Source: Gautieria morchelliformis
Taxonomy: Eukaryota > Basidiomycota > Agaricomycetes > Gomphales > Gomphaceae
Assembly: GCA_015179125.1 (NCBI GenBank)
Contig: WHVA01000426.1
Coordinates: 1-64,000, forward strand
Direction of reading: 5' to 3'
DNA length: 64,000 nucleotides
The position numbers and the translations under genes were made by a program. Below the pieces are notes generated by a model, which saw only the letters and a program-made list of their open reading frames with translations, had not been told where the DNA came from and made no database searches. This document shows, piece after piece, positions 1 to 64,000 of the stretch (its first letter is position 1; each line of letters starts with the position of its first letter).

Positions 1-2362
1 TCTTGTTCCGCAGCACAACCATTCTGACATGCCGGAAACTTTGACTGGGTCCATTTCCACGTTTCCTTCTGACACGATCACCCCAAGATACTCTATCCGC
101 GTCCGCTCAAATTCGCACTTTTCCGGCTTGAGACACAGGTTGTACTCCCGGAGCTGTTCCAGCACTCTCCGCACGACCTCCCGATGTTCCAACATTGTTT
201 TTGTGAAGATGAGGATGTCATCGAGGTAGATGCAGACAACCCCTTCTGCTATCATGTCACGGAAGATGTCATTCATCATCATCTGGAATGTGGCAGGACT
301 GTTGGTGAGGCCAAAGAACATGACCTGTGGCTCAAAGAGTCCTCGGTTGGTGCGGGTTGTGTCTACTATCTCTGTGATGGATCCTGCCTCATTGGGGCTT
401 ATATCCACATTGAACACTGGGATCACACATTGCAACTTCCGCATGGTCAGTCAGTTCCGTTCCACATAGTCTCGGTCCATAAACTGACCAGTGGCCCCAC
501 AATTGACAAGGGCGGGTCTGCATTTGACTTCCGCCGTATCTGTCGTCTGGATATCCACCTTAATGACTAGTGACTTGGTGCCAGGGGTGGCAGCAACAAC
601 ATAGCGCTTTGGGAGGCATCTCTCCCAAGGGCGGATGTGAGATGGACGGGGCGTTGGATTCGGCTTTTGTGTGACTTTATCTGGTGGGTCTGTACGAAGT
701 GAGGGGAGTGGGGGCTTTTCATTCTCTACTTCAAGACAGGAAAACTTCAAGACAGGAAAACCGCTTATGTACAGGTATCAGGGGCACACATCTCACCCGC
801 TGCGTGTCACAAAATCCGACACATCTTCTGCTTCCAATGCGCCATGTTCCGCATTTTCGGAAATTTCTTCCGCAGTGGGCACTCTGCTTATGTCTGCGAG
901 TGTGAGGAACTCTGGAAGGAGCTCGAGTTTCTCCTCTGTGGTCATAAGCCGGATGTCTAAGGCTTGGGGGCACTCGCAGGCATAGTGGCCTGGCTGTCGG
1001 CATCAGAAGCAGGTGATACTTCCGTTGCCTTGTCCGCGCATGCGGTCAACATCCATGGGGGCAGGGCCACTATTTGAGGGAGGGGGGATAGGGTTCCTAA
1101 TAGGATCAGGCGGAGCAACCGTCAGAAATATTTTCCATGTGGGAATGACGGGTTTTGGCACAAATGGAGTAGGACGAGTGGAACTGCGTGTCATGTTCCG
1201 GGTTGTCTCCACGAAGGCCTCATTTGCTTCCCTGTTTCGGGACACCCTCTGCACAGCTTGGTACCACCCTTCTGGGTCATCGAAATCCGGAGCTCCATCC
1301 CCAAGCAGCGCAACTTGGTTCTGGAGTGTCGGATCAAGTCCTCATCGGAATTTGATGACAATCACCTTGTCGTCGTCATACTCGGCCAGGTCAATGAGCT
1401 CCTGGAAGCGATCGATGTAGTCATCGACCAGATCCTTGGCCTGGTACCAGCTGGTCCCCTCGAGCTTCGTAAGGGCTGTGAGCTGCTCATTTTTCGGGCA
1501 GAACTGGTCGGAAAATGTTTTCTTGAAGGCATCCCAGTCCCGGAAGTAGTTCCCCTTGCCCTTTGCTTCATGTCGGATCACCTTTTTTGCAAAACGGGCT
1601 GCGCGGTCCGACTTGAAAAAGGACAATGCCCAGTGAATCTGAGCCTGGTCATTCGGAAAGAGGTCTCCGACAATTGCGAAGTAGATGCTGCATGTGTTGA
1701 AGAATGCGCGTCCCTTCTCCTGATCTCTGTTACGTATCGAGATTTCCGCGAAGTCAGAACTGGAAAGGACAGCGGCTTCAACTTATAGGTTGCGCCCCCA
1801 ATGAAACTATCGTCCTCAGTATTTCGGAAATGGGTCGGAAACCGGAAGGTGCTGAACTAAGAGTTGTTCGAAACTTGAGCCGGAACTGAGGCGGAAGGCA
1901 GAAGACGGAAGATGGAGAGACGAAGGTCTTGCTAGACTCGCTGTGCTAAGAACAGGAGATGGAGCGAAGGAAATCAAGTATCGAAGGTGATTATCTGATT
2001 GCAGAAATGGAGACATACATGAGAGGGTTTTATACAAAGAGCAGAAGCAACAGGTAATGTTATGGTACTAAGCACATTCTGGGGGGAGCGGAAGTCGGGT
2101 AGACATACATGGGAACTAACTAATTGGGAACAATGGGACTACAAGGGGGGTTCAGGGTAAGGTAAAACAATGGCAAAAGAACAAGGGGTCGGAAAACATA
2201 TCTGAAAACAAACTACAAGGGTGACCGGATATATGATCTTGATGAACGATGAAGCGGGTCCGGAGTGTCTGAGTAATAGAGTCGAAAGAACAAGGGAGTA
2301 GAACAAGGGGCGGAATGTGTGCGGAACTGATGGTCAGAAATCGGAAATGGACGGTCATAACA
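1..2362 (-). mobile_element. Ty3/Gypsy element, 5' part, broken, runs off the left edge
   Basis: On the minus strand the order is LTR (1802-2362), a GGGGGCGC-containing leader, gag (about 1000-1790), a protease stub (about 450-570) and reverse transcriptase (1 to about 430). The gag core resembles the Retrotrans_gag domain, with a charged stretch around 1342-1626 and a CCHC zinc knuckle near 960-1020. The RT part carries the Y-L-D-D catalytic block. The element is a fossil with several breaks and an internal loss between protease and RT. Its 3' end lies outside the window. The call as Ty3/Gypsy is secure; the age cannot be judged without the second LTR. Confidence 0.85.
1802..2362 (-). repeat. 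Gypsy 5' LTR
   Basis: The segment starts TGTTATGACCG and ends GATAGTTTCA on the minus strand, giving TG..CA ends, and is followed by a leader that opens with TTGGGGGCGCAACC, the likely primer-binding region. A TATA-like box (TGTATAAAAC) lies on the minus strand near 2030-2040. The gag reading frame begins just downstream, as expected for a 5' LTR of about 560 bp. Confidence 0.65.
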
Positions 2363-2745
2363 ATCTCCATCAAAGTCCGCCGGAGTTGCGGGTTTGACCT
2401 TTGCCAACTTTGCTGACATCTTCTCTTCCGCTACTTCCGCTTTTCCGAAATCCGACTCATCCTGCATTGCATTTCCACCACTTCCGCTATGATGGGCACA
2501 CTGAACGCACTTCCTTTGCACATCATCCTCGGGTTTACCTGGCTGCAGGAGCACAACCCGGAGATCAACTGGCAGACTCGGAAGGTGCTGATGAGTCGAT
2601 GCCCAGCCAAGTGTCACATGTGTCGGTCGGAAGTGTGGAGGGAGCGCCAGGAGCAGCGGAATACCAAGCGACTCATACAGACATGTCATTCCAGCCCCTT
2701 CCCCCCATCCCACCTTGCCTTTGTTCCCTTTCCATGAATATGATG
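2363..2745 (+). mobile_element. Ty3/Gypsy pol scrap, protease-RT linker
   Basis: On the plus strand, 2489-2737 encodes a stretch of the type LGFTWLQEHNPEINW, which is the signature of the segment between protease and reverse transcriptase in fungal Gypsy elements. Nothing else of this element is present. It lies between the 5' LTR of one Gypsy element and a Copia LTR remnant, in the opposite orientation to the former. Fossil fragment, broken. Confidence 0.7.
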
Positions 2746-3010
2746 ACCGCCAAGTACTAGCATTGACTGATAAATAGCTAGCTTCGTGTACCATATAGTA
2801 GCAGCGAAATCCGATTCTATTTACTATACATTGTACTAGCTAGACCTTTATAGTGTTTATCATAAGACACATACACCTAGTTGTATGTGCAGATATTCTT
2901 GCTATTTCTGATTACCACTCAATTTATCTCACATCCAGAGATTAAATCATATTACTTTCGGTATTACTCTCAACACTAACAAGATTCCATGCACACGGCA
3001 TACGACAGCC
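2746..3010 (+). repeat. Copia-type LTR remnant (3' portion)
   Basis: The segment shares its layout with the LTR at 11699-12438: a TATA-like GATAAATAGCTAG box, then ATAAGACAC, AGATATTC and a TTTATCTCA..CAGAGATTAAAT block in the same order. No coding sequence follows and the 5' part is missing, so it is a truncated or solo LTR. The box ATAAATAGCTAG also occurs at 53178 in another Copia-like LTR. Confidence 0.6.
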
Positions 3011-3164
3011 CCTCTTCTTACGTCGAGCCCAGAAATCCCGTCCCATATTTCTCCTTGTGACATGGATCCGGACGATCGTCTTTGAAATATGGAGGAGGAA
3101 TTGAACCGGATGAAGACCGATGCTATTGAAACAGCCTTACAAACAATTTTGGCTAAGTTAGATA

Positions 3165-3835
3165 TTATGTATGCAGCCTTCCACTGTCTCCCTCACGGAT
3201 CTGAACATTATTGAAGCCCCAGCGGACATCCAGCTTAGTGAAGTACCGAGCCCCGCGGAGTTGTGTGATAAGTTCAGAAATGAGTGGAATGGGGTAGCGG
3301 TTCTTGATCATGATCGCATTCAAAGCCCGGTAATCCTGCACAAGTCTGAGCGAGCCATCCTTCTTCTTGATGAAGAACACCGGAGATGCCATGGGTGACT
3401 TGGAGGGGTGGATCCTCCCTGTACGGAGGTTTTCTGGTAGGAACACATCGAGCTCTACCTGCTCCCTGGGTGACAGCAGGTAGACCTTGCAGTTGGTGGG
3501 CTTTGACCCCAGGCTCCAACTTGATGGCATGGTCCCACAGCTTCCGTGGAGGCAGGGCATCCAACGACTCCTTGGCAAAGACATCCTCGAACTCCCGCAG
3601 GTACTCTGGAATCTCCACCTCCACTTTATCATGCTTCCTGGAGGCTTCAGCGAGGCATTGCGAAATATTTCCGGTGGCGCAGATGTGTTCTGCTTCCGGT
3701 GGAAGGTTTATGTACAGCAGGCGCTCCCCCTCCGCCAGAGCATCTTCTGGACCGAGTTGGATGACGTCGGAGTCGGAATCGGAACCGGAAGTGGGAGCTG
3801 GTTGAGTTTGGGCGAGAATTATTGATCGACCGACC
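3165..3835 (-). mobile_element. Ty3/Gypsy reverse transcriptase fragment
   Basis: The minus strand encodes the N-terminal half of a Gypsy RT: the [10 protein letters not shown] lead-in, [34 protein letters not shown] and the [17 protein letters not shown] block, ending at the first catalytic region ([12 protein letters not shown]). No LTR is attached. It is a fossil fragment with about three or more breaks and overlaps in content with, but is separate from, the element at 1-2362. Its upstream coding part is rich in GGAAxC repeats. Confidence 0.8.
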
Positions 3836-4630
3836 CATGCAATGGGAGCGCCAGCCAGTGATGACTTACAGCCGTACTAGCCCGGCGCATTCCAAATCGA
3901 CTTGGGCGACAACTACCATGGAGAAGGTGAATTCGGCTGCAGTCGGGGAACGACTGCACTGTTGTGCTTCCATGGGTAGTTGGGCGATATTTACCATCGT
4001 ACTCAAGCACCTATTGCGAAAATTCTGCGTCTATTTTTGGCCGGCATGCAAAGAAGAGTGTAAGCACAAGGGTGCCTGTCGGGTGGAATCGTCCATGAAA
4101 ACAATGGTATAAGTAGACACCCGGAAGAGAGTCAAGTACGCACAGTAATTAAGGTCGCACAGGAATTGGTCGTGCTCCCGCAACGGGCTTACAGTAAGAC
4201 GGATATGAAGAGTCCAATCAGATCATTCGTGTCAAACATGAGCAGTTTTCTACGGGATTAAGAGTATGCTGCACGGAGGCAGACGAAGTAAGCAGCGGGG
4301 AGATATCATGGACAGCCGAATTGGTCGAGATGCTGCCATAGACTCTGAAGGCGATTGGTCCTCCGCAGGAAGCGAGTGTAATTACTTTAGTTTTCTTTAG
4401 GGATTTCGAGCATGCAAAAGCTGGGTACTGTATTGGTGGATAATCAATCGGAGGCCAACGAGAATGCGTCACGCGTGACACGAATGTCGGTCAACTTAAG
4501 CCGGCACCTTGTGATTTCAATCGCTCATCATACGCTCCAGCAAGGGATTTGTATCAGATGCTCATATTTTAACTAGTACATGCTGGTCCGTGCCTTCTGC
4601 CAGGACATATTGTTTTCACGTGAATCAACT
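3836..4630. other. No feature recognised
   Basis: About 0.8 kb without a convincing reading frame, splice structure or repeat end on either strand. Short open stretches on the plus strand (3822-4112) and minus strand (4218-4481) look like chance. Confidence 0.4.
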
Positions 4631-4634
4631 TCTC

Positions 4635-5864
4635 TCATTGATAAAGCTTGAAACCCTCATGTTCTTTTCCGGGACTTCCTGCCTTGCAATGGAAAGGTTT
4701 TACTACCAACGCTTCGATTGCCTTGGCATCCAGCCTTGGCTTGTCACCGATGCGCCCCTTGCAGGACTCCATGAGATGTTTCCGAAGAGTATCTCTCCGG
4801 ACGTATGTCCTGGGATACCCGTTGCGCATGCAGCCCCCGGGGAACAGCACCTCCTGTCCGTCTGAAAGGTCATGCTTAGCCTTTGACTTGCCCTTTTTTT
4901 GTGTAGGAGGTATGTCCGCCGACCCATCCTCAAGCCGTGTTCGCCTCGTGTTCGCGGTTACTCCGGAAGGCGAGTCGGGTACTGGATCCGGCTGCATAGC
5001 TTGGGATCCCGCCATCAAACTGGCAACATTTTTTGCTGCCGGTGGGATGGCCGTGGTGGTCCACGCGTCCCTCTGGTTGTAATAATAATGTTGAGTTGTG
5101 ATGGTGAGCCTGTAACATGGGCCAGGGTTATATCTCTGTCTGTCGAATACACGCGAAGGCACGCACATGTTTTGCCCACCATCTGGGCAGTCATCACCTC
5201 CGCTATCATAAGGGCAAGAGATGTTTGCCTGATACGCTGGTGCGCCATTGTCTTGGTACGACACGTATTGTTGCGGTAGAGACATATCCCTAGTCTCTTG
5301 AACGCTTATGAACTGGGTCAGATACTTATGTCCTATTACACAACAAAAACTTTGCCTACCTGAAATATCCTAGGAATTCCGCATACGACAGGGACGTCCA
5401 GTCTATCTCCCCGCTGGGAGCCACACTGCATGACATCGGCCCAAGTTCTTGGGAGAAACCCTCAGGAGCGTTGTTTGTGGACGACTCCTGCGGTAGATAA
5501 GGCGGTCCGGTCTCCTGACACCTTATAAACAGGTGAGATATGTGTTGTTACAAAGAAAAGGTCTTTGCATACCGCAGGTATTCCGCACCATTCCCAGCTG
5601 TCTGAGCACTCTGCGGGAAGTCCCGCCTCACAAAGTGATGAGATTCTGACCTGTGTGTGGGCCAGTGAGTTTTTCTGCGCTCTGACAGAAACACGAAACA
5701 TACTGAGAAGGTTGGCCGAGGTTGTTGGTCCGGGCCGGGAAGGCCGAAGTGTCAGGTGACACATTTGCCATCCGCTGTTCTGGATATTGCCTCTGCTGAT
5801 CCGTCCGGTGCTCCGATATGCCTATCGCAGCCTGCCAAAACATTGTTAGTGGCATACGCCGCAA
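4635..5864 (-). CDS. Multi-exon host gene with a C2H2-like finger (transcription factor-like)
   Basis: The last exon (5289-4635) encodes about 218 residues. Its Tyr/Gln/Pro-rich start is followed by a basic patch (QKKGKSKAKH) and, about 70 residues from the end, a finger-like motif: Cys, then NGYPRTYVRRDTLRKHLMES, then Cys. This is the F/Y-x-R-x-D-x-L-x-x-H layout of a C2H2 finger with a final Cys. An intron at 5359-5290 (70 nt, GTAGGC..TAG) joins it in frame to an exon 5514-5360; a candidate intron 5572-5515 (58 nt) lies upstream. The first exons (to about 5864) have two alternative splice chains and the start is unresolved. Nuclear DNA binding is inferred from the finger only. Codon use and intron size fit a host gene; it is one of the few loci here without an obvious break. 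Confidence 0.5.
5290..5359 (-). other. Spliceosomal intron, 70 nt
   Basis: The intron starts GTAGGC after TTCAG and ends ACTAG before GGATATG. A CTGAC branch-point-like motif lies about 30 nt before the acceptor. Removing it keeps the frame open on both sides, giving EFLGYFR then DMSLPQQ. This supports the exon structure of the C2H2-like gene and a basidiomycete origin. Confidence 0.6.
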
Positions 5865-6739
5865 GCTCGAGCATGAATGATTACTCTTGTTTGCGGGAGG
5901 TAGGGTATATACATGCCAGGATGCTTGCTTGGGCCCGGAACTGATGGGTGTAGCCCATAAGGGTTTGGGGCAGTGTACTGATCATAGGTGCTAATGCATC
6001 GTGGTATCATATGTCAGCGTGCAGAGATACGGCATTGAATGGCAAGACTCACCTGCGCCCAGAGGTATTGCTGTAGTAGTGTGCATGGTATGGGAGAGTC
6101 AGAGTATGTTGCGACAGGGAAAGGAACGCATGTCCTTTATATATCTACTTGGGTCAACACACGAATAGTCATCCTAATACACGCCTGCGTTGAGTCCGAT
6201 ACCCTGGGAACGGCATTATAGAGTTTACGTGTCAAGAACGTGGATACCTGACGGCATCCAGTCAAATGTAGACGAAGCTCAGATCGATCCTGTCGAGTCA
6301 CAATAATAGGGTGTGCCTGACACGATAACGCTAGCTTCTAGCGAAGAATATCTAAGCATGTTTTGGGCACTCACAGAAGCCGGAGAAAATATTCCACGTG
6401 AACAAGTGACATCGGGGTTTAGTAAAAATGTTTACCGGATGGCGTTGGACTTTGACCTGTGAAGCTTGAAGGCTTGTAAGAAGCACATGGCTGTTGTATT
6501 CCGGCGCACCTATTTCAAAATGTTACAGCCGGAGCGTGACTTTCTCGGAACACCAATACTTTATCATCACGAATCGCCGGGTGATCGCTGTTCTCCCAGT
6601 TCATGGTGATTATCAGTGCACGTGAGCTCTCCCGTCTTCGCTGAAAACTCTGGAGTCCCATTGCAGTTGGAGCAGGCCTGATAGGTTGGCAATAGGGATC
6701 ATATCTTACTGCTGCGTCAAAGGATGGGCCCAGTCAATC
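5865..6739. other. No gene recognised
   Basis: Probable upstream region of the C2H2-like gene. It holds no long frame and no repeat end that I can see. A short minus-strand exon of that gene could lie near 6040-6090 but cannot be fixed by eye. Confidence 0.35.
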
Positions 6740-7411
6740 ATGATACATATCCATGAGGTTTCAGTAAATGGCAGGCATCTTCCCCGTCAGCTTTCGGCCT
6801 GGATCGAGAAGGCCAAGATCAATTCGGCGCAGACTACTGACTGCTCGTGGGAGTGGCATACTTCTCCACTCTTCCCTGGTTCTCTGGCTGAGAATTATGT
6901 CGTTCACTCCACTCTCACTCCAGTTCCCGACTCTCCAGAACCCAGCAAAGTTTTCTTCGAGTCTGCGGAACCGTCCTGTGAGTCCAACTCGGCATATTTT
7001 CTCTCCAATGGTTTCATTACCTCTTCAGTCCGCACTGCACGTGCGTTCCGTGCTGAAGTCGAGCGGGATATCCTCAAACGCACTCGCAACTTCTCTCCTG
7101 AAGACCCCAGCCGCGACGGTTCCGACTCCAACAAGAAACAACTCGTCCTATGGCAGCCGTCACTCGCTCGCCTCATCGAGTTGCGTTGGTCCCTGATTTC
7201 AGGAGAAGTCGTCTCATTTGAAGGATCGGCCCCTACTCCAGCTGCTACACCAGTCCCTTCTATCCTTCCCAATTCCACTCTCGACTCTCACTTGGGTTCC
7301 GTCGATCCACGCATCTGTGCCGGCAACTGCTTTGAACCTCGCCACGCTAGGCCTTTCAAGATCGAAGCATGGTTCAAAACAGAGGTGGTAGGCAATATGG
7401 AATCGACCTAG
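6740..7411 (+). CDS. Hypothetical protein, 223 residues
   Basis: An open frame from the first ATG at 6740 to a TAG at 7409-7411. The product is Ser/Pro-rich with one acidic/basic segment (RAFRAEVERDILKRTRNF) and no recognised domain, signal peptide or membrane segment. Composition is like the disordered N-terminus of a larger protein, host or element. It lies about 350 bases before the start of an unrelated frame at 7763, and that gap carries a TATA-like box and a hairpin. I cannot assign a function. Confidence 0.3.
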   Translation: MIHIHEVSVNGRHLPRQLSAWIEKAKINSAQTTDCSWEWHTSPLFPGSLAENYVVHSTLTPVPDSPEPSKVFFESAEPSCESNSAYFLSNGFITSSVRTARAFRAEVERDILKRTRNFSPEDPSRDGSDSNKKQLVLWQPSLARLIELRWSLISGEVVSFEGSAPTPAATPVPSILPNSTLDSHLGSVDPRICAGNCFEPRHARPFKIEAWFKTEVVGNMEST

Positions 7412-7506
7412 GGTGACGAGTACGTTTAAATAGGGGGGATCGTGTATGGGATCTATGTAAGCATAATTATCCAATACGGCCGACCACTTACGCATACCAA
7501 AAGGTA

Positions 7507-7532
7507 AGACACGGGCACCTAGGCCCGTGTCT
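7507..7532. other. Perfect hairpin, 10-bp arms
   Basis: AGACACGGGC, a 6-nt spacer (ACCTAG), then GCCCGTGTCT. A CATATAAG box follows at 7535. It sits in the gap between two reading frames and could belong to an LTR or promoter. No terminator-like tract follows. Confidence 0.4.
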
Positions 7533-7762
7533 CCTCATATAAGTAGCCTACCCAAACCATACATGTATAATAGAGAAAAACTGACCCCGAACATATACTT
7601 GGTTACGACTGGTCATCCTGTCTGCTAAGATATTTCCAAGTCCCCTCTAAACCATCTTACATTTTTTGACCCGTCTTCACAAATCCAACACCTTCCGAAA
7701 CTCTCCGGCCTGATCAACCGGTGAGCATATCGCACAACTTCCCACAACTAACCAGACCCACT

Positions 7763-8107
7763 ATGTCGACTCGAACCGGCCGAACGTACCAACGGGCAAC
7801 GCGCCCACAGCGCGCTGCCAGCATGGATGCGGCACGTACACTCGATACCTCTCATGGTGAACGCCTGACGGCATTCCATGAGGCACTGAGTAGACGACAG
7901 GGGGACGGATGGGGTACAACGCACCCGCCGTCCCAGGCGTCGCTACAAGCGACCAGTCGCGAGGGGTCTATGCCCTCAGCAGACACCCTCAACGAGGTTA
8001 GAGTGGAGGAGGTACCACTCCCCCCCTCCGTCTCAGACGTGCTCTCGACTGCTGAGCACGTCGACGCTCCCTCGGGCCTTCAAATGGCCGAGGTGGAAGC
8101 CGTGGAT
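7763..8107 (+). pseudogene. Gag-like N-terminal frame fused upstream of Copia RT
   Basis: The frame starts MSTRTGRTYQRATRPQ, a Ser/Thr/Arg-rich start that resembles gag N-termini of fungal LTR elements, and continues for about 115 residues without a known domain. It runs directly into Copia reverse transcriptase sequence, while the usual gag, protease and integrase are absent. It may be the remains of a different element joined to the Copia piece. Fossil, broken. Confidence 0.35.
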
Positions 8108-8109
8108 GC

Positions 8110-10411
8110 TCCTGGGAGCGCCGAAAGGCGTTTGTGGTACTGGCAGAAGACGAACCGGGAAGTTACAAGGAAGCAATGGGATCAGAGAATAGAGAGAAAT
8201 GGAGGAAAGCTTGTGAGGAGGAGTACAAGAGTTGATGGGGTATCACATGTGGGAGTTAGTCAAGAAACCGACAGGCGCAAACGTGGTGGGAAGCAGGTGG
8301 ATATTCAGGGTTAAAAGAGACAACAAAGGAGACGTCGATATGTTCAAATCTCGAGTCGTTGCGCAGGGCTACTCACAGGTCCCAGGCGTTGACTATCAAG
8401 AAACCTATTCCCCTACCATCCAACTCACTTCTATTCGACTCATACTCGCACTCGCCTGCAAATATGATCTAGAACTATGCCAAGTAGACGTGAAGGGAGC
8501 GTACCTAAACGGAAGACTGGAGGATGAGGTTTATATGCGACAGCCAGAGGGGTTTATCAAGCCGGGAGAGGAGGACATGGTATGCAAGCTGGTGAAAGGG
8601 ATATATGGGCTGAACAATCAGGGAGGGTCTGGCATGGAACGTTAAAAGGGGAAATGGAGAGAATGGGTTTCAGGGCGGGAGATGCTGTGGACAAAACGAT
8701 TTTTTTCAGGTTCGGGGGGGGGGATAGTGTCGAAATAGCAGGGTGGTACGTCGACGACGGCCTACTCGCATCGAGCTCCTTAACGGCAATGGAGAGGATG
8801 GTGACAGATATAAAAGGGAGCTTCGACATTCAAGATCTGGGTGACCCAACACGTCTTCTTGGCATCCAGATAATCCGGAACCGCAATCTCAGTACCATAC
8901 ACATCTCACAACCCGCGTTCATAAACACCATCACCAAAAGATTCGATATCACAGCCGGACGAACCATCAATTCTCCCATGGATCATAACGTCGAACTACG
9001 TATCTCCACTTCTCCCTCTGACATCATCGACTTCACATACACCTCTATAATCGGCAGTCTCAACTACTGTTCAGTTGCCACCCGCCCCAACATCTCCTTC
9101 GCAGTCAGCAAATGTGCACAATACTCCTCCAAACCCAACGCCACACATTGGGAAGCTGCAAAGAGGATCGTCAGGTATTTGCTGAGCACGAAAGAGTACG
9201 GAATCACCTACCAGAGAGAGGGTGAAGGGGCAGTTGGCTTCACGCACAACTTAGCAGGATATACCGACTCCGACTTCGCCGGCGATCGAGATGATCGTAA
9301 ATCCACAACGGGCTGGGTATTCACCTTCAACGGGGCACCAATCTGTTGGGCTTCTAAAAAACAGAGCCTAGTTAGCAGATCGACAATGGAGGCCGAACTC
9401 GTAGCGAGCTCATTCGCAACAGCTGAGGGTATATGGTTGATAAGACTCGGAAGAGATTTCAAACACGACTTCACCCCAATCCCTATTTTTACCGACAATC
9501 AATCATCCATTGCATTCTCCAACGATAGTGTGGGCAGCGGCAGGACCAAACACATAGATGTTCATTACCACTACACGGAGGACCAACTGATGGCAGGGAA
9601 CATACGACTACATTACATCAATTCCCTCGATAACCCCGCCGACGTCCTCACAAAGCCCTTGTCACCTCGCAAACATCTCCACATCCTAGAAGCGCTAGGA
9701 ATGCGTCATGTTTGAGGAGGAGTGTTGTGAAATCACGAAGTATCATTTGCTTAATCCACAAAAACACCATATCCGCAGCTCACACATCACACACACGTTC
9801 ACATCAGTCACCCGATCCACATCAACACGAACCCGTCTCCTCAGTACCATTCCTACCCACAAAAGCCCACACATTACATCATTTCGAAGGGTCATATATC
9901 AACAGTCGATGCATCAGACCACGGATGTATCCCCGAGCCCGAACGAATCTGATCCATGGAGTGGCACGACGGCTAGCCCGCCGGTCACTCATATCCATTT
10001 TCTTTTCTCCCCTTCTATATCCCATATCACTCGCTTCTGAACATACACCATATTCCATTACTCCCATTCGTTAGAATCCACATACATTCCGCAGCTACCG
10101 GTATAACAAATCCCGTACCATCATCCGCACCTCCTCACGCCGGTCGTACACATTCGTCCTATTTCGTTCCATACATCAGTTAAAAGCACGTCGAATGTAT
10201 AGTACTAGTCCAGTCAAATCGTACTCACTGATTCGAAGCATTATATCGACGCACATAATCTGTGTGTATTTTTGTCTTGTTGCATACATCTTCGTATGCA
10301 AATTGTTGTCTCTCATATCGACCTCTACTCGATTCGACTTCACTTTTAAGTTTGAATCATACATCTATTTGACTTAGTATTATTGGAAACTTTTATTCTT
10401 CTCATTGACAG
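8110..10411 (+). mobile_element. Copia element, 3' part (RT, RNase H, 3' LTR), broken
   Basis: The polyprotein region 8110-9715 has the Copia RT core in order: RWIFRVKRD, VAQGYSQVPGVDYQETYSP, QVDVKGAYLNG and YVDDGLL (about 8745). The RNase H end carries GYTDSDFAGD, SKKQSLVSRSTMEAEL and the KHIDVHYHYTED block. A polypurine tract GAGGAGGAG at 9714-9722 directly precedes the 3' LTR. The gag-protease-integrase part is missing. It is a fossil with about two breaks in what remains, and looks fairly young by its long open frame (8582-9715). Confidence 0.85.
9723..10411 (+). repeat. Copia 3' LTR
   Basis: The LTR starts TGTTGTGAAATC right after the polypurine tract and most likely ends near ..CTCATTGACA at 10411. 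No matching 5' LTR is present in the window. The start TGTTGTGA is shared with the nested insertion at 52476. The exact right end is uncertain by some tens of bases. Confidence 0.6.
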
Positions 10412-10455
10412 CATGCTCGAGACAGAGCGCGCCAGGTCGTGAGACCTGGGGAAAT

Positions 10456-10949
10456 TATCAGGGGACACCCTGTTTTCCATTTCCAGTTCCGACACCACAC
10501 CCAGTTCCGACTCCATTTCCGACTCCGCTTCCGGTTCCGATTCCATCTCCGCCTCTGCTTTCGGAAATGATTCCGCTTCTGGCAGAACTTCCACCAGTCC
10601 TGTTCGCCTTGCCAGTTCCACTCCACTTTCTGACTTCCACTCTCGGAACAGTGTCGGAAATCAAGCGACTCACGTAATAGGTGGCATCAAGGGTCGATCA
10701 AGGGTCAGGGTGGTCAGGGAGATGCAGGGTTGATGGCGGGTGCCAAGTGTTGTCCCTGGCTGCGCAGCGTAGTATAATACGGGCTCGCTGACATTGGGGG
10801 TCCTTAGACTTTTCTCTTTGGATTTCCCCTTGTCAGGTGAGAATCCCCTCTCTTGTATACTCTGTTCATTTATACATACTTTGGATTTCCCCTTGTCAGT
10901 CAGTTGTGTGGTAGTGTGATCTCCACGACTAGCCAGGGTTGCCCTTACA
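10456..10949 (-). repeat. Solo LTR A (Gypsy-type family, TGTAAGGGC..)
   Basis: In minus orientation the LTR runs from TGTAAGGGCAACCC (right end) to CCCCTGATA. It is flanked by the 5-bp target duplication GAAAT (10451-10455 and 10950-10954). It is a close copy of LTR B at 14710-15189 in opposite orientation, including the paired ATCCAAAG blocks around the TATA box. It is a solo LTR left by recombination between the LTRs of an inserted element. Confidence 0.85.
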
Positions 10950-10954
10950 GAAAT

Positions 10955-11698
10955 TGGTCCAGCACTTGCAGTGCAAGCTCGCGACAGTGAAGTGAGCAGA
11001 GCCGGCACCCCAACCCACAGCACGCCCATCGTGCCACACGACGGCCCTGCTACCATCACATGCCAAGGCAGTGCTGGCAGACCGAATCGCCACCCCAGAC
11101 CACACCCCTGGCCAGCCCATGCCAGGCCTCATCCCGCAGATGACCAGTCCCCCCGGCCCATCCTTCATGGGACCCAGCGAGCCACTGGTGTCAATAGATG
11201 ACGTCCCCGATGGCTTCTACTCAGATGACCCAGACCTGAAACATTACAATCTGGACCACCCACAGCACATCTCAAAAAAGAGATGTGCCCAAGGTTACGA
11301 CAAGCTCCTAACCTACAACCCCATCAGTGACATACGCAAATGCATCACCCAGGAGTACCTGTAACAGTTGCCGAGTTGCACAATTGACAACCTGGCACTG
11401 GGGCAGGCGCTGGCCGTGGCCCAGGCTGAGTATGTCAGGTCCAAGCAGGACAGGGCCAGACAGACAGTCCTCCAGCCCGCACCGTCAATGTCATTGCCCC
11501 CACCAGCAATGACAGTTCCTAACCCTCTCTTGGGGGAAGGGGAGCTCATGCCTCTCAAGGACCCACCGTTTTCCAGAACAGGCCGTGGTAGGCGGCCCGT
11601 CAGAAAAAGAATGCAGCAACTGGCCGAATGGTTGGACCTCTGCAACACCAAGGAGCAGAGGTTCCGGGACCTCCTGAAGGAGGCTAGAGAGACACCAT
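10955..11698 (+). pseudogene. Unrecognised reading frame, interrupted by solo LTR A and a Copia LTR
   Basis: From 11071 to 11698 one frame is nearly continuous, with about one break. It encodes a Pro-rich start, an acidic stretch (VPDGFYSDDPDLKHYNLD), a helical segment (DNLALGQALAVAQAEYVRSK) and a basic segment near the end (GRGRRPVRKRMQQLAEWLDL). I recognise no domain. Its left side abuts solo LTR A, and its 3' end runs into the Copia LTR starting TGTTGAAAG at 11699, so two insertions flank or split it. It could be a host gene or the gag-like frame of an unknown element. Confidence 0.35.
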
Positions 11699-12438
11699 TG
11701 TTGAAAGTATTAAAGAATACAATATTAACATATTGTCTACAACAAACATAACACCATATCACAACCAACACACCGATAACCCCTCTCTCGGGACATATAC
11801 ATCACGACGCTAGCGCCCGAGACCGCCGGATCATCATATGCCCACTCAAATTGACCCGAACACATCCCCCGACTCCCCCGATATCACAGGGACACATATC
11901 ACGTGTTACCACGACTCACAACACCCAAAACGCTATCCAAGAACACCGAGCCCATCCCGAATCACGTGCTTTCCATCAGTCACGTGACCCAATCAAGGGA
12001 CGTGACGCATCGAGCCGACCCTGCCTATACCCAGATTATGCCCCCTATCCTTCACCAAACTTCCGTCCCCGCATCCTACTTTACACTCCATCTCCAAGCC
12101 CAACCTATACACCACACGTCGTCTCTCCTATCGTTACATGTGCGCCGCTCGCCCCATTCCATCATCCCTTCAGTATTACACCACCAATCCCTTGACCGCC
12201 AAGTGCCACCAGTAACTAATAAATACGTGACCCCATGTACAATAACATAGCAGTGAAATAGCACCTCGTTTCACCTCTCATTCTGTAGTAGAATTTCTAG
12301 TCGGCACTAAAGTCATAAGACACGTATACTTACTGTGCGCGCAGATATTCCTGTCTACTCTAAAATCTCACTCGATTTATCTCATAACCAAGAGATTAAA
12401 TCAATTATTCTCAATATCATTCCTAGTATAAAATCACA
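11699..12438 (+). repeat. Copia 5' LTR with E-box cluster
   Basis: The LTR starts TGTTGAAAGTATT and ends near AAATCACA. It has a TATA-like TAATAAATACG box (about 12214) and three CACGTG motifs within 90 bp (11900, 11963, 11981). The downstream half aligns with the LTR remnant at 2746-3010. The 3' boundary is approximate because no second LTR is present. Confidence 0.65.
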
Positions 12439-13867
12439 GATTAAGAGTCTCAGACTCTACTCACGATGGCACAGGCACCTACGACCACCCAATCACCACC
12501 AAAACACGACATACACAAATTCCGAGACATAAAACCAAAACTCAACAAGAACAACTGGATTTCATGGAAGAGGGAACTACTGGCAACGGCGAGGGACAGA
12601 GGGATATACAAAACGATCATCGGTACGGACATTTACCCTACCAACACTGACCCACGCATCACAGTTATCGCCGGAATCGACATGATCGGCAACACCCCAC
12701 TCACACAACTAAGACGAATGGGATGATAGGAACAACGTTGCGTATAGTCAAATCCTTCTATGTATATCACCAGAATTACAGATGGCCATCGACAAAACGG
12801 GATTATGCGCCGAGGCATGGAACATACTGATTAGGAAATCCGAATCAACCGATCCGAGCAAAATCAGTATTATTAGGACAAGGTACGAGAACTATCACAT
12901 GACAGAGGGACAATCGGTCTCGGAATATATTACTACTATGAAAGAATATAGGAATCAACTGGCAAAAATGGGCGACCCCATTGCCGACTCCACACACTGT
13001 GCCACTCTACTCAGGAACGTACCTGAATCATGGAGACCCATTGCACAAACCATACGCATGATCACTAGAGACCCAGACGAAATCGAAGAGAAACTGGAAG
13101 CCCATGAAGCTGACCTAGGAGCCGTCAAGGTATCAACACAAGCGGCCACAGCATTTGTGGCACAGACTCGACAACCCAGACGTTTCAACAACTCACCGAC
13201 TCGACCGACATTCAACAGTTACAACACACAACAGAATCGACCCCCGATCCAACAATCAGGAGGACACAACTTCTCCTGCAACAACTGCGGCAAACCAAAC
13301 CACTCAGCATCAAGATGTCACGCACCTGGAGGAGGGCTAGCGACACACGAACCATGGAAAAAATACAACAATGCACAAGGAGGGAACACAATGGGAGGAG
13401 GGAACTCACAGGGAGGGGGATACAACGGACCCAACAGATTTGAAAATAACAGACCGACACCACCTCAACAACACCAACCGAACGCCAACAACGTTTCAGC
13501 ACAATTCGCCAACGTACCGAAGAAAGACATCGTCATGATGGTGCACGAGGAGACGAAAGCAGACCCCGAGGCCAGTGATATAATCCTATCGACAGATTCC
13601 ATGGCATTATCAGCCATAAAGGACAATGTACACATCTGGCTAGTCAATTCCGGGGCCACCAGTCACCTATGCAGCAACATCGATTTATTCGACGAAATGC
13701 ATCCCACACCACCGATTTCCATCGAAACAGCCAGCGGAGACTCCTTCAGAGCCAATCAGAGGGGAACCATCAGAACAACACTACAAAGCGATGCTCACCT
13801 GCACCTACCACCCCTATCCCTCACACTGATCGACATCATATTCGTCGCGAACGCAGACATTGTTTGA
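11699..13867 (+). mobile_element. Copia element, 5' part (LTR, gag, protease), truncated
   Basis: The 5' LTR is followed by gag from 12466 (MAQAPTTTQSPPKHD..), a UBN2-type gag core (SVSEYITTMKEYRNQLAKMG), one CCHC knuckle (CNNCGKPNHSASRCH, about 13278-13322) and a retropepsin-like site (LVNSGATSHLC, near 13640-13670). The sequence stops at about 13867 against an oppositely oriented Copia fragment. RT and integrase are missing. Fossil with about two breaks. Confidence 0.85.
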
Positions 13868-14217
13868 TTAATGTAGACTAGTTGTTCATCCACAACCCTG
13901 AGGCAAATTTTCTTTCTAGCCTTCTTGTCCTTCTTTCTTCAATTGTCAATATGCTGCTGTTCAGCCACAGTGATGTTGCTGGCATCTGCCAGTCTTTGTT
14001 CCATCTCCCTGCCGATAGCCATGTCCCATAGATCCAGATCATCGAGTATCCACTCGAGCCACCAGCGCCATGCAGCGTAATTATCCCCATTTAAAGGATC
14101 GATCTTGTGCGTGTTGTTGCTACTCAACATTGTTGATAAATATTGAGTTGGTGGGGTATAGAGTGCTCTTGTGTGCAGTTAGGATAGGCTAGGTCTGTAG
14201 TAGTTTAGTTATGGCCA

Positions 14218-14229
14218 GGGCCCATAACC
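14218..14229 (-). promoter_or_regulatory. Primer-binding site, half-tRNA(iMet) type
   Basis: GGTTATGGGCCC is complementary to the anticodon arm of eukaryotic initiator tRNA-Met (GGGCCCAUAACC). Drosophila copia is known to prime from such an internally cleaved initiator tRNA. It lies immediately after the LTR, and the same 12-mer is found next to the LTR at 56723. Confidence 0.7.
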
Positions 14230-14579
14230 TGTAGAATGATGGAGATATAATAAAATGTTGTTATTATTTGATCTACTCGAGATCACCTGCTTTTATACTA
14301 AATATGAGGTTCAATATATTACTAATTGCTTCGAGCTGCTGTGCCGATGCCGTGCCGGTGCACCAGCATCCCGGAGTCGAGAGTGTTCTCGAACGTCCAG
14401 CTAAGTGCGTGCCGGTTCGCCCTTGGCTGACTCATCCTCCCGATTACTAACAGTGCGATGATTATGTTGAGTACTGTGTGGAGAAACATTGTCGTCAGCT
14501 CCGTTGAGTTCAACGTGGAGCTGCTGAGCCAGTAGTTCATCAGTGTTAGATCTATTGGCCAGGGTGTTTATCGTTGACA
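14230..14579 (-). repeat. Copia LTR, 350 bp
   Basis: In minus orientation it starts TGTCAACGATAAAC and ends CATTCTACA, directly followed by the primer-binding site GGTTATGGGCCC. A TATA-like run (TTTATTATATC) lies near its 3' end. Boundaries follow from TG..CA and from the adjoining primer site. Confidence 0.65.
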
Positions 14580-14709
14580 CTGTCTAATGAGAGGCCTCCA
14601 TTTTTGTTTTTCCACAGCGGTCAGCCTAGGTGTAGGCTAAGCCAATGACTCAGTTGTTTGTGACATGGAAGGTAAGGTCAGTTCGGACGTTGTTGTGTTC
14701 TAGTGGAGG

Positions 14710-15189
14710 TGTAAGGGCAACCCTGGCTAGTCGTTGAGATCACACTACCACACAACTGACAAGGGGAAATCCAAAGTATGTATAAATGAACAGAGTATAC
14801 AAGAGAGGGGATTCTCACCTGACAAGGGGAAATCCAAAGAGAAAAGTCTAAGGACCCCCAATGTCAGTGAGCCCGTATTATACTACGCTGCGCAGCCAGG
14901 GACAACGCTTGGCACCCGCCATCAACCCTGCATCCCCCTGACCCTTGATCGACCCTTGATGCCACCTATTATGCGAGTCGCTTGGTTTCCGACACTGTTC
15001 CGGGGCGGAAGTCGGAAATTGGAGTGGAACTGGCAAGGCGAACGGAACTGGTGGAAGTTCTCCCAGAAGCGGAATCGTTCCCGAAAGCGGATGCGGAGAT
15101 GGAATCGGAACCGGAAGCGGAGTCGGAAATGGAGTCGGAACTGGGTGTGGTGTCGGAACTGGAAATGGAAAACAGGGTGTCCCCTGACA
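14710..15189 (+). repeat. Solo LTR B (same family as LTR A)
   Basis: 480 bp from TGTAAGGGCAACCC to CCCCTGACA, flanked by the target duplication GGAGG (14705-14709 and 15190-15194). AAGGGGAAATCCAAAG occurs twice (14761 and 14824) around a TATAAAT box at 14781. The downstream half is made of GGAA-containing 6-mers such as TCGGAA and CCGGAA. A solo LTR with clean ends. Confidence 0.9.
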
Positions 15190-15226
15190 GGAGGGTCTAA
15201 CCTCTGCTTCTATAGGGGGGGGGGAC

Positions 15227-16533
15227 TAGTGTTCTGCAAAGCCCGGCTCGGCTCAAAAGCCCCGGCTTCAGCTCGGCTCATGCCAGCTCGGGCTCACAGA
15301 ATTCAGGGCCGGGCCCTGAGTGCCGGCTTGGGCTCGGCTCGGGCTTGGCCCGGCTTAAGCCGGGGCTCTTCAGTGGGAAATATCGACTGAAGGGATGCAA
15401 CGCCGAAGTGGAAATTCTATGTACTTTTAACTAGCTAGTCGTATTCTATATCAACTTCGCTCTCCCCCTCCACAAGCTCTGTATTGAGCCTGTGCCAAGA
15501 AGATCAGACTGAGCTACAATTCATTATGAAGGCTTACCTGGCGTGAGGCTTGCATGTGCCGGCGAAGTGTACTTACTTCGAATACATAAGTTATTTTTTG
15601 TCGGTCATTTTTCCTACAAATAATATAGTCCTCATTTGCCTGCCATGGAGGAGACCTGACTCACTGGCACAATTTGCAGTCAATAATTTTTTTACCTTCC
15701 TCAACGTGTAGATTATCGAAAAAATAACGTGTATCCAAAGTACGATCTTTGGACTTGATCTCCGTGTCAGGTAAGCCCTCTACCGCATCTAGATCCTTGA
15801 GCCAGCCATCAGGGCCAGCCGGAGCTCCCTGGACTATCTTATCTTGTATGGCTGAAGTCTCCGGTGTAGCCTTGCTTTGAGTACCTGAATCTTAGATCAA
15901 TAGATAGACAATATTCTATGCAAAGATATGACTCACCAGTAATGCCACCAGATTCCTTATTCATAACCATTTCAGTACTACTGAAATCAGTAGGCTTCGC
16001 AACGGTCCTTGCATTTGGCTCAATCACCAGGGCCGGCTCAACAATAGTCTTTTGTTTTTTATTTTATTTTTATGTTGGTCAGTAGTTTCTACCACCTTAG
16101 TCACGACCTTGGCATGCTTGCGTTGACCAAGAACATTGGCCACATTATGGGATCCTTCAGTGCGGCGCTTGGCTTTAGCGTTCGGCCCGAACGGGCACTC
16201 TTGATAGGGAGCAGCTGAACCTCGTCCTCATTGCTGGGGTCCTGGATACGGGGCAAGGGCATGGCAGTGAGCAGCAGACAGAATTTTTTTCAAACTCAAC
16301 CAATAGAGTACAGGAGATACTCAAATTAGCTACCTGAGTGCCGCTTGCCACCCGAACAGTGCATACCGTGTAAGCGCCCAAAAGCCGCGGCTTCAGGGCT
16401 CGGCTCGGGCTCTCAAAACTCAAGCCGGGCCCTAGATCCCGGCCTCAGGACGGCTTTGGCCCGGCTCGGCCCGGCTTTTGGGGGCCCGGCTCCGGCTTAG
16501 GCCGCGGCTGAAGCCGGGCTTTGCAGAACACTA
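15227..16533. mobile_element. hAT-like DNA transposon, 1.3 kb, non-autonomous
   Basis: Perfect 22-bp terminal inverted repeats begin TAGTGTTCTGCAAAGCCCGG at both ends. The element is flanked by an 8-bp target duplication GGGGGGAC (15219-15226 and 16534-16541), the hAT hallmark. About 130 bp inside each end is packed with CGGCTCGGC-type subterminal repeats, where hAT transposases bind. On the minus strand near 16140-16260 a frame reads PRIQDPSNEDEVQLLPIKSA, possibly the N-terminus of a lost transposase. No DDE or dimerisation domain is present, so the copy would depend on a transposase made elsewhere. Confidence 0.85.
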
Positions 16534-16541
16534 GGGGGGAC

Positions 16542-17129
16542 ATCAGTCATAAGAGAAGAGTCAAGGGCCGCACCCTCCGATCCCTCTAGGTCATACTGGT
16601 CATCATCACTTACTGGAGAAGTGGTGAGCTCGATATCATCTCCCAGGTCCGTCGAGGTTTCCTTGAGGTGGGGTTCATGAGGCGAATCAGAAATGGATTT
16701 CGGTGTGTACATCTCAGCTGAAGCGGGACACTCTCAGTATGCTTTACCAGAGCGTGTGGCCATTCTGTGGGTTTTCTTTGAGTTACGCGTAGTTGTAAAA
16801 AAAAAATTCAAGAAATCGGGTACTCAGCGGTTGATCAGGCCGTTGAGCTCGAAGTTGATTGGGAGTAGGTCAAAAAATGTAACGAAGTGTAAATCGGAGC
16901 TTTAAGTAGTCGATAGGACTGGCTTAAGAGAGTAGTTTAGGCACTTAAGAAGACCACTCGAGATCAACGTATATCGGGGGGATAGAAACTTAAGCTGAAT
17001 ATACATGAATGTGTGTGGTGCCTTTATACTAATTTCCTATTCTATTCATGTCATCGGTCAGTGCTTGCCGTGTTGATGTCTGAAAGGAATCGGGGTTAGT
17101 AATGTATCTGATACCGCTTCCTTTCATTT
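16542..17129. other. No gene recognised
   Basis: A 70-residue acidic frame on the minus strand (16712-16500) overlaps the end of the hAT-like element and resembles the disordered start of a larger protein. Nothing else is supported. Confidence 0.35.
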
Positions 17130-17329
17130 CCACGATCGACATGATCGACATGATCGACCGCCGCATCGCTCTAATTGTCAGAAGCTGTCGTTACAGGCAG
17201 AGAGGGGACAAGGAGCGCAGGCGGAAAACCAGAGTGTTCTTGTTTTCTACAAGACAAAGGATCTAATTATAATTAGAATAGTATCCATGTATTTAAGGCA
17301 GTGACTTGCGTCGCTGCAAACTATCGAAT

Positions 17330-17821
17330 CCACGACTACGTACCTGCTGAATATTTGGAAAACATAGAGGAATTGCTGGAGGATGATGTCAATACTGGGC
17401 AACTCGAGTCTAGCGTGCAAGCGGTTAGTAAGTACAATGTTGTGTTGCAGTACTGCCAATGACACAGTCAGTCACGTGATCTCCCTAATCTAGCGTCTGA
17501 GTTCGAAGAGAGAACTATACAGTCCTTCCTCTTCGAACTCAGTCCTGCGCGCAACACGTTGTGGGTTTATTTAGAGCAATGGTTGTTACTGACTGTGCTT
17601 GCACCTTTCAGACGAGGATCATGCTGACAATATGCTTGGTCAACCGTGTAAGTTCCGCGCCCACGATTCACCTTTTCTTCTCGCCGATCTTCGTTTGCTT
17701 GGTGGGCAAAGCGGGTGGATCAGATGCAGAGACAAGCTTGCACGAAGTCATTGAAGCTTGGAGCTGGCTGAGGATGACGGTGGTGGTGTTGGACCGTGTG
17801 GTGAATTGTAGGCGTGGGTAA
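17330..17821 (+). pseudogene. Host gene copy with acidic exon, copy 1
   Basis: Three short coding pieces lie in order. The first reads YVPAEYLENIEELLEDDVNT (17337 on), followed by a GTTAGTAAG-type donor. The second includes the DEDHADNML-type stretch after TTTCAG (about 17612). The third ends LHEVIEAWSWLRMTVVVLDR then a stop at 17819-17821. The same pieces occur inverted at 35250-35580, which supports their being coding. The product is small, acidic and of unknown function. Copy 1 has diverged and contains at least one break. Confidence 0.4.
17497..17542. other. Hairpin CTGAGTTCGAAGAG / CTCTTCGAACTCAG
   Basis: 14-bp perfect arms with an 18-nt spacer. A GTCACGTG motif lies 20 bases upstream. 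A closely related hairpin with the same upstream motif occurs at 63336-63382. Confidence 0.5.
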
Positions 17822-18012
17822 GAAGCTTGGTGCATCACTGAATCACATTGAATCGTGGGCACGTGCTCGATATTGCTTCTGGATCTACATTCCCGAGATA
17901 CAGAATCCAGGCACACTACTGTATCGAAGAACCAGGCACGCCATCAAAGAAGTAAGCGTCAATGAATGCCATCAAAGAACCAGGCACCCCCACAGAACCC
18001 AGGATACGTGCT

Positions 18013-19466
18013 ACCAGAGAGAACGATGGCACGACACAAACCACAGCACGAGCGCCCGCGTACCTCGCCCTGTGGCCAGACCACGCAAACACCTTCTGAG
18101 TATGCCCGGCCAATGCTCGACTCTTACCATGTTCGAGACGCCGCTAGCACACATACCGACGTCCCCATCCACTGCAGACCTAACGCGCATTGCACATAGC
18201 GTAGTGCACGCAAACGGGCTGAGTATATTGCTCCGCGCATGCGCCCGAGGCGCAGATCGAGGCTGAGGTCGGAGATGCTGCCACGCATGTCGACGCATCG
18301 GAGGTGTGGCGCCAGGTAAGGGAGAGTATCGCGAAAGCGTGAGGGTAAACGATGAGCTTGTGAGGACGGTGACTGCGCTTTTATTAGGTGTGGGAAGGCT
18401 TGTGAGAGAGGCGGTGCAAAGGCGTGGGACGGACTCGCCGGACCTTGGTGGGGGATGGGGTGGGGGCGGGGGGATTGGGAGATCGAGTTTGGATTGGGGA
18501 GACAGATCGACGAGGCAAGGAGGAGGAATGCGGTTGTCGATGGGGGCGGTAGCACCGAGGGGTCTGTGTATCGCGAGACCCGGCGGAGCTGGGAAGATAC
18601 AGAGGCATCGGCACGGCGGACGGCGGCGAGTGTGGAGCTGAATAGTCATAGTCGCCTTTCGACGTCTCAGCGCCTGACGCGGGACAGGGAGAGGGAGAGG
18701 GATGGAGGCCGGGGACTAACAAGGGAAGACGGCGAAGAAACAGGGCGCGAGAAGGAGGAACGTTCGTCACAGCTGGACCGCTTATCCATTCGACGAATGT
18801 TGACCCCGCGCGTTGTAAACGCTTCAGCCGCATCGCAAGATTCTCCGGACCCAATTATCCATCGCCCAGCTCAGCCTCACGCCCCTCCGTAGATCGTGAC
18901 CGTAGTCTCCGCGATCAGCACCGCAAACTACCCCCAGTCACCGTCCCCCCCCCCCCCTTCCCTCGCTCCCCTCCGAGTCCTTAGACAGCAGAGGCACCAC
19001 CCGCCGCCGCGGTCAATTCTCTAACACCTCTAACGCAACCGTAAGCGGGACATCCATCTTCCCTGCCGTGACCTCGTCTGGGGCCACAACCGCAGGGTCC
19101 GCACACATAGTCGGTGCGGCGGGGGAGGTTACGGCGTTTCAGTTAGTAAATTTGCAGGCGTCACCGGGGAGTGCACTAGTTGGGTTGCAAGATCAGCAGG
19201 AAAGGAATGAGCGGAAGCGGAGTCTGAGTATTACGGGTGATTCTGGTGATGGGGACACGGGGAGGTTGCCGAATATGCGGGGGTTGAGGAGTTCGATGAG
19301 GAATTCGCTTGATGGAGGGGCGGAGGAGGGGCGAGAGCATCTGCCGCCACCTGTGAATGGAGAGCGTCGGGAGAGGAGGAGCACAATAAGTGATTTGCAC
19401 TCGTAAGTGAGTCGCAGCAGCATATTCGCCGCCCAAACGTACGTTTAAGCTCATTCCCTCTTCAGC
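18013..19466 (+). pseudogene. Ser/Arg-rich host protein, copy 1 (middle and C-terminal part)
   Basis: The region 18013-18880 matches 38520-39355 and encodes the middle of a large, mostly disordered protein. It holds helical blocks such as EYRESVRVNDELVRTVTALL and RETRRSWEDTEASARRTAA, and a charged RDRERERDGGRG stretch. A second exon starts after an intron in the 18890-19060 interval and reads VTAFQLVNLQASPGS, then RKRSLSITGDSGDGD, to 19404. It ends at a GTAAGTGA donor and an acceptor TCTTCAG at 19466. The copy lacks the N-terminal part seen at 36.7 kb and shows about two frame breaks in the first exon. The family is unknown to me; the role is not inferred. Confidence 0.5.
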
Positions 19467-20078
19467 ATAGGCCGATTCGACCCTATCCACGTATGCCGCG
19501 CAGGCGCCCAATTATACCTCTTGTTCTTCCCGTTTGCCTTCCTTTGCGTATCCTTTGGACATCGTACATCGGATTATCATATCACGACCTTGAACCATCC
19601 AGCTATCAGATATGAAGCTGGGGACAGCGTAATACCCACCAGGCTAGATCGATGCGAGTATGCCTGGGATGTGAAAAGAATTTCTCTCGTTCTCTTTCCT
19701 TGGTGTCTTTTTTTCCTTTTTATTCTCTGAGCATCTTTCTGATCGTTCTTTGTCGCTCCACACGTAGGCTATAGTATGCGCTATGCACGAATAAATGTAT
19801 ACACGAGACCCTTCCCCATTCAGGCCGTCGAAACACGAGTCAGTGGATCAGTAATATTGGGTAGCCTGGATGTCAACGCTGCCGCGGGAGTAGGCCATTA
19901 TATTTTCTCCCGAAGTAAGCATATGATCTGATACCTATCTCGCCCTCCATCCACTACATGGCTGTCTGTGGGCGTCGAGAATTTCACCTTCGAGCTCGCT
20001 CCCAGCGGCTTAAAACCCAGTCAATTCTGTGAACATTGAGTTTATGCGTCATAGCACGGGTACTGACTACTTAATCAC
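19467..20078 (+). other. Possible last exon of the Ser/Arg-rich gene, then no gene
   Basis: After the acceptor at 19466 a frame continues in phase (IGRFDPIHVCRAGAQLYLL) and includes a hydrophobic run (LYLLFFPFAFLCVSF) of membrane-segment length. Whether this is real coding or chance cannot be decided. 19740-20078 holds nothing recognised. Confidence 0.3.
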
Positions 20079-20660
20079 CCGTCAAAAGCCACGGGGCCAT
20101 AAACCTCCACCTCGATGATCTCCCCGTCATCATCGGTCGCCACGTCTACGCCAAAGCACCATCGTTTCCCGTACTTGATGTTACCCCGTCAGGAACCTGC
20201 ATTTTATCGTCCTTAGGCTTCACCAGTGTCTGAACGAAAGCGAGTACATCAATCTGAGGCTCATTTCCGGTGCTAGAGCAGCCATGGCACCTTGATCTGT
20301 TATTCTCTTGCGAGAATAGGCAGAGCACCACCGTCGACAGTGAGTGGCTTTGATATAATGCGCCCATTCGTCGCAGAGCACTCCTGGAGCCGAATCGAGA
20401 CTGATGCTGACCTGCTCTGCGACGACGACAGTGACTTCGAGTCTCACCACGTAACGTTCCGGAAATTGGGATCAATGAAAGGCCCTCAAGGTTTTCTGGC
20501 GTCTCGCTCGAGCCAATAGCGGCCCTCCGGCTCAACGTACAGGGCGTTTCCATGGCTTCAAGTTACTGAGAGACGTTAGACATCATATGTTGAGTGGCCT
20601 GAGCGAAGAGAAAACGTATTACGATGGGGCGCAGGCCTTCAGGTGTCGGGCTTGGATCGG
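20079..20660 (-). pseudogene. Conserved host gene fragment, C-terminal part
   Basis: The minus strand ends with a coherent frame (NIKYGKRWCFGVDVATDDDG, then EIIEVEVYGPVAFDG and a stop at 20079). Upstream, 20440-20660 matches 40240-40443, so two copies of the same locus exist in the window. The acidic beta-strand-like end looks like real protein, but I recognise no family. Exon borders are not resolved. Confidence 0.35.
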
Positions 20661-20886
20661 AGGTCGTGCACTGACGTTTGCACTAGTGAGTCCAGCACAG
20701 CAGCGGAACACGAGTGGTAATAGGTTTATATCACTAGGAACGCACCAGAGACTCGCGCAAGAATAATTCTCCCATTATTCGCATGGCGTGTGAGTTGCTT
20801 ACACAACTGATCTGTCCACGGTCATGCGATGCCAAAATAAAACCATTAGATTCTCTAGAAAATAAATGAAAAAATTATGTTTAAAT

Positions 20887-21242
20887 TTAAAATATTAGAA
20901 GTTTAAAGCGCAACATGTATGTAAGTGCTTTATTTCCAGATATAAAATGAGGGAGGGAGCAACAAGGCAGAGATGCCCCACGTGCTTGTTCCAGCGGTGA
21001 GATCGAAGTAATCGAAAGTACCAGTGCGCTCACAGACATTTGCGGTGACAGTCTTTTCGCAAGTGCGACGGCCACCCTTTCCACCCTTTCCACGATGCGC
21101 ATGGCAACCAGAGATGATAGGTCTCGAATGCCGCAGCCAGTGTGCAAAAAGCAGTGCCGAGCAGAGACGTTGGCCACAAGCTGAAAGTCAGAAGGCAATG
21201 ACCTGGAGAAGAGCACAGCACAGTGCTATGGTGGAGAACATG
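20887..21242 (-). CDS. Possible small secreted protein gene, uncertain
   Basis: The minus strand starts MFSTIALCCALLQVIAF at 21242, a plausible signal peptide. The same frame then meets a TGA and continues with a Gly/Cys-rich segment (SGCHAHRGKGGKGGRRTCEK, then TVTANVCERTGTFDYFDL). The other two frames are also open over most of this stretch, so the true one cannot be fixed. It may be a broken or spliced gene for a small Cys-containing secreted protein. A small intron at the TGA would be only about 22 nt, which is too short to trust. Confidence 0.25.
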
Positions 21243-22445
21243 GTGCGCCGTAGCTACGGGACATGGCCGGTCCCGGTCCCGCAGCGATTTAAGGGTGGCT
21301 CAGCGCCGAAGAATGCTCTAGCACTGGTTACATAATTTTGGCACCGACCGCGCCGCCGACTCAACGGTCAGGGTCGTCGAGCGTAAAATGACGGATTGTC
21401 TGCACTTCCGTGACTTTGTGGATTCGACATTCATCTAATCCCATCCCCATCATTTTATAATGTCTGGTTTTCCTTCTATCCTTCCCAGGCTGGGCGTACA
21501 GAACACGGCACACAACTGCCGTTCTAGTAGGGTGATGTCCGGACATGAGGTTAGAGCTCAGTTTGTTTTATGTTACATGTTGGGCTCACGATGTATGTCA
21601 TCAACGTCAGGAGCACTGTCTGGTTGAGCCACGGCAAAATCAAGGCCGCTACAGCCCACCGTGCCGGTACTACACTCATGGAGTCACTTACTGTGATGGT
21701 ATGGCCTCTATTGTAGTTTGGGGCAGTGTTCCGATGTCTGATATGTAACATGCCGAAGGATCAAGTTTCTCTGCCAATCGAGGCAAATCATCTTCAACTC
21801 TCGATGTCTAGAGGTACTGTGTCTTCAGGATGGGGAACACCATTTGATCCTATGACGAGTTAACAACTCAGTCGTGCCGGGCGGCTTGGGTAATTTTTAT
21901 GGACTCCTGGATTCTAGGTATTGTAGTGAATCGCCTTTAGTCAGGGTGATTGAAACGGCGACTCCCCAACAGATCATCATACCTAACCGCCTTGCCGCAG
22001 ACGCACTCGATAGCAGTCTTTCTTTAAGCTTCTTGATCATCACTAGCGTATGGATTTTAGGCTGTGATAGCGGTGCGTGGAGTTATTTTTGAGCATGCCA
22101 TCCCGTTCCCTGACTATCGTCAGCCTCGAAGGTCAACGCTTTGTCACCCAGGGTAACTACTCGTGGCGGTGGCTTTAATCCCTGTCTGAGTTCCGTCCCC
22201 TTCTGCCACTCATGCTATAAGGTTCTTTCGATGGACGGTTCATCTTTAACATCCAGATATCTTAGTTTACGGTATACGATCACCCTATGGCATCTCAGCA
22301 GAGCGTGGATATCCAGGCTATGTCAGATAGGTGAGCAGGTCGGGCCATTCAGTGGTTTAGAGTCTTAACAATCTAGAAGTCTGGTTCTCGCCTATGTGGA
22401 CCTTGCTACCTTTGATGTGTAAGGAATAATCATGGACCGTTAACG
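21243..22445. other. No gene recognised
   Basis: 1.2 kb with short frames only. The first exon of the DUF6533-type gene should lie in its right part, upstream of 22446, but I cannot identify it. Confidence 0.35.
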
Positions 22446-22553
22446 TATCCCTGATCCAAGTAGCGCTGCTCGCCTATGATACTCTCTTGACCCTCCCATT
22501 CGAGATTACCTATATCTGGCACAGAAGAGTCAGATTAGGAACTGTTCTTTATC
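22446..22553 (+). pseudogene. DUF6533-type membrane protein gene, 5' piece of a split exon
   Basis: The plus strand reads VSLIQVALLAYDTLLTLPFE, then ITYIWHRRVRLGTVLY. This is the first membrane segment and the Y-D-x-L-L-T-L-x-x-E-x-x-Y-I-W signature of the Agaricomycete DUF6533 family. The exon is cut at 22553 by the poly(A) end of LINE L1, and its continuation starts at 29037 after the duplicated target. Function of the family is unknown; it is a multi-pass membrane protein. Confidence 0.7.
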
Positions 22554-22576
22554 TTTTTTTTTTTTTTTTTTTTTTT
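22554..22576 (-). other. Poly(A) tail of L1
   Basis: 23 consecutive T on the plus strand, abutting the target duplication, as left by target-primed reverse transcription. Confidence 0.85.
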
Positions 22577-23059
22577 ATGTCATTTTAATCGACCCCAGGC
22601 TAGGCCTATGTTGGTCGCTACACGCGTTGTACTAATAATTGGATGGGCCTTCCCTCTCGCTCCCTAGGGCTCCCATCCCTCTGCGTCCTCGAGCGGGCGA
22701 GTGCACTGACGACGAGCTCCCTGCCCCCCGCCAGCCCGACTCCTTGAGCCGTTTCTCGCCCCACCCTTTTGAAGCAAGTACTCCCGTTCCCCTGTTGGTT
22801 GTTCTAGTGTGTGGGTGGTCTGGCTTTCTAAGTGCTCGGCCGCCGGGGCGGGCTGGCACGACGTGTGGGAGCGCCGCAGTCGAAGGTAAAAAGGGGTCCA
22901 CGGACTTCTTCTTGGTCTTGCTGCGACGAGTCGGTACGCGTCGCTGCGCGAGCGGTGTGAGTGGGGTGTTTTGAGGGTTTTGGTCGCGCGATGGCGCAAC
23001 GATGTTGTCCGTCGTCTTGTATTCTAGCGTCCCTGTCGAGCTAGTTATCTTATACTTTT

Positions 23060-26000
23060 TTAAGTGAGTGACGGGGAGACATCACCGAACGCCGATTTCT
23101 GCCTGCCTGTCGCCGCTACGTATCCCAGTAGCGTCTCCATCGAGTTCTTTGCACCCAGGAGCTCCTTGATGTACCCTGACTTTCTGCCCAGCTTCCGTCT
23201 CACCCTGTGTCTTGCGTGCTCGTGCGCTCTACATTCGAAGAGGAAGTGGTGGACCGTCTCGTCGGCCCTGTGGCACGCCGGGCACAGCGGGGATGGCACC
23301 TGCTTGACCCGATGGAGGTGTTTGTTGAGCGGGGCGTGGCCTGTGCGTAACTGCGTGATCAGACTGTTCTGCGCTCGAGTGAGGCCCGCCGTGTCTCGGA
23401 GGTAGGCGCGTGAGGGAAGGCTGTCGTCGATTCTCGCCATCCTCCCGTACCGGGGTGACGCTTTCCATCGCTCTCTCCAACTGTGCCTGTTGCCTGTCTT
23501 GAACTCCTGCCTCGCGGCAGCCAGACTGCGTGGGAGAGCGTCAGCCACTAAGAAGTGCAGGAGCGTACTTATCTGACTGCTCTCTCCAGCTGCTGCCTCT
23601 TTTGCTGCCGCGTCCGCAGCCTCATTGCCTTCCACGTCGTCGTGACCTGAGATCCACGTGATCTTGATGCGCACGTTGCGTCTCCTTGAGGGCGTTGCCA
23701 TCCTGTTGGCCATGTCGTGGATGTGTCCTAGAATGTGTTGCGCCGGCTTGGGCTTGACGTTACCTACTGCCAGTATCACTCCCTGGTTATCAAGGAGTAT
23801 GCACGCCGTTCTGACGCCCTTTTCTCGACTTACCAGCTCCAGCGCCAGGATGACGCCCACCGCCTCCGCCTCATACGTGGTGTGGTCCGCAAGTGGGCCC
23901 AGGTGGTATTGTAACGTGGCTGCCTTTCTCCCTGCCCTATACAGTATCGCCGCCGCCCCCGCATTGCCCTCTAGTCCTGACCCATCAGCGTAGACCTTGG
24001 CATCCGCCATGTTCTGAGCGTCCGCTTCCCTAGATTCCTCCCTCGACTCCGCTATCTCCGTGACGAACAGCCTGGGAGCGTCGGGAGCATGGATGAAGGG
24101 CTGGATGACTTCTAGGGAGTCCGGGTCGAGGCTGAAGCGGTGGAGGATCCTGTGTAGTGATGCCGGGTGCTTTTTTACTAGGCGGCGGGCGCAGGAGCGA
24201 GCTGGCCGGTGTAGCGGGTGGGACTTGGGGAGGGTTGCAATGCGGCTGGCTGCCTTGTAGCAGATGCCTAGGAGAAGGAGCTCTATCGGCTGGATGTTGG
24301 AGAGGATCTCCAGGACGTCCCTCGCGGTCGTGCGCATCGCTCCAGTGATAGCGATGGTAGCCATGCGCTGCACAGATGTTAGCTTACGCACCACGCTCAC
24401 AGACCCTGTCGCTCTCCCCTCCCCTCGGTTCCTTTGCACCGGCGTGTACCAGACATCCGCAGCGTCCGTGAATTTGGGTATCGCCACTGCGCTGTATAGT
24501 TGCCTCATGTACGTTGCACGCACCCCTGTGGAGGGTTTAGTTAGTCTGCGAGCCAGTAACGTCCACTTAGCCGCTTTCGCCACTGCCTTCTCAGCCTGAT
24601 CTTTCCATCGCAATTCCTCGTCCAAGAAGACCCCTAGGAACTTGTGTGCCGATGTTGGCTGGACGACGGTGTCCTCGTACGTGAAGTCGGGCCTTATGTC
24701 TCACTTGGTTTTGCCCGGCCTCGCAGGGTCTTCCATCCGGCGTCTCGAGAACCCCACTATCGCAAACTTGGATTTTTCAAATCTGGAGTGGTGGGTCAGT
24801 GTCCACTCTTTCGCCCCCCCCCTCCTTGAGCAGCATCTCCCTCAGCCCCTCGTACGCTTCCTCGTAGGTGTCGCCTTCTGAGTAGAGGTTGGCGTCGTCG
24901 ACGTACGCCACCACGGCCTGCCCCTTTCCGTTAGCGATATCTATGAGGCCAGCGTTGTAATAGAGGTAAAGAATCATAGAGAGCGGGTCCCCCTGCCCGA
25001 TCCCGTTGTCTATGTGTACCCAGTCCGAGAGGTGATCGTCGAACTTGATCCTGGTGCGTCGGCCGGCCAGCATCCGTCCCACGAAGTTCACGAACTCCTC
25101 TGGCACCCTTCTCTTCCTCATGTTGTGCAGGAGCCAATCCGTTACCGCGTTCGGGAACGCTCCCTCAATGTCGAGGAAAAGCATTACCGCTACCTTCTTT
25201 CTCCTCCACGCTCCTTTGATCCTGTTGACTACGAGGTGGAGGGAGTCGGTGGTCGTCCTGCCGGGCCTTCCGCCGAAGTGATTGGCTGGCAAGAGATTGT
25301 GCTTCTCAGTAAGGTAAACCAGGTCTTCTGCGACTATCGCCGTTAACAGCTTTCCTATAGTGTTGAGTAGGGCTATGGGGCGGTAAGATTTCGGAGCGTC
25401 GTAGCGGGCCTTGCCCGGTTTCCGTAGCACCACTGTAATCCAGGATCTCCAGCTATCACTGTAGGTTTTCAGCGTGAAGGTAGCACGAAAGATATAAAGG
25501 ATGTGCTCAGCGATCAAATCTACCGCCTCCTTCAGTACTATGTTTGGGATCCCGTCGTCGCCTGGGGCCTTATGCGGCTTCAGTTTATTGATTTGGCGCC
25601 TCATGAAGCTGGAAGCTGTGGCGGACGTGCTTTGGGTAACGATAGTCTGTCGGTACCTGTGATTCGGTGGGCTTGGGCGGGAAGAATGCCGCTGCCAGGG
25701 CTAGGCTCTTCTCTTCGTTGGTTTCTGCCGTTTGCACAGCGCCGCTGGGCGCTGCTACTTGTAGTGACGGGATTCGAGACTTGCCGCCGTCAGAGGCCGG
25801 ATTGGACAGATACTTGTTTGCGGACCACAGGAGCCCTTCATTGAGATCTTCCAAGTAATCGGCCCAGTGCTGCGCCTTTGCCCTGCCGATCGCTTTGCTG
25901 TACTTTTCGTTGACGTCCTTGAGTTCTGCATGGGTGTGGTGGTCAGCTATCGCGCGGTGGAGGTAAGATTTGTGGTTCAGCCTATTCTTTGTTTTCTTAA

Positions 26001-26997
26001 GCTCCGACAACTCCCTGGTCCACCATCTGCGTGAGTGCGGGACCGGCTTTGACATCGGCACCACGATGTCGATGGTGTCTTGGATGGCGCTCGTCAGCGC
26101 ATTGACTGCTCTGACGAACTCGGCCTTGGTGCCGAGTTCCCTCGCATCCGGAACCACCTCCAGCTGCTCTGCCAGCTGCTCCCGAAAGTGGTCCCAGTCG
26201 ACCATTCTGAAATTTCGGAACGGCTCCGGCTCTTTAACCTCCACCCTAATATCCAGTGTTGTGAGGATAGGGACATGGTCGGTCCCTGGGCCGTGCCTTC
26301 TCAGGTCGGTGTCGCAAGTGATGATGGAGCCGGCAACGTTGTCCGTGCAGAACACGTTGTCGACCCTGGTCCAATTCTTGGTCGACATCGATTGCAGAGT
26401 GGGCGTTCGCTTCGGGAGAGCCATCACCATGTTGTACTCTGCTAGCAGCGATAGCAACTCCTCTGCATCTCTAGTGGCCTCAGCGGTGAACAGATGATGA
26501 TTCCTTTCCTCGTCCCACATAGGGTGGTGGCGATTAAAGTCGCCACACCAGACCATGGAGTCTGTTTCCTGCTGGATGATGTTGCCTCGCTCTAGTTCTA
26601 TGAAGTTCTCGATAGCCTGCAGTGACTCCGAGTGTTCGCAGTCGTTGTTGAAGATCGTAGTCTTGCCCTGGGGATGTTTGAGCTGCACCACCACCACGTC
26701 GTTCGTCCCCTGGAGCGACATCTGCGACCACGTGTTGGTATCCAGCGCGGCATTGACCAGGACAACTGTTCTCTTTACGGTGGTGTTAGTCAAATGAGAA
26801 GTGGGGTATAGGACGCGCCAGTTGTGGTTGGCCTTCGTGTTCCCTAGCGTATCAATGTACGGCTCTTGTAGTAGTACTAGGTCCCACTCTTTATGTATCG
26901 CGGAGTTGATGAGGTCGTATTGCGCCTTGTCCGATTTATTGAGGTTTTGTTGAAATATTCTCAGTCTCGTTGGTGTAGGTCCTGTTGTGTAGGACAT
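23060..26997 (-). pseudogene. L1 ORF2, endonuclease-reverse transcriptase-RNase H
   Basis: From the ATG at 26997 come an APE-type endonuclease (LLQEPYIDTLGN, WCGDFNRHHPMWDE, GTDHVPIL), then RT with FLDIEGAFPNAV, IGQGDPLSMILY and the catalytic YVDDANL (about 24895), then RNase H (VYADGSGLEGNAGAAAIL, YEAEAVGV, WISGHDDVEGNEAADA) and a CCHC-like end (CPACHRADETVHHFLFEC). Breaks: a frame change near 25590, another at the C-rich run near 24813, and an in-frame TGA near 24705. The endonuclease also lacks two residues (IY) found in L3 at the FN-IY-NDCEHS motif. RT and RNase H residues are otherwise kept. Confidence 0.85.
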
Positions 26998-28889
26998 CAG
27001 TATTGCTCTGGTAGGGGCGGCTCACCTTCTCTGCCTGTGTCACCCCACCGCTCGGTGGGGCCCTGGTTAAGGCCAACAGGGGGGGGCGCAGCACCCTCGT
27101 TGACGGGATCCTGCTGGGGCGCCGGCTGCAGCCGCCGTCCCGTCGAGCCCTGCCCATATGGGAGCGTCGTCTGCCTGTACTTGCCTCTCCGTCGTGCTAC
27201 TACCTCCCATCCTGTGTCCTGCTGTGGTGCAAATGTCGGGAAGGTGGGTATCGGGATCGGGGGGGAATCTTTGGCGGTTGAGATACATGGGTCCATGCCT
27301 CCTCAGTGGGGAAATAGAGCATCTGGTTCTCAAGGAGTCTAGTGTCTAGCTCGACGCACTTACTCTGAAATACCGGACATGTTCTGGCCCAGCTGGCGTG
27401 TTCCGCAGATTTGCATGAGACGCAGTACAGCCTCGTTTGGTCGCAAGCGGCCGTCCTGTGGCGTCCTCCGCAGGTGCCGCACGTGTCGTGTCCTTGCGGG
27501 CAGCCATAGGACATGTGGTTCCATCCCTGACATTTAAGACAGCGGGTGGGCTCCTTCTTGCACTTCTCGGCATAAACGCGCTTCTGACACACGATCAGTC
27601 CATCCGTCAGTATCTTGTTGGCTACCTCGGGCGTGGTGAAGGTGATGAGGGCGTGGCCACAGGTCTGGTTCGCTGCCCTGCGCTGTCTGGGCTTGATCCA
27701 TCTTGCCTTATCGATCGCGCCATGCGACAGGCGGTTGACTTTCTCCATCTCCCTCAGCTCCTCCTCGCGCTCCGGTATGAAGTGGAGTGGGACGAATTGT
27801 AGTACTAGCAAGAATAGCCGCGCCTTCATCCTCGCGTCTGGCGCAAGTGCCTCTGTGAATCGCACTCTGCGCTCAGCTCCATTGAGCCACCTCGCCGCCG
27901 CTTCATCATTGAGTTCGAATAGTACCCCTCCATTCGTGAGTCTCCTCGTGCTAACAACAGTGCGGACCCCTTCCGTGTCCATAGCGCTGATGATTTCGTT
28001 TGCCTGGGTCATCAGGTCGGCGTTGTCCATTTCTGCCAGTATGCGCTCCCCCAGGGCCGCAGCATCCACCAGGACTTGTCTCTGCTTTATTCCTTCCCTC
28101 GCCCGGACCCTGGCATTGAGGGTGGGTGCGCTGGCCGGTGCTCGTTGCGTGATGTCCGCCACCTTCACCATTGCGTCTCGATATGAGGTGCTGGTTTCGT
28201 TGATCTGAGTTGCTGAGGAGGCGACCGTGTTCGACGCCATCTGCATCGCCTTCACTACCGTCGCCGCGTCCTCGGAGATCTGGCGGGATAGCTTGGCTGT
28301 GGCACCCGCAGCTGCCGTGGCTTTGTCGAGCATTTCTGTGGCCTCCGCCACTTTGATTGAGAGAGCGTTTCCTTCCGCTGCAAGACTCTCTTTTACTCGG
28401 CACATAACTCTCTCGTATCTCGTGTCGTCCTCGATGCTTTCCATCACGAATGCGATGGATCGCAGCGCGTTGACAGCCTGCCGCGACACTCCTTTGTATT
28501 GTGTCACTTGCAGTATGGCGGTACAGCGTGTCGGTCGTCCAAGATGCGCCCGGAACTGTCAGCAGGGTACGTTCAAGGTAAATCTTACCTTCATCGGAAT
28601 CCCTGATCTCCTGTCCCGGTAAGTCTCTTATCTCCTCCCTGGTGAGGCACTCCGGGTCCTGCGCTGCACCTCTTGTGGCTGGCCGTCCCGTCTGCACCCT
28701 CTTTTCTCCCGGGACCTCGACTCGCTTCGTCTGCTCTGGCTGTTTCTCCTTCGTTGTGCTGATTGTTGTTCTGGGCTGGATTCGGCCTTGGGTGTCTAGC
28801 TTCGCTTGTGCCATGGTCGTAGGCGCTGGTGCCTGTCGCGTGGGCGTGTTTCTGCCCCTCGCACCGCTCGTCGACGCGTCGTTCGACAT
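26995..28889 (-). pseudogene. L1 ORF1, CCHC nucleic-acid-binding protein
   Basis: Starts MSNDASTSGARGRNTPTRQ and has a disordered N-terminus, a long helical region (about 28500-28100), a conserved core (RAREGIKQRQVLVDAAALGE) and three CCHC-type knuckles near 27560-27380: CLKCQGWNHMSYGC, CGTCGGRHRTAAC and CVSCKSAEHASWARTC. A one-base frame change lies near 28525-28530. A second -1 change occurs at a run of seven C (plus-strand G 27259-27265), after which the tail (DTGWEVVARRRGKYRQ..) runs to a TGA overlapping the ORF2 ATG. In the family this protein binds LINE RNA and acts as chaperone. See findings for the -1 relation. Confidence 0.75.
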
Positions 28890-29024
28890 CAGAGCGAGGG
28901 TTGGTGGGTGTTATGTATGTAAAGAGTGATTTTTGAGCGTAGCTAAGGCGGTAGTTATGGCAGAAAAGTAGGAACTCTAAGTTGCGGTCCGTGGGTGGTG
29001 GTGGTCGGAGTGCAAAAGGTCTAC

Positions 29025-30508
29025 CTGTTCTGTATCTGCTCGCTCGCTACCCTATCTTGCTTGTCTGTATCTTTAACATATACTTAGATATAGCAAACAT
29101 CCCGCTAGAGGTGAGTGGGTTTATTCGTGAAATGCAGGTTGCTCACATACATATCCAGTATGACATTTGTTTTCTTTTACACATCATCTGATGCCACACA
29201 GTGTGTGTACCACCTGGATTCGTCTCCTATATTGTCTAGCCATTGTGATACTTCCAGGTATAGAAGGTAACTATATACTGGTAAGTCCTCAGCCATACCC
29301 CCTTGCAGGACTGTTATGGGCGCAAGTATACGCCATGTCCCAGCACAATCAAGGGGTGCGGTGGGTGCTTGGAGCCCTCGGTCTTCTTCTGTATATGGGC
29401 AGTCTGGGTACGGGAGTGGTACGCACGCTTCCCTTTTCAAGCTGAAGTCTGCCATTCATTTATCTTGAAAATATTGTAATACAGTTCATCGTAGTCAAAG
29501 GGGCATGCAACGCCACAGCTCAGGAGCTGGGTGCTCTACATTGGTGAGTGACAACAGCAGTTATATTGAAGCAGGTTCATATCATATATCACTTTGTCAG
29601 GGGTGAGAAATTCTCATGTTCAGTTGTGGTTTAACAGACCATTTATTCCTAGCGGAAACAATGAATAATGTGTTCCTTATACTTTTTGACACATTGGTCG
29701 TTGTTGTGACACTATACAATACCCTTGGACTCGTGAGGAGGTCAAGGGAGTTTCAGATGCTCCCTCGGAAGTCATTGACCCAAACTTTGGCTGAACAAGG
29801 TCTGTTAATTCATCCTTACACTTTTGAAATTGCTCATTGCTCAGATTTGTATTGAGTATAACATTAGCATCTGCCATCACTACTAAGCTAATGAAGGTGT
29901 CCAATTTATAAGACGTACCTAATATTCAATATAACAGGTTTTAAGAGTGAGTCCACTGCTTGCATATACTTGGTTGTTCAATTTTACATGCGGTCATTAG
30001 CCCAGCATTTCAGGGATTCTTTCCACTGTGCAGGACAGGTCAGATATTAGGAGCCTAGATAATAAGATATATGGCTAACGCTACATGTAGTCTGTCTGTC
30101 ATCGTTATTTGTCGCTGTCATCTTGCTCTTCAAGAGAGGGTTGCTCACCCTAATGGCACCATCCATTCTGCACACCATCCCGTAACGAGCTTTCGTGCAG
30201 CTACACGACATATTCACAATTCGCTCATAGAGGAATTCGGCGATCTGAGTGTCAGCGAGACTGGAGCTTCAGAACATCACGGGAAGGACGGCCCCTCTTC
30301 TACCGCAGTGGTGGGCATCGAGCTTGAGGAAATCCGTCACGGAGGGAGCCTGGGGGTGGTGTGGATGATTCCTCCAGTGAGGTCTCTACTGAACCGCAAA
30401 CTGGTAAGTCGTCCTTCCTGTTCTTTTGATGGATCATACCTTCTTGCGACTCAATACAATACCCTTGTAGTGGCGGCGTCGACGGGGCAGGTATCAATAG
30501 AGATCTGA
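29025..30508 (+). pseudogene. DUF6533-type membrane protein gene, 3' part
   Basis: The split exon resumes with LYLLARYPILLVCIFNIYLD and ends at a GTGAGTG donor (29111). Later exons: VCTTWIRLLYCLAIVILP up to 29257; an intron 29258-29308 (51 nt, GTATAG..TTGCAG); LLWAQVYAMSQHNQGVRWVL plus the segment GALGLLLYMGSLGTGVV; after TTTAACAG, NNVFLILFDTLVVVVTLYNT with the basic loop RRSREF; then FVLSITLASAITTKLMK near 29850-29900; and a hydrophilic tail near 30120-30390 (HPNGTIHSAHHP..). Membrane-segment order and the RVYA/VYAM-like motif fit the family. The phase between the first two exons is not clean, so a small indel after the LINE insertion is likely. The stop used may be at 30508. Confidence 0.6.
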
Positions 30509-30817
30509 TAGGTGTATGGGGGTATGACACCACCTGAGGCAGAGGAAGAGTAGATGGATGGCATCACATATAGGCATGGAAGAAAGAGATGTTCTACCCG
30601 AACATGCATATATACGAGGCGCAACGAATAATGGTACTATTTTGCTAAAGGTATATTTATAAGTGAGCGACAATTTGTTTCGAATCACGAACATCGCCTG
30701 AAGTATCGGAGTCGAACTTGAACTGCGTTACGAGCGATGTTCAGAACATGATACAATGAATTTATCTCGTCTCTGAGAGGTAGAAACACGTCTAGATAGT
30801 AATTAAGTCGCTTCTTG

Positions 30818-31099
30818 TTACCCCCCGATTAGATGGCCATGAGCACGGCTACGATTCGTGTGGGAAAGCGGCTGCATCGGCCTAGTATATTCTAGCAACA
30901 ATTCGCTGTTCTCATTGGCACTGCGGGAGAACAGGTCGCCCAGCTTCGCGGCAGGCATCATGACCTTCACTTCATCCTTGGCCCGGTCCATCGCACGCTT
31001 CTGCGGGTCAGGCTGCGACGAGCAACGAGGAATTAGTTTCGATAATATGGGCAGACCGCGAGCACGCACCTTAAAAGCGGCAGCAGCCTTGTCAGCCAC
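30818..31099 (-). CDS. Small two-exon gene, 74 residues, unrecognised
   Basis: Exon 1 (31099-31070) encodes MADKAAAAFK. A 57-nt intron (31069-31013, GTGCGT..TCGCAG) follows, and exon 2 (31012-30818) continues in phase to a TAA. The product is basic and helix-prone (PDPQKRAMDRAKDEVKVMM, then SRSANENSELLLEY) without a known domain, signal or membrane segment. The intron is also open, so an unspliced 93-residue form is possible. Clean splice sites make this one of the better small gene candidates. Confidence 0.5.
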   Translation of the reverse strand: MADKAAAAFKVRARGLPILSKLIPRCSSQPDPQKRAMDRAKDEVKVMMPAAKLGDLFSRSANENSELLLEYTRPMQPLSHTNRSRAHGHLIGG

Positions 31100-31329
31100 A
31101 GGTTGACGGTTATGGTCATGATATTTATAGTGATGGCGGGGATTTGGAAGCGAGGGCTAGACGGAATTTTGGAGGCAGACCCAACGTCCACACTGTTCGA
31201 TGGGGGACGATTCCGTTGGGGTGAGTTACTGGAGTTGAATGGTGAGAGATCAGCATCGGTCACATCCGGAATAGGGAGATACTTAGCGCCCGCGCACGAT
31301 CTTCTTTCGCTACTATATTAAGATCCACG

Positions 31330-31850
31330 TGGCTGTGTCATCACGACAGCTTCTGCCATCGGAGTGATGCGGTGATCGATCACGTCAATCATCTCGATCG
31401 TGGAACAGGAAAATCGCCATTTATAGCATGATGTGCATCCAGACCCAATTAGGCGACTAATATGGAGAGCCACTCGGTGCCATCGTAAACAACAGGATCT
31501 CGCACCTCCATGGGTATTAGTACAAATTTGAGAGTCGCGCAATAGAACTATCTGCGGGGTCGGGCGCTTGATATTTATGATTCTGAGCATGACATGGCAA
31601 GTCGGAATCTTCGGCTCACTGGCAGAGTATGTGGCCACAAATGGTACAAGGCCTTCGGATCGTTCCCTGCCCGGAATATCAACGTCATGTCATATCCCTG
31701 CATATGACAGTGTTCCAAGCTATACACGTCTCCTTATACTCGAACGGGACACTAACTCTCAGAGTGGGCTTTCACGATGCGATTAGTAGGGAGAGATTTG
31801 TCAAACTGTACGTCGCGGCGACCGGTTCAGTGAAATTGTAAACTGCCGCG
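31330..31850 (+). repeat. Duplicated non-coding module, copy 2
   Basis: The segment CTTCTGCCATCGGAGTGATGC.. through GGTTCAGTGAAATTGTAA matches 39820-40155 and, in part, 35790-35990 and the inverse of 17130-17200. It holds no convincing frame. At about 31850 it is joined directly to the Ser/Arg-rich gene copy, a junction not present at 40155. Confidence 0.65.
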
Positions 31851-32370
31851 TACGTCCTTCTTGACGAGCCAACCACTTGCATTCGTCCGTAATGGACCTG
31901 GACACACCATCGGGGCCTTCCCGTGCTCATACCCCTATCATAAAATGCACCGAGCCACGCCAGCGTCTTAGGTCTGCTCCCTCCTCGCCTGCTAAACCCC
32001 CAGCTGCTCAGACACCAAACACTCCTCGCAAGCAAACGTCGACCACCTTCGCCGTGATCGGCTCAGGCAGACGTTCACGCCGAGTGTCAATACAGCAGCC
32101 AGATCCTGAAGATGACGCTTTGCCAGCACAGCCACAAACGGCTGACGGAAGTGGCAGTAAAAAATCCAGAGCCCCATTACCGAGAGAATTCCGTGACCGG
32201 AGGAGCTATGAGGGCAGGGTGCATCTAAAACTTCTGTCAGTATCGCTGTAAACCTGACAGGGGTGCAGTCCGTCGGTGAGAGCTCCACGTCGACGCAACG
32301 CACGCAAGATCATGAGCGTACGGTATCACAGGGCGTCCTAGTCGCACGTGGGGCTGCCTCGCCACAATCT
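31851..32370 (+). pseudogene. Ser/Arg-rich host protein, copy 2 (N-terminal part)
   Basis: The frame 31877-32230 reads MDLDTPSGPSRAHTP, SAPSSPAKPPAAQTPNTPRK, SGRRSRRVSIQQPDPEDDAL and FRDRRSYEGR, a Pro/Ser/Arg-rich disordered segment. A second piece from 32262 (VQSVGESSTSTQRTQDHERT) continues the same gene after what looks like an intron or break. Both pieces match 37560-37930. The locus loses similarity after about 32370, so only a middle slice of the gene is present. Nuclear localisation is likely from the basic clusters but is inference. Confidence 0.5.
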
Positions 32371-32706
32371 GCTGAGACCCTCTGTTCCGAGACGCTAACA
32401 GGAACGGCTGCTAAAGTCTTGTCCACCGCTTTCAGTTGCGAGGGTAGTTGTTCCAAGTAGCTTCCAGGTCGGCGACCTCCGCGTAAAGCATTTCCAGGGT
32501 CATCATGGCGTTTTTGTAATCCTGTTGCCACCTAATAACTAGGACATTATCAGTTTTGGTGCAGGCAGGTCGAATAGAACTTACCCCAAGGTGTAAAACA
32601 CGAAGGAAGCAACGCTACAGTTGCGCGAAATCCAGTGGCTCTAACAGACTGCAGATTAAGATGCCTGATTATGAACCGCAACCAGCCTGTTAGGCTGTGC
32701 TCAGCA
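32371..32706. other. No gene recognised
   Basis: Transition out of the duplicated segment; only chance frames are seen. Confidence 0.3.
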
Positions 32707-33010
32707 TTAGGTGGCAGTGCGAATGTTTGGGGGAAAATTGATAAGGATGCGCACCACAGTCGTTGGAGCTTGAATATGGCGTTCGACGCCCTCCCACGGC
32801 TCCAACCGAACGGTATGGAGTTGTTTGTCCTCGGCGTCTACTTCATACTTTGAGCCTCTATCGCGCGACGCCCTCAAGTCAAAATCGTGCCACCGCCTTT
32901 GATCTGGTGATGTGCTGTGCACTGGCAATGTGCGTACTCACTTTCCGACGAACTGAGGCACAACCGAATTGACGACTCCGAGGACGTTAAGCGTCATCCG
33001 AAGGCGTACT
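32707..33010 (-). pseudogene. Unrecognised host gene fragment
   Basis: The minus strand holds a coherent exon (RRWHDFDLRASRDRGSKYEV, then EDKQLHTVRLEPWEGVERHI) preceded by TLNVLGVVNSVVPQFVGK and a GTGAGTACG donor. The implied intron is only 30-40 nt, so the joint is uncertain. Both pieces look like conserved protein, but no family is recognised. Confidence 0.35.
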
Positions 33011-33246
33011 ATGAATCGCCTCGCCTGTCAATTCCGGGAAGGTAGAATTTTGGCTTTGGGATATTCGGAAACGGCGTGTTGGTGGCTACGACTCTCTCAA
33101 TAGTATGTCACGGGGTAAGGGCATGTTTATTGGTGAGCTAATGACATTGTACGCCTGTCGCTCTGTACCGATGCAATAGCTGATATTGCTCAGTGCAGAT
33201 GTTGCTTCCTGCCCCATGGTAACCCAACAACAACTGATCCACGAAC

Positions 33247-33830
33247 ATGACACCCCCCACACTAGCACGAGCAACTGCAAGCAGCGGGATGGACGACTCT
33301 CTGGGGGAAGTGTGTCCTCATGGCCAGCTGTCGAGTGATCGCGTGGAGCAGTTCCCCCCCCAAAACGACGACCTCCGCCTCAGCAGCGACACAGGTTTCC
33401 GCCCAAGAATCTCGGCCCACACACTGACTCCCACCCCGACATGGACAGCTTCCTCCAGATCCTCGAGCTCGACGAGGACAATCGCGGTTCAACACGGCAT
33501 GGCCTGGGCACACTTTGAGCAGGCCGCTGCACCCTTTTGGGCCATGGACAGCGCGTTGTGAGTCCAGCGTGCTGTGTCGTCACTGACGTGCTCACATCCG
33601 GATCCCCGCCCATTATTCCCTGTCAGCGCCGACTCGTCCCTCAGCCACTTGCTCAAGCGCTCATCTGCCGCCCTCGGCGTGCAAAAGGTGCAGCGCTCAT
33701 GCGAGCAAATACAGAACCTGGGGGAGAGGCGGGACATCGATGCAGACGTGCAGCCGGGTGCGGAAGAGGGCCACGACGCCGCCAAGGGCGGGGAGGGCAG
33801 GTTAACGCGGAGGAGACCCTTAAGAGGTGC
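33247..33830 (+). pseudogene. YPD1: YPD1-like histidine phosphotransfer (HPt) protein
   Basis: Exon 1 encodes a disordered N-terminus, then DMDSFLQILELDEDN and, in another frame, HGMAWAHFEQAAAPFWAMDS: the first helices of a fungal Ypd1 HPt domain. After an intron at about 33559-33626 (GTGAGT..TGTCAG), exon 2 reads SADSSLSHLLKRSSAALGVQ and KVQRSCEQIQNLGERRD. The His codon at 33646-33648 is in the place of the phospho-accepting His of the H-x-L-K-G-S-S-A-A-L-G motif; the Gly is Arg here. Ypd1 relays phosphate between a sensor kinase and response regulators in osmotic and stress signalling. The frame change in exon 1 and a decayed C-terminus mark this copy as a pseudogene. Ypd1 is normally single copy, so an intact gene should exist elsewhere. 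Confidence 0.7.
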
Positions 33831-33964
33831 GTTATTTCCTTTCATCCCTCATCCATCCTGCTCCCTTGCCTTCCTTTGTTCTTCACCTGCACGTGTCGAG
33901 CTGCTGTGCCGCACGGCAGGTTATCGTTGTATTTCTGTCCCTGCGTTTTGGTGCCCCCTTTGAG

Positions 33965-34770
33965 ATCTAGCTCGAGTGGAGGCTGGAGCCGAGGTACGAA
34001 TTGGATTTGGTTTCGACCTCGACCTGGTTCAAGTTCGAATCTTATATGTTTAGTATAATTATTAAAAATAAACAGCTAAACATTTATAATTTATAAATTT
34101 ACAAAGATATTTTAGCACTTTCAATTTCACGCTGAGCTCCACTGTGCTTCGAGCTTGAAGCGAGCTCGATCCTCATCTGAGATATTCTGCTGATTACCTA
34201 CGCTTTGTTCTCGAGAACAGCCAAGATCCATTGAAAGAGAAGTCCCCTCTAACCTAAAAGAAAAGAGAAGGAGACAGAAGGGTCCTGATTCTGAACTGAC
34301 CCCAAGACTGCTTAAGATCATGTTAGCCAGCGGGCTGCCATAATCCGCAACTGGATTCTCTTTCCTCAACAGCCCAGAAGATATCCACCCACACCCATAA
34401 CACACTAAGTGTTACATATGGAAATGAGTGGCAAAATGATACAGAATAGGACGGGCTCTAGGTGATGCGGTGGGCCGGGAGTGGTTGAGCATGGGTAAAT
34501 CCTTGTTATCGTGGCTGCATTTAAAAATTTAAAAACACCTAGCTAGGCTGACGAACTGCTACTATAATCCGCCTCCAGAGACAACTGTCATCATCATGCT
34601 TTTACAGAGCCGAATTGCGACGACCGGTGGGATTGAGCCAGCAGGGAGATGCCCGTTAGAAACTTGGGCTCAAATGGCCAAGTACCTAGGATGTTTTCTC
34701 AAATTTATTCCATGGGGGTTGATGTGGGATAAGCCTCGGTCGGTAGGTAAAATGATCGACAATGATAGTC
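33965..34770. other. AT-rich interval, no gene recognised
   Basis: Contains an A-box-like TAGCTCGAGTGG (about 33968) and a B-box-like AGTTCGAATC (about 34031), then an AT-rich tract. A minus-strand frame at 34405-34127 has exon-like pieces separated by GTCAGT..TTTTAG, but no family is recognised. Confidence 0.25.
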
Positions 34771-35059
34771 ATTATCACTGGTCAGTATTCTGCTGATAAC
34801 ACCTCCAATGCCTGTGGATGCTGATTGGAGTCCCATTTTGATGTCTGTTTAAGGCGCGTCCAGACATCCAGTGGTGGGGGCTGGACCCACACACGTCTAC
34901 AAGCGCCGCTTTCAAGTTTTTCACAGCAAACCGCTTTGATGCGGTCCAAGCACCGGTGACTTGGGCGTCACCAAGGTTATCCGTAATTGAATCGTACCAC
35001 GCCGGCATTTGCCGAGCTGATCGCTTGATCGATGGGGCATCATGGGGTCTTTGTGGGGG

Positions 35060-35830
35060 TGCCTGGTTCTTTGATGGCATTCATTGACGCTTGCTTCTTT
35101 GATGGTGTGCCTGGTTCTTTGATACAGTAGTGTGCCTGGGTTTTGTACCTCAGGAATGTAGATCCAGAAGCAATATCGAGCACGTGCTCGCGTATCAATG
35201 TGATTCAATGATGCACCAAGCTTCTTACCCACGCTTACATTTCACCACACGGTCCAACGCCACCACCGTCATGCTCAGCCAGCTCCAACCTTCAATGACT
35301 TCGTGCAAGCGTGTCTCTACATCTGCTCCACCCGCTTTGCGGACCAAGAAAGGAAGATCGGCGAATCATGTGCGCGGAACATATGCGGTTGACCAAGCAT
35401 ATTGTCAGCATGATCCTCGTCGTCTGAAAGGTGCAAGCACGGTCAGTAACAAGCATGGCTTTACAGAAACCCACAAAGTTGTACTTACCGCTTGCGCGCG
35501 AGACTCGACTTCCCCAGCTCCATATTGACATCATCCTCCAGCAATTTCTCTATGTTTTCCAAGTCTTCAGCAGGTACGTCTGGGAGTATAGGTCGAAGAC
35601 GCTCACAGTGAGATAAGGTATGCAGTCGTGGATTCGATAGTTTGCAGCGATACAAGTCGCTGCCTTAAACCCATGGGTATTGTTCTAATTAAAATTAGAT
35701 CCTTTGTCTGGTAGAGAACAAGAAGACTCTTGTTTTCCGGCTGGGCTCCTTGTCCTCCCTGTGCCTGTAACGACAGCTTCTGACCATCAGAGCGATGCGG
35801 CGATCGATCGCGGAACACTCTTGTGAGATT
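35060..35830 (-). repeat. Segmental duplication, inverted partner of 17130-18010
   Basis: Reverse complement of 17130-18010 at roughly nine bases in ten, including the short repeat CAAAGAACCAGGCAC in inverse form. 17 kb separate the arms, and L1 lies between them. Confidence 0.7.
35250..35580 (-). pseudogene. Host gene copy with acidic exon, copy 2
   Basis: On the minus strand: DVPAEDLENIEKLLEDDVNM then ELGKSSLARKR; an intron GTAAGTACAA..TTTCAG; DEDHADNMLGQPHMFRAHDS then PIFLSWSAKRVEQM; and LHEVIEGWSWLSMTVVALDR to a stop. An acceptor TACTCCCAG precedes the first piece. This copy is better kept than copy 1, but the phases across the first intron and after VEQM do not all fit, so it is probably a pseudogene as well. 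No family recognised. Confidence 0.4.
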
Positions 35831-35996
35831 GATGTACATCCGGACCCAATTAGGCGACTAAGAATGCGGGGCCGGACGCATGATATTTTATGATTCTGGG
35901 GACATGGCAGATTGGAATCTCGACTCACTGGCAGAGTATGCAGATACTCCGACCAGGTTCTGTATATCGACGTGTCGTTGTCCGGTCGCTGTCACT

Positions 35997-36402
35997 CTTC
36001 TAGAGGTGGAAGTCTTTAAGCGGTCAAACGTTGCTGTCTTTGGTATCAGTGGCGACGCTGTCGCGAAACAGAAGAGCTTGGCTGATCAGCATTGGCTGCC
36101 GTGCTCGGTTCTCAGTGACGCGAAAGAGATGCACGCAAGGCCTACCAAATAAAGAAGGTCTGTTGGGATTGACTGAGGGTATGTACTGCTTTGATATTCT
36201 TCTCGAACAAAGGACGTAGACGCATACCGTCTTTCAGGACGTGTGACGTTCGTCATCGGCTCCAAGGGTGTGGTTGAGCTCCGTGTGGAATTTCAATGAG
36301 CACGTCTCATTTGTCCGCAAGGTCTTGGAAGCGATAGAGGAGGCGGAGAAGAAAGGAAAGGAGCCTACACTTCATGACGAGACGCCGAGTCAACCCTCAT
36401 GA
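35997..36402 (+). pseudogene. Peroxiredoxin (AhpC/TSA, BCP-type) fragment
   Basis: VEVFKRSNVAVFGISGDAVA then KQKSLADQHWLP matches the centre of a BCP/PrxQ-like peroxiredoxin, followed by LLGLTEG. A 60-nt intron (36178-36237, GTATGT..TTTCAG) leads in phase to RVTFVIGSKGVV. A shift with a small deletion separates this from the final segment NFNEHVSFVRKVLEAIEE and the stop at 36400-36402. The N-terminal part with the peroxidatic Cys is absent: the gene begins abruptly at the edge of the duplicated module ending near 35990. Such enzymes reduce peroxides in the cytosol or nucleus; this copy cannot. Confidence 0.75.
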
Positions 36403-36715
36403 ATACGTCTCCATAAGTTATGATGACATCTTACTGTATGCATGGAACTACGCTGGGAATACACGTCGTAATACTGTGCAAAGACAAGTTGATTGGAGGT
36501 GTATAAAGTACGAATCGTGGCCAATTTGAAGTTCCCAAGACTTGTCTGGAAACAAGTTTTGCTGGAATGGAATAAATATGCACGTGGACGAGGCGCCGAA
36601 AACAAACAAGCCACCACGAAGTCGCTCGTTGTTGCGTTGTTGCGTTGGACCCGTCGCTAGCACCCTTTACCCGTGGTGTTCGCCTTTACTCCTTAATAGT
36701 CAGTCACCACTGTCG

Positions 36716-39355
36716 ATGACCCCTCGCCGCCCTTCCTTAGCTTCAGCTCGCGGCCGCCTTTGTAGTGCAATTTTTATCCGACTACCACCGCCCCCGCCGC
36801 CACCTTCTCCAGCTCGCTCGGCTTCGTCCACTCATTCTCAGCTGCCCTCCTCGCCAGCAACAATCTCTGGAAGCACACGCGATAGCAATTCAACCTCTCC
36901 CGGTAGCCTCAGACGCACGGGCATGCGTGCCTAACGGCAACAAGCACACAGCTTTCAGTGACGACGACGACAATGTACCAGATCATGACGATAATGACAT
37001 AGCGAGGCTTTCAAATGAAAAGTATCCCGGAAAGAGGAAGAATGCAGAGTACAGGCCCTCGTCTTCCACTTTGGAGCGAGTCAAAAGCCTGACCGAAAGA
37101 AACAGAAAGGTGCTTTACTTGCTCTGATGCGCCAGACTCATAGCTTGTTTTGGCACCCTATATCTTCTCCGGCCACTCAATTTCGCCCTCGCGGTACATT
37201 TATCTTCACATTCCTGCCGTCGTCGTGACACCACGCTCATATATATAATCAATCCACTCGCGAATCAATCTGGTTTACCCATATCCTGGAATGAATGTGC
37301 ACACATATCCTTGTTGTACCTATCTTGCCACACTCAATTAACTTAGGTCATCGACAAGCTTTCCTCCATTACTTCTCCAGACTGTCACTCTGGGTGCTCA
37401 CCATCTGCACCCTCAACATCGTCCTCGTGTTCCCGATCGCCCCTCCCACCCACCTTCTCGTCCTCCTCATCTACAGCAAGCACAAGCTCTCGCGTATCTT
37501 TGGCACCCTCTCAACTAGGGATTCCGGTTCTGAAACTGAGCGCGAGGAGCAGCATCCTTGCCGCGTACGTCCTTCTTCACGAGCCAACCATTTGCATTCG
37601 TCTGTAATGGACCAGGGCACACCATCGGGGCCTTCCCCGTGCGCATACCCTTGGGTTACAACGCAGCGAACCACGCCAGCGTCTGAGGTCTGCTCCCTCC
37701 TCGCCTGCTACACCCAGCTGCTCAGACACCAAATACTCCGCTGTGGCTGCAGACGCCTTGACGGCAGGGTGCGTCAAATACTTCCGTCAGTATCGCTGTA
37801 TAGCTGACCGGGGTGCAGTCCGTCGGTGAGAGCTCCACGTCGACGCAGTGCACGCAAGATCATGAGCGTACGATATCACTGGGCGTTCTAGTCGCACGTG
37901 GGGATGCCTCCCCCCAATCTGCTGGTGCTGGTGGAACATTCTCTGTGACGCCCACATCTCCCCATGGTCAGCAGCCAGCGCGACCGTCAACTTTGCGTGA
38001 TTCCTCGAGGTGCGTGCAGCGCTGGAGTTCCGTGGACGAGGTGGCACTTAATGGAAACGGGAACAGTCCATCGAGGGATGATCCTGACGGACGGCGGCAG
38101 TCGCGTCATGCGGGGAGTGCGGAGAGCCTGCTGGGTGGGAGGGAAGGCCGTAGTGTTGTGGGCGAAGGCTTACGAGCTGCTGGACTCGCCCGTCGTGGCT
38201 GGGAAGATGTCTTCGCTGAAGGTGTTCCGCAAAGCCGAACACAGCTTAGCGGTGGATTGGGGAGAAGGCTCTAACTGAATGGCAGTAGGGGTGGAGACCT
38301 GGGCGAATTGAGGTGTGGGATGGCGCATGTTGGGATTGGGCTTCCAGACGAGGAACAAGGTCCACGAACACCACCTTCTGACCTGGATCTGTGCGGTATA
38401 GGGCTGCACGTAATATTCACACTGTTTTGTCTAGTGGTGCCTCACGAGCAGGCACATCGTTCAGGTTGTATGGTGCAGATGAGGAGGGACCTCGCATGAC
38501 TCCGCTGCGCACGTATCGATCGTCACACGCGCTACCAGAGAAAACGATGTCAGGACACACCCTACAGCACGAACGTACCTCGCACTATGGCCGGGCCCCG
38601 CAAACGCCATCTTCGGAGCACGCCCGGTTAATGCTCGACTCTCTTGCCATTTTCGAGAGGCAGCTAGCACGCATACCGACGTCCTCGTCCGCTCCGGATC
38701 TAACGCGCATGGCACACAGCGTAGTGCAGAGCGCGAACGGGCTGCATACGTTGCTCCGTGCCGGAAATGCGCATTCGCTCGAGGCGCAGATCGAGGCTGG
38801 GATGGGGGATGCTGCGACGCATGTCGACGCTTTGGAGGTGTGGCGCCAGGTAGGGGGAGAGTATCGCGAAAGTGTGAGGGTGAGCAATGAGCTTGTGAGG
38901 AGGGTGACTGCGGCTTTATTATGTGTGGGAAGGCTTGTGAGGGAAGCGGTGAAAGAGCGGGGGATGGACTCGCCGGACCTTGTGGGGGAGGGGGCCTAGG
39001 AGTGGGCGGTAGAGTTTGGATTGGGAAGATAGACCCGCGAGGACAGGGAGGAGGATTGCGAATGTCGATGGGAGGCCTAGCACTGAGGGGTAGGTGTATC
39101 GCGAGGCCCGGCGGCGCTGGGAAGATACAGAGGCTTCGGCACGGCGGGCGGCGGCGAGAGTGGAGCCAAATAGTCGTCTCAGAGCCTGACGCGTGACCGG
39201 GAGAGAGGTAGAGGACGGTGGTTACCAAGGGAAGACGGCGAAGAGACAGCGCGCAAGAATGAACATTCGTCAGCGCCGGATCGCTTGCCTATTTCAACGA
39301 ATGTTCACCCTGCGTGTTGTAAACGCTTCAAACGCTTCACCCGCATCGCAAGATT
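36716..39355 (+). pseudogene. Ser/Arg-rich host protein, copy 3 (N-terminal and middle part)
   Basis: Starts MTPRRPSLASARGRLCSAIF with a poly-Pro run, then an acidic block (DDDDNVPDHDDNDIARLS) and YRPSSSTLERVKSLTERNRK to a GTGCTT donor at 37110. After the acceptor ACTTAG (37346) come VIDKLSSITSPD and a Ser-rich tract. From 37560 it matches copy 2 and from 38520 copy 1. The best block is 38391-38999: MLDSLAIFERQLARIPTSSS, LTRMAHSVVQSANGLHTLLR, EYRESVRVSNELVRRVTAAL. Several frame changes (near 36930, 37800, 38280 and 39000) make it a pseudogene. The three copies together show a large disordered protein with a helical centre; I do not know its function. Confidence 0.5.
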
Positions 39356-40239
39356 CTCCGGATAAACATATTATCTAAATGTATATTTATAAGTAATTCC
39401 CACAGAGTGATCGCAACAGTCGCTCACAATTATTTAGCAGTCGAACCGGCATATTGCGTCTTGGAACATGACACTGTTGCACTCGCCGCCTGCTAAAAGG
39501 AACTCGTGCTGATAAGCCGACAAGAGCATGAAGTCTACTCATTGAGACATTACTTCTTGTCTCCAGGGCCTGTCGCTACTGACAATGATGAGAACAGCGA
39601 CATTGGGACGTCGACGACAAAGTGATGGTGGGGAGCACTTAGGCAATCGAAGACTCAATGGAATTTGACAGCGAGCGAAGGCAGACTAAGTACATTTTTA
39701 AGATGGGACACCATTCCGTTTGGGGAAGGAGAGTTACTGAATTGGAATTGAATGGCGCACTCTATGCACGTGGGCGATGTTACATTCGTGGCTATATTTA
39801 GATACGCGCCATCACCCACTTCTGGCAGCTTCTGCGATCAGAGTGATGCGCTGATCGATCATGTCGATCATGTCGATCGTGGAACACTCAAGTTCGCCAT
39901 TTATAGCATGATCTACATCTGGACACAATTACCTAAGAATGCGGCTGGAGGGCCTGACGACTTGATATCGTATGATTCTCAACATGACATGGCAGACATC
40001 TCACTGGCAGACTTACCCACAATGCGACATCGTTCCCTGTCCGTATATCAACGTCATAACCCTGCATATGACGTGTCGTTTCCAGGTTATATATGTCTCC
40101 TTATAAGATACTCGGTCAATTGTCGGGGCGACTGGTTCAGTGAAATTGTAATTTGTAGGGCGATATATAGACATATTGGGCGTCAAGATTAGTTTGGAGT
40201 AGTTTCACTTCGAGGACTCACAAGCTTCTGGAAGTTGCG
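39356..40239. repeat. Duplicated non-coding module, copy 4
   Basis: 39370-39400 (TGTATATTTATAAGT) resembles 30650-30665, and 39690-40155 matches 31140-31835 in pieces, with the GATCATGTCGATCATGTCGATCG run also seen near 17141 and 31377. No gene is recognised. Confidence 0.55.
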
Positions 40240-40455
40240 AAATTCATGTCAATAGAATGTTCCTCGCCAGGTCTCAAAGGTTTCGCTTATAGAAGACTTC
40301 CGGTTCGCCGTACAGGGGATTTTCTTCGCTTCAGGTTATTGAGAGACGTCAGACCCGCATCCATATGCTGAGCATCTTGATCAAATAAAAAACAGTATTA
40401 ACGTACGTTTGGTGGAAGCCTCAAGTGCCAAGTGCCAAGATTAGATGAGAAGACG
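40240..40455 (-). pseudogene. Second copy of the 20.4-20.7 kb locus
   Basis: The interval matches 20484-20650 in order (CTCAAGGTTTT-like start, TTGAGAGACGT, CATATG, AACAGTATTA-like end). It is the region into which L2 was inserted; the L2 target duplication GATGAGAAGACG lies at 40444-40455. Too short to annotate as a gene by itself. Confidence 0.4.
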
Positions 40456-40597
40456 GACTTTTCTCACGCTTACCACCACCACCAAAATACCCAAAATCGC
40501 ACTTCACACACACATGCTCGCTAAACCGCACACCAGTGCATCGCTGAATACAGCTAGCGGCGAAAACGAGCTTCCCTGAAAAGAAGCTGTCAAAACG

Positions 40598-42366
40598 ATG
40601 CCACAAAGCGTCGAACCCCAGGCGCCTGCCACGTCACAAGCTCGCACAAGGGCAGGCGCCACACAACAAGCCAGCAACAAAACTAGATCTGATTTGTTGT
40701 TGGAGCCAAATACGTCGGTCAGAACCAGAGAGCAAGCGAGGCAGTTCCTGGACAAACACGGGTATTACACGAAAGATGATCCGTTGTCGACAGAACAGCT
40801 AAGTTACGCGTTATTGTCACTTGCACACAACGTTAGCGGCAAAACACTAGAGGAAGGAGTTCGGGCGGTGGCCATTCTAATGATGGAGGATGCCACGAGA
40901 GCAGCAGGAGCAGCAGTCTCGCGACACATCGAAAAGCACATCGAGACAACCCTGGCCAAGTTGGAAGCAGCAGCTGACAGGGCCAAAGAGGCGGCTGAGG
41001 TGGCAGAAGAAGCAACAGTAGGAGCCAGAAATGTCATAGAACATTTGAACAGCATGGGAGGACAGAGGGAACGGCAAGGGGAAGACAACATGAGAGGGGC
41101 AACATACGCGGCCGCATTGAAAGGTAACGTCCCCTTGTCACACCTAAACAACCTGGCAAAAGCGAAAATGAAAGCGAGACAAATACTGATCGACGGAGAC
41201 ATGTCACGAGAACAGGACGAGTTAGGCAAGCTAACGGAGCAGGAGCTGGTAGCGAAAGCTAACGAAGCAATAAGTAACCTCGAGCCGGACCCAGAAAGAA
41301 TTGACATAAGCTTCGTGGGAGCCAAGAAGCTGGCGAATGGAGGAGTAGTGCTGGACATGGAAACAGAGGAGGCGGCAAAATGGGTGCAGACGAACAAGAG
41401 GATGTTCTTGAGCAAGTTCAGCGGGATGGCCACGATAAAAGAAAGAACGCTGTCAGTGATAGTGGAGTACGTGCCGCTGAACCACTCACCCGACGCCATG
41501 GCGGAGATGAGAAAGATCGAGAGGGACTCTAAACTCCCCGACCGATCCCTGCTCTCAACCCGGTGGATAAAGCCGGTCCACAGGAGAACGGCAGGACAGA
41601 GATCAGCACATATTATTGCCAAGTTCACATCTACAGAAGCGGCAAATCAAAGCATAAGAGACGGGATAATAATAGCAGGAAAGTGAACCTGGGCCAGGAG
41701 AATGAAAAAAGAACCGCGAAGATGCCTAAAATGTCAGCGCTATAATGCTCGACACATGCAGCAGAGTGCAGCGGCAGAGACACGTGCGGGAAATGCGGAG
41801 AAGAGCACAGAACAGCCGAATGCCAGGAGGATGACCCAAGCAAATACAAATGCACGAATTGCGACGCAAAAGGTCATGCGTCATGGGATAGGACATGCCC
41901 GGTATTCAAATCGGAATGCGCAGTGGCAGAAAAGAGCGATCCAGAACATACATACAAATTCTTTCCCAATGACGGCCCGTGGACATGGGAACAGCACCAA
42001 GAGGCAGAGGAAACAGACAATGTAGGGGATCTCATAAGGAAACTCAGGGAACAGGAGGACAGAAGATGGAAAACGGCGGAAATGGAAAGAAGGATGGTGA
42101 GACTGGCGGACAGCAGAAGCAGGGAGAGGCACCAAGTGGAACCAGATAACCCAAGGAATAGAGGAAGGATTGAAAGCAGAGGAAACGTGCGAGGGAGAGG
42201 AAGAGGAGTGAATCCAAGAATCGGGCACATGGACCAAGGGTGGCAAGACAGAGAACAGGGCGAAGGGCGACAGAGCAGACTGGACGACTACAGAATAGGG
42301 GTCAGCCACGAGAGGACACAAACAGTACAGCAAAACAGAAGCGATAACAATACGCACCAAAGATGA
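40598..42366 (+). pseudogene. L2 ORF1, CCHC nucleic-acid-binding protein
   Basis: Frame 40598-41686 holds a helical region (HIEKHIETTLAKLEAAADRA, then KEAAEVAEEA) and the core KAKMKARQILIDGDMS that parallels RAREGIKQRQVLVDAAA of L1. Three knuckle units follow at 41720-41915: CLKCQRYN, CGKCGEEHRTAEC and CTNCDAKGHASWDRTC. The last two are in the frame of the C-terminal tail (41923-42366, ending NRSDNNTHQR). Breaks lie near 41688 and near 41765. The stop TGA overlaps the ORF2 ATG as ATGA. Confidence 0.75.
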
Positions 42367-45300
42367 ACGAAGAAAACCAACAAATGCGAAAATTGAGAAT
42401 CAGACAACAGAACATCAACAAATCGCTAACGGCAACGGTAGAAATGCTAGCTAAGTGCTCACCCGAAAAATATGACGTCCTCGCAATCCAAGAACCATAT
42501 ATTGACTTCCTAGGCAACACCAAACTGGTACTCGGTGTACCCCAGAACACACTTCAATGATAAAGAGAAGTGAACGAGATCGATGCTGCTGATAAGCAAA
42601 AAGATGGCGACGAGCGCGTGGGGAGCAATTGACATGGGATCGCCAGATGTCACGGCAGCAAAGATAAAAACCAACATGGGTGACGTCCTGATAGTTAATC
42701 CATACGTGGACTGCGCCCATTCTAACAGTATAAGAGCCATACAGAAATATATGCAACACAGAGCGGCGGAAGGGACCATGCAAGAAAGGGAGATAGAGGG
42801 CATGGTGTGGCTCAGGGATTTCAATAGGCATCACCCGGTCTGGGACGAGCTGCGCAATGCACACTTATTCACAAGGGCAAATTTAGATGAGGCGCAAATA
42901 CTATTGGACGCAATAGCAGATCACGGACTACACATGGCGCTACCTAAGGATGTACCAACGCTAAGATCGATGGCCACAGGGAATTACACGCGAACAGATA
43001 ATGTCTTTGCATCGCCTTCAGTCATGATTAGCTGCAGCACAGTGCCAGAAGATCTACCACCAAAAAGCGACCACCTGCCCATAGACACCATGATCGACGT
43101 ATCCATCAAGGCAAGCACCCAACCGCCGAAGCCCAATTACAGACAGGTGGACTGGAAGGAATACAGAAAGATGCTCGAAGCTGAGTTAAAAGAGAGACTC
43201 AAAGAACCCATACCACTCACTGCTCAACAGTTCCATCAAAACTTGCGAGAGATGACAATGGCCATCTTGGATACCACAGAAGAACTAGTGCCAAAAAACA
43301 GGCCGTCGATATACATGAAGCGATGGTGGTCCTTACAGCTGTCGCGCACCAGAACAGAGACCAGGCGGCTCGCAAGGAAAGCATATGTGCTAAGAGACGA
43401 CCCGACACACGCAGCACACAAAGAATACAGAGCCTCTCGGAATCGCTACGCGGAAGACATAGAGAGGTCAAAAAGAGAGCATTGGAAAGACTTCCTTGAT
43501 GGCATAGACCAAAATACGATATGGGCAGCCCACAGATACGCTTCGGCGGACGCGGGAGACGGGGTCAGACGCGGGTACCGACGCTAGTGACAAAAAATGC
43601 AAACAGCGTGAAGCAGATAGCAGAGACAAACGAACAAAAGTCAGACCTACTCTTAGACACCTTTTCCCCAGAGCCAGGAGAAGCGGTTGAACAAATACCG
43701 GAGGACTACGAGTATCCCCCGCCGGAGTTCGAGTATCAGCCAATCTCAGACGAGCAGATCAGAAGAGCTGTGGACAAACTCAACCAGTTCAAGGCACCGG
43801 GAGAAAATGGTATCCCTAATGAACTCATAAAACAGTGCATTGACACCCTTCTACCGTACATAGGACCTCTCTTCCGCGCAACGTTCGACCTCAAAGTATA
43901 CCCGGCAGAGTGGAGGGATTCAATAACAAAGGTCCTCCGCAAGCCAGGTAAGGCAGACTACATGGCTCCAGGTGCCTATCGGCCGATCGCACTACTGGAC
44001 ACGATGGGAAAAGTGCTGTCCGCGTGCGTGGCGGAGGATCTGGTAAGATGACGGAAAAATACCAATTGTTACCCGACAACCACTTTGGATGCAGACCCGG
44101 AAGAACGACAACCGACGCCGTACACTACGTGGTGTCAGAGGTGAAGGACGCGTGGAGGAGAGGAAACGTACTTGGGGTGCTATATCTGGACATCAAGGGA
44201 GCGTTTCCAAGCATAGTGCTAGACCGGCTGGCTCATAACATGCGAAGAAGGGGAGTACCACGTGAATACACCAATTGGATACGCAGAAAGGTCCAAAACA
44301 GGCTTACCACGGTAAGTTTTGATGACTACTTTCCGCAACCAGACCCATTGGGCGAGGAATGGACCAGGTTGTCCGCTATCGGCACTCGCTTACCAGTTTT
44401 ACAACGGTGACCTGATAGACGTGGTGTGGCACAACAACGGAGAAGGGAGCGTGGGATTTGTGGACGACACCACTATAATAGCCGAAGGTCCGGACCTCGA
44501 GAAGGCGTTCAGTAAGCTATCGGAACATAATGGTTAGACCAGATGGGGCAAACGACTGGGCGGAAAAACACTACTGCCAGTTCACGGTAGAAAAGGTTCG
44601 GTTTGATGGGACTCACCAGACGCAGAGAAAAAGACCCTGCCAAGCCGGGCAAAACCAGACCAGTAGCGAGACCGGAGATAAGAATAGGGCAGCACGTCAT
44701 AAAACCCACAACAGCGCACAAGTTCCTGGGGTAATGATGGACCAAGAACTGAGATTCCGGGAGCACGTCAACTACGCGCTGAAGAAAGGAGAGGCGTACA
44801 TAAACCAGTACAGAAGACTTGCGAAACCGTCCAAGGAGTAACAGCTAAGTACATGAGGACGTACTACATGACGGTAGCAGTCCCGAGAATGTTGTAAATG
44901 TTGTACGCAGCTGACGTCTTCCTAGTTCCAGAAATGGCCACAAGCAAGGGAACAAAGGGGTTTATTAATAAACTCGCAAGAATTCAGAGGCGGGCGGCGA
45001 TAGACATTACAGGAGCCCTCATGACAACGGCCAACGACATTCTCGATGCACACGCGTACCTCCTCCCTTTCCCGCTGATGGTATCCAAAATAGTGCACAG
45101 AGCGGCAGTTCGACTTGCGTGCCTCCCCCAGAGCCACCTGATGTGGGAAAAGTGAGGAAAGCAGCGAAAAGATACGTAAAGTGCACAGATCCCCCCTACA
45201 CGAGATAATGCACGCCTTCAGTCTACAGCCAGATGTGATGGAGAAAATACATACAGTGGTGTTCGGTCCGAAGTGGACGCTGGCCTTCAGCGTGAGGATC

Positions 45301-46348
45301 CCCCTCAACAAGGAACAAGCGAAGAGTGAGATGAGTGAGCAAGAGGCCGGGACCACGGTGTATACCGACGGGTCGAGCATAAACGGGGGAGTGGGGGCAG
45401 CGGCGGTGCTATTTAGGAACGGGAGAGAGAGGAAGACGGCAAGGCTACACCTGGGCCCAGAAAGCGAGCATACAGTGTTCGAAGCGGAGCTGGCAGCAGC
45501 GCGATGGGAGCAAGGATGCTGAACGACGAGAGGGGTGGGAGCTACACAATAGCAATGGACAGCCAGGCCGCCATCCAAGCTACTAGACAAGAACAAGCTA
45601 TACCAGGTCAATACATGGTAAACGCTCTACACAGGCAGATACAGGGAGTGGTGGAGAAACAAGAGGAGCGAAGTAATTGTGAGGTGGGTGCCAGGGCACG
45701 AAGGGGTAGAAGGAAATGAGAGAGCCGACAAAGAGGCAAAAGAGCAGCGGAAGGACGGAACAGCAGCGTGCGGTACATACGACCGAGTGTCGAGGGAAGC
45801 TACCAGTGAGCAGAGCGGCAGAGATCCAGAGGCACAACGCGAAGCTGAACCGGGAAGCGAAGGAAAAATTTGCTAAGTCCCCCAGAGCGCTTCATGCGCA
45901 TGAGATCGACCCCACTATGCCGTCAGCAGCATTCTCGAAGATCACAAGAAATATGCCGCACAAACAAGCGAGCCTGCTGGTACAACTGAGAACGGGACAT
46001 ATTGCGCTGAACAAACACTTACACAAAATCGGGAAAACAGCGTCACCCCTCTTCCCAGCATGCAGGAGCGCTCCAGAGACAGTACATCATTTCCTATTCC
46101 GCTGCCCAGCATACAGAGAGCAGAGAGGGAGACTAGAGAGAAAACTCAAGATAGGAGCCAAATCGGTCAAGACGTTATTGGGGGGGCATAAGGCGATGGA
46201 ACATTTGTTCAGGTACATACACGACACCAAGCGATTCGAGGAGCAATACAGAGATGTAACGACGTCGAAAGGAAAGGCAGGAGCGGGCAAAAGAAAGAGG
46301 ACAGGCACAGAGGATAGGAGGAGCGAATCACATACCCCGCCCACATAG
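42363..46348 (+). pseudogene. L2 ORF2, endonuclease-reverse transcriptase-RNase H
   Basis: Endonuclease motifs: IQEPYIDFLGNT, DFNRHHPVWDE and KSDHLP. RT: NHFGCRPGRTTTDAVHYV, LYLDIKGAFPSIV and the catalytic VGFVDDTTI (about 44455). RNase H: VYTDGSSINGGVGAAAVL, FEAELAAA, AMDSQAAI and WVPGHEGVEGNERADKE. A Cys/His end (FPACRSAPETVHHFLFRC) closes the protein. About nine or ten frame changes or stops split it (for example near 42560, 43580, 44050, 44410, 44535, 44840, 45155, 45520 and 45700). All domains of a Tad1-like ORF2 are recognisable in order. Confidence 0.85.
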
Positions 46349-46609
46349 GCACGGACACACTCGAGGCTATGCCCAATGAGTTCAAGCAGGGAAAGAGGTC
46401 AAAGGTGGGAAGCAACGGTCACAAGAAGGAATCTGTATACTTCGTCTTACATATGGCCAAAAGATGTAAAATTGGATGAAAAAAAAAAAAAAAAGATGAG
46501 AAGACGTGGGCAGGGCACTAGGGTGTGCACTCGAGGCCACCACAGCAGTATAACCTAAGAGTACAAAAGGGAAGTTTCCATTGCCAAGAACACCCCGAGA
46601 ATTGCACAA

Positions 46610-46870
46610 TTATGATTCTCCAAAATTTCTCATGGCGTTGAACTCCGGCAGTGCGCAAGATAAAAACGGTGTTTGGAAAGCACTGTGGCATACCTGCTGA
46701 TACACATTGATGGCCTTGTCTACCGTCATGCGGAGGCGAGCGAGGAATAAGGTAGAGATGCCACGTGTGCCTATCCCAACGATGAGAGGGTCTTCGAACG
46801 TCGCCAAGCGGGTAAACTCAGTTCCTTGAGCGATGGCCGTGTATTCAGCGACTTTCACGCCTGGTCGTGC
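46610..46870 (-). pseudogene. Patatin-like phospholipase fragment
   Basis: The minus strand reads IVGIGTRGISTLFLARLRMT then VDKAINVYQQ, matching the segment after the nucleophile elbow in fungal patatins (GTSTGG-x-x-x-L-x-L-x-RLRM-x-V-D-x-A-I-x-x-Y). The elbow G-x-S-x-G is not intact here. A GTATGC donor follows AINVYQQ. The N-terminal oxyanion-hole part and the Asp of the dyad are absent. Family members hydrolyse lipid acyl chains; this is a decayed fragment beside L2. Confidence 0.5.
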
Positions 46871-47062
46871 TCTCTAATCCTATATCTCCACACTATCAAT
46901 TGGTCTCACAAGGGGTGAGTGTAAGTCCGTTCTTGTCATGACACTCCAAGTGTGGATTTACTGATGCCACTGCACATAGATTGCACGGAAGATCAGTGGC
47001 ATTGGTGGCACCGCTCAGCCGTAGGCTGCCATTGTGATATATGCAAAAGACAAGCTGGGTGG

Positions 47063-47375
47063 TGTCAGGGGACCACCTGTCCTGCCTTTTATTTCCTTTC
47101 ATTTCCCTTCCTCATATCTCCTTCATTGTATCCTCCCCTATTCCTTCCTGTGTCACTGCTGGTTGTGTTGGCTCGCTTATGTCATTGTGTAGCAGCTATA
47201 TAGTTCATCGCTGAGGTAAGGAGATCCTCACTCTGTTCTCTTTGGATCTCCTCTACCTCAGGTGCGCTGTCTTGTATTTACCTGCTCACTGTTGACTCAT
47301 TATATACTGCTTTGGATCTCCTCTACCTCAGGTGCCGCTCTAGGGAGTAGAGCACCTGTTAGAGTCGCCCTTACA
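47063..47375 (-). repeat. Solo LTR C (same family as LTRs A and B)
   Basis: 313 bp in minus orientation from TGTAAGGGCGACTC to GGTCCCCTGACA, flanked by the target duplication GGTGG (47058-47062 and 47376-47380). A 26-bp unit with GGATCTCCTCTACCTCAGG occurs twice (47240 and 47310) on either side of a TATATA box, the same layout as in LTR B with a different unit. Confidence 0.85.
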
Positions 47376-49890
47376 GGTGGCTTCCTAACCTGCTGTTGGG
47401 CTCTGACACACTCACATGATTAAACCTTGAGGGAATGATAGCCCATGGGCCCTTGACCGTTTTGAGACCGCACTGTGTACGCCAGAAAACCATGTTTGCG
47501 TATTCCACATCAACATCCTCTCCGGCTGTACCCGTATGTAATGGGAAGCGTGAGCCACCCCACTTCGAGCTCAATACCACAGTTTCCATCACCACAATTC
47601 GTGTGCACCCTTCACGAGCAGCAATAAGCTGCCATGTAGCCTTGGGAACAAGCACAAAATGAAGAAATGTGTTGTGTGCAAGCAGCGTGATTGTGTCAGG
47701 GATGGGAATCTCGGCCAGGAATATTTCTTGTAAACACTGTAATATTACTGCAAACCCTTTCTCACCAAAACTAGAACAAAAATTGTTAGCTTTTTGGCAG
47801 TTTAAGGAAAGAAATAAACAGGCGTACTATCCCACACTTCTAAGCCACCTTTGCCGTTTGTGCACATAAACTGAGATCGGCGGATTGCTTGTAAAGTCTC
47901 CTGCTTCACCAAGGCCGATGAGCTCCATGACATTGAGGAACTGTTCATTAGCTGGTGCATGCGCGATGACAATTTCCAAGTGAGCCTTTGCCTTGAATAC
48001 TTCAGCCCTAACACTGGAGGCATAGAAAAATTTTCTGGTCTGAAAAACTGTTCAAAAAACTGTAAAGATATTCCAAAATTTTCTAGTGTTTTTAACGGAA
48101 AAAAACTTTAACAAATTTTGTGTTTTGGTTAGAATTTGTTGAGCAAGAAAATTGTAAAAAAGTTTAAAGTTTTTTGCAGGGTTTTTTATGTGTTTTTATA
48201 AGTTTCATTGTGAAAACACAAAGAAACCCATAAAAAACCCTGCAAAAAACTTTGAATTTTTTTACAATTTTCATGCTTGACAAATTCTAATAAAAACACA
48301 AAATTTTATTATAGTTTTTTTCACATAAAAAATACTAAAAATATTTGGAAAATCTTTACAGTCTTTTGAACAGTTTTTTAGACCCGAAAACCTTTCTATG
48401 CCTGCAGTGTAATCCAGTCCATATTCAGCATTGTTGGCCAGTTCAAGCACTCGCCACACTTGGTGTCTCCATCCAACTCCATTTCATGTAGAGCGCAAAT
48501 CAACTCAGTGTGTTCTTTAAAGTGATCGTTGCCAGGGGCAAAACCATGCTCGTACCAAGCGTAAATGTCAAGCAGGCGCTGAATTCGAAAGGAAACAGGG
48601 TCTGGTAGTTCATGGTACATATTGGACAACAACCTGCAAAGAATACGTTAGCTCAGATGAGGGTTGACCAGTAGAGGAAGTACCTTCAATATTTGCATTG
48701 ATCTTTGACATAACACGATCGAGCTCGTCCTCTGACTCTACATCTTGACTGGTGTCCAAGATCCTTGACAATAACACATAATAAGTAAGGGAATAATACA
48801 GACAAAAGTGATATACCTTCTGTTCCGAGTCACACTTCTGAGTAAGTCCAACCACTTCTTGCCTCTGAGGGGCTTCCCCTCTGCTACACTCTCCAAATGA
48901 GCCCATCGTGCCTCATCCACCTGTCCTTTCATAAGGTACATGTCATACAGTTCTTCATTATTTTGCTTAATTTCTTCGAGAAGCTGGCATTTGTTTAATA
49001 GAGTTTGGTGTACACATGGAACACCAAAGATTTTGACGAAGGCTGTTTGCTGATGCTTGCCTTGTTTGACCTTGATATCATACAGGACTAATCCGTCTAC
49101 AATGTCGATGAAAAAGAACTCGTGTGGCCATCGCAATGGTCCAAGTTCCATTGCAGGGTCAGTTGACGAAGCACAAGTAGAAATGGGTGTAGGTTTGGAT
49201 GTGGAAGTGTTAGGCTTGATGAGCTTGAATGCTGTGTTCACATTCAATGTAAATACACTATTTACCCGCATTGCCCTTAAGGCAACGTGCGCTACTGGAT
49301 TGCTTAGATAATCACTGTATAGTTCCTGCATGGGAACCGCGTGGCGGTTCCCCAGATTTACCTTACAACTGTCACTACGTAGCACATGGAATTACCACAT
49401 CTTGGTCGAGTTCTGCTTGCCCTTGTGACACAAGGCCATAAGATTCACAATCTTACATTCAAGGTAGCAGGAGGTGGTGAGACACTGTTGCAGCGAGAGG
49501 ATACAGAAATTATGCTCATGCTCCAGGACTTGGTGTCATTTCGAGCGCGTTCAATTGAGTTAGCATAGATGTTGATGCAGGCTGGCACATGGCCGAGAAC
49601 TTAGAAGGTGGTTGATGTGAATCTGAAGAGAAAGCGGCCCTGTGAATGGTGGCTTGGAAGGTTTTTCTGGCAGCCTTCACGGGAGGTGATACAGCCTGTT
49701 CACCTTGACGTTTGAGGCTCTTCTCCTGGGACATTTGGTAGCGCGGCTGTCATTTAAGTTCCTCGTCCAAATCCAGACAAGCCTCCAGGGGAAGCTCATA
49801 AAGTCTGTACAGCAAGCGCTGACCTGGCTGCACCTTCCATTGAGTCCCCATCTGGTGTGCCCACCACTCGCCTTGGACATAAGTGTCAAG
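47376..49890 (-). pseudogene. Unrecognised intron-containing gene, split by a foldback MITE and a solo LTR
   Basis: Minus-strand pieces run from about 49890 to below 47400. They include GEWWAHQMGTQWKVQPGQRL then LYRLYELPLEACLDLDEELK; LGNRHAVPMQELYSDYLSN and FFFIDIVDGLVLYDIKVKQG to QVDEARWAHLESVAEGKPLR; an intron near 48820-48765 (GTATAT..GTCAAG); SEDELDRVMSKINANIE; an intron near 48685-48636 (GTACTT..TTGCAG); LLSNMYHELPDPVSFRIQRL to CGECLNWPTMLNMDWI; and, after the MITE, AEVFKAKAHLEIVIAHAPAN then EQFLNVMELIGLGEAGDF. 47655-47376 and a Cys-rich piece beyond LTR C (CNLCAVASVNPHLECHDKNG) may be further exons. I do not recognise the family; a host gene or the gene of a large DNA transposon are both possible. 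At least one stop (near 49755) suggests decay. Confidence 0.45.
48012..48409. mobile_element. Foldback MITE, 398 bp, CACTG ends, copy A
   Basis: Both ends read CACTG(G/C)AGGCATAGAAA and the whole element is one long imperfect inverted repeat centred near 48210. It is flanked by a 3-bp target duplication TAA (48009-48011 and 48410-48412). CACTG ends with 3-bp duplications are the signature of the CACTA (CMC/EnSpm) superfamily. AT-rich and without coding capacity. It sits inside an exon of the gene above. Copy B at 62887 has the same length. Confidence 0.85.
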
Positions 49891-50088
49891 ATTGGTTTTT
49901 AGGCGTTAATATCATGTATTAGTGAACACAGAGAATGCCCGAATAACTTGTGCGAATAAGTATGCCATTCGGCGAATAGGTGAACCAATAAATGTTCACA
50001 ATATAAGAGGGTTGCCCGAACGGAGCTCGCCCTATCTACAGTCGTAGCGAAATAGCCTGTGGAACTTGACGATGTAACGTACAAGGTG

Positions 50089-50515
50089 TCTGTAAGAACC
50101 CGGCCTTTGGCCGGTTACTTACCGGTAGAACCTTCTTCCAAGCCCGAGCCTTGTGATATTCGTGCCCGAGTACATATGATCCTTATCCTGCGCCCGAGCC
50201 CGAGCCCGAGCTTGAGTTCATATCCGACCTTGATCCCATGCCCGTATCCCCTTAGTTACTGATCCCCCTCCATCACGCATCATTCGTATATTACCTCTCC
50301 CTGACCTCCACTAATATGTTCGCCCCTGACTCGTACCCTCGCTCGTATATAACCCCCCTTGTATGCATTCCTACTCCTCAGTCTGAAAATCAACTATCGT
50401 ATCCCTTCGATCCTTAGCTAGTTTCTAAGCCTCGCCTCTTAAGCCAAACCTCGCCTCTTATTCGTTTGCCTCCGAAGTTGGGACTTGTGCGTAGGGTCGG
50501 TGCAGCACATAAGCT
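50089..50515 (+). repeat. LTR-like segment
   Basis: Starts TGTAAGAACCCGGCC, contains a TATATAACC box (about 50344) and repeated GCCCGAG units (50150-50212), and ends near a GCAGCACATAAGCT block. Its last 56 bp recur at 61630-61685. No target duplication could be confirmed, and the first open stretch after it (50466-50654) is not recognisable. Assignment as an LTR rests on the TG start, TATA position and Pro/Ser-poor non-coding nature, so it stays tentative. Confidence 0.4.
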
Positions 50516-51696
50516 GAAGCCAAGTCCCTCTCCGACTTCCCCATCCAAACCTCGCCCCGTAACCTCTGACCTTACCTTGGGCTTGGCTCCCGACCTCGGT
50601 CAACCTTACGATGGATCGTATCATAACAGTGTCACGGAAGGGCTGTCTAAGTAGCGACAATCCCTTCGCCGGCGAAGGTGCTCCTTCGGAGCCCTTCACC
50701 GACAGCACAGAAAATAGTTCGAAGGCTAAGGTAACGAAGATGAAGAATGGGAACTCACCAGTGATGCCTGAGTCCTCTTCTGGTCGAAGATAGAAATCTC
50801 CAGGAGAAGGCTCAAGATGATGATCACAGCGAGGTCAAGTTTGCACAAGATGGACGACGTATGATAATTGAACTGGGGAATATACATGCGAATGTAAACT
50901 ACTTATATCGAATGCTCGTAGGTATTAGCGAATAGGAAAGAGGCCGTCGTGAGTCAGGGTTGGATAGGGGTGCACAGTCATGATACAAAATAGATGAAAT
51001 ACACATAGAATAGAGTAAGGGAAGAGTGCGAACATGAATCGACGGAGAGTAAAGGTGGCAAAGGCACTTATGTACGAAACCATGTCTTGGGACCTGCATG
51101 CATGCTATCCTGCAGACTCTTCATCTACCGGGTTGATCCCACACGACCTACAGACAGGACGTCCCGCGAACACATTTTGGCCATATGAACACCCAAAGGG
51201 GTTGGATTGAGAAGATGATGGGGATAGCGATGAACCATTACACCGGGTAAATGGTATCGATCGTATTTGATGGCATGCCTGCTGGCGAAATGTGCGAGCA
51301 GCGAATAGCGGTTCGGAGAATGGGGTGAACAGCGAATAGGGTGGACGTAGAGAAAGAGTGGTCGAAGGGTGAGGCAAACTCTGGCAAAGATGCTAGGGAG
51401 TGATGAGGGGGAACATAGAGGCAGCGGGGTAAGGGAAACAGACAGGTCATGACAATAAGCATGACATAAAGAATTGTGTTGAAGCCTGAGAATTTCCATA
51501 AGATCAAAATGAGTTGATTTTACCAATTTCAGTGACATATACAGCAAGTTAAGCTGTATTGTCAATACCAAAGGAGCGATGTGCGGCTATGAGACTATAT
51601 CAACAAGTGCATCACCGGGAATCAAATTGCGACGCACCTGGACATACCAAACAAGGTTGTAGGACTGTTGGAGCATTATATGGTTATATGGCTGTC
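50516..51696. other. No gene recognised
   Basis: 1.2 kb lacking a convincing frame. A minus-strand stretch near 51105-51377 reads CHQIRSIPFTRCNGSSLSPS without domain. It may be the interior of the element starting at 50089 or an intron-rich part of the gene at 51697-52188. Confidence 0.3.
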
Positions 51697-52188
51697 CTAT
51701 AACTGTTGTGCGTGATTCAAAGTGTTTTGCTCAATGTGAAGCGAGCGCATGCGTGTGTTGGCCCAACCAGAAGGCAGCAGGTTTGACAAGTTTCGAGTAG
51801 GCAGCAGGTCAGGAGCGGTGAGGATAGCAGAAGCGATGTGAGGAGAAGAAACAAGAGGCAGAGAAGAAGAGGATGGAAGTGTCACAATGAGAAGAGAAGG
51901 AGCAGGAAGTATTGCTGGCTGGTGTGCATATCCATTCCTACTTAGTTGGTGAGCGCGATAGTTGCATGGTGCACATCCTGGGTTTCCAAGTGCATTCTTT
52001 ACACAGCATTTCTTACAATATCCCACAGAACAATCTTTGTTCCCACGCAGACTCCCACACTTAGGACATCCACCATTGGGAAGCAACGGTGCCGGCTGAG
52101 GAGCAGATGGTACTGAGGGTGTGGCTGAGGGTGCAGCTGAGGGCATGGCAGACTGTCCAGAAGGTGCAGGAGGAGGCGCAAGAGCCAA
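51697..52188 (-). CDS. Cys-rich protein, partial, unrecognised
   Basis: A 163-residue minus-strand frame. A Pro/Ala/Ser-rich start is followed by a compact Cys cluster from residue 38: CPKCGSLRGNKDCSVGYC, then KKCCVKNALGNPGCAPC. The spacing C-x2-C-x8-C-x4-C-x2-CC-x9-C-x2-C suggests a metal-binding module, possibly zinc. The following part is Leu/Ser/Pro-rich. At its 5' side it abuts the truncated Copia element (52222), so the start may be lost. It is on the same strand as the unrecognised gene at 47.4-49.9 kb and could be its N-terminal exon, but nothing proves it. Confidence 0.4.
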   Translation of the reverse strand: MALAPPPAPSGQSAMPSAAPSATPSVPSAPQPAPLLPNGGCPKCGSLRGNKDCSVGYCKKCCVKNALGNPGCAPCNYRAHQLSRNGYAHQPAILPAPSLLIVTLPSSSSLPLVSSPHIASAILTAPDLLPTRNLSNLLPSGWANTRMRSLHIEQNTLNHAQQL

Positions 52189-52654
52189 GTCGGTGTTCGG
52201 TGGTTCCTGGTGTCCGCTTTCTTACGCACGCTGCGATAGCGAGATCGTGCGCAACCCGTGATCCCTCTTCACCTCTATCCCTAGCAGCCAGTGCAGGTCA
52301 CCCATATCCTTGATCTTAAGGATGGTGCACAGTTCGTCCTTGAACTTGCGTATTGCTCCTCTCGTGTTGCCGGCCATTGAGAGGTCGTCGACATCGACGG
52401 TGACGATGAGGGTGTCGTGGTCGGCATACCTGTGGAAGACTGCGTGCTCGGTCTCGCATCGCATGAACCCGAACCTGTTGTGACAAACACAATTATTTCA
52501 CTTCAAATCATTTATATATAAAAGGAAACTAATAAAGAAAGAAAAGAAAAACAAAAGAAAAATCAAAAGAAACAGAAATTATATTCATGATAGACGTCGG
52601 CGCAGACACGATGATCACACGAAATTTATGTCATGCTATATTACTCACAAATGG

Positions 52655-52854
52655 GTGATATACAGGAGTTCGAGCGTCGACCACGTGCGGTCGATCAGGG
52701 ATGACGCGCCTATCGGTGATGGCATCGGCCATGATGTCGACAGGCGCCAGGCCATAGGCACCGAGGGGTGCGGGCACCAAACGCCGCAGAGAATAATAGA
52801 CTGCGCAGGGGTACAGGGTGCTGTGGAGTGACCTGAGAAAGTCATCTGCAGCAC
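52655..52854 (-). pseudogene. Exon-like host segment inside the nested insertion
   Basis: The minus strand has an acceptor-like ATGTGTGCTGCAG, then an open frame (DDFLRSLHSTLYPCAVYYSL, PLGAYGLAPVDIMADAITDR, PHVVDARTPVYHPF) and a donor-like GTGAGTAA. The residues look like conserved protein, but the family is not recognised. It could be a host exon carried by the element. Confidence 0.35.
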
Positions 52855-52911
52855 ACATATTCAATCAGCTGCCCTACAAGAAGGGCACAGAGACAGCGGC
52901 CCCATCTCCAA

Positions 52912-52931
52912 GCCCAGCATATATGCTGGGC
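52912..52931. other. Perfect 20-bp palindrome
   Basis: GCCCAGCATATATGCTGGGC has no spacer and lies about 60 bp beyond the exon-like segment in the nested insertion. Confidence 0.5.
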
Positions 52932-55900
52932 AGGGTAAACTCAGATCCATTTTCTATTTGAATCCCATGACACATCTGACTGATTACTATCTTAACAACA
53001 TGTGGACAGGGCTTTGTATACTAGGTACAGATCTCTATTCCAAGGCCCAGACAATCCTAACACCATCCCCATCACCCCATGACTTTATGACTATAAATTA
53101 ATCACCCCATAGTTACAAAGTAGTTTTTCGACCCATCCATCCAATATCTTGAACACTAGTAGTTACTATCAATATAGTATAAATAGCTAGTACAAATGTA
53201 TGAACGAATCTATCCAGAATCGATTATTCTGCCTCCTGAAATTGCTGTAGTCTTGTTTGATAGCTACAAAGCTCAGATCTTGATAGTTTATTCCAAATCT
53301 TCGTTGAGAGTCTACTATCACTGTTTACTCTATACTACCTTAAAAGCGAACGCTTTTGATTTGACTATCCCTTGGATCGACACTACCTTTCTGTCGACGC
53401 GGTCACGTGACCCTCATTCATCAGTGCTGGACGCGCCTCGAAGGGCTTAGTCAGCACATAGAAGAGAGGCGAACACAGTGGTTTCAATCACTGAGCAATA
53501 GATTTCACTTGTTAAAAGGCACTAATTGATATCTTAATCTAAAAGAACCCGTACATAATCCCACATAGCATGTCATACCACTCCCTCCCTGACTGTTTCA
53601 GTCCATATATTGCGCGATTCAGGCGGCACATGTAGTGCTCCCTTCCTGGAGCTTCGTACCCTTTCACCTGGCGCATGTAGATCATCTCCGTGATTGGGGC
53701 GTTGAGGTAGGCTCCATCCACATCGGTCTGTTCCAGTTCCCAGTCGTTTTGGGCAGCGATCGCGGCGATGATGCGGATGGCGGAGAGCTTAGCGGTTGGG
53801 GAGAAGGTTTCATTATAGTCGATCCCTTCTATCTGCGAGAACCCCTGCACGACAAGCCTGGTCTTGTGGGCTATAACCGCACCGCTAGCGTCGTGTTTGT
53901 AGTGAAAAACTAGCTTGCTGCCGACGATGTTCGCATTGTCTGGGGGTTCGACCAAGTCCCACGTCCTTAGCGTTTCGTTCTGGGTCAACTCCCACTTGAT
54001 CAACATGCCCCACAGTGGCCAGTCGTCGCGGGAGCGCATGTCAGCGATGCTGACCGGGTCGTGCCCCGCGTTGCATGTCCCCGCTGCCATCAAGTGCTCG
54101 AGGGTCTCCCCCTCAGTCTCAGCGGTGGTGGACTCTCCTATCTCTGTCAGGACGGCTAGTGATGTGCCGTCCGTGGGCCATGGCAGTCCACACGGGTACG
54201 CAGGCACATTTGTGCGACCCGTGCTGCTGCCTGCGCCATCGGCGATCCCTCGCACGTACGTGGAGGGCTTCCATGTACGGTGGCCCCTGCCCTGTGGTGG
54301 GTCGGCTGGTTGGTCCGGGTCCTCGAATGCTTCGAGCGGGTCGATTCGCACAGGTCCAGTGGTTGCCTGGGGTAGTGGTCCTTGGTCCTGAGGAGTGCTG
54401 CTGCTGGCGCCCTGGCTGCCTGTGTCAGACTCCCCCTCAGCCAGCGTGTCAGCAGGAGTGATGAGGATGGGGGCGTCAAAATTGACGTTACGTTTGACCG
54501 TGACTCAGCACTTTCCGGGCCAGTAGACCCTGTGCCCCTTACTCTCATCACTATACCCCATCCACCTCCCCTCGTCGGATCTCGACTCCAACTTCCCAGC
54601 CTGTTCTTTTAGCACAAAGATCCTTGTGCTCCACTCAGGTAAGTCCATCAGATCGGGCTTCGCGCCATGCACCATCTCGTACGGTGTCTTGCTGTCGAGT
54701 GCGCACGTCAAAGTCCTGTTCTTCAACCAGACCGTGTGTTGTACAGATTCTGTCCACGGGAACTTGGGTAGGTTCGCTGTGAGGAGCATGGCCCGTGCGT
54801 GCTCCAGCAGCATCCTGTTCAGGCGTTCCAACACGCCGTTTTCCTCTGGCATGTTGTGTACGGTGAGGCTCTGTAGTGTTCCTTTCAATTTGAGGTGCAC
54901 CGTGAATTCCTGGGACAGGTATTCACCCCCGTGGTCTGTTTGTAGACGCTTGAGTTTCGCGCCGTGTTGAGTCTCGACCCAGGATTCGTACTGCTTATAG
55001 CAGCCGAACGCCTCGCTTTTCCTTGCCATGGGTACAAGGTATGTCCACCTACTGTGGTCGTCGGTGAAACTGATGAAATACTCCCTTCCGTCATAGCTCT
55101 GGGGGTTCGTGGGCCCCCACATGTCCGAATGGACCTTTTCGCTGAACCTGCCCGATCACGGTCCCTCCCGCTTCTGCGGGACAGGTTTTCGCGTGGGTTT
55201 AGCTTGCGCACACGCCGTGCAGAAGCCCGGTTGGCTCGACAAATCGACGTTGATCCCTGTGATCGCGCCGTCCTGGACGAGTTTCCGAGCGGCCTGGGGG
55301 GAGATCTGCCCCATCCGGCGACGTAGCTCATCCATCGTAAGTGCCTTTCGCATGAGGTTTGCTGACGCCGCTAACCCCTGTCGCTCTACCTTGTAAAGGC
55401 CGTTCAAGAGTGGGATCTGCCCTAGCAGTGTCCCTCTCGCATCACGGATTAAGCATTTTCGATCCTTTAGCAGGACCGAGTACCCTGCTGCATCACAGCA
55501 CATTAGGGAAATCATGGTGAATGCGAGGTCAGGGCCGTATAACACGTCCTTTAAGGTGACGTGTGTCGTAGTCTTCCCGTGAGGGATCCCCGCCCTCATG
55601 TTGCCTATCCCAATAGCCTGGAATACTGTCTTATCCACGGCATTCATAGCGCGCGGTGTGATCTCTCTGAAAGGAATCAGTTCCTATTGGGCAATATGTG
55701 GCCTGATGCTCCCGAGTCGTAGACATAGACTTCCCGTCCTGTCACTGGACTCGTTCCCAGCGTGAGCGTCGTCCCAGCAAATGTTGTGGTAAATGCGAAT
55801 TCCTTGCCCTCTGCCGCCACATTCGCTGACCCGCTTCCCTTCTTGTCATCGTCTTTCTTGTCCTTCTTTTTGGCCTTGGACCGGCAATCCACCTTCATAT

Positions 55901-56710
55901 GGCCCTTCTTCTCGCATTTCCAACATTCTATGTCAGCTTTGTCAGTTTTCATGGTGCTGGAGGTGCCATTGCATGCTGGTGTTTTCCCTCGGCCCTTTGT
56001 CATGGCGAGTGCGTTCTCGCTCGCCTTTAGTTGCCACTCCTCAATGGTGAGTCGCTCAAATTCATCGACTAGCGTGCTGACCACTTGGTCCGGCTCTAGC
56101 TTGGCCTTTGCATGTGCTGCCGACATCGTTATCACGTTAATGAGCGGGCAATACGACTTCGGGAGCGAGCCGAGGATGACGGTGACCAGGATCATCGGTG
56201 AGTCCCACGTTCATCCCTGTGAGTTGCTCCTGCATTCTCATGAGGGACTCCAGGTGCGTACAGATGTTCGATTCGTCCTCGCACTTCAGCTCGTACATGC
56301 GTCGCCGCATGTCGACGTTGACCGTGAGTGCCCTTGTCTCATGCTTTGCACATACGGCCTCCCAGACCTCCTTTGCTGTTGCTAGGTTGCGGATTTCGAT
56401 GAGGACGCTATCGGGGACAGTGGTGAATATCTGTGCCATTATTGCTGCCTCACGCTGATTGTAGTCGTCCCAGAGTTTCTCAAGTTCCTCCAGGTCCTCT
56501 TCCTCCTTCTCTGTGAGTACGTGGCCGTCAGGGTACGTCGGGATCGTGCGGGGGATCCGGGCGTTCCCTTCGAGGTGACGCTTCGCACCACGGGTCACCA
56601 CCAGCGTAGCCAACGTCTGGCCTTTCCAGGTGACCCAGTTCGTGCCATCCCTAGCCAGCTTCGGGACGACAAACGATTTGGAGGTGGGGGTAGACGTTGT
56701 GTGCTCTGCG

Positions 56711-56722
56711 GGGCCCATAACC
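56711..56722 (-). promoter_or_regulatory. Primer-binding site, half-tRNA(iMet) type, containing the gag ATG
   Basis: GGTTATGGGCCC, complementary to the anticodon arm of initiator tRNA-Met, as at 14218. The ATG inside this 12-mer (56718-56716) opens the gag frame, so the leader is only the primer site itself. Confidence 0.7.
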
Positions 56723-57030
56723 TGTTGGTATTGGGTGCAGTAGTGTAGAGACGAAGTAGCTCAGTGAATGGTCGATTCACTGAGCATATATTACTACTTT
56801 ACCTAGAGACGAAGTAGCTACAGACAATATGTAAGCTATCGCACGTCGCGGTACACAGAAACGGTACGTACCTCAGTGAATGGTCGATTCACTGAGGTAT
56901 CCTTGAACTAATATACTGCCACGGTCAAGCATGACCGTGGCTACCTAACTACTGACCGTGCATCAGACACGACCCTGCGTTCTCCGCTTACCGGCCTTAA
57001 TCCTCTAATCCCTACATATACCTGCCGTAC
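56723..57030 (-). repeat. Copia 5' LTR with three hairpins
   Basis: The minus-strand 3' end is ..CAATACCAACA at 56723, directly next to the primer site. Inside are two copies of a CTCAGTGAAT-ggtcg-ATTCACTGAG hairpin (56760-56784 and 56871-56897), a GCCACGGTCA-agca-TGACCGTGGC hairpin (56918-56941) and a 16-bp direct repeat TAGAGACGAAGTAGCT (56746 and 56804). The outer boundary near 57030 is approximate. Confidence 0.6.
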
Positions 57031-57127
57031 ACTGTCAAATTATTCATTTCAAACTTTTTTATTTACTGTAATTACATAAGTAAAGGCATTTAGCCGTCTT
57101 CGATCTCCGTAAACTCCGTCGCGGAAC

Positions 57128-60100
57128 TCCTTTTGTACTCCGACCACCACCACTGGAAGGGCGCTTAACACGGTTCTACATTTCCTTCGTAATTCCTCGC
57201 ACAAACGCGCCTCTAAAAGACTCTCAGCTACATAATCATACATCTACACGAATATCTACGCCGACAACCCACCAGCCCCGGCTCCGATGTCGAACGACAC
57301 ATCGACAAGTGGGGCGAGGGGTAGGAACACGCCGACGCAACGCCCGGCGACCCCGGCTATGGTGCAGGCCAAGCTGGATGCCCAGGGACGCATCCAGCCT
57401 AGAACTGTGACTGGAACAGCCAGAGAAAAAGTGACAGAGCCAGCGAAGCGTGCAGGACAACCCCCGGAGAGGCGGGCGCCTACGACCCGACCGACCACTA
57501 GAGGGGCAGCAGCTGACACGGAAACGCTGACATGAGAAGAGATCAGGGATCTCCTGGGACAGGAGATAAAGAGTGCTGATGAAGGTAAGCATTACCTCGA
57601 ACACACGTTACTGACAGTGCCAGGTGCCTCGTGGACAATCGACACGCTGTCCACAGCCCTGCTACAAGTTACACAATACAAGGGGGTGCCGCAACAGGTG
57701 GTCAACGCGATGAGGTCTATCGCCTTCGCGCTGGAGAGAGTTGAGGACGACGAGAGGAGCATGAGGGTGGTGAACTTAATAGGGGCGAGCATCAGAGAAA
57801 AGAGTGCTACCCTCGTGAACAGGGTACGGGAGGCCACTGAACTGGTTGACAAGGCTGCAGCAGTCGCTGGAGAGGCAGCCAGGGTGTCTCAGCAGGCCGC
57901 TGAGAAGGTGACGGCGGTGGTGGAGATGATGCAGACTGCATCCTCTGCGGTCGCTACCAGAGCATCCAAGATCAGCGAGACTACGACCAGCTATCGGGAC
58001 GCCATACTCAAGGCCTCGACGGCACCGCGGCGGATACCGACAAGGGTGCACACTCTGGATGCGAGGGTGAGGGCGAGAGAAGGGATCAAACAGCGACAGG
58101 TGCTTGTAGATGCTGCGGCTCTGGGGGACCACATCCTGGCGGACCTGGACAACACCAAACTCGTGCTAAAAGCTAACGAAGTCATCGGCGACATGGGCTC
58201 GGATGGCTCCCAAGCCGTCGTTAGTGCCAAGAGGCTCACCAACGGTGGTGTTCTATTCGAGCTCGACTCTGAGGGCTCGGTGAGATGGCTCAATGAAGCG
58301 CGGCACAGAGTGCAATTCACAGAGGCCCTCGCGCCCGACGCCAGGATAAAGGCACGGCTCTTCCCGCTCGTGCTCCAATTCATACCGCTGCACTTCGAAC
58401 CGGAGAGGGAAGGCGAACTGCGGGGGATGGAAGAGAACAACAAGCTCCCCCTTGGCGCGATTGACAAGGCAAGGTGGATTAAGCCCAAACAGCGCCGCGC
58501 CGCCAGCCAGACCTGCGGCCATGCGCTGGTCACCTTCACCACACCTGAGATCGCCAATAAGGTCCTCACCGACGGGCTGATAGTGTGCCAAAAGCGGGTA
58601 TACGCGGAGAAATGCAAAAAAGAGCCCACCCGATGCCTCAAATGTCAAGGTTGGAATCACCTGTCCTATGTCTGCCCACAAACCTACGACACGTGTGGTA
58701 CCTGCGGCAGGCGGCACAAAACCTCAACCTGCGACCAGACGAGGCAATACTGCACGTCGTGCAGGACGAACGAGCACACCAGCTGGGCAAGGGCCTGCCC
58801 CACCTTCCTAGGTAAGTGTGCAGAGATGGACGCTAAGCTACTCGAGAACCAGATGCCCTACTTCCCTACCGAAGAAGACTGGACTCACGTGTCGCAGCCC
58901 CCCAAGCCGCCCCCCCCATATTCCCATCGACCACTCAGCCGCTCCTGCCGACAACTGCCGGGGACTGGGAAACAGTTGCACACAGAAGGGGCGGCCACAG
59001 GCAGGTGGCCCTGCCTTACAGACGCAGGACACAGCCAGGACCCCCACAGCCACACGCCAGCCCTCTCACCGCTCCCAACAACATCAGCCTGGGCCCCACT
59101 GCTAGAAGGGGACACATAGACGGAAACGACGGGCCGCCCCCTCGGACCCAGTGATGTCTTACATGCTAGAACCATTGCCAAAGAGACTGAGAATATACCA
59201 ACAAAATCTCAACAAATACGACAAGGCCCAGTACGACCTAATCAACTCTACAATACATGCAGAGCAGGACCTGATACTGCTGCAAGAGCCCTACATAGAC
59301 ACGCTGGGAAACACGAAGGCCAATCACAACTGGCGAGTACTATATCCCTCTTCCCATCTTACTGACCCAGCTACCAAGCGTTCGGTGATACTGGTGAATG
59401 CGGCACTGGATACCAACACATGGTCACAAATCTCTTTCACTGGATCAAACGATGTGACAGCGGTCCAGCTCAAGCACCCTCGAGGCAAAATAACAATCTT
59501 CAACATCTATAACGATTGCGAGCACTCAGTGATGCTGAGGGCCGTCGATAGCTACATCAACTCAGAGCGGAATCGCATCATCCAACACGAAACGGACTCC
59601 ATGCTGTGGTGCGGGGACTTCAACCGGCACCACCCCATGTGGGACGAGGAGAGGAACCACCACCTATTTACGGCAGAAGCGACCATGGCTGCAGAGGAGC
59701 TGATCTCACTTCTCGCAGATTACAACATGGTTATGACATTGCCAAGGCGCCTCCCTACCCTACAGTCCATGTCTACGAAAAATTGGACACGAGTCGACAA
59801 TGTGTTCTGTACGGATAACATAGCTGACTCAATCGTCATCTGCGACACTGTTCCAGGGAGAAGAGGGCCTGGCACCGACCACGTGCCAATCCTCACAACA
59901 CTCGACATCGGCGTCGAGGTCAAAAAAACGGAACCATTTCGCAACTACAGAATGGTCAACTGGAGCGACTTCAGGGAACAGCTGGCCGAGCAGCTAGAGG
60001 CGATCCCGGACGCGAGGGAATCGGGCACCATAGCTGAGTTCAATGAAATGGTCAGTGCGCTAACAACTGCCATCCAGGACACTATTGATATGGCCGTGCC

Positions 60101-61629
60101 GATGTCGAAGCCAGTTCCACACTCGCGACGTTGGTGGACTAGGGAGCTGTCAGAGCTAAAGAAGAAAAAGAACAGGATAAATCACCAGTCTTATAAGCAT
60201 CGCGCCTCTGCTGACCACCCCTCTCACGAAGAACACAGGGAGATAAGCGAAAAATACGGCAAGGCGATCAGCAAGGCCAAGGCACAGCATTGGGCCGACT
60301 ACCTGGATGGGCTGGACGAGGGACTGCTCTGGACGGCGAATAAGTACCTTACCAACCCAGCCACTGATGGAGGGAGGTCCCGGATACCCTCACTGCACGT
60401 CGTGGACGGCAACGGCATCGCCAGCACAGCAGAGACCAACGAAGAAAAAGGCAGGGCTCTTGCCACGGCCTTCTTCCCGCCCAGGGCCGATGAGTCACAG
60501 GTCCCGCCAGGCTATCAGTACCCGAGACGGGTGAACCACGCATTCCAGCTTAATGGAGACCAGCTCAGATGCCAGATTTGCAAGCTAAAGCCATACAAGG
60601 CTCCAGGAGACGATGGGATACCGAATATAGTCCTGAAGGAGTCGGCAGACCTTCTTGCTGAGTATCTCCTGTGTATATTCAGAGCCACATTTACTCTGAG
60701 CACCTACAGTGACAATTGGAAATCATGGATCACGGTGGTACTGCGGAAACCGGGCAAGGCCAGCTACGACACCCCAAAATCCTACCGCCCCATTTCACTC
60801 CTCAACACGATTGGGAAACTCCTGACGGCGATAGTGGCAGAGGACCTGGTCTACCTGACCGAAAAGCACGGCCTCCTCCCGGCGAACCACTTCGGAGGCA
60901 GGCCTGGGAGAACGACCACGGACTCCATCCATCTCGTTGTCAACAAAATCAGAGGCGCTTGGCGCAGGAAGAAGGTCGCGGTCATGCTATTCCTGGACAT
61001 CAAGGGGGCGTTCCCGAACGCAGTCACGGACCGCCTGCTTCACAATATGAGGAAAAGGAAGGTCCCGGAAGCCTATGTGTTATTTGTAGAACAGCTGCTT
61101 GACGGCAGGCGCACCAGGATCAAATTCGATGACTTCACGTCGGAATGGGTACCAATAGACAACGGTATAGGACAGGGTGACCCCCTGTCCATGATTCTAT
61201 ACCTATTCTACAATGCTGACTTACTAGACGTCGCCTCGGGCAAGGGCCAGATGGCGGTAGCATACGTGGACGACGCCAACCTCCTCTCCGAGGGCAACAC
61301 GTATGAGGAGGCATACGATAGGCTGAGGGAGATGTTGCTAAAGGTAGGGGGGGCGAGGGAGTGGACACTAACTCACCATTCGCGATTTGAGAAATCCAAA
61401 TTCGCTGTAGTTGGCTTCTCCCGCAAGCGGGTCCCAGACCCCACTCAACCTGGCAAAACCTCACGTGAACAGAGACCTGACTTCGTTTACGAGGGCACAG
61501 TGATAAGACCGTCATTGGCTCACAAATTCCTTGGAGTGTACTTGGACGAGGAACTGCGGTGGAAGACCCAGTCGGAGAAGGCTGTCGCAAAAGCTGCTAC
61601 GTGGACGCTTCTGGCTCGTAGATTGACTA
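57128..61629 (+). mobile_element. LINE L3, same family as L1, 3' truncated
   Basis: The 5' UTR shares CTTTTG-ACTCCGACCACCACCAC with L1. ORF1 (57287 to about 59154) and ORF2 (59154 to 61629) follow. ORF2 stops abruptly in the thumb region after LLARRLTN and is joined to a 56-bp sequence also present at 50460. RNase H and poly(A) tail are lost. ORF2 is open over its whole retained length, so this copy is the best preserved of the three. Confidence 0.9.
57287..59154 (+). pseudogene. L3 ORF1, CCHC nucleic-acid-binding protein
   Basis: Starts MSNDTSTSGARGRNTPTQ. One in-frame TGA at 57533-57535 stands where L1 has Arg. The helical region, the core RAREGIKQRQVLVDAAALGD, and knuckles CLKCQGWNHLSYVC, CGTCGRRHKTSTC and CTSCRTNEHTSWARAC are intact up to THVSQPPK. 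At a run of eight C (58910-58917) the homology with L1 moves to the -1 frame (GDWETVAHRRGGHRQ), which ends at a TGA (59152-59154) overlapping the ORF2 start as TGATG. The frame read straight on stops at 59119. Confidence 0.8.
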
Positions 61630-61664
61630 ATTCGTTTGCCTCCGAAGTTGGGACTTGTGCGTAG
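59154..61664 (+). CDS. L3 ORF2, endonuclease-reverse transcriptase, truncated
   Basis: A single open frame of about 836 residues from the ATG at 59154; the last 11 resid­ues (from 61630) come from the joined sequence. Endonuclease: LLQEPYIDTLGNTK, FNIYNDCEHS, WCGDFNRHHPMWDE, GTDHVPIL. RT: KPYKAPGDDGIPNIV, SYRPISLLNTIGKLL, HFGGRPGRTTTDSIH, FLDIKGAFPNAVTD, GIGQGDPLSMILY and YVDDANLLSEG (about 61265). All catalytic residues of both domains are present. RNase H is missing. The product could nick DNA and copy RNA in principle, but the element cannot retrotranspose itself without its 3' end. Confidence 0.85.
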   Translation: MSYMLEPLPKRLRIYQQNLNKYDKAQYDLINSTIHAEQDLILLQEPYIDTLGNTKANHNWRVLYPSSHLTDPATKRSVILVNAALDTNTWSQISFTGSNDVTAVQLKHPRGKITIFNIYNDCEHSVMLRAVDSYINSERNRIIQHETDSMLWCGDFNRHHPMWDEERNHHLFTAEATMAAEELISLLADYNMVMTLPRRLPTLQSMSTKNWTRVDNVFCTDNIADSIVICDTVPGRRGPGTDHVPILTTLDIGVEVKKTEPFRNYRMVNWSDFREQLAEQLEAIPDARESGTIAEFNEMVSALTTAIQDTIDMAVPMSKPVPHSRRWWTRELSELKKKKNRINHQSYKHRASADHPSHEEHREISEKYGKAISKAKAQHWADYLDGLDEGLLWTANKYLTNPATDGGRSRIPSLHVVDGNGIASTAETNEEKGRALATAFFPPRADESQVPPGYQYPRRVNHAFQLNGDQLRCQICKLKPYKAPGDDGIPNIVLKESADLLAEYLLCIFRATFTLSTYSDNWKSWITVVLRKPGKASYDTPKSYRPISLLNTIGKLLTAIVAEDLVYLTEKHGLLPANHFGGRPGRTTTDSIHLVVNKIRGAWRRKKVAVMLFLDIKGAFPNAVTDRLLHNMRKRKVPEAYVLFVEQLLDGRRTRIKFDDFTSEWVPIDNGIGQGDPLSMILYLFYNADLLDVASGKGQMAVAYVDDANLLSEGNTYEEAYDRLREMLLKVGGAREWTLTHHSRFEKSKFAVVGFSRKRVPDPTQPGKTSREQRPDFVYEGTVIRPSLAHKFLGVYLDEELRWKTQSEKAVAKAATWTLLARRLTNSFASEVGTCA

Positions 61665-61685
61665 GGTCGGCGCAGCACATAAGCT
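61630..61685 (+). repeat. 56-bp segment shared with 50460-50515
   Basis: ATTCGTTTGCCTCCGAAGTT.. to ..GCACATAAGCT with one mismatch between the two sites. It marks the exact break of L3. Confidence 0.75.
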
Positions 61686-62886
61686 CTGGCAAGTGCAAAA
61701 AGGAGCGTGTCAGCGGCATTGGCTTGAAAAGCACTGGTATACAGCGCCTATTGTTTCTACAGTGTTGTGACACCTGCACCAGGAGAATTATAGCTAGCTT
61801 CATGTGTTGAGATGCGAGATTCAGGACGGCATGGAAAAGGGAGTGTCGCAAATTAAGTCAATGCCGCACCACCTCGTCATCCATGAAAGATTTATCATAT
61901 GCGGGATGAGCGGGTGTGTGGGTGCAAGGCGTTGCGCTTGAACATGTGGATATGCATTGGGGAGAGCTGTGCCGAGATTGCTCCAAAGACAACAAATAAA
62001 AGGCTTTACGTTAGGAATGGCTTCACCCTTAACAACGTACCCCTCCAGAATCACAGTTCCTTTCACTCCGTAAACCAGATCGAGCTTACACACCCGCAAG
62101 TCTTTGCCACACAGCCTCGTCACCCCACCAATATGGAAGATATCTCGTATGGGAGGGTGAGGCGCGGGGAGCATGCGGATGTCTGCTGCAGGGTATGAGG
62201 ATGTGTTCTAGGGATGCAAACATGCCATGCGAGTCCAACAGCAAAACACTCAGCAGCTACTGACTGAGCGACAGAGCTGAGTCCAAGTAAATAATTAGCT
62301 GAGAAGGAGTGTGACTATGCAGTCTTGTCGTTGGAAGGCCGGTTTGTTGAATGATTGGAGGAGAGAGAGTGCAGGTGGTGGGCTTGCCGGGGACATAGAT
62401 GGTGGTGGATGATGGCATAAAATCCATGATAAAGTGAGTTGTTGATGCGAGAAGGGTAGGAGAGTGGAAAATAGGTGAACATCCAACGAGCCAGGGAGAG
62501 CGTCACGCATCAGCAAACTGCAGGTATGTGTGCTATGACAGTCGATACGCTGGGCATGTGTCCTTTCTAAGTTTCTATCTAATCCAGGTCCAAGTAGGAA
62601 ACTTATCGTGTAGAGCAGAGCACCAGAGAAACATAGAACGTGCCATGACATAGTACAGACCACCGATGAACAGATGAATCCAGCTGTAAGCTTCCAGCAT
62701 CAAGGGCTGAGACGCATGCAGTTCATACGTGACGACACTGGCGAGACTTGCTGGTGGCGGTGGGAATGGAGGAAATGGTATGCCCGCCCTGAGACGCTGG
62801 GCCGCATGTGGTCCACATTCACCCAGCCAAAATTTACAGGACCGCCAAGCCAGCACATATCCGACTACCCTGCCGTAATTTCCACA
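61686..62886 (-). other. Unrecognised, possible host gene pieces
   Basis: The minus strand has an open 117-residue stretch (62174-61821; IRDIFHIGGVTRLCGKDLRV, LVYGVKGTVILEGYVVKGEA) and a second piece near 62770-62575 (SVVTYELHASQPLMLEAYSW, IHLFIGGLYYVMARSMFLW) with hydrophobic character. They may be exons of one gene, but I recognise no family and cannot place splice sites. The right end is bounded by MITE copy B. Confidence 0.3.
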
Positions 62887-63284
62887 CACTGGAGGCATAT
62901 AAAAATTTTCTGGTCTGAAAAAATGTTCAAAAAACTGTAAAGATATTCCAATTTTTGTTAGTGTTTTGAATGTAAAAAAACTTTAACATAATTTTGTGTT
63001 TTTGTTAGAATTTGTTGAGTAAGAAAATTGTAAAAAAGTTTAAAGTTTTTTGCAGGGTTTTTTATGTCTTTTTATAAGTTTCTTTGTGAAAACACAAAGA
63101 AACCCATAAAAAACCCTGAAAAAAACTTTGAATTTTTTTACAATTTTCTTGCTCAACAAATTCTAATAAAAACACAAAATTTTATTATAGTTTTTTTTAC
63201 ATAAAAACACTAAAATTATTTGGAATATCTTTACAGTTTTTTGAACAGTTTTTCAGACAAGAAAACTTTTACATGCCTGCAGTG
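62887..63284. mobile_element. Foldback MITE, 398 bp, CACTG ends, copy B
   Basis: Same length, ends and palindromic structure as copy A, in the same orientation, with scattered substitutions. Flanked by the 3-bp target duplication ACA (62884-62886 and 63285-63287). Confidence 0.85.
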
Positions 63285-63335
63285 ACAGAGATGTTGCACG
63301 TCAAGTCACGTGCCCCAGTCGATTAGCTAATCAGT

Positions 63336-63442
63336 CTGAGTTTGAAGGAGGGGAATCTCATTCGTTCCTCCTTCGAACTCAGGTACGTAGTAATAGTCGT
63401 GTACTAAAGTCGAATCTCATTCGTTCCTCCTTCGAACTCAGG
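63336..63442. repeat. Hairpin plus 31-bp direct repeat
   Basis: CTGAGTTTGAAGGAGG pairs with CCTCCTTCGAACTCAG (63367-63382), and a 31-bp unit containing CTCATTCGTTCCTCCTTCG is repeated at 63353-63383 and 63412-63442. It resembles the hairpin at 17497-17542, and both follow a GTCACGTG motif. Confidence 0.55.
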
Positions 63443-64000
63443 CTCTGCGCTTACAGTCGACGGTCGTACTCGTACTCGCATCCACCTACGTACCCTCAGA
63501 CGCATTACGAGCCCACGACCCACCTCCTGTCACGTACGCGCACCAGCTTCCATGGCACGCCTTACTAGCGGGCACCCGAACAGATGCTATAACATCTACA
63601 TAATATAGACCAACCCGCGCAAATCAACGTTCTGACGGCACACTAACGAAAGCACAACGATATCACGTCGTGCTGGACCACGGACAAGCTGCTACGCTAT
63701 TACTCAAGCACTTCGAGTTTTCTTGCAGGACTATCATGTAACCCCCTTTTCGAATCACCCACCCCTCACAGTCTCTGCTGCTTCAGATGCCTTACTGTGT
63801 ACCACACTCTTGCGCCCGCGTCTTCTCTTGTCTTCCGAAGAAAGTCGTTGACAGCATGACCAGCGCCATTGCATCCCAGCGCACACAGGCATTTCGCTTA
63901 TCCATCGTCTGATGATTTGTCCAACCATCCACGGATCTGTCCACCCATCGAAGATTTTTATAATCCTAATGCGTCCTCCATGGTATCCCGGGAGTTATTG
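63443..64000. other. No gene recognised
   Basis: The last 560 bases have no long frame, splice structure or repeat end on either strand. Confidence 0.4.

Follow-up and report, generated by a model that had tools for sequence, protein, structure and literature searches.

Among known elements, those closest to the one analysed here are the fungal LINEs with an APE-type endonuclease and RNase H, i.e. the Tad1-like elements, which possess two ORFs (with the endonuclease (EN), the reverse transcriptase (RT) and RNase H all encoded by ORF2), terminate in a poly-A tail and generate short target duplications. The non-LTR retrotransposon described in this work, which may belong to the Tad1-like clade, exhibits no visible difference from that description. 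The gene it interrupts resembles those of the DUF6533 proteins (PF20151, IPR045340), e.g. Snowball SNB1 of Agaricomycetes, in having the PF20151 domain over the cut-off; the likeness to SNB1 is one of domain, and the split gene, which is broken, belongs to a large subfamily made up of close copies. In one account (PMC10949477), DUF6533 is presented as a basidiomycete-specific region in fungal integral membrane proteins, and its presence here accordingly points to a basidiomycete. With respect to LINE mobility in mushrooms, the report on Marasmius oreades (PMC9674265) describes new LINE insertions in protoclones, which vary in the length of the 5' end and give rise to presence/absence variation. 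The locus analysed here is similar in that a LINE creates presence/absence variation in a mushroom, but different in that the insertion is inherited, full-length and located within an exon.

The event is a LINE insertion of the ordinary kind, into a family of genes that has expanded, and it leaves the existing knowledge on LINEs and DUF6533 unchanged. It constitutes, in a single genome, an unusually complete record of such an event, from which one can read the empty site, the filled site in two inherited copies and the damage that came later, and it provides a clean case for measuring the CpG-driven decay of a transposable element against its own flanks.

The window, i.e. the whole stretch of 64,000 nucleotides from Gautieria morchelliformis that we analysed, lies on the contig denoted C478, in a genome of 122 Mb and 1,113 contigs. 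The LINE occupies positions 22554-29024 (6,471 bp) on the minus strand, with its poly-A tail seen as poly-T on the plus strand; it was delineated by comparison of its ends with other copies and by its domains. ORF2 is broken up in the window into pieces, all on the minus strand, which were searched separately against Pfam, with PF14529, PF03372 and PF00078 above the cut-off. The endonuclease piece (25585-27021) matches PF14529 (46.6 bits) and PF03372 (25.6 bits), and its one match in the PDB is the TRAS1 endonuclease (1wdu, E 9e-7). The reverse transcriptase piece (24777-25700) matches PF00078 (73.2 bits) and has 10 PDB matches, with R2 and LINE-1 ORF2p chains among them, and the RNase H piece (23060-24700) matches PF00075 (36.4 bits), together with zf-RVT at 21.1 bits, under the cut-off of that family. 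Upstream in the element, also on the minus strand, lies a remnant of ORF1 (27200-28558), in which zinc-knuckle-like cysteine motifs can be recognised by eye and no Pfam family scores above the cut-off (the best being PF19750, with 17.9 bits against 25). The LINE copy in contig C439 retains stop-free frames of 592 and 1,325 codons, the latter comprising EN (PF14529), RT and RNase H in one frame, with PF03372 below the cut-off there. Comparison of the window with itself, at matches above 100 bp, revealed no long terminal repeats joining both ends of 22554-29024. The 5' end, GAGTGCAAAAGG, is common to all nine other copies in which that end was read (C439, C349, C316, C882, C896, C413, C271, C560 and C326), among which C439 represents the same insertion and C896 has the same flank as C882; the LINE in the window is therefore full length. 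Thus, with its EN and RT domains, poly-A tail, short target duplication, complete length and lack of LTRs, the element is a non-LTR retrotransposon, and since the frames that encode its domains lie on the minus strand, it is antisense to the gene, as had been claimed from inspection of the window.

The element is flanked by two copies of a 12-bp target that differ by one mismatch. The first, CTGTTCTTTATC (22542-22553), directly abuts the poly-T that starts at 22554, and at the right junction the 5' end of the LINE is followed, after a few letters, by the second copy, CTGTTCTGTATC (29025-29036). In the frame of the gene the target reads (A)CT GTT CTT TAT C(TG), so the earlier description of it as coding for VLYL is accurate for V-L-Y, whereas the last L, like the preceding T, is present only as a partial codon. 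That description also attributed the mismatch to a change in the left repeat; because the target reads CTT in the uninterrupted copy on contig C1014 and in both repeats of C439, the derived letter is instead in the right repeat, and in the window copy only. The imperfect pair from the window scores 9, level with the best of the 70 mismatched pairs used for comparison, so that the duplication in the window can be regarded as settled only by the empty site and by C439.

The empty site was found by searching the genome with each flank. On C1014 the left flank (12652-13006) and the right flank (11842-12663) match on one strand with 98-99% identity and overlap by exactly one 12-mer, a single CTGTTCTTTATC, which excludes chance. 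The original prediction had specified exactly such an empty site and had called for a search for an uninterrupted allele with the gene flanks; both were borne out within the same genome. A second filled copy is found in C439, where the flanks are about 6.5 kb apart, with the LINE inside and a perfect 12-bp duplication. The search with the left flank yielded 53 candidate places, of which 40 were scored; apart from the window itself, these comprise 39 copies, 26 of them uninterrupted across the site, one bearing the LINE (C439), one with another gap (C402) and 11 that lack a partner among the right-flank places that were scored. The flanks were also expected to reveal DUF6533, which held for the left flank (22430-22555; PF20151, E 1.3e-8, 35.3 bits, cut-off 24.1) and failed for the right flank, which on its own matched no Pfam family. 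In the uninterrupted exon of C1014 the match improves from the 35.3 bits of the left piece to 44.4 bits (E 1.8e-11); its translation as it stands is SWPVNVSLIQVALLAYDTLLTLPFEITYIWHRRVRLGTVLYLLARYPILLVCIFNIYLDIANIPLE, the opening residues of which fall in a predicted intron. At least 150 DUF6533 matches are present in the genome. The junctions, the domains and the empty site thus agree with the initial proposal of a full-length LINE inside a DUF6533 exon.

Starting from what is directly observed at these loci (the sites with and without the LINE, the 12-bp duplication, the domain content and the lesions discussed below), we propose, with a probability of about 95%, that a LINE entered once, through target-primed reverse transcription, in the ancestor common to the C478 and C439 blocks, after its separation from the C1014 block, and that decay followed. 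An element with an APE-type endonuclease would have landed in the DUF6533-domain exon of a gene that has many relatives in a large multigene family. Its endonuclease would have nicked the plus strand after the first target copy, the poly-A tail of the RNA would have primed at the nick, and a cut in the second strand 12 bp away would have produced the duplication. The C1014 block would have kept the empty site, and the filled copies would have decayed by a loss of a splice donor common to both, by loss of the start and gain of a stop in C439, and by loss of about 70 bp with a predicted exon, and of 1 bp more, in C478. We infer the common donor loss (GT to CT) to have followed the insertion, and the block copies themselves would be recent duplicates or alleles.

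The kinship of the three blocks was assessed on both sides of the gene. Over three pieces on the right-hand side of the LINE, C478 differs from C439 by 0.67-0.75% and from C1014 by 1.04-1.55%, with 1.01-1.37% between C439 and C1014; farther right, the divergence of C478 from C439 reaches 1.1-1.2%. Left of the gene, the corresponding values are 1.12-1.15%, 1.02-1.31% and 1.93-1.97%; C478 is therefore about equally near C439 and C1014 there, and the sister grouping is not visible. Among the polarised changes in the gene region, six are common to C478 and C439, 13 fall on the C1014 branch, seven are confined to C478 and 11 to C439, and we read the two filled copies as probable sisters. Another contig, C1054, holds a C1014-type fragment (2 mismatches in 6,486 positions, 25 gap openings), in part as an inverted repeat.

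The LINEs of C478 and C439 differ by 117 mismatches in 6,436 sites (1.82%), of which 80 are CpG transitions. This total exceeds the divergence of the flanks (0.61-1.10%), and the two agree only once CpG transitions are set aside, with 37/6436 (0.57%) remaining in the LINE and 43/8522 (0.50%) in the flanks. The C439 slice used in this comparison lacks 12 bases of the 5' end of the LINE, which produces one 12-base gap there and another in the first row of the right flank. These values are consistent with one insertion that preceded the split of C478 and C439 and was inherited by both, with extra CpG decay in the LINE, presumably as a result of its methylation.

The split gene is encoded on the plus strand. 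From the gene models of paralogs, predicted exon 1 (22287-22330) begins with MASQQSVDIQAMSD, and predicted exon 2 (22377-22414) is followed by AT instead of GT at the donor position (22415-22416). The left part of exon 3 (22464-22553), with its start taken from the same models, carries the PF20151 match and ends in the first target copy, and the right part (29025-29110), recognised by the repeat and by its translation, includes the second. Exons 4 to 9 (29202-30345) were predicted by frame and codon tests by segment in the paralogs, with approximate boundaries 29202-29257 (exon 4), 29309-29418 (exon 5), 29485-29543 (exon 6), 29653-29799 (exon 7), 29845-29887 (exon 8) and 30092-30345 (exon 9); the junction of exons 6 and 7 is provisional, with the end of exon 6 at about 29541-29543. 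The automatic gene models were poor (their first version admitted 1-bp exons, and exons 4 and 6 were joined inconsistently even once a minimum exon length was imposed), and they were used only for exons 1-3 and for a 16-bp exon.

In seven paralogs, the gene frame of the nine segments representing exons 1 to 9 is free of stops over 2032 aligned codons; the two other frames contain 100 and 64. The pN/pS values among the relatives are 0.31, 0.95, 0.59, 0.83 and 0.60 for exons 1 to 5, and 1.80, 0.55, 0.57 and 0.31 for exons 6 to 9; the underlying pairs are not independent, and for exons 1, 2, 4 and 6 the value is lower in another frame, which for exons 2, 4 and 6 contains stops. The codon of exon 3 at the target site was set aside as gapped in all codon comparisons with C1014, because the C439 piece in the alignment had retained its second target copy, which appears there as a 12-base insert. 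The divergence of the relatives from C1014 is similar in coding (14.6%) and non-coding (13.9%) positions, and one relative, C1095, is frameshifted, with stops in its ungapped translation. Judged by these frame and codon tests, the DUF6533 subfamily is protein-coding. Hydrophobic stretches are visible by eye in the translations of the gene segments.

The original prediction regarded the insertion as the knock-out of a working gene, which the splice sites do not support. The donor of exon 2 reads AT in each of the three block copies, the empty one included, and GT in all nine paralogs inspected (the seven aligned ones, C28 and C114); by parsimony its loss predates the LINE, and the gene may thus have been damaged earlier. 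The evidence leans towards a copy already damaged at the time of insertion, and we somewhat favour the view that it was, or was becoming, a pseudogene, so that the LINE would have been its second lesion and of little or no phenotypic effect. The 39 other copies scored with the left flank point in the same direction, since the loss of one among so many was likely tolerated. On the other hand, a shorter gene model that begins within exon 2 keeps an open frame in C1014, and the nine segments of that copy, which were chosen in C1014, contain no in-frame stop.

We find it rather doubtful that the allele before insertion was functional and was lost through the LINE, although its relatives look coding (with no stop in their aligned codons and pN/pS of 0.31-0.60 in exons 1, 3, 5, 7, 8 and 9) and the truncating lesions that are absent from C1014 sit in the filled copies. 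In particular, the start codon ATG, kept in C1014 and in 7/7 aligned paralogs, is TTG in C439, which has also gained a stop; a later donor on the plus strand, at 29888, has changed from GT to CT in both LINE-bearing copies and remains GT in C1014 and in 7/7 aligned paralogs; and the window copy alone has lost about 70 bp at the junction 29839-29840, including the predicted 16-bp exon and splice sites, a stretch present in C1014, C439 and 7/7 aligned paralogs. C478 has a 1-bp deletion as well. Against a working gene stand the donor of exon 2, an Ile-to-Arg substitution within a hydrophobic stretch on the C1014 branch, and the gene models of C1014, among which our scripts found none that keeps the canonical start, the shorter one starting in exon 2 instead.

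It might be speculated, as a long shot, that this is a fast-changing family of membrane proteins in which amino-acid change outpaces silent change in the short predicted exon 6 (window 29485-29541) and most other exons are constrained, and that these genes form a diversifying repertoire of surface or recognition receptors, turned over by duplication and by LINE insertions. The weak point is the frame of exon 6, whose junction with exon 7 is provisional and whose other two frames have pN/pS below 1, albeit with stops. Least credible of all is that the empty site of C1014 is not ancestral and arose by precise excision or by gene conversion from an uninterrupted paralog: the 25 uninterrupted paralogs besides C1014 offer many possible donors, but C1014 and C478 share 98-99% identity on either side, no paralog-like tract was seen at the site itself, identity to the closest of the remaining paralogs is 88%, and no route for the excision of LINEs is known.

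We also asked whether the assembly as a whole contains two haplotypes. A search with PF00562 gave ten matches on five contigs, corresponding to four RNA-polymerase loci and one stop-bearing fragment (C371), and no near-identical pair was present among the eight RNA-polymerase loci compared from four contigs. The DNA search with the best of these loci did not reveal the gene a second time in the genome; apart from the C371 fragment, which is 93% identical along about 215 bases, it matched only repeats near the end of the stretch, the longest at 91-94%. No match spans the whole of window positions 4600-9700: the longest extends for 2,162 bases at 93%, and shorter repeats reach 97%. Much of 16.6-47.7 kb, on the other hand, does have a counterpart, and the collinear alignment with C439 (in a C439 stretch from 51001) ends left of window position 19925. 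These comparisons lean, though not decisively, towards segmental duplication of recent date and away from a pair of alleles, with leftover haplotigs as a possibility.

Six other elements could be placed at both ends, C560 being excluded because its left end was not located (its short string was retained among the 70 mismatched pairs). Five of the six (C349, C316, C882, C413 and C271) are bordered by duplications that differ in sequence and measure about 10-13 bp, with true left/right pairs scoring 10-13 and the mismatched pairs averaging 4.5, with a maximum of 9; C326 exhibits no target duplication (score 5). The match in C316 falls within a CT-rich repeat at some distance from the junction, that in C349 has a mismatch further along, and C271 has its two ends on opposite strands with 30 kb between them, perhaps owing to an inversion. 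We considered a site-specific LINE and rejected it, as the duplicated targets differ among the placed copies; the element is thus not site-specific in the strict sense. By eye, the nick at six independent sites falls mostly before T-G (C/TGC three times, C/TGA, C/TTGA and G/TCTGG), a weak pattern that is blurred by the poly-T.

The differences between the LINE that splits the DUF6533 gene in the window (22554-29024, minus strand) and the LINE in the second filled copy of the gene block (contig C439, stretch L031) are dominated by CpG transitions, which account for 80 of 117. On sequence grounds, this excess points to methylation-driven decay of the element. Another member of the family, on contig C271, has its ends on opposite strands and 30 kb apart, at 42350-42572 (stretch L049) and 11833-12054 (stretch L050), and a 10-bp target repeat is common to the two separated ends, as if an inversion after the insertion had split the element.

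The window contains a second LINE at 57267-61664 on the plus strand, i.e. in the orientation opposite to the first one, with which it shares 72-74% DNA identity. It comprises one frame of 527 codons and a longer one of 852 codons that carries both the EN and the RT. In addition, a LINE-type endonuclease frame at 42574-43587 (plus strand; PF14529, 37.5 bits) is probably a piece of a third element.

The copies of the gene block also differ outside the LINE. At window positions 31461-31552 the window copy has about 92 bp, compared to 3-4 bp in C439, in the empty-site copy (C1014) and in the C1014-type fragment on C1054, and this is a small insertion polymorphism. In C1054:1-10000 (stretch L038), two arms of the same block meet at the centre of an inverted repeat, at about 2668-2679. 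The inverted duplication is either genuine or a fold-back produced by the assembly.

Genome-wide, at least 150 DUF6533 matches lie above the cut-off (637 candidates, 150 of them scored), and some contigs, e.g. C559 and C471, hold several close copies. Among seven aligned relatives of the split gene, predicted exon 6 (window 29485-29541, 19 codons) exhibits pN of 0.299 versus pS of 0.166, with no stops in 132 codons of its frame; judged from this alignment, it is possible that it encodes a fast-evolving loop, provided that the frame is right.

The window further contains Copia-type LTR remnants, on the plus strand at 8528-9715 (RVT_2) and 12713-13867 (gag and Pol_BBD) and on the minus strand at 53539-54504 (RVT_2), as well as a MITE-like 400-bp repeat at 48011-48410 and 62886-63284. 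The two copies of the latter align at 92.5% in direct and at 84% in inverted orientation, which makes the unit close to a palindrome.
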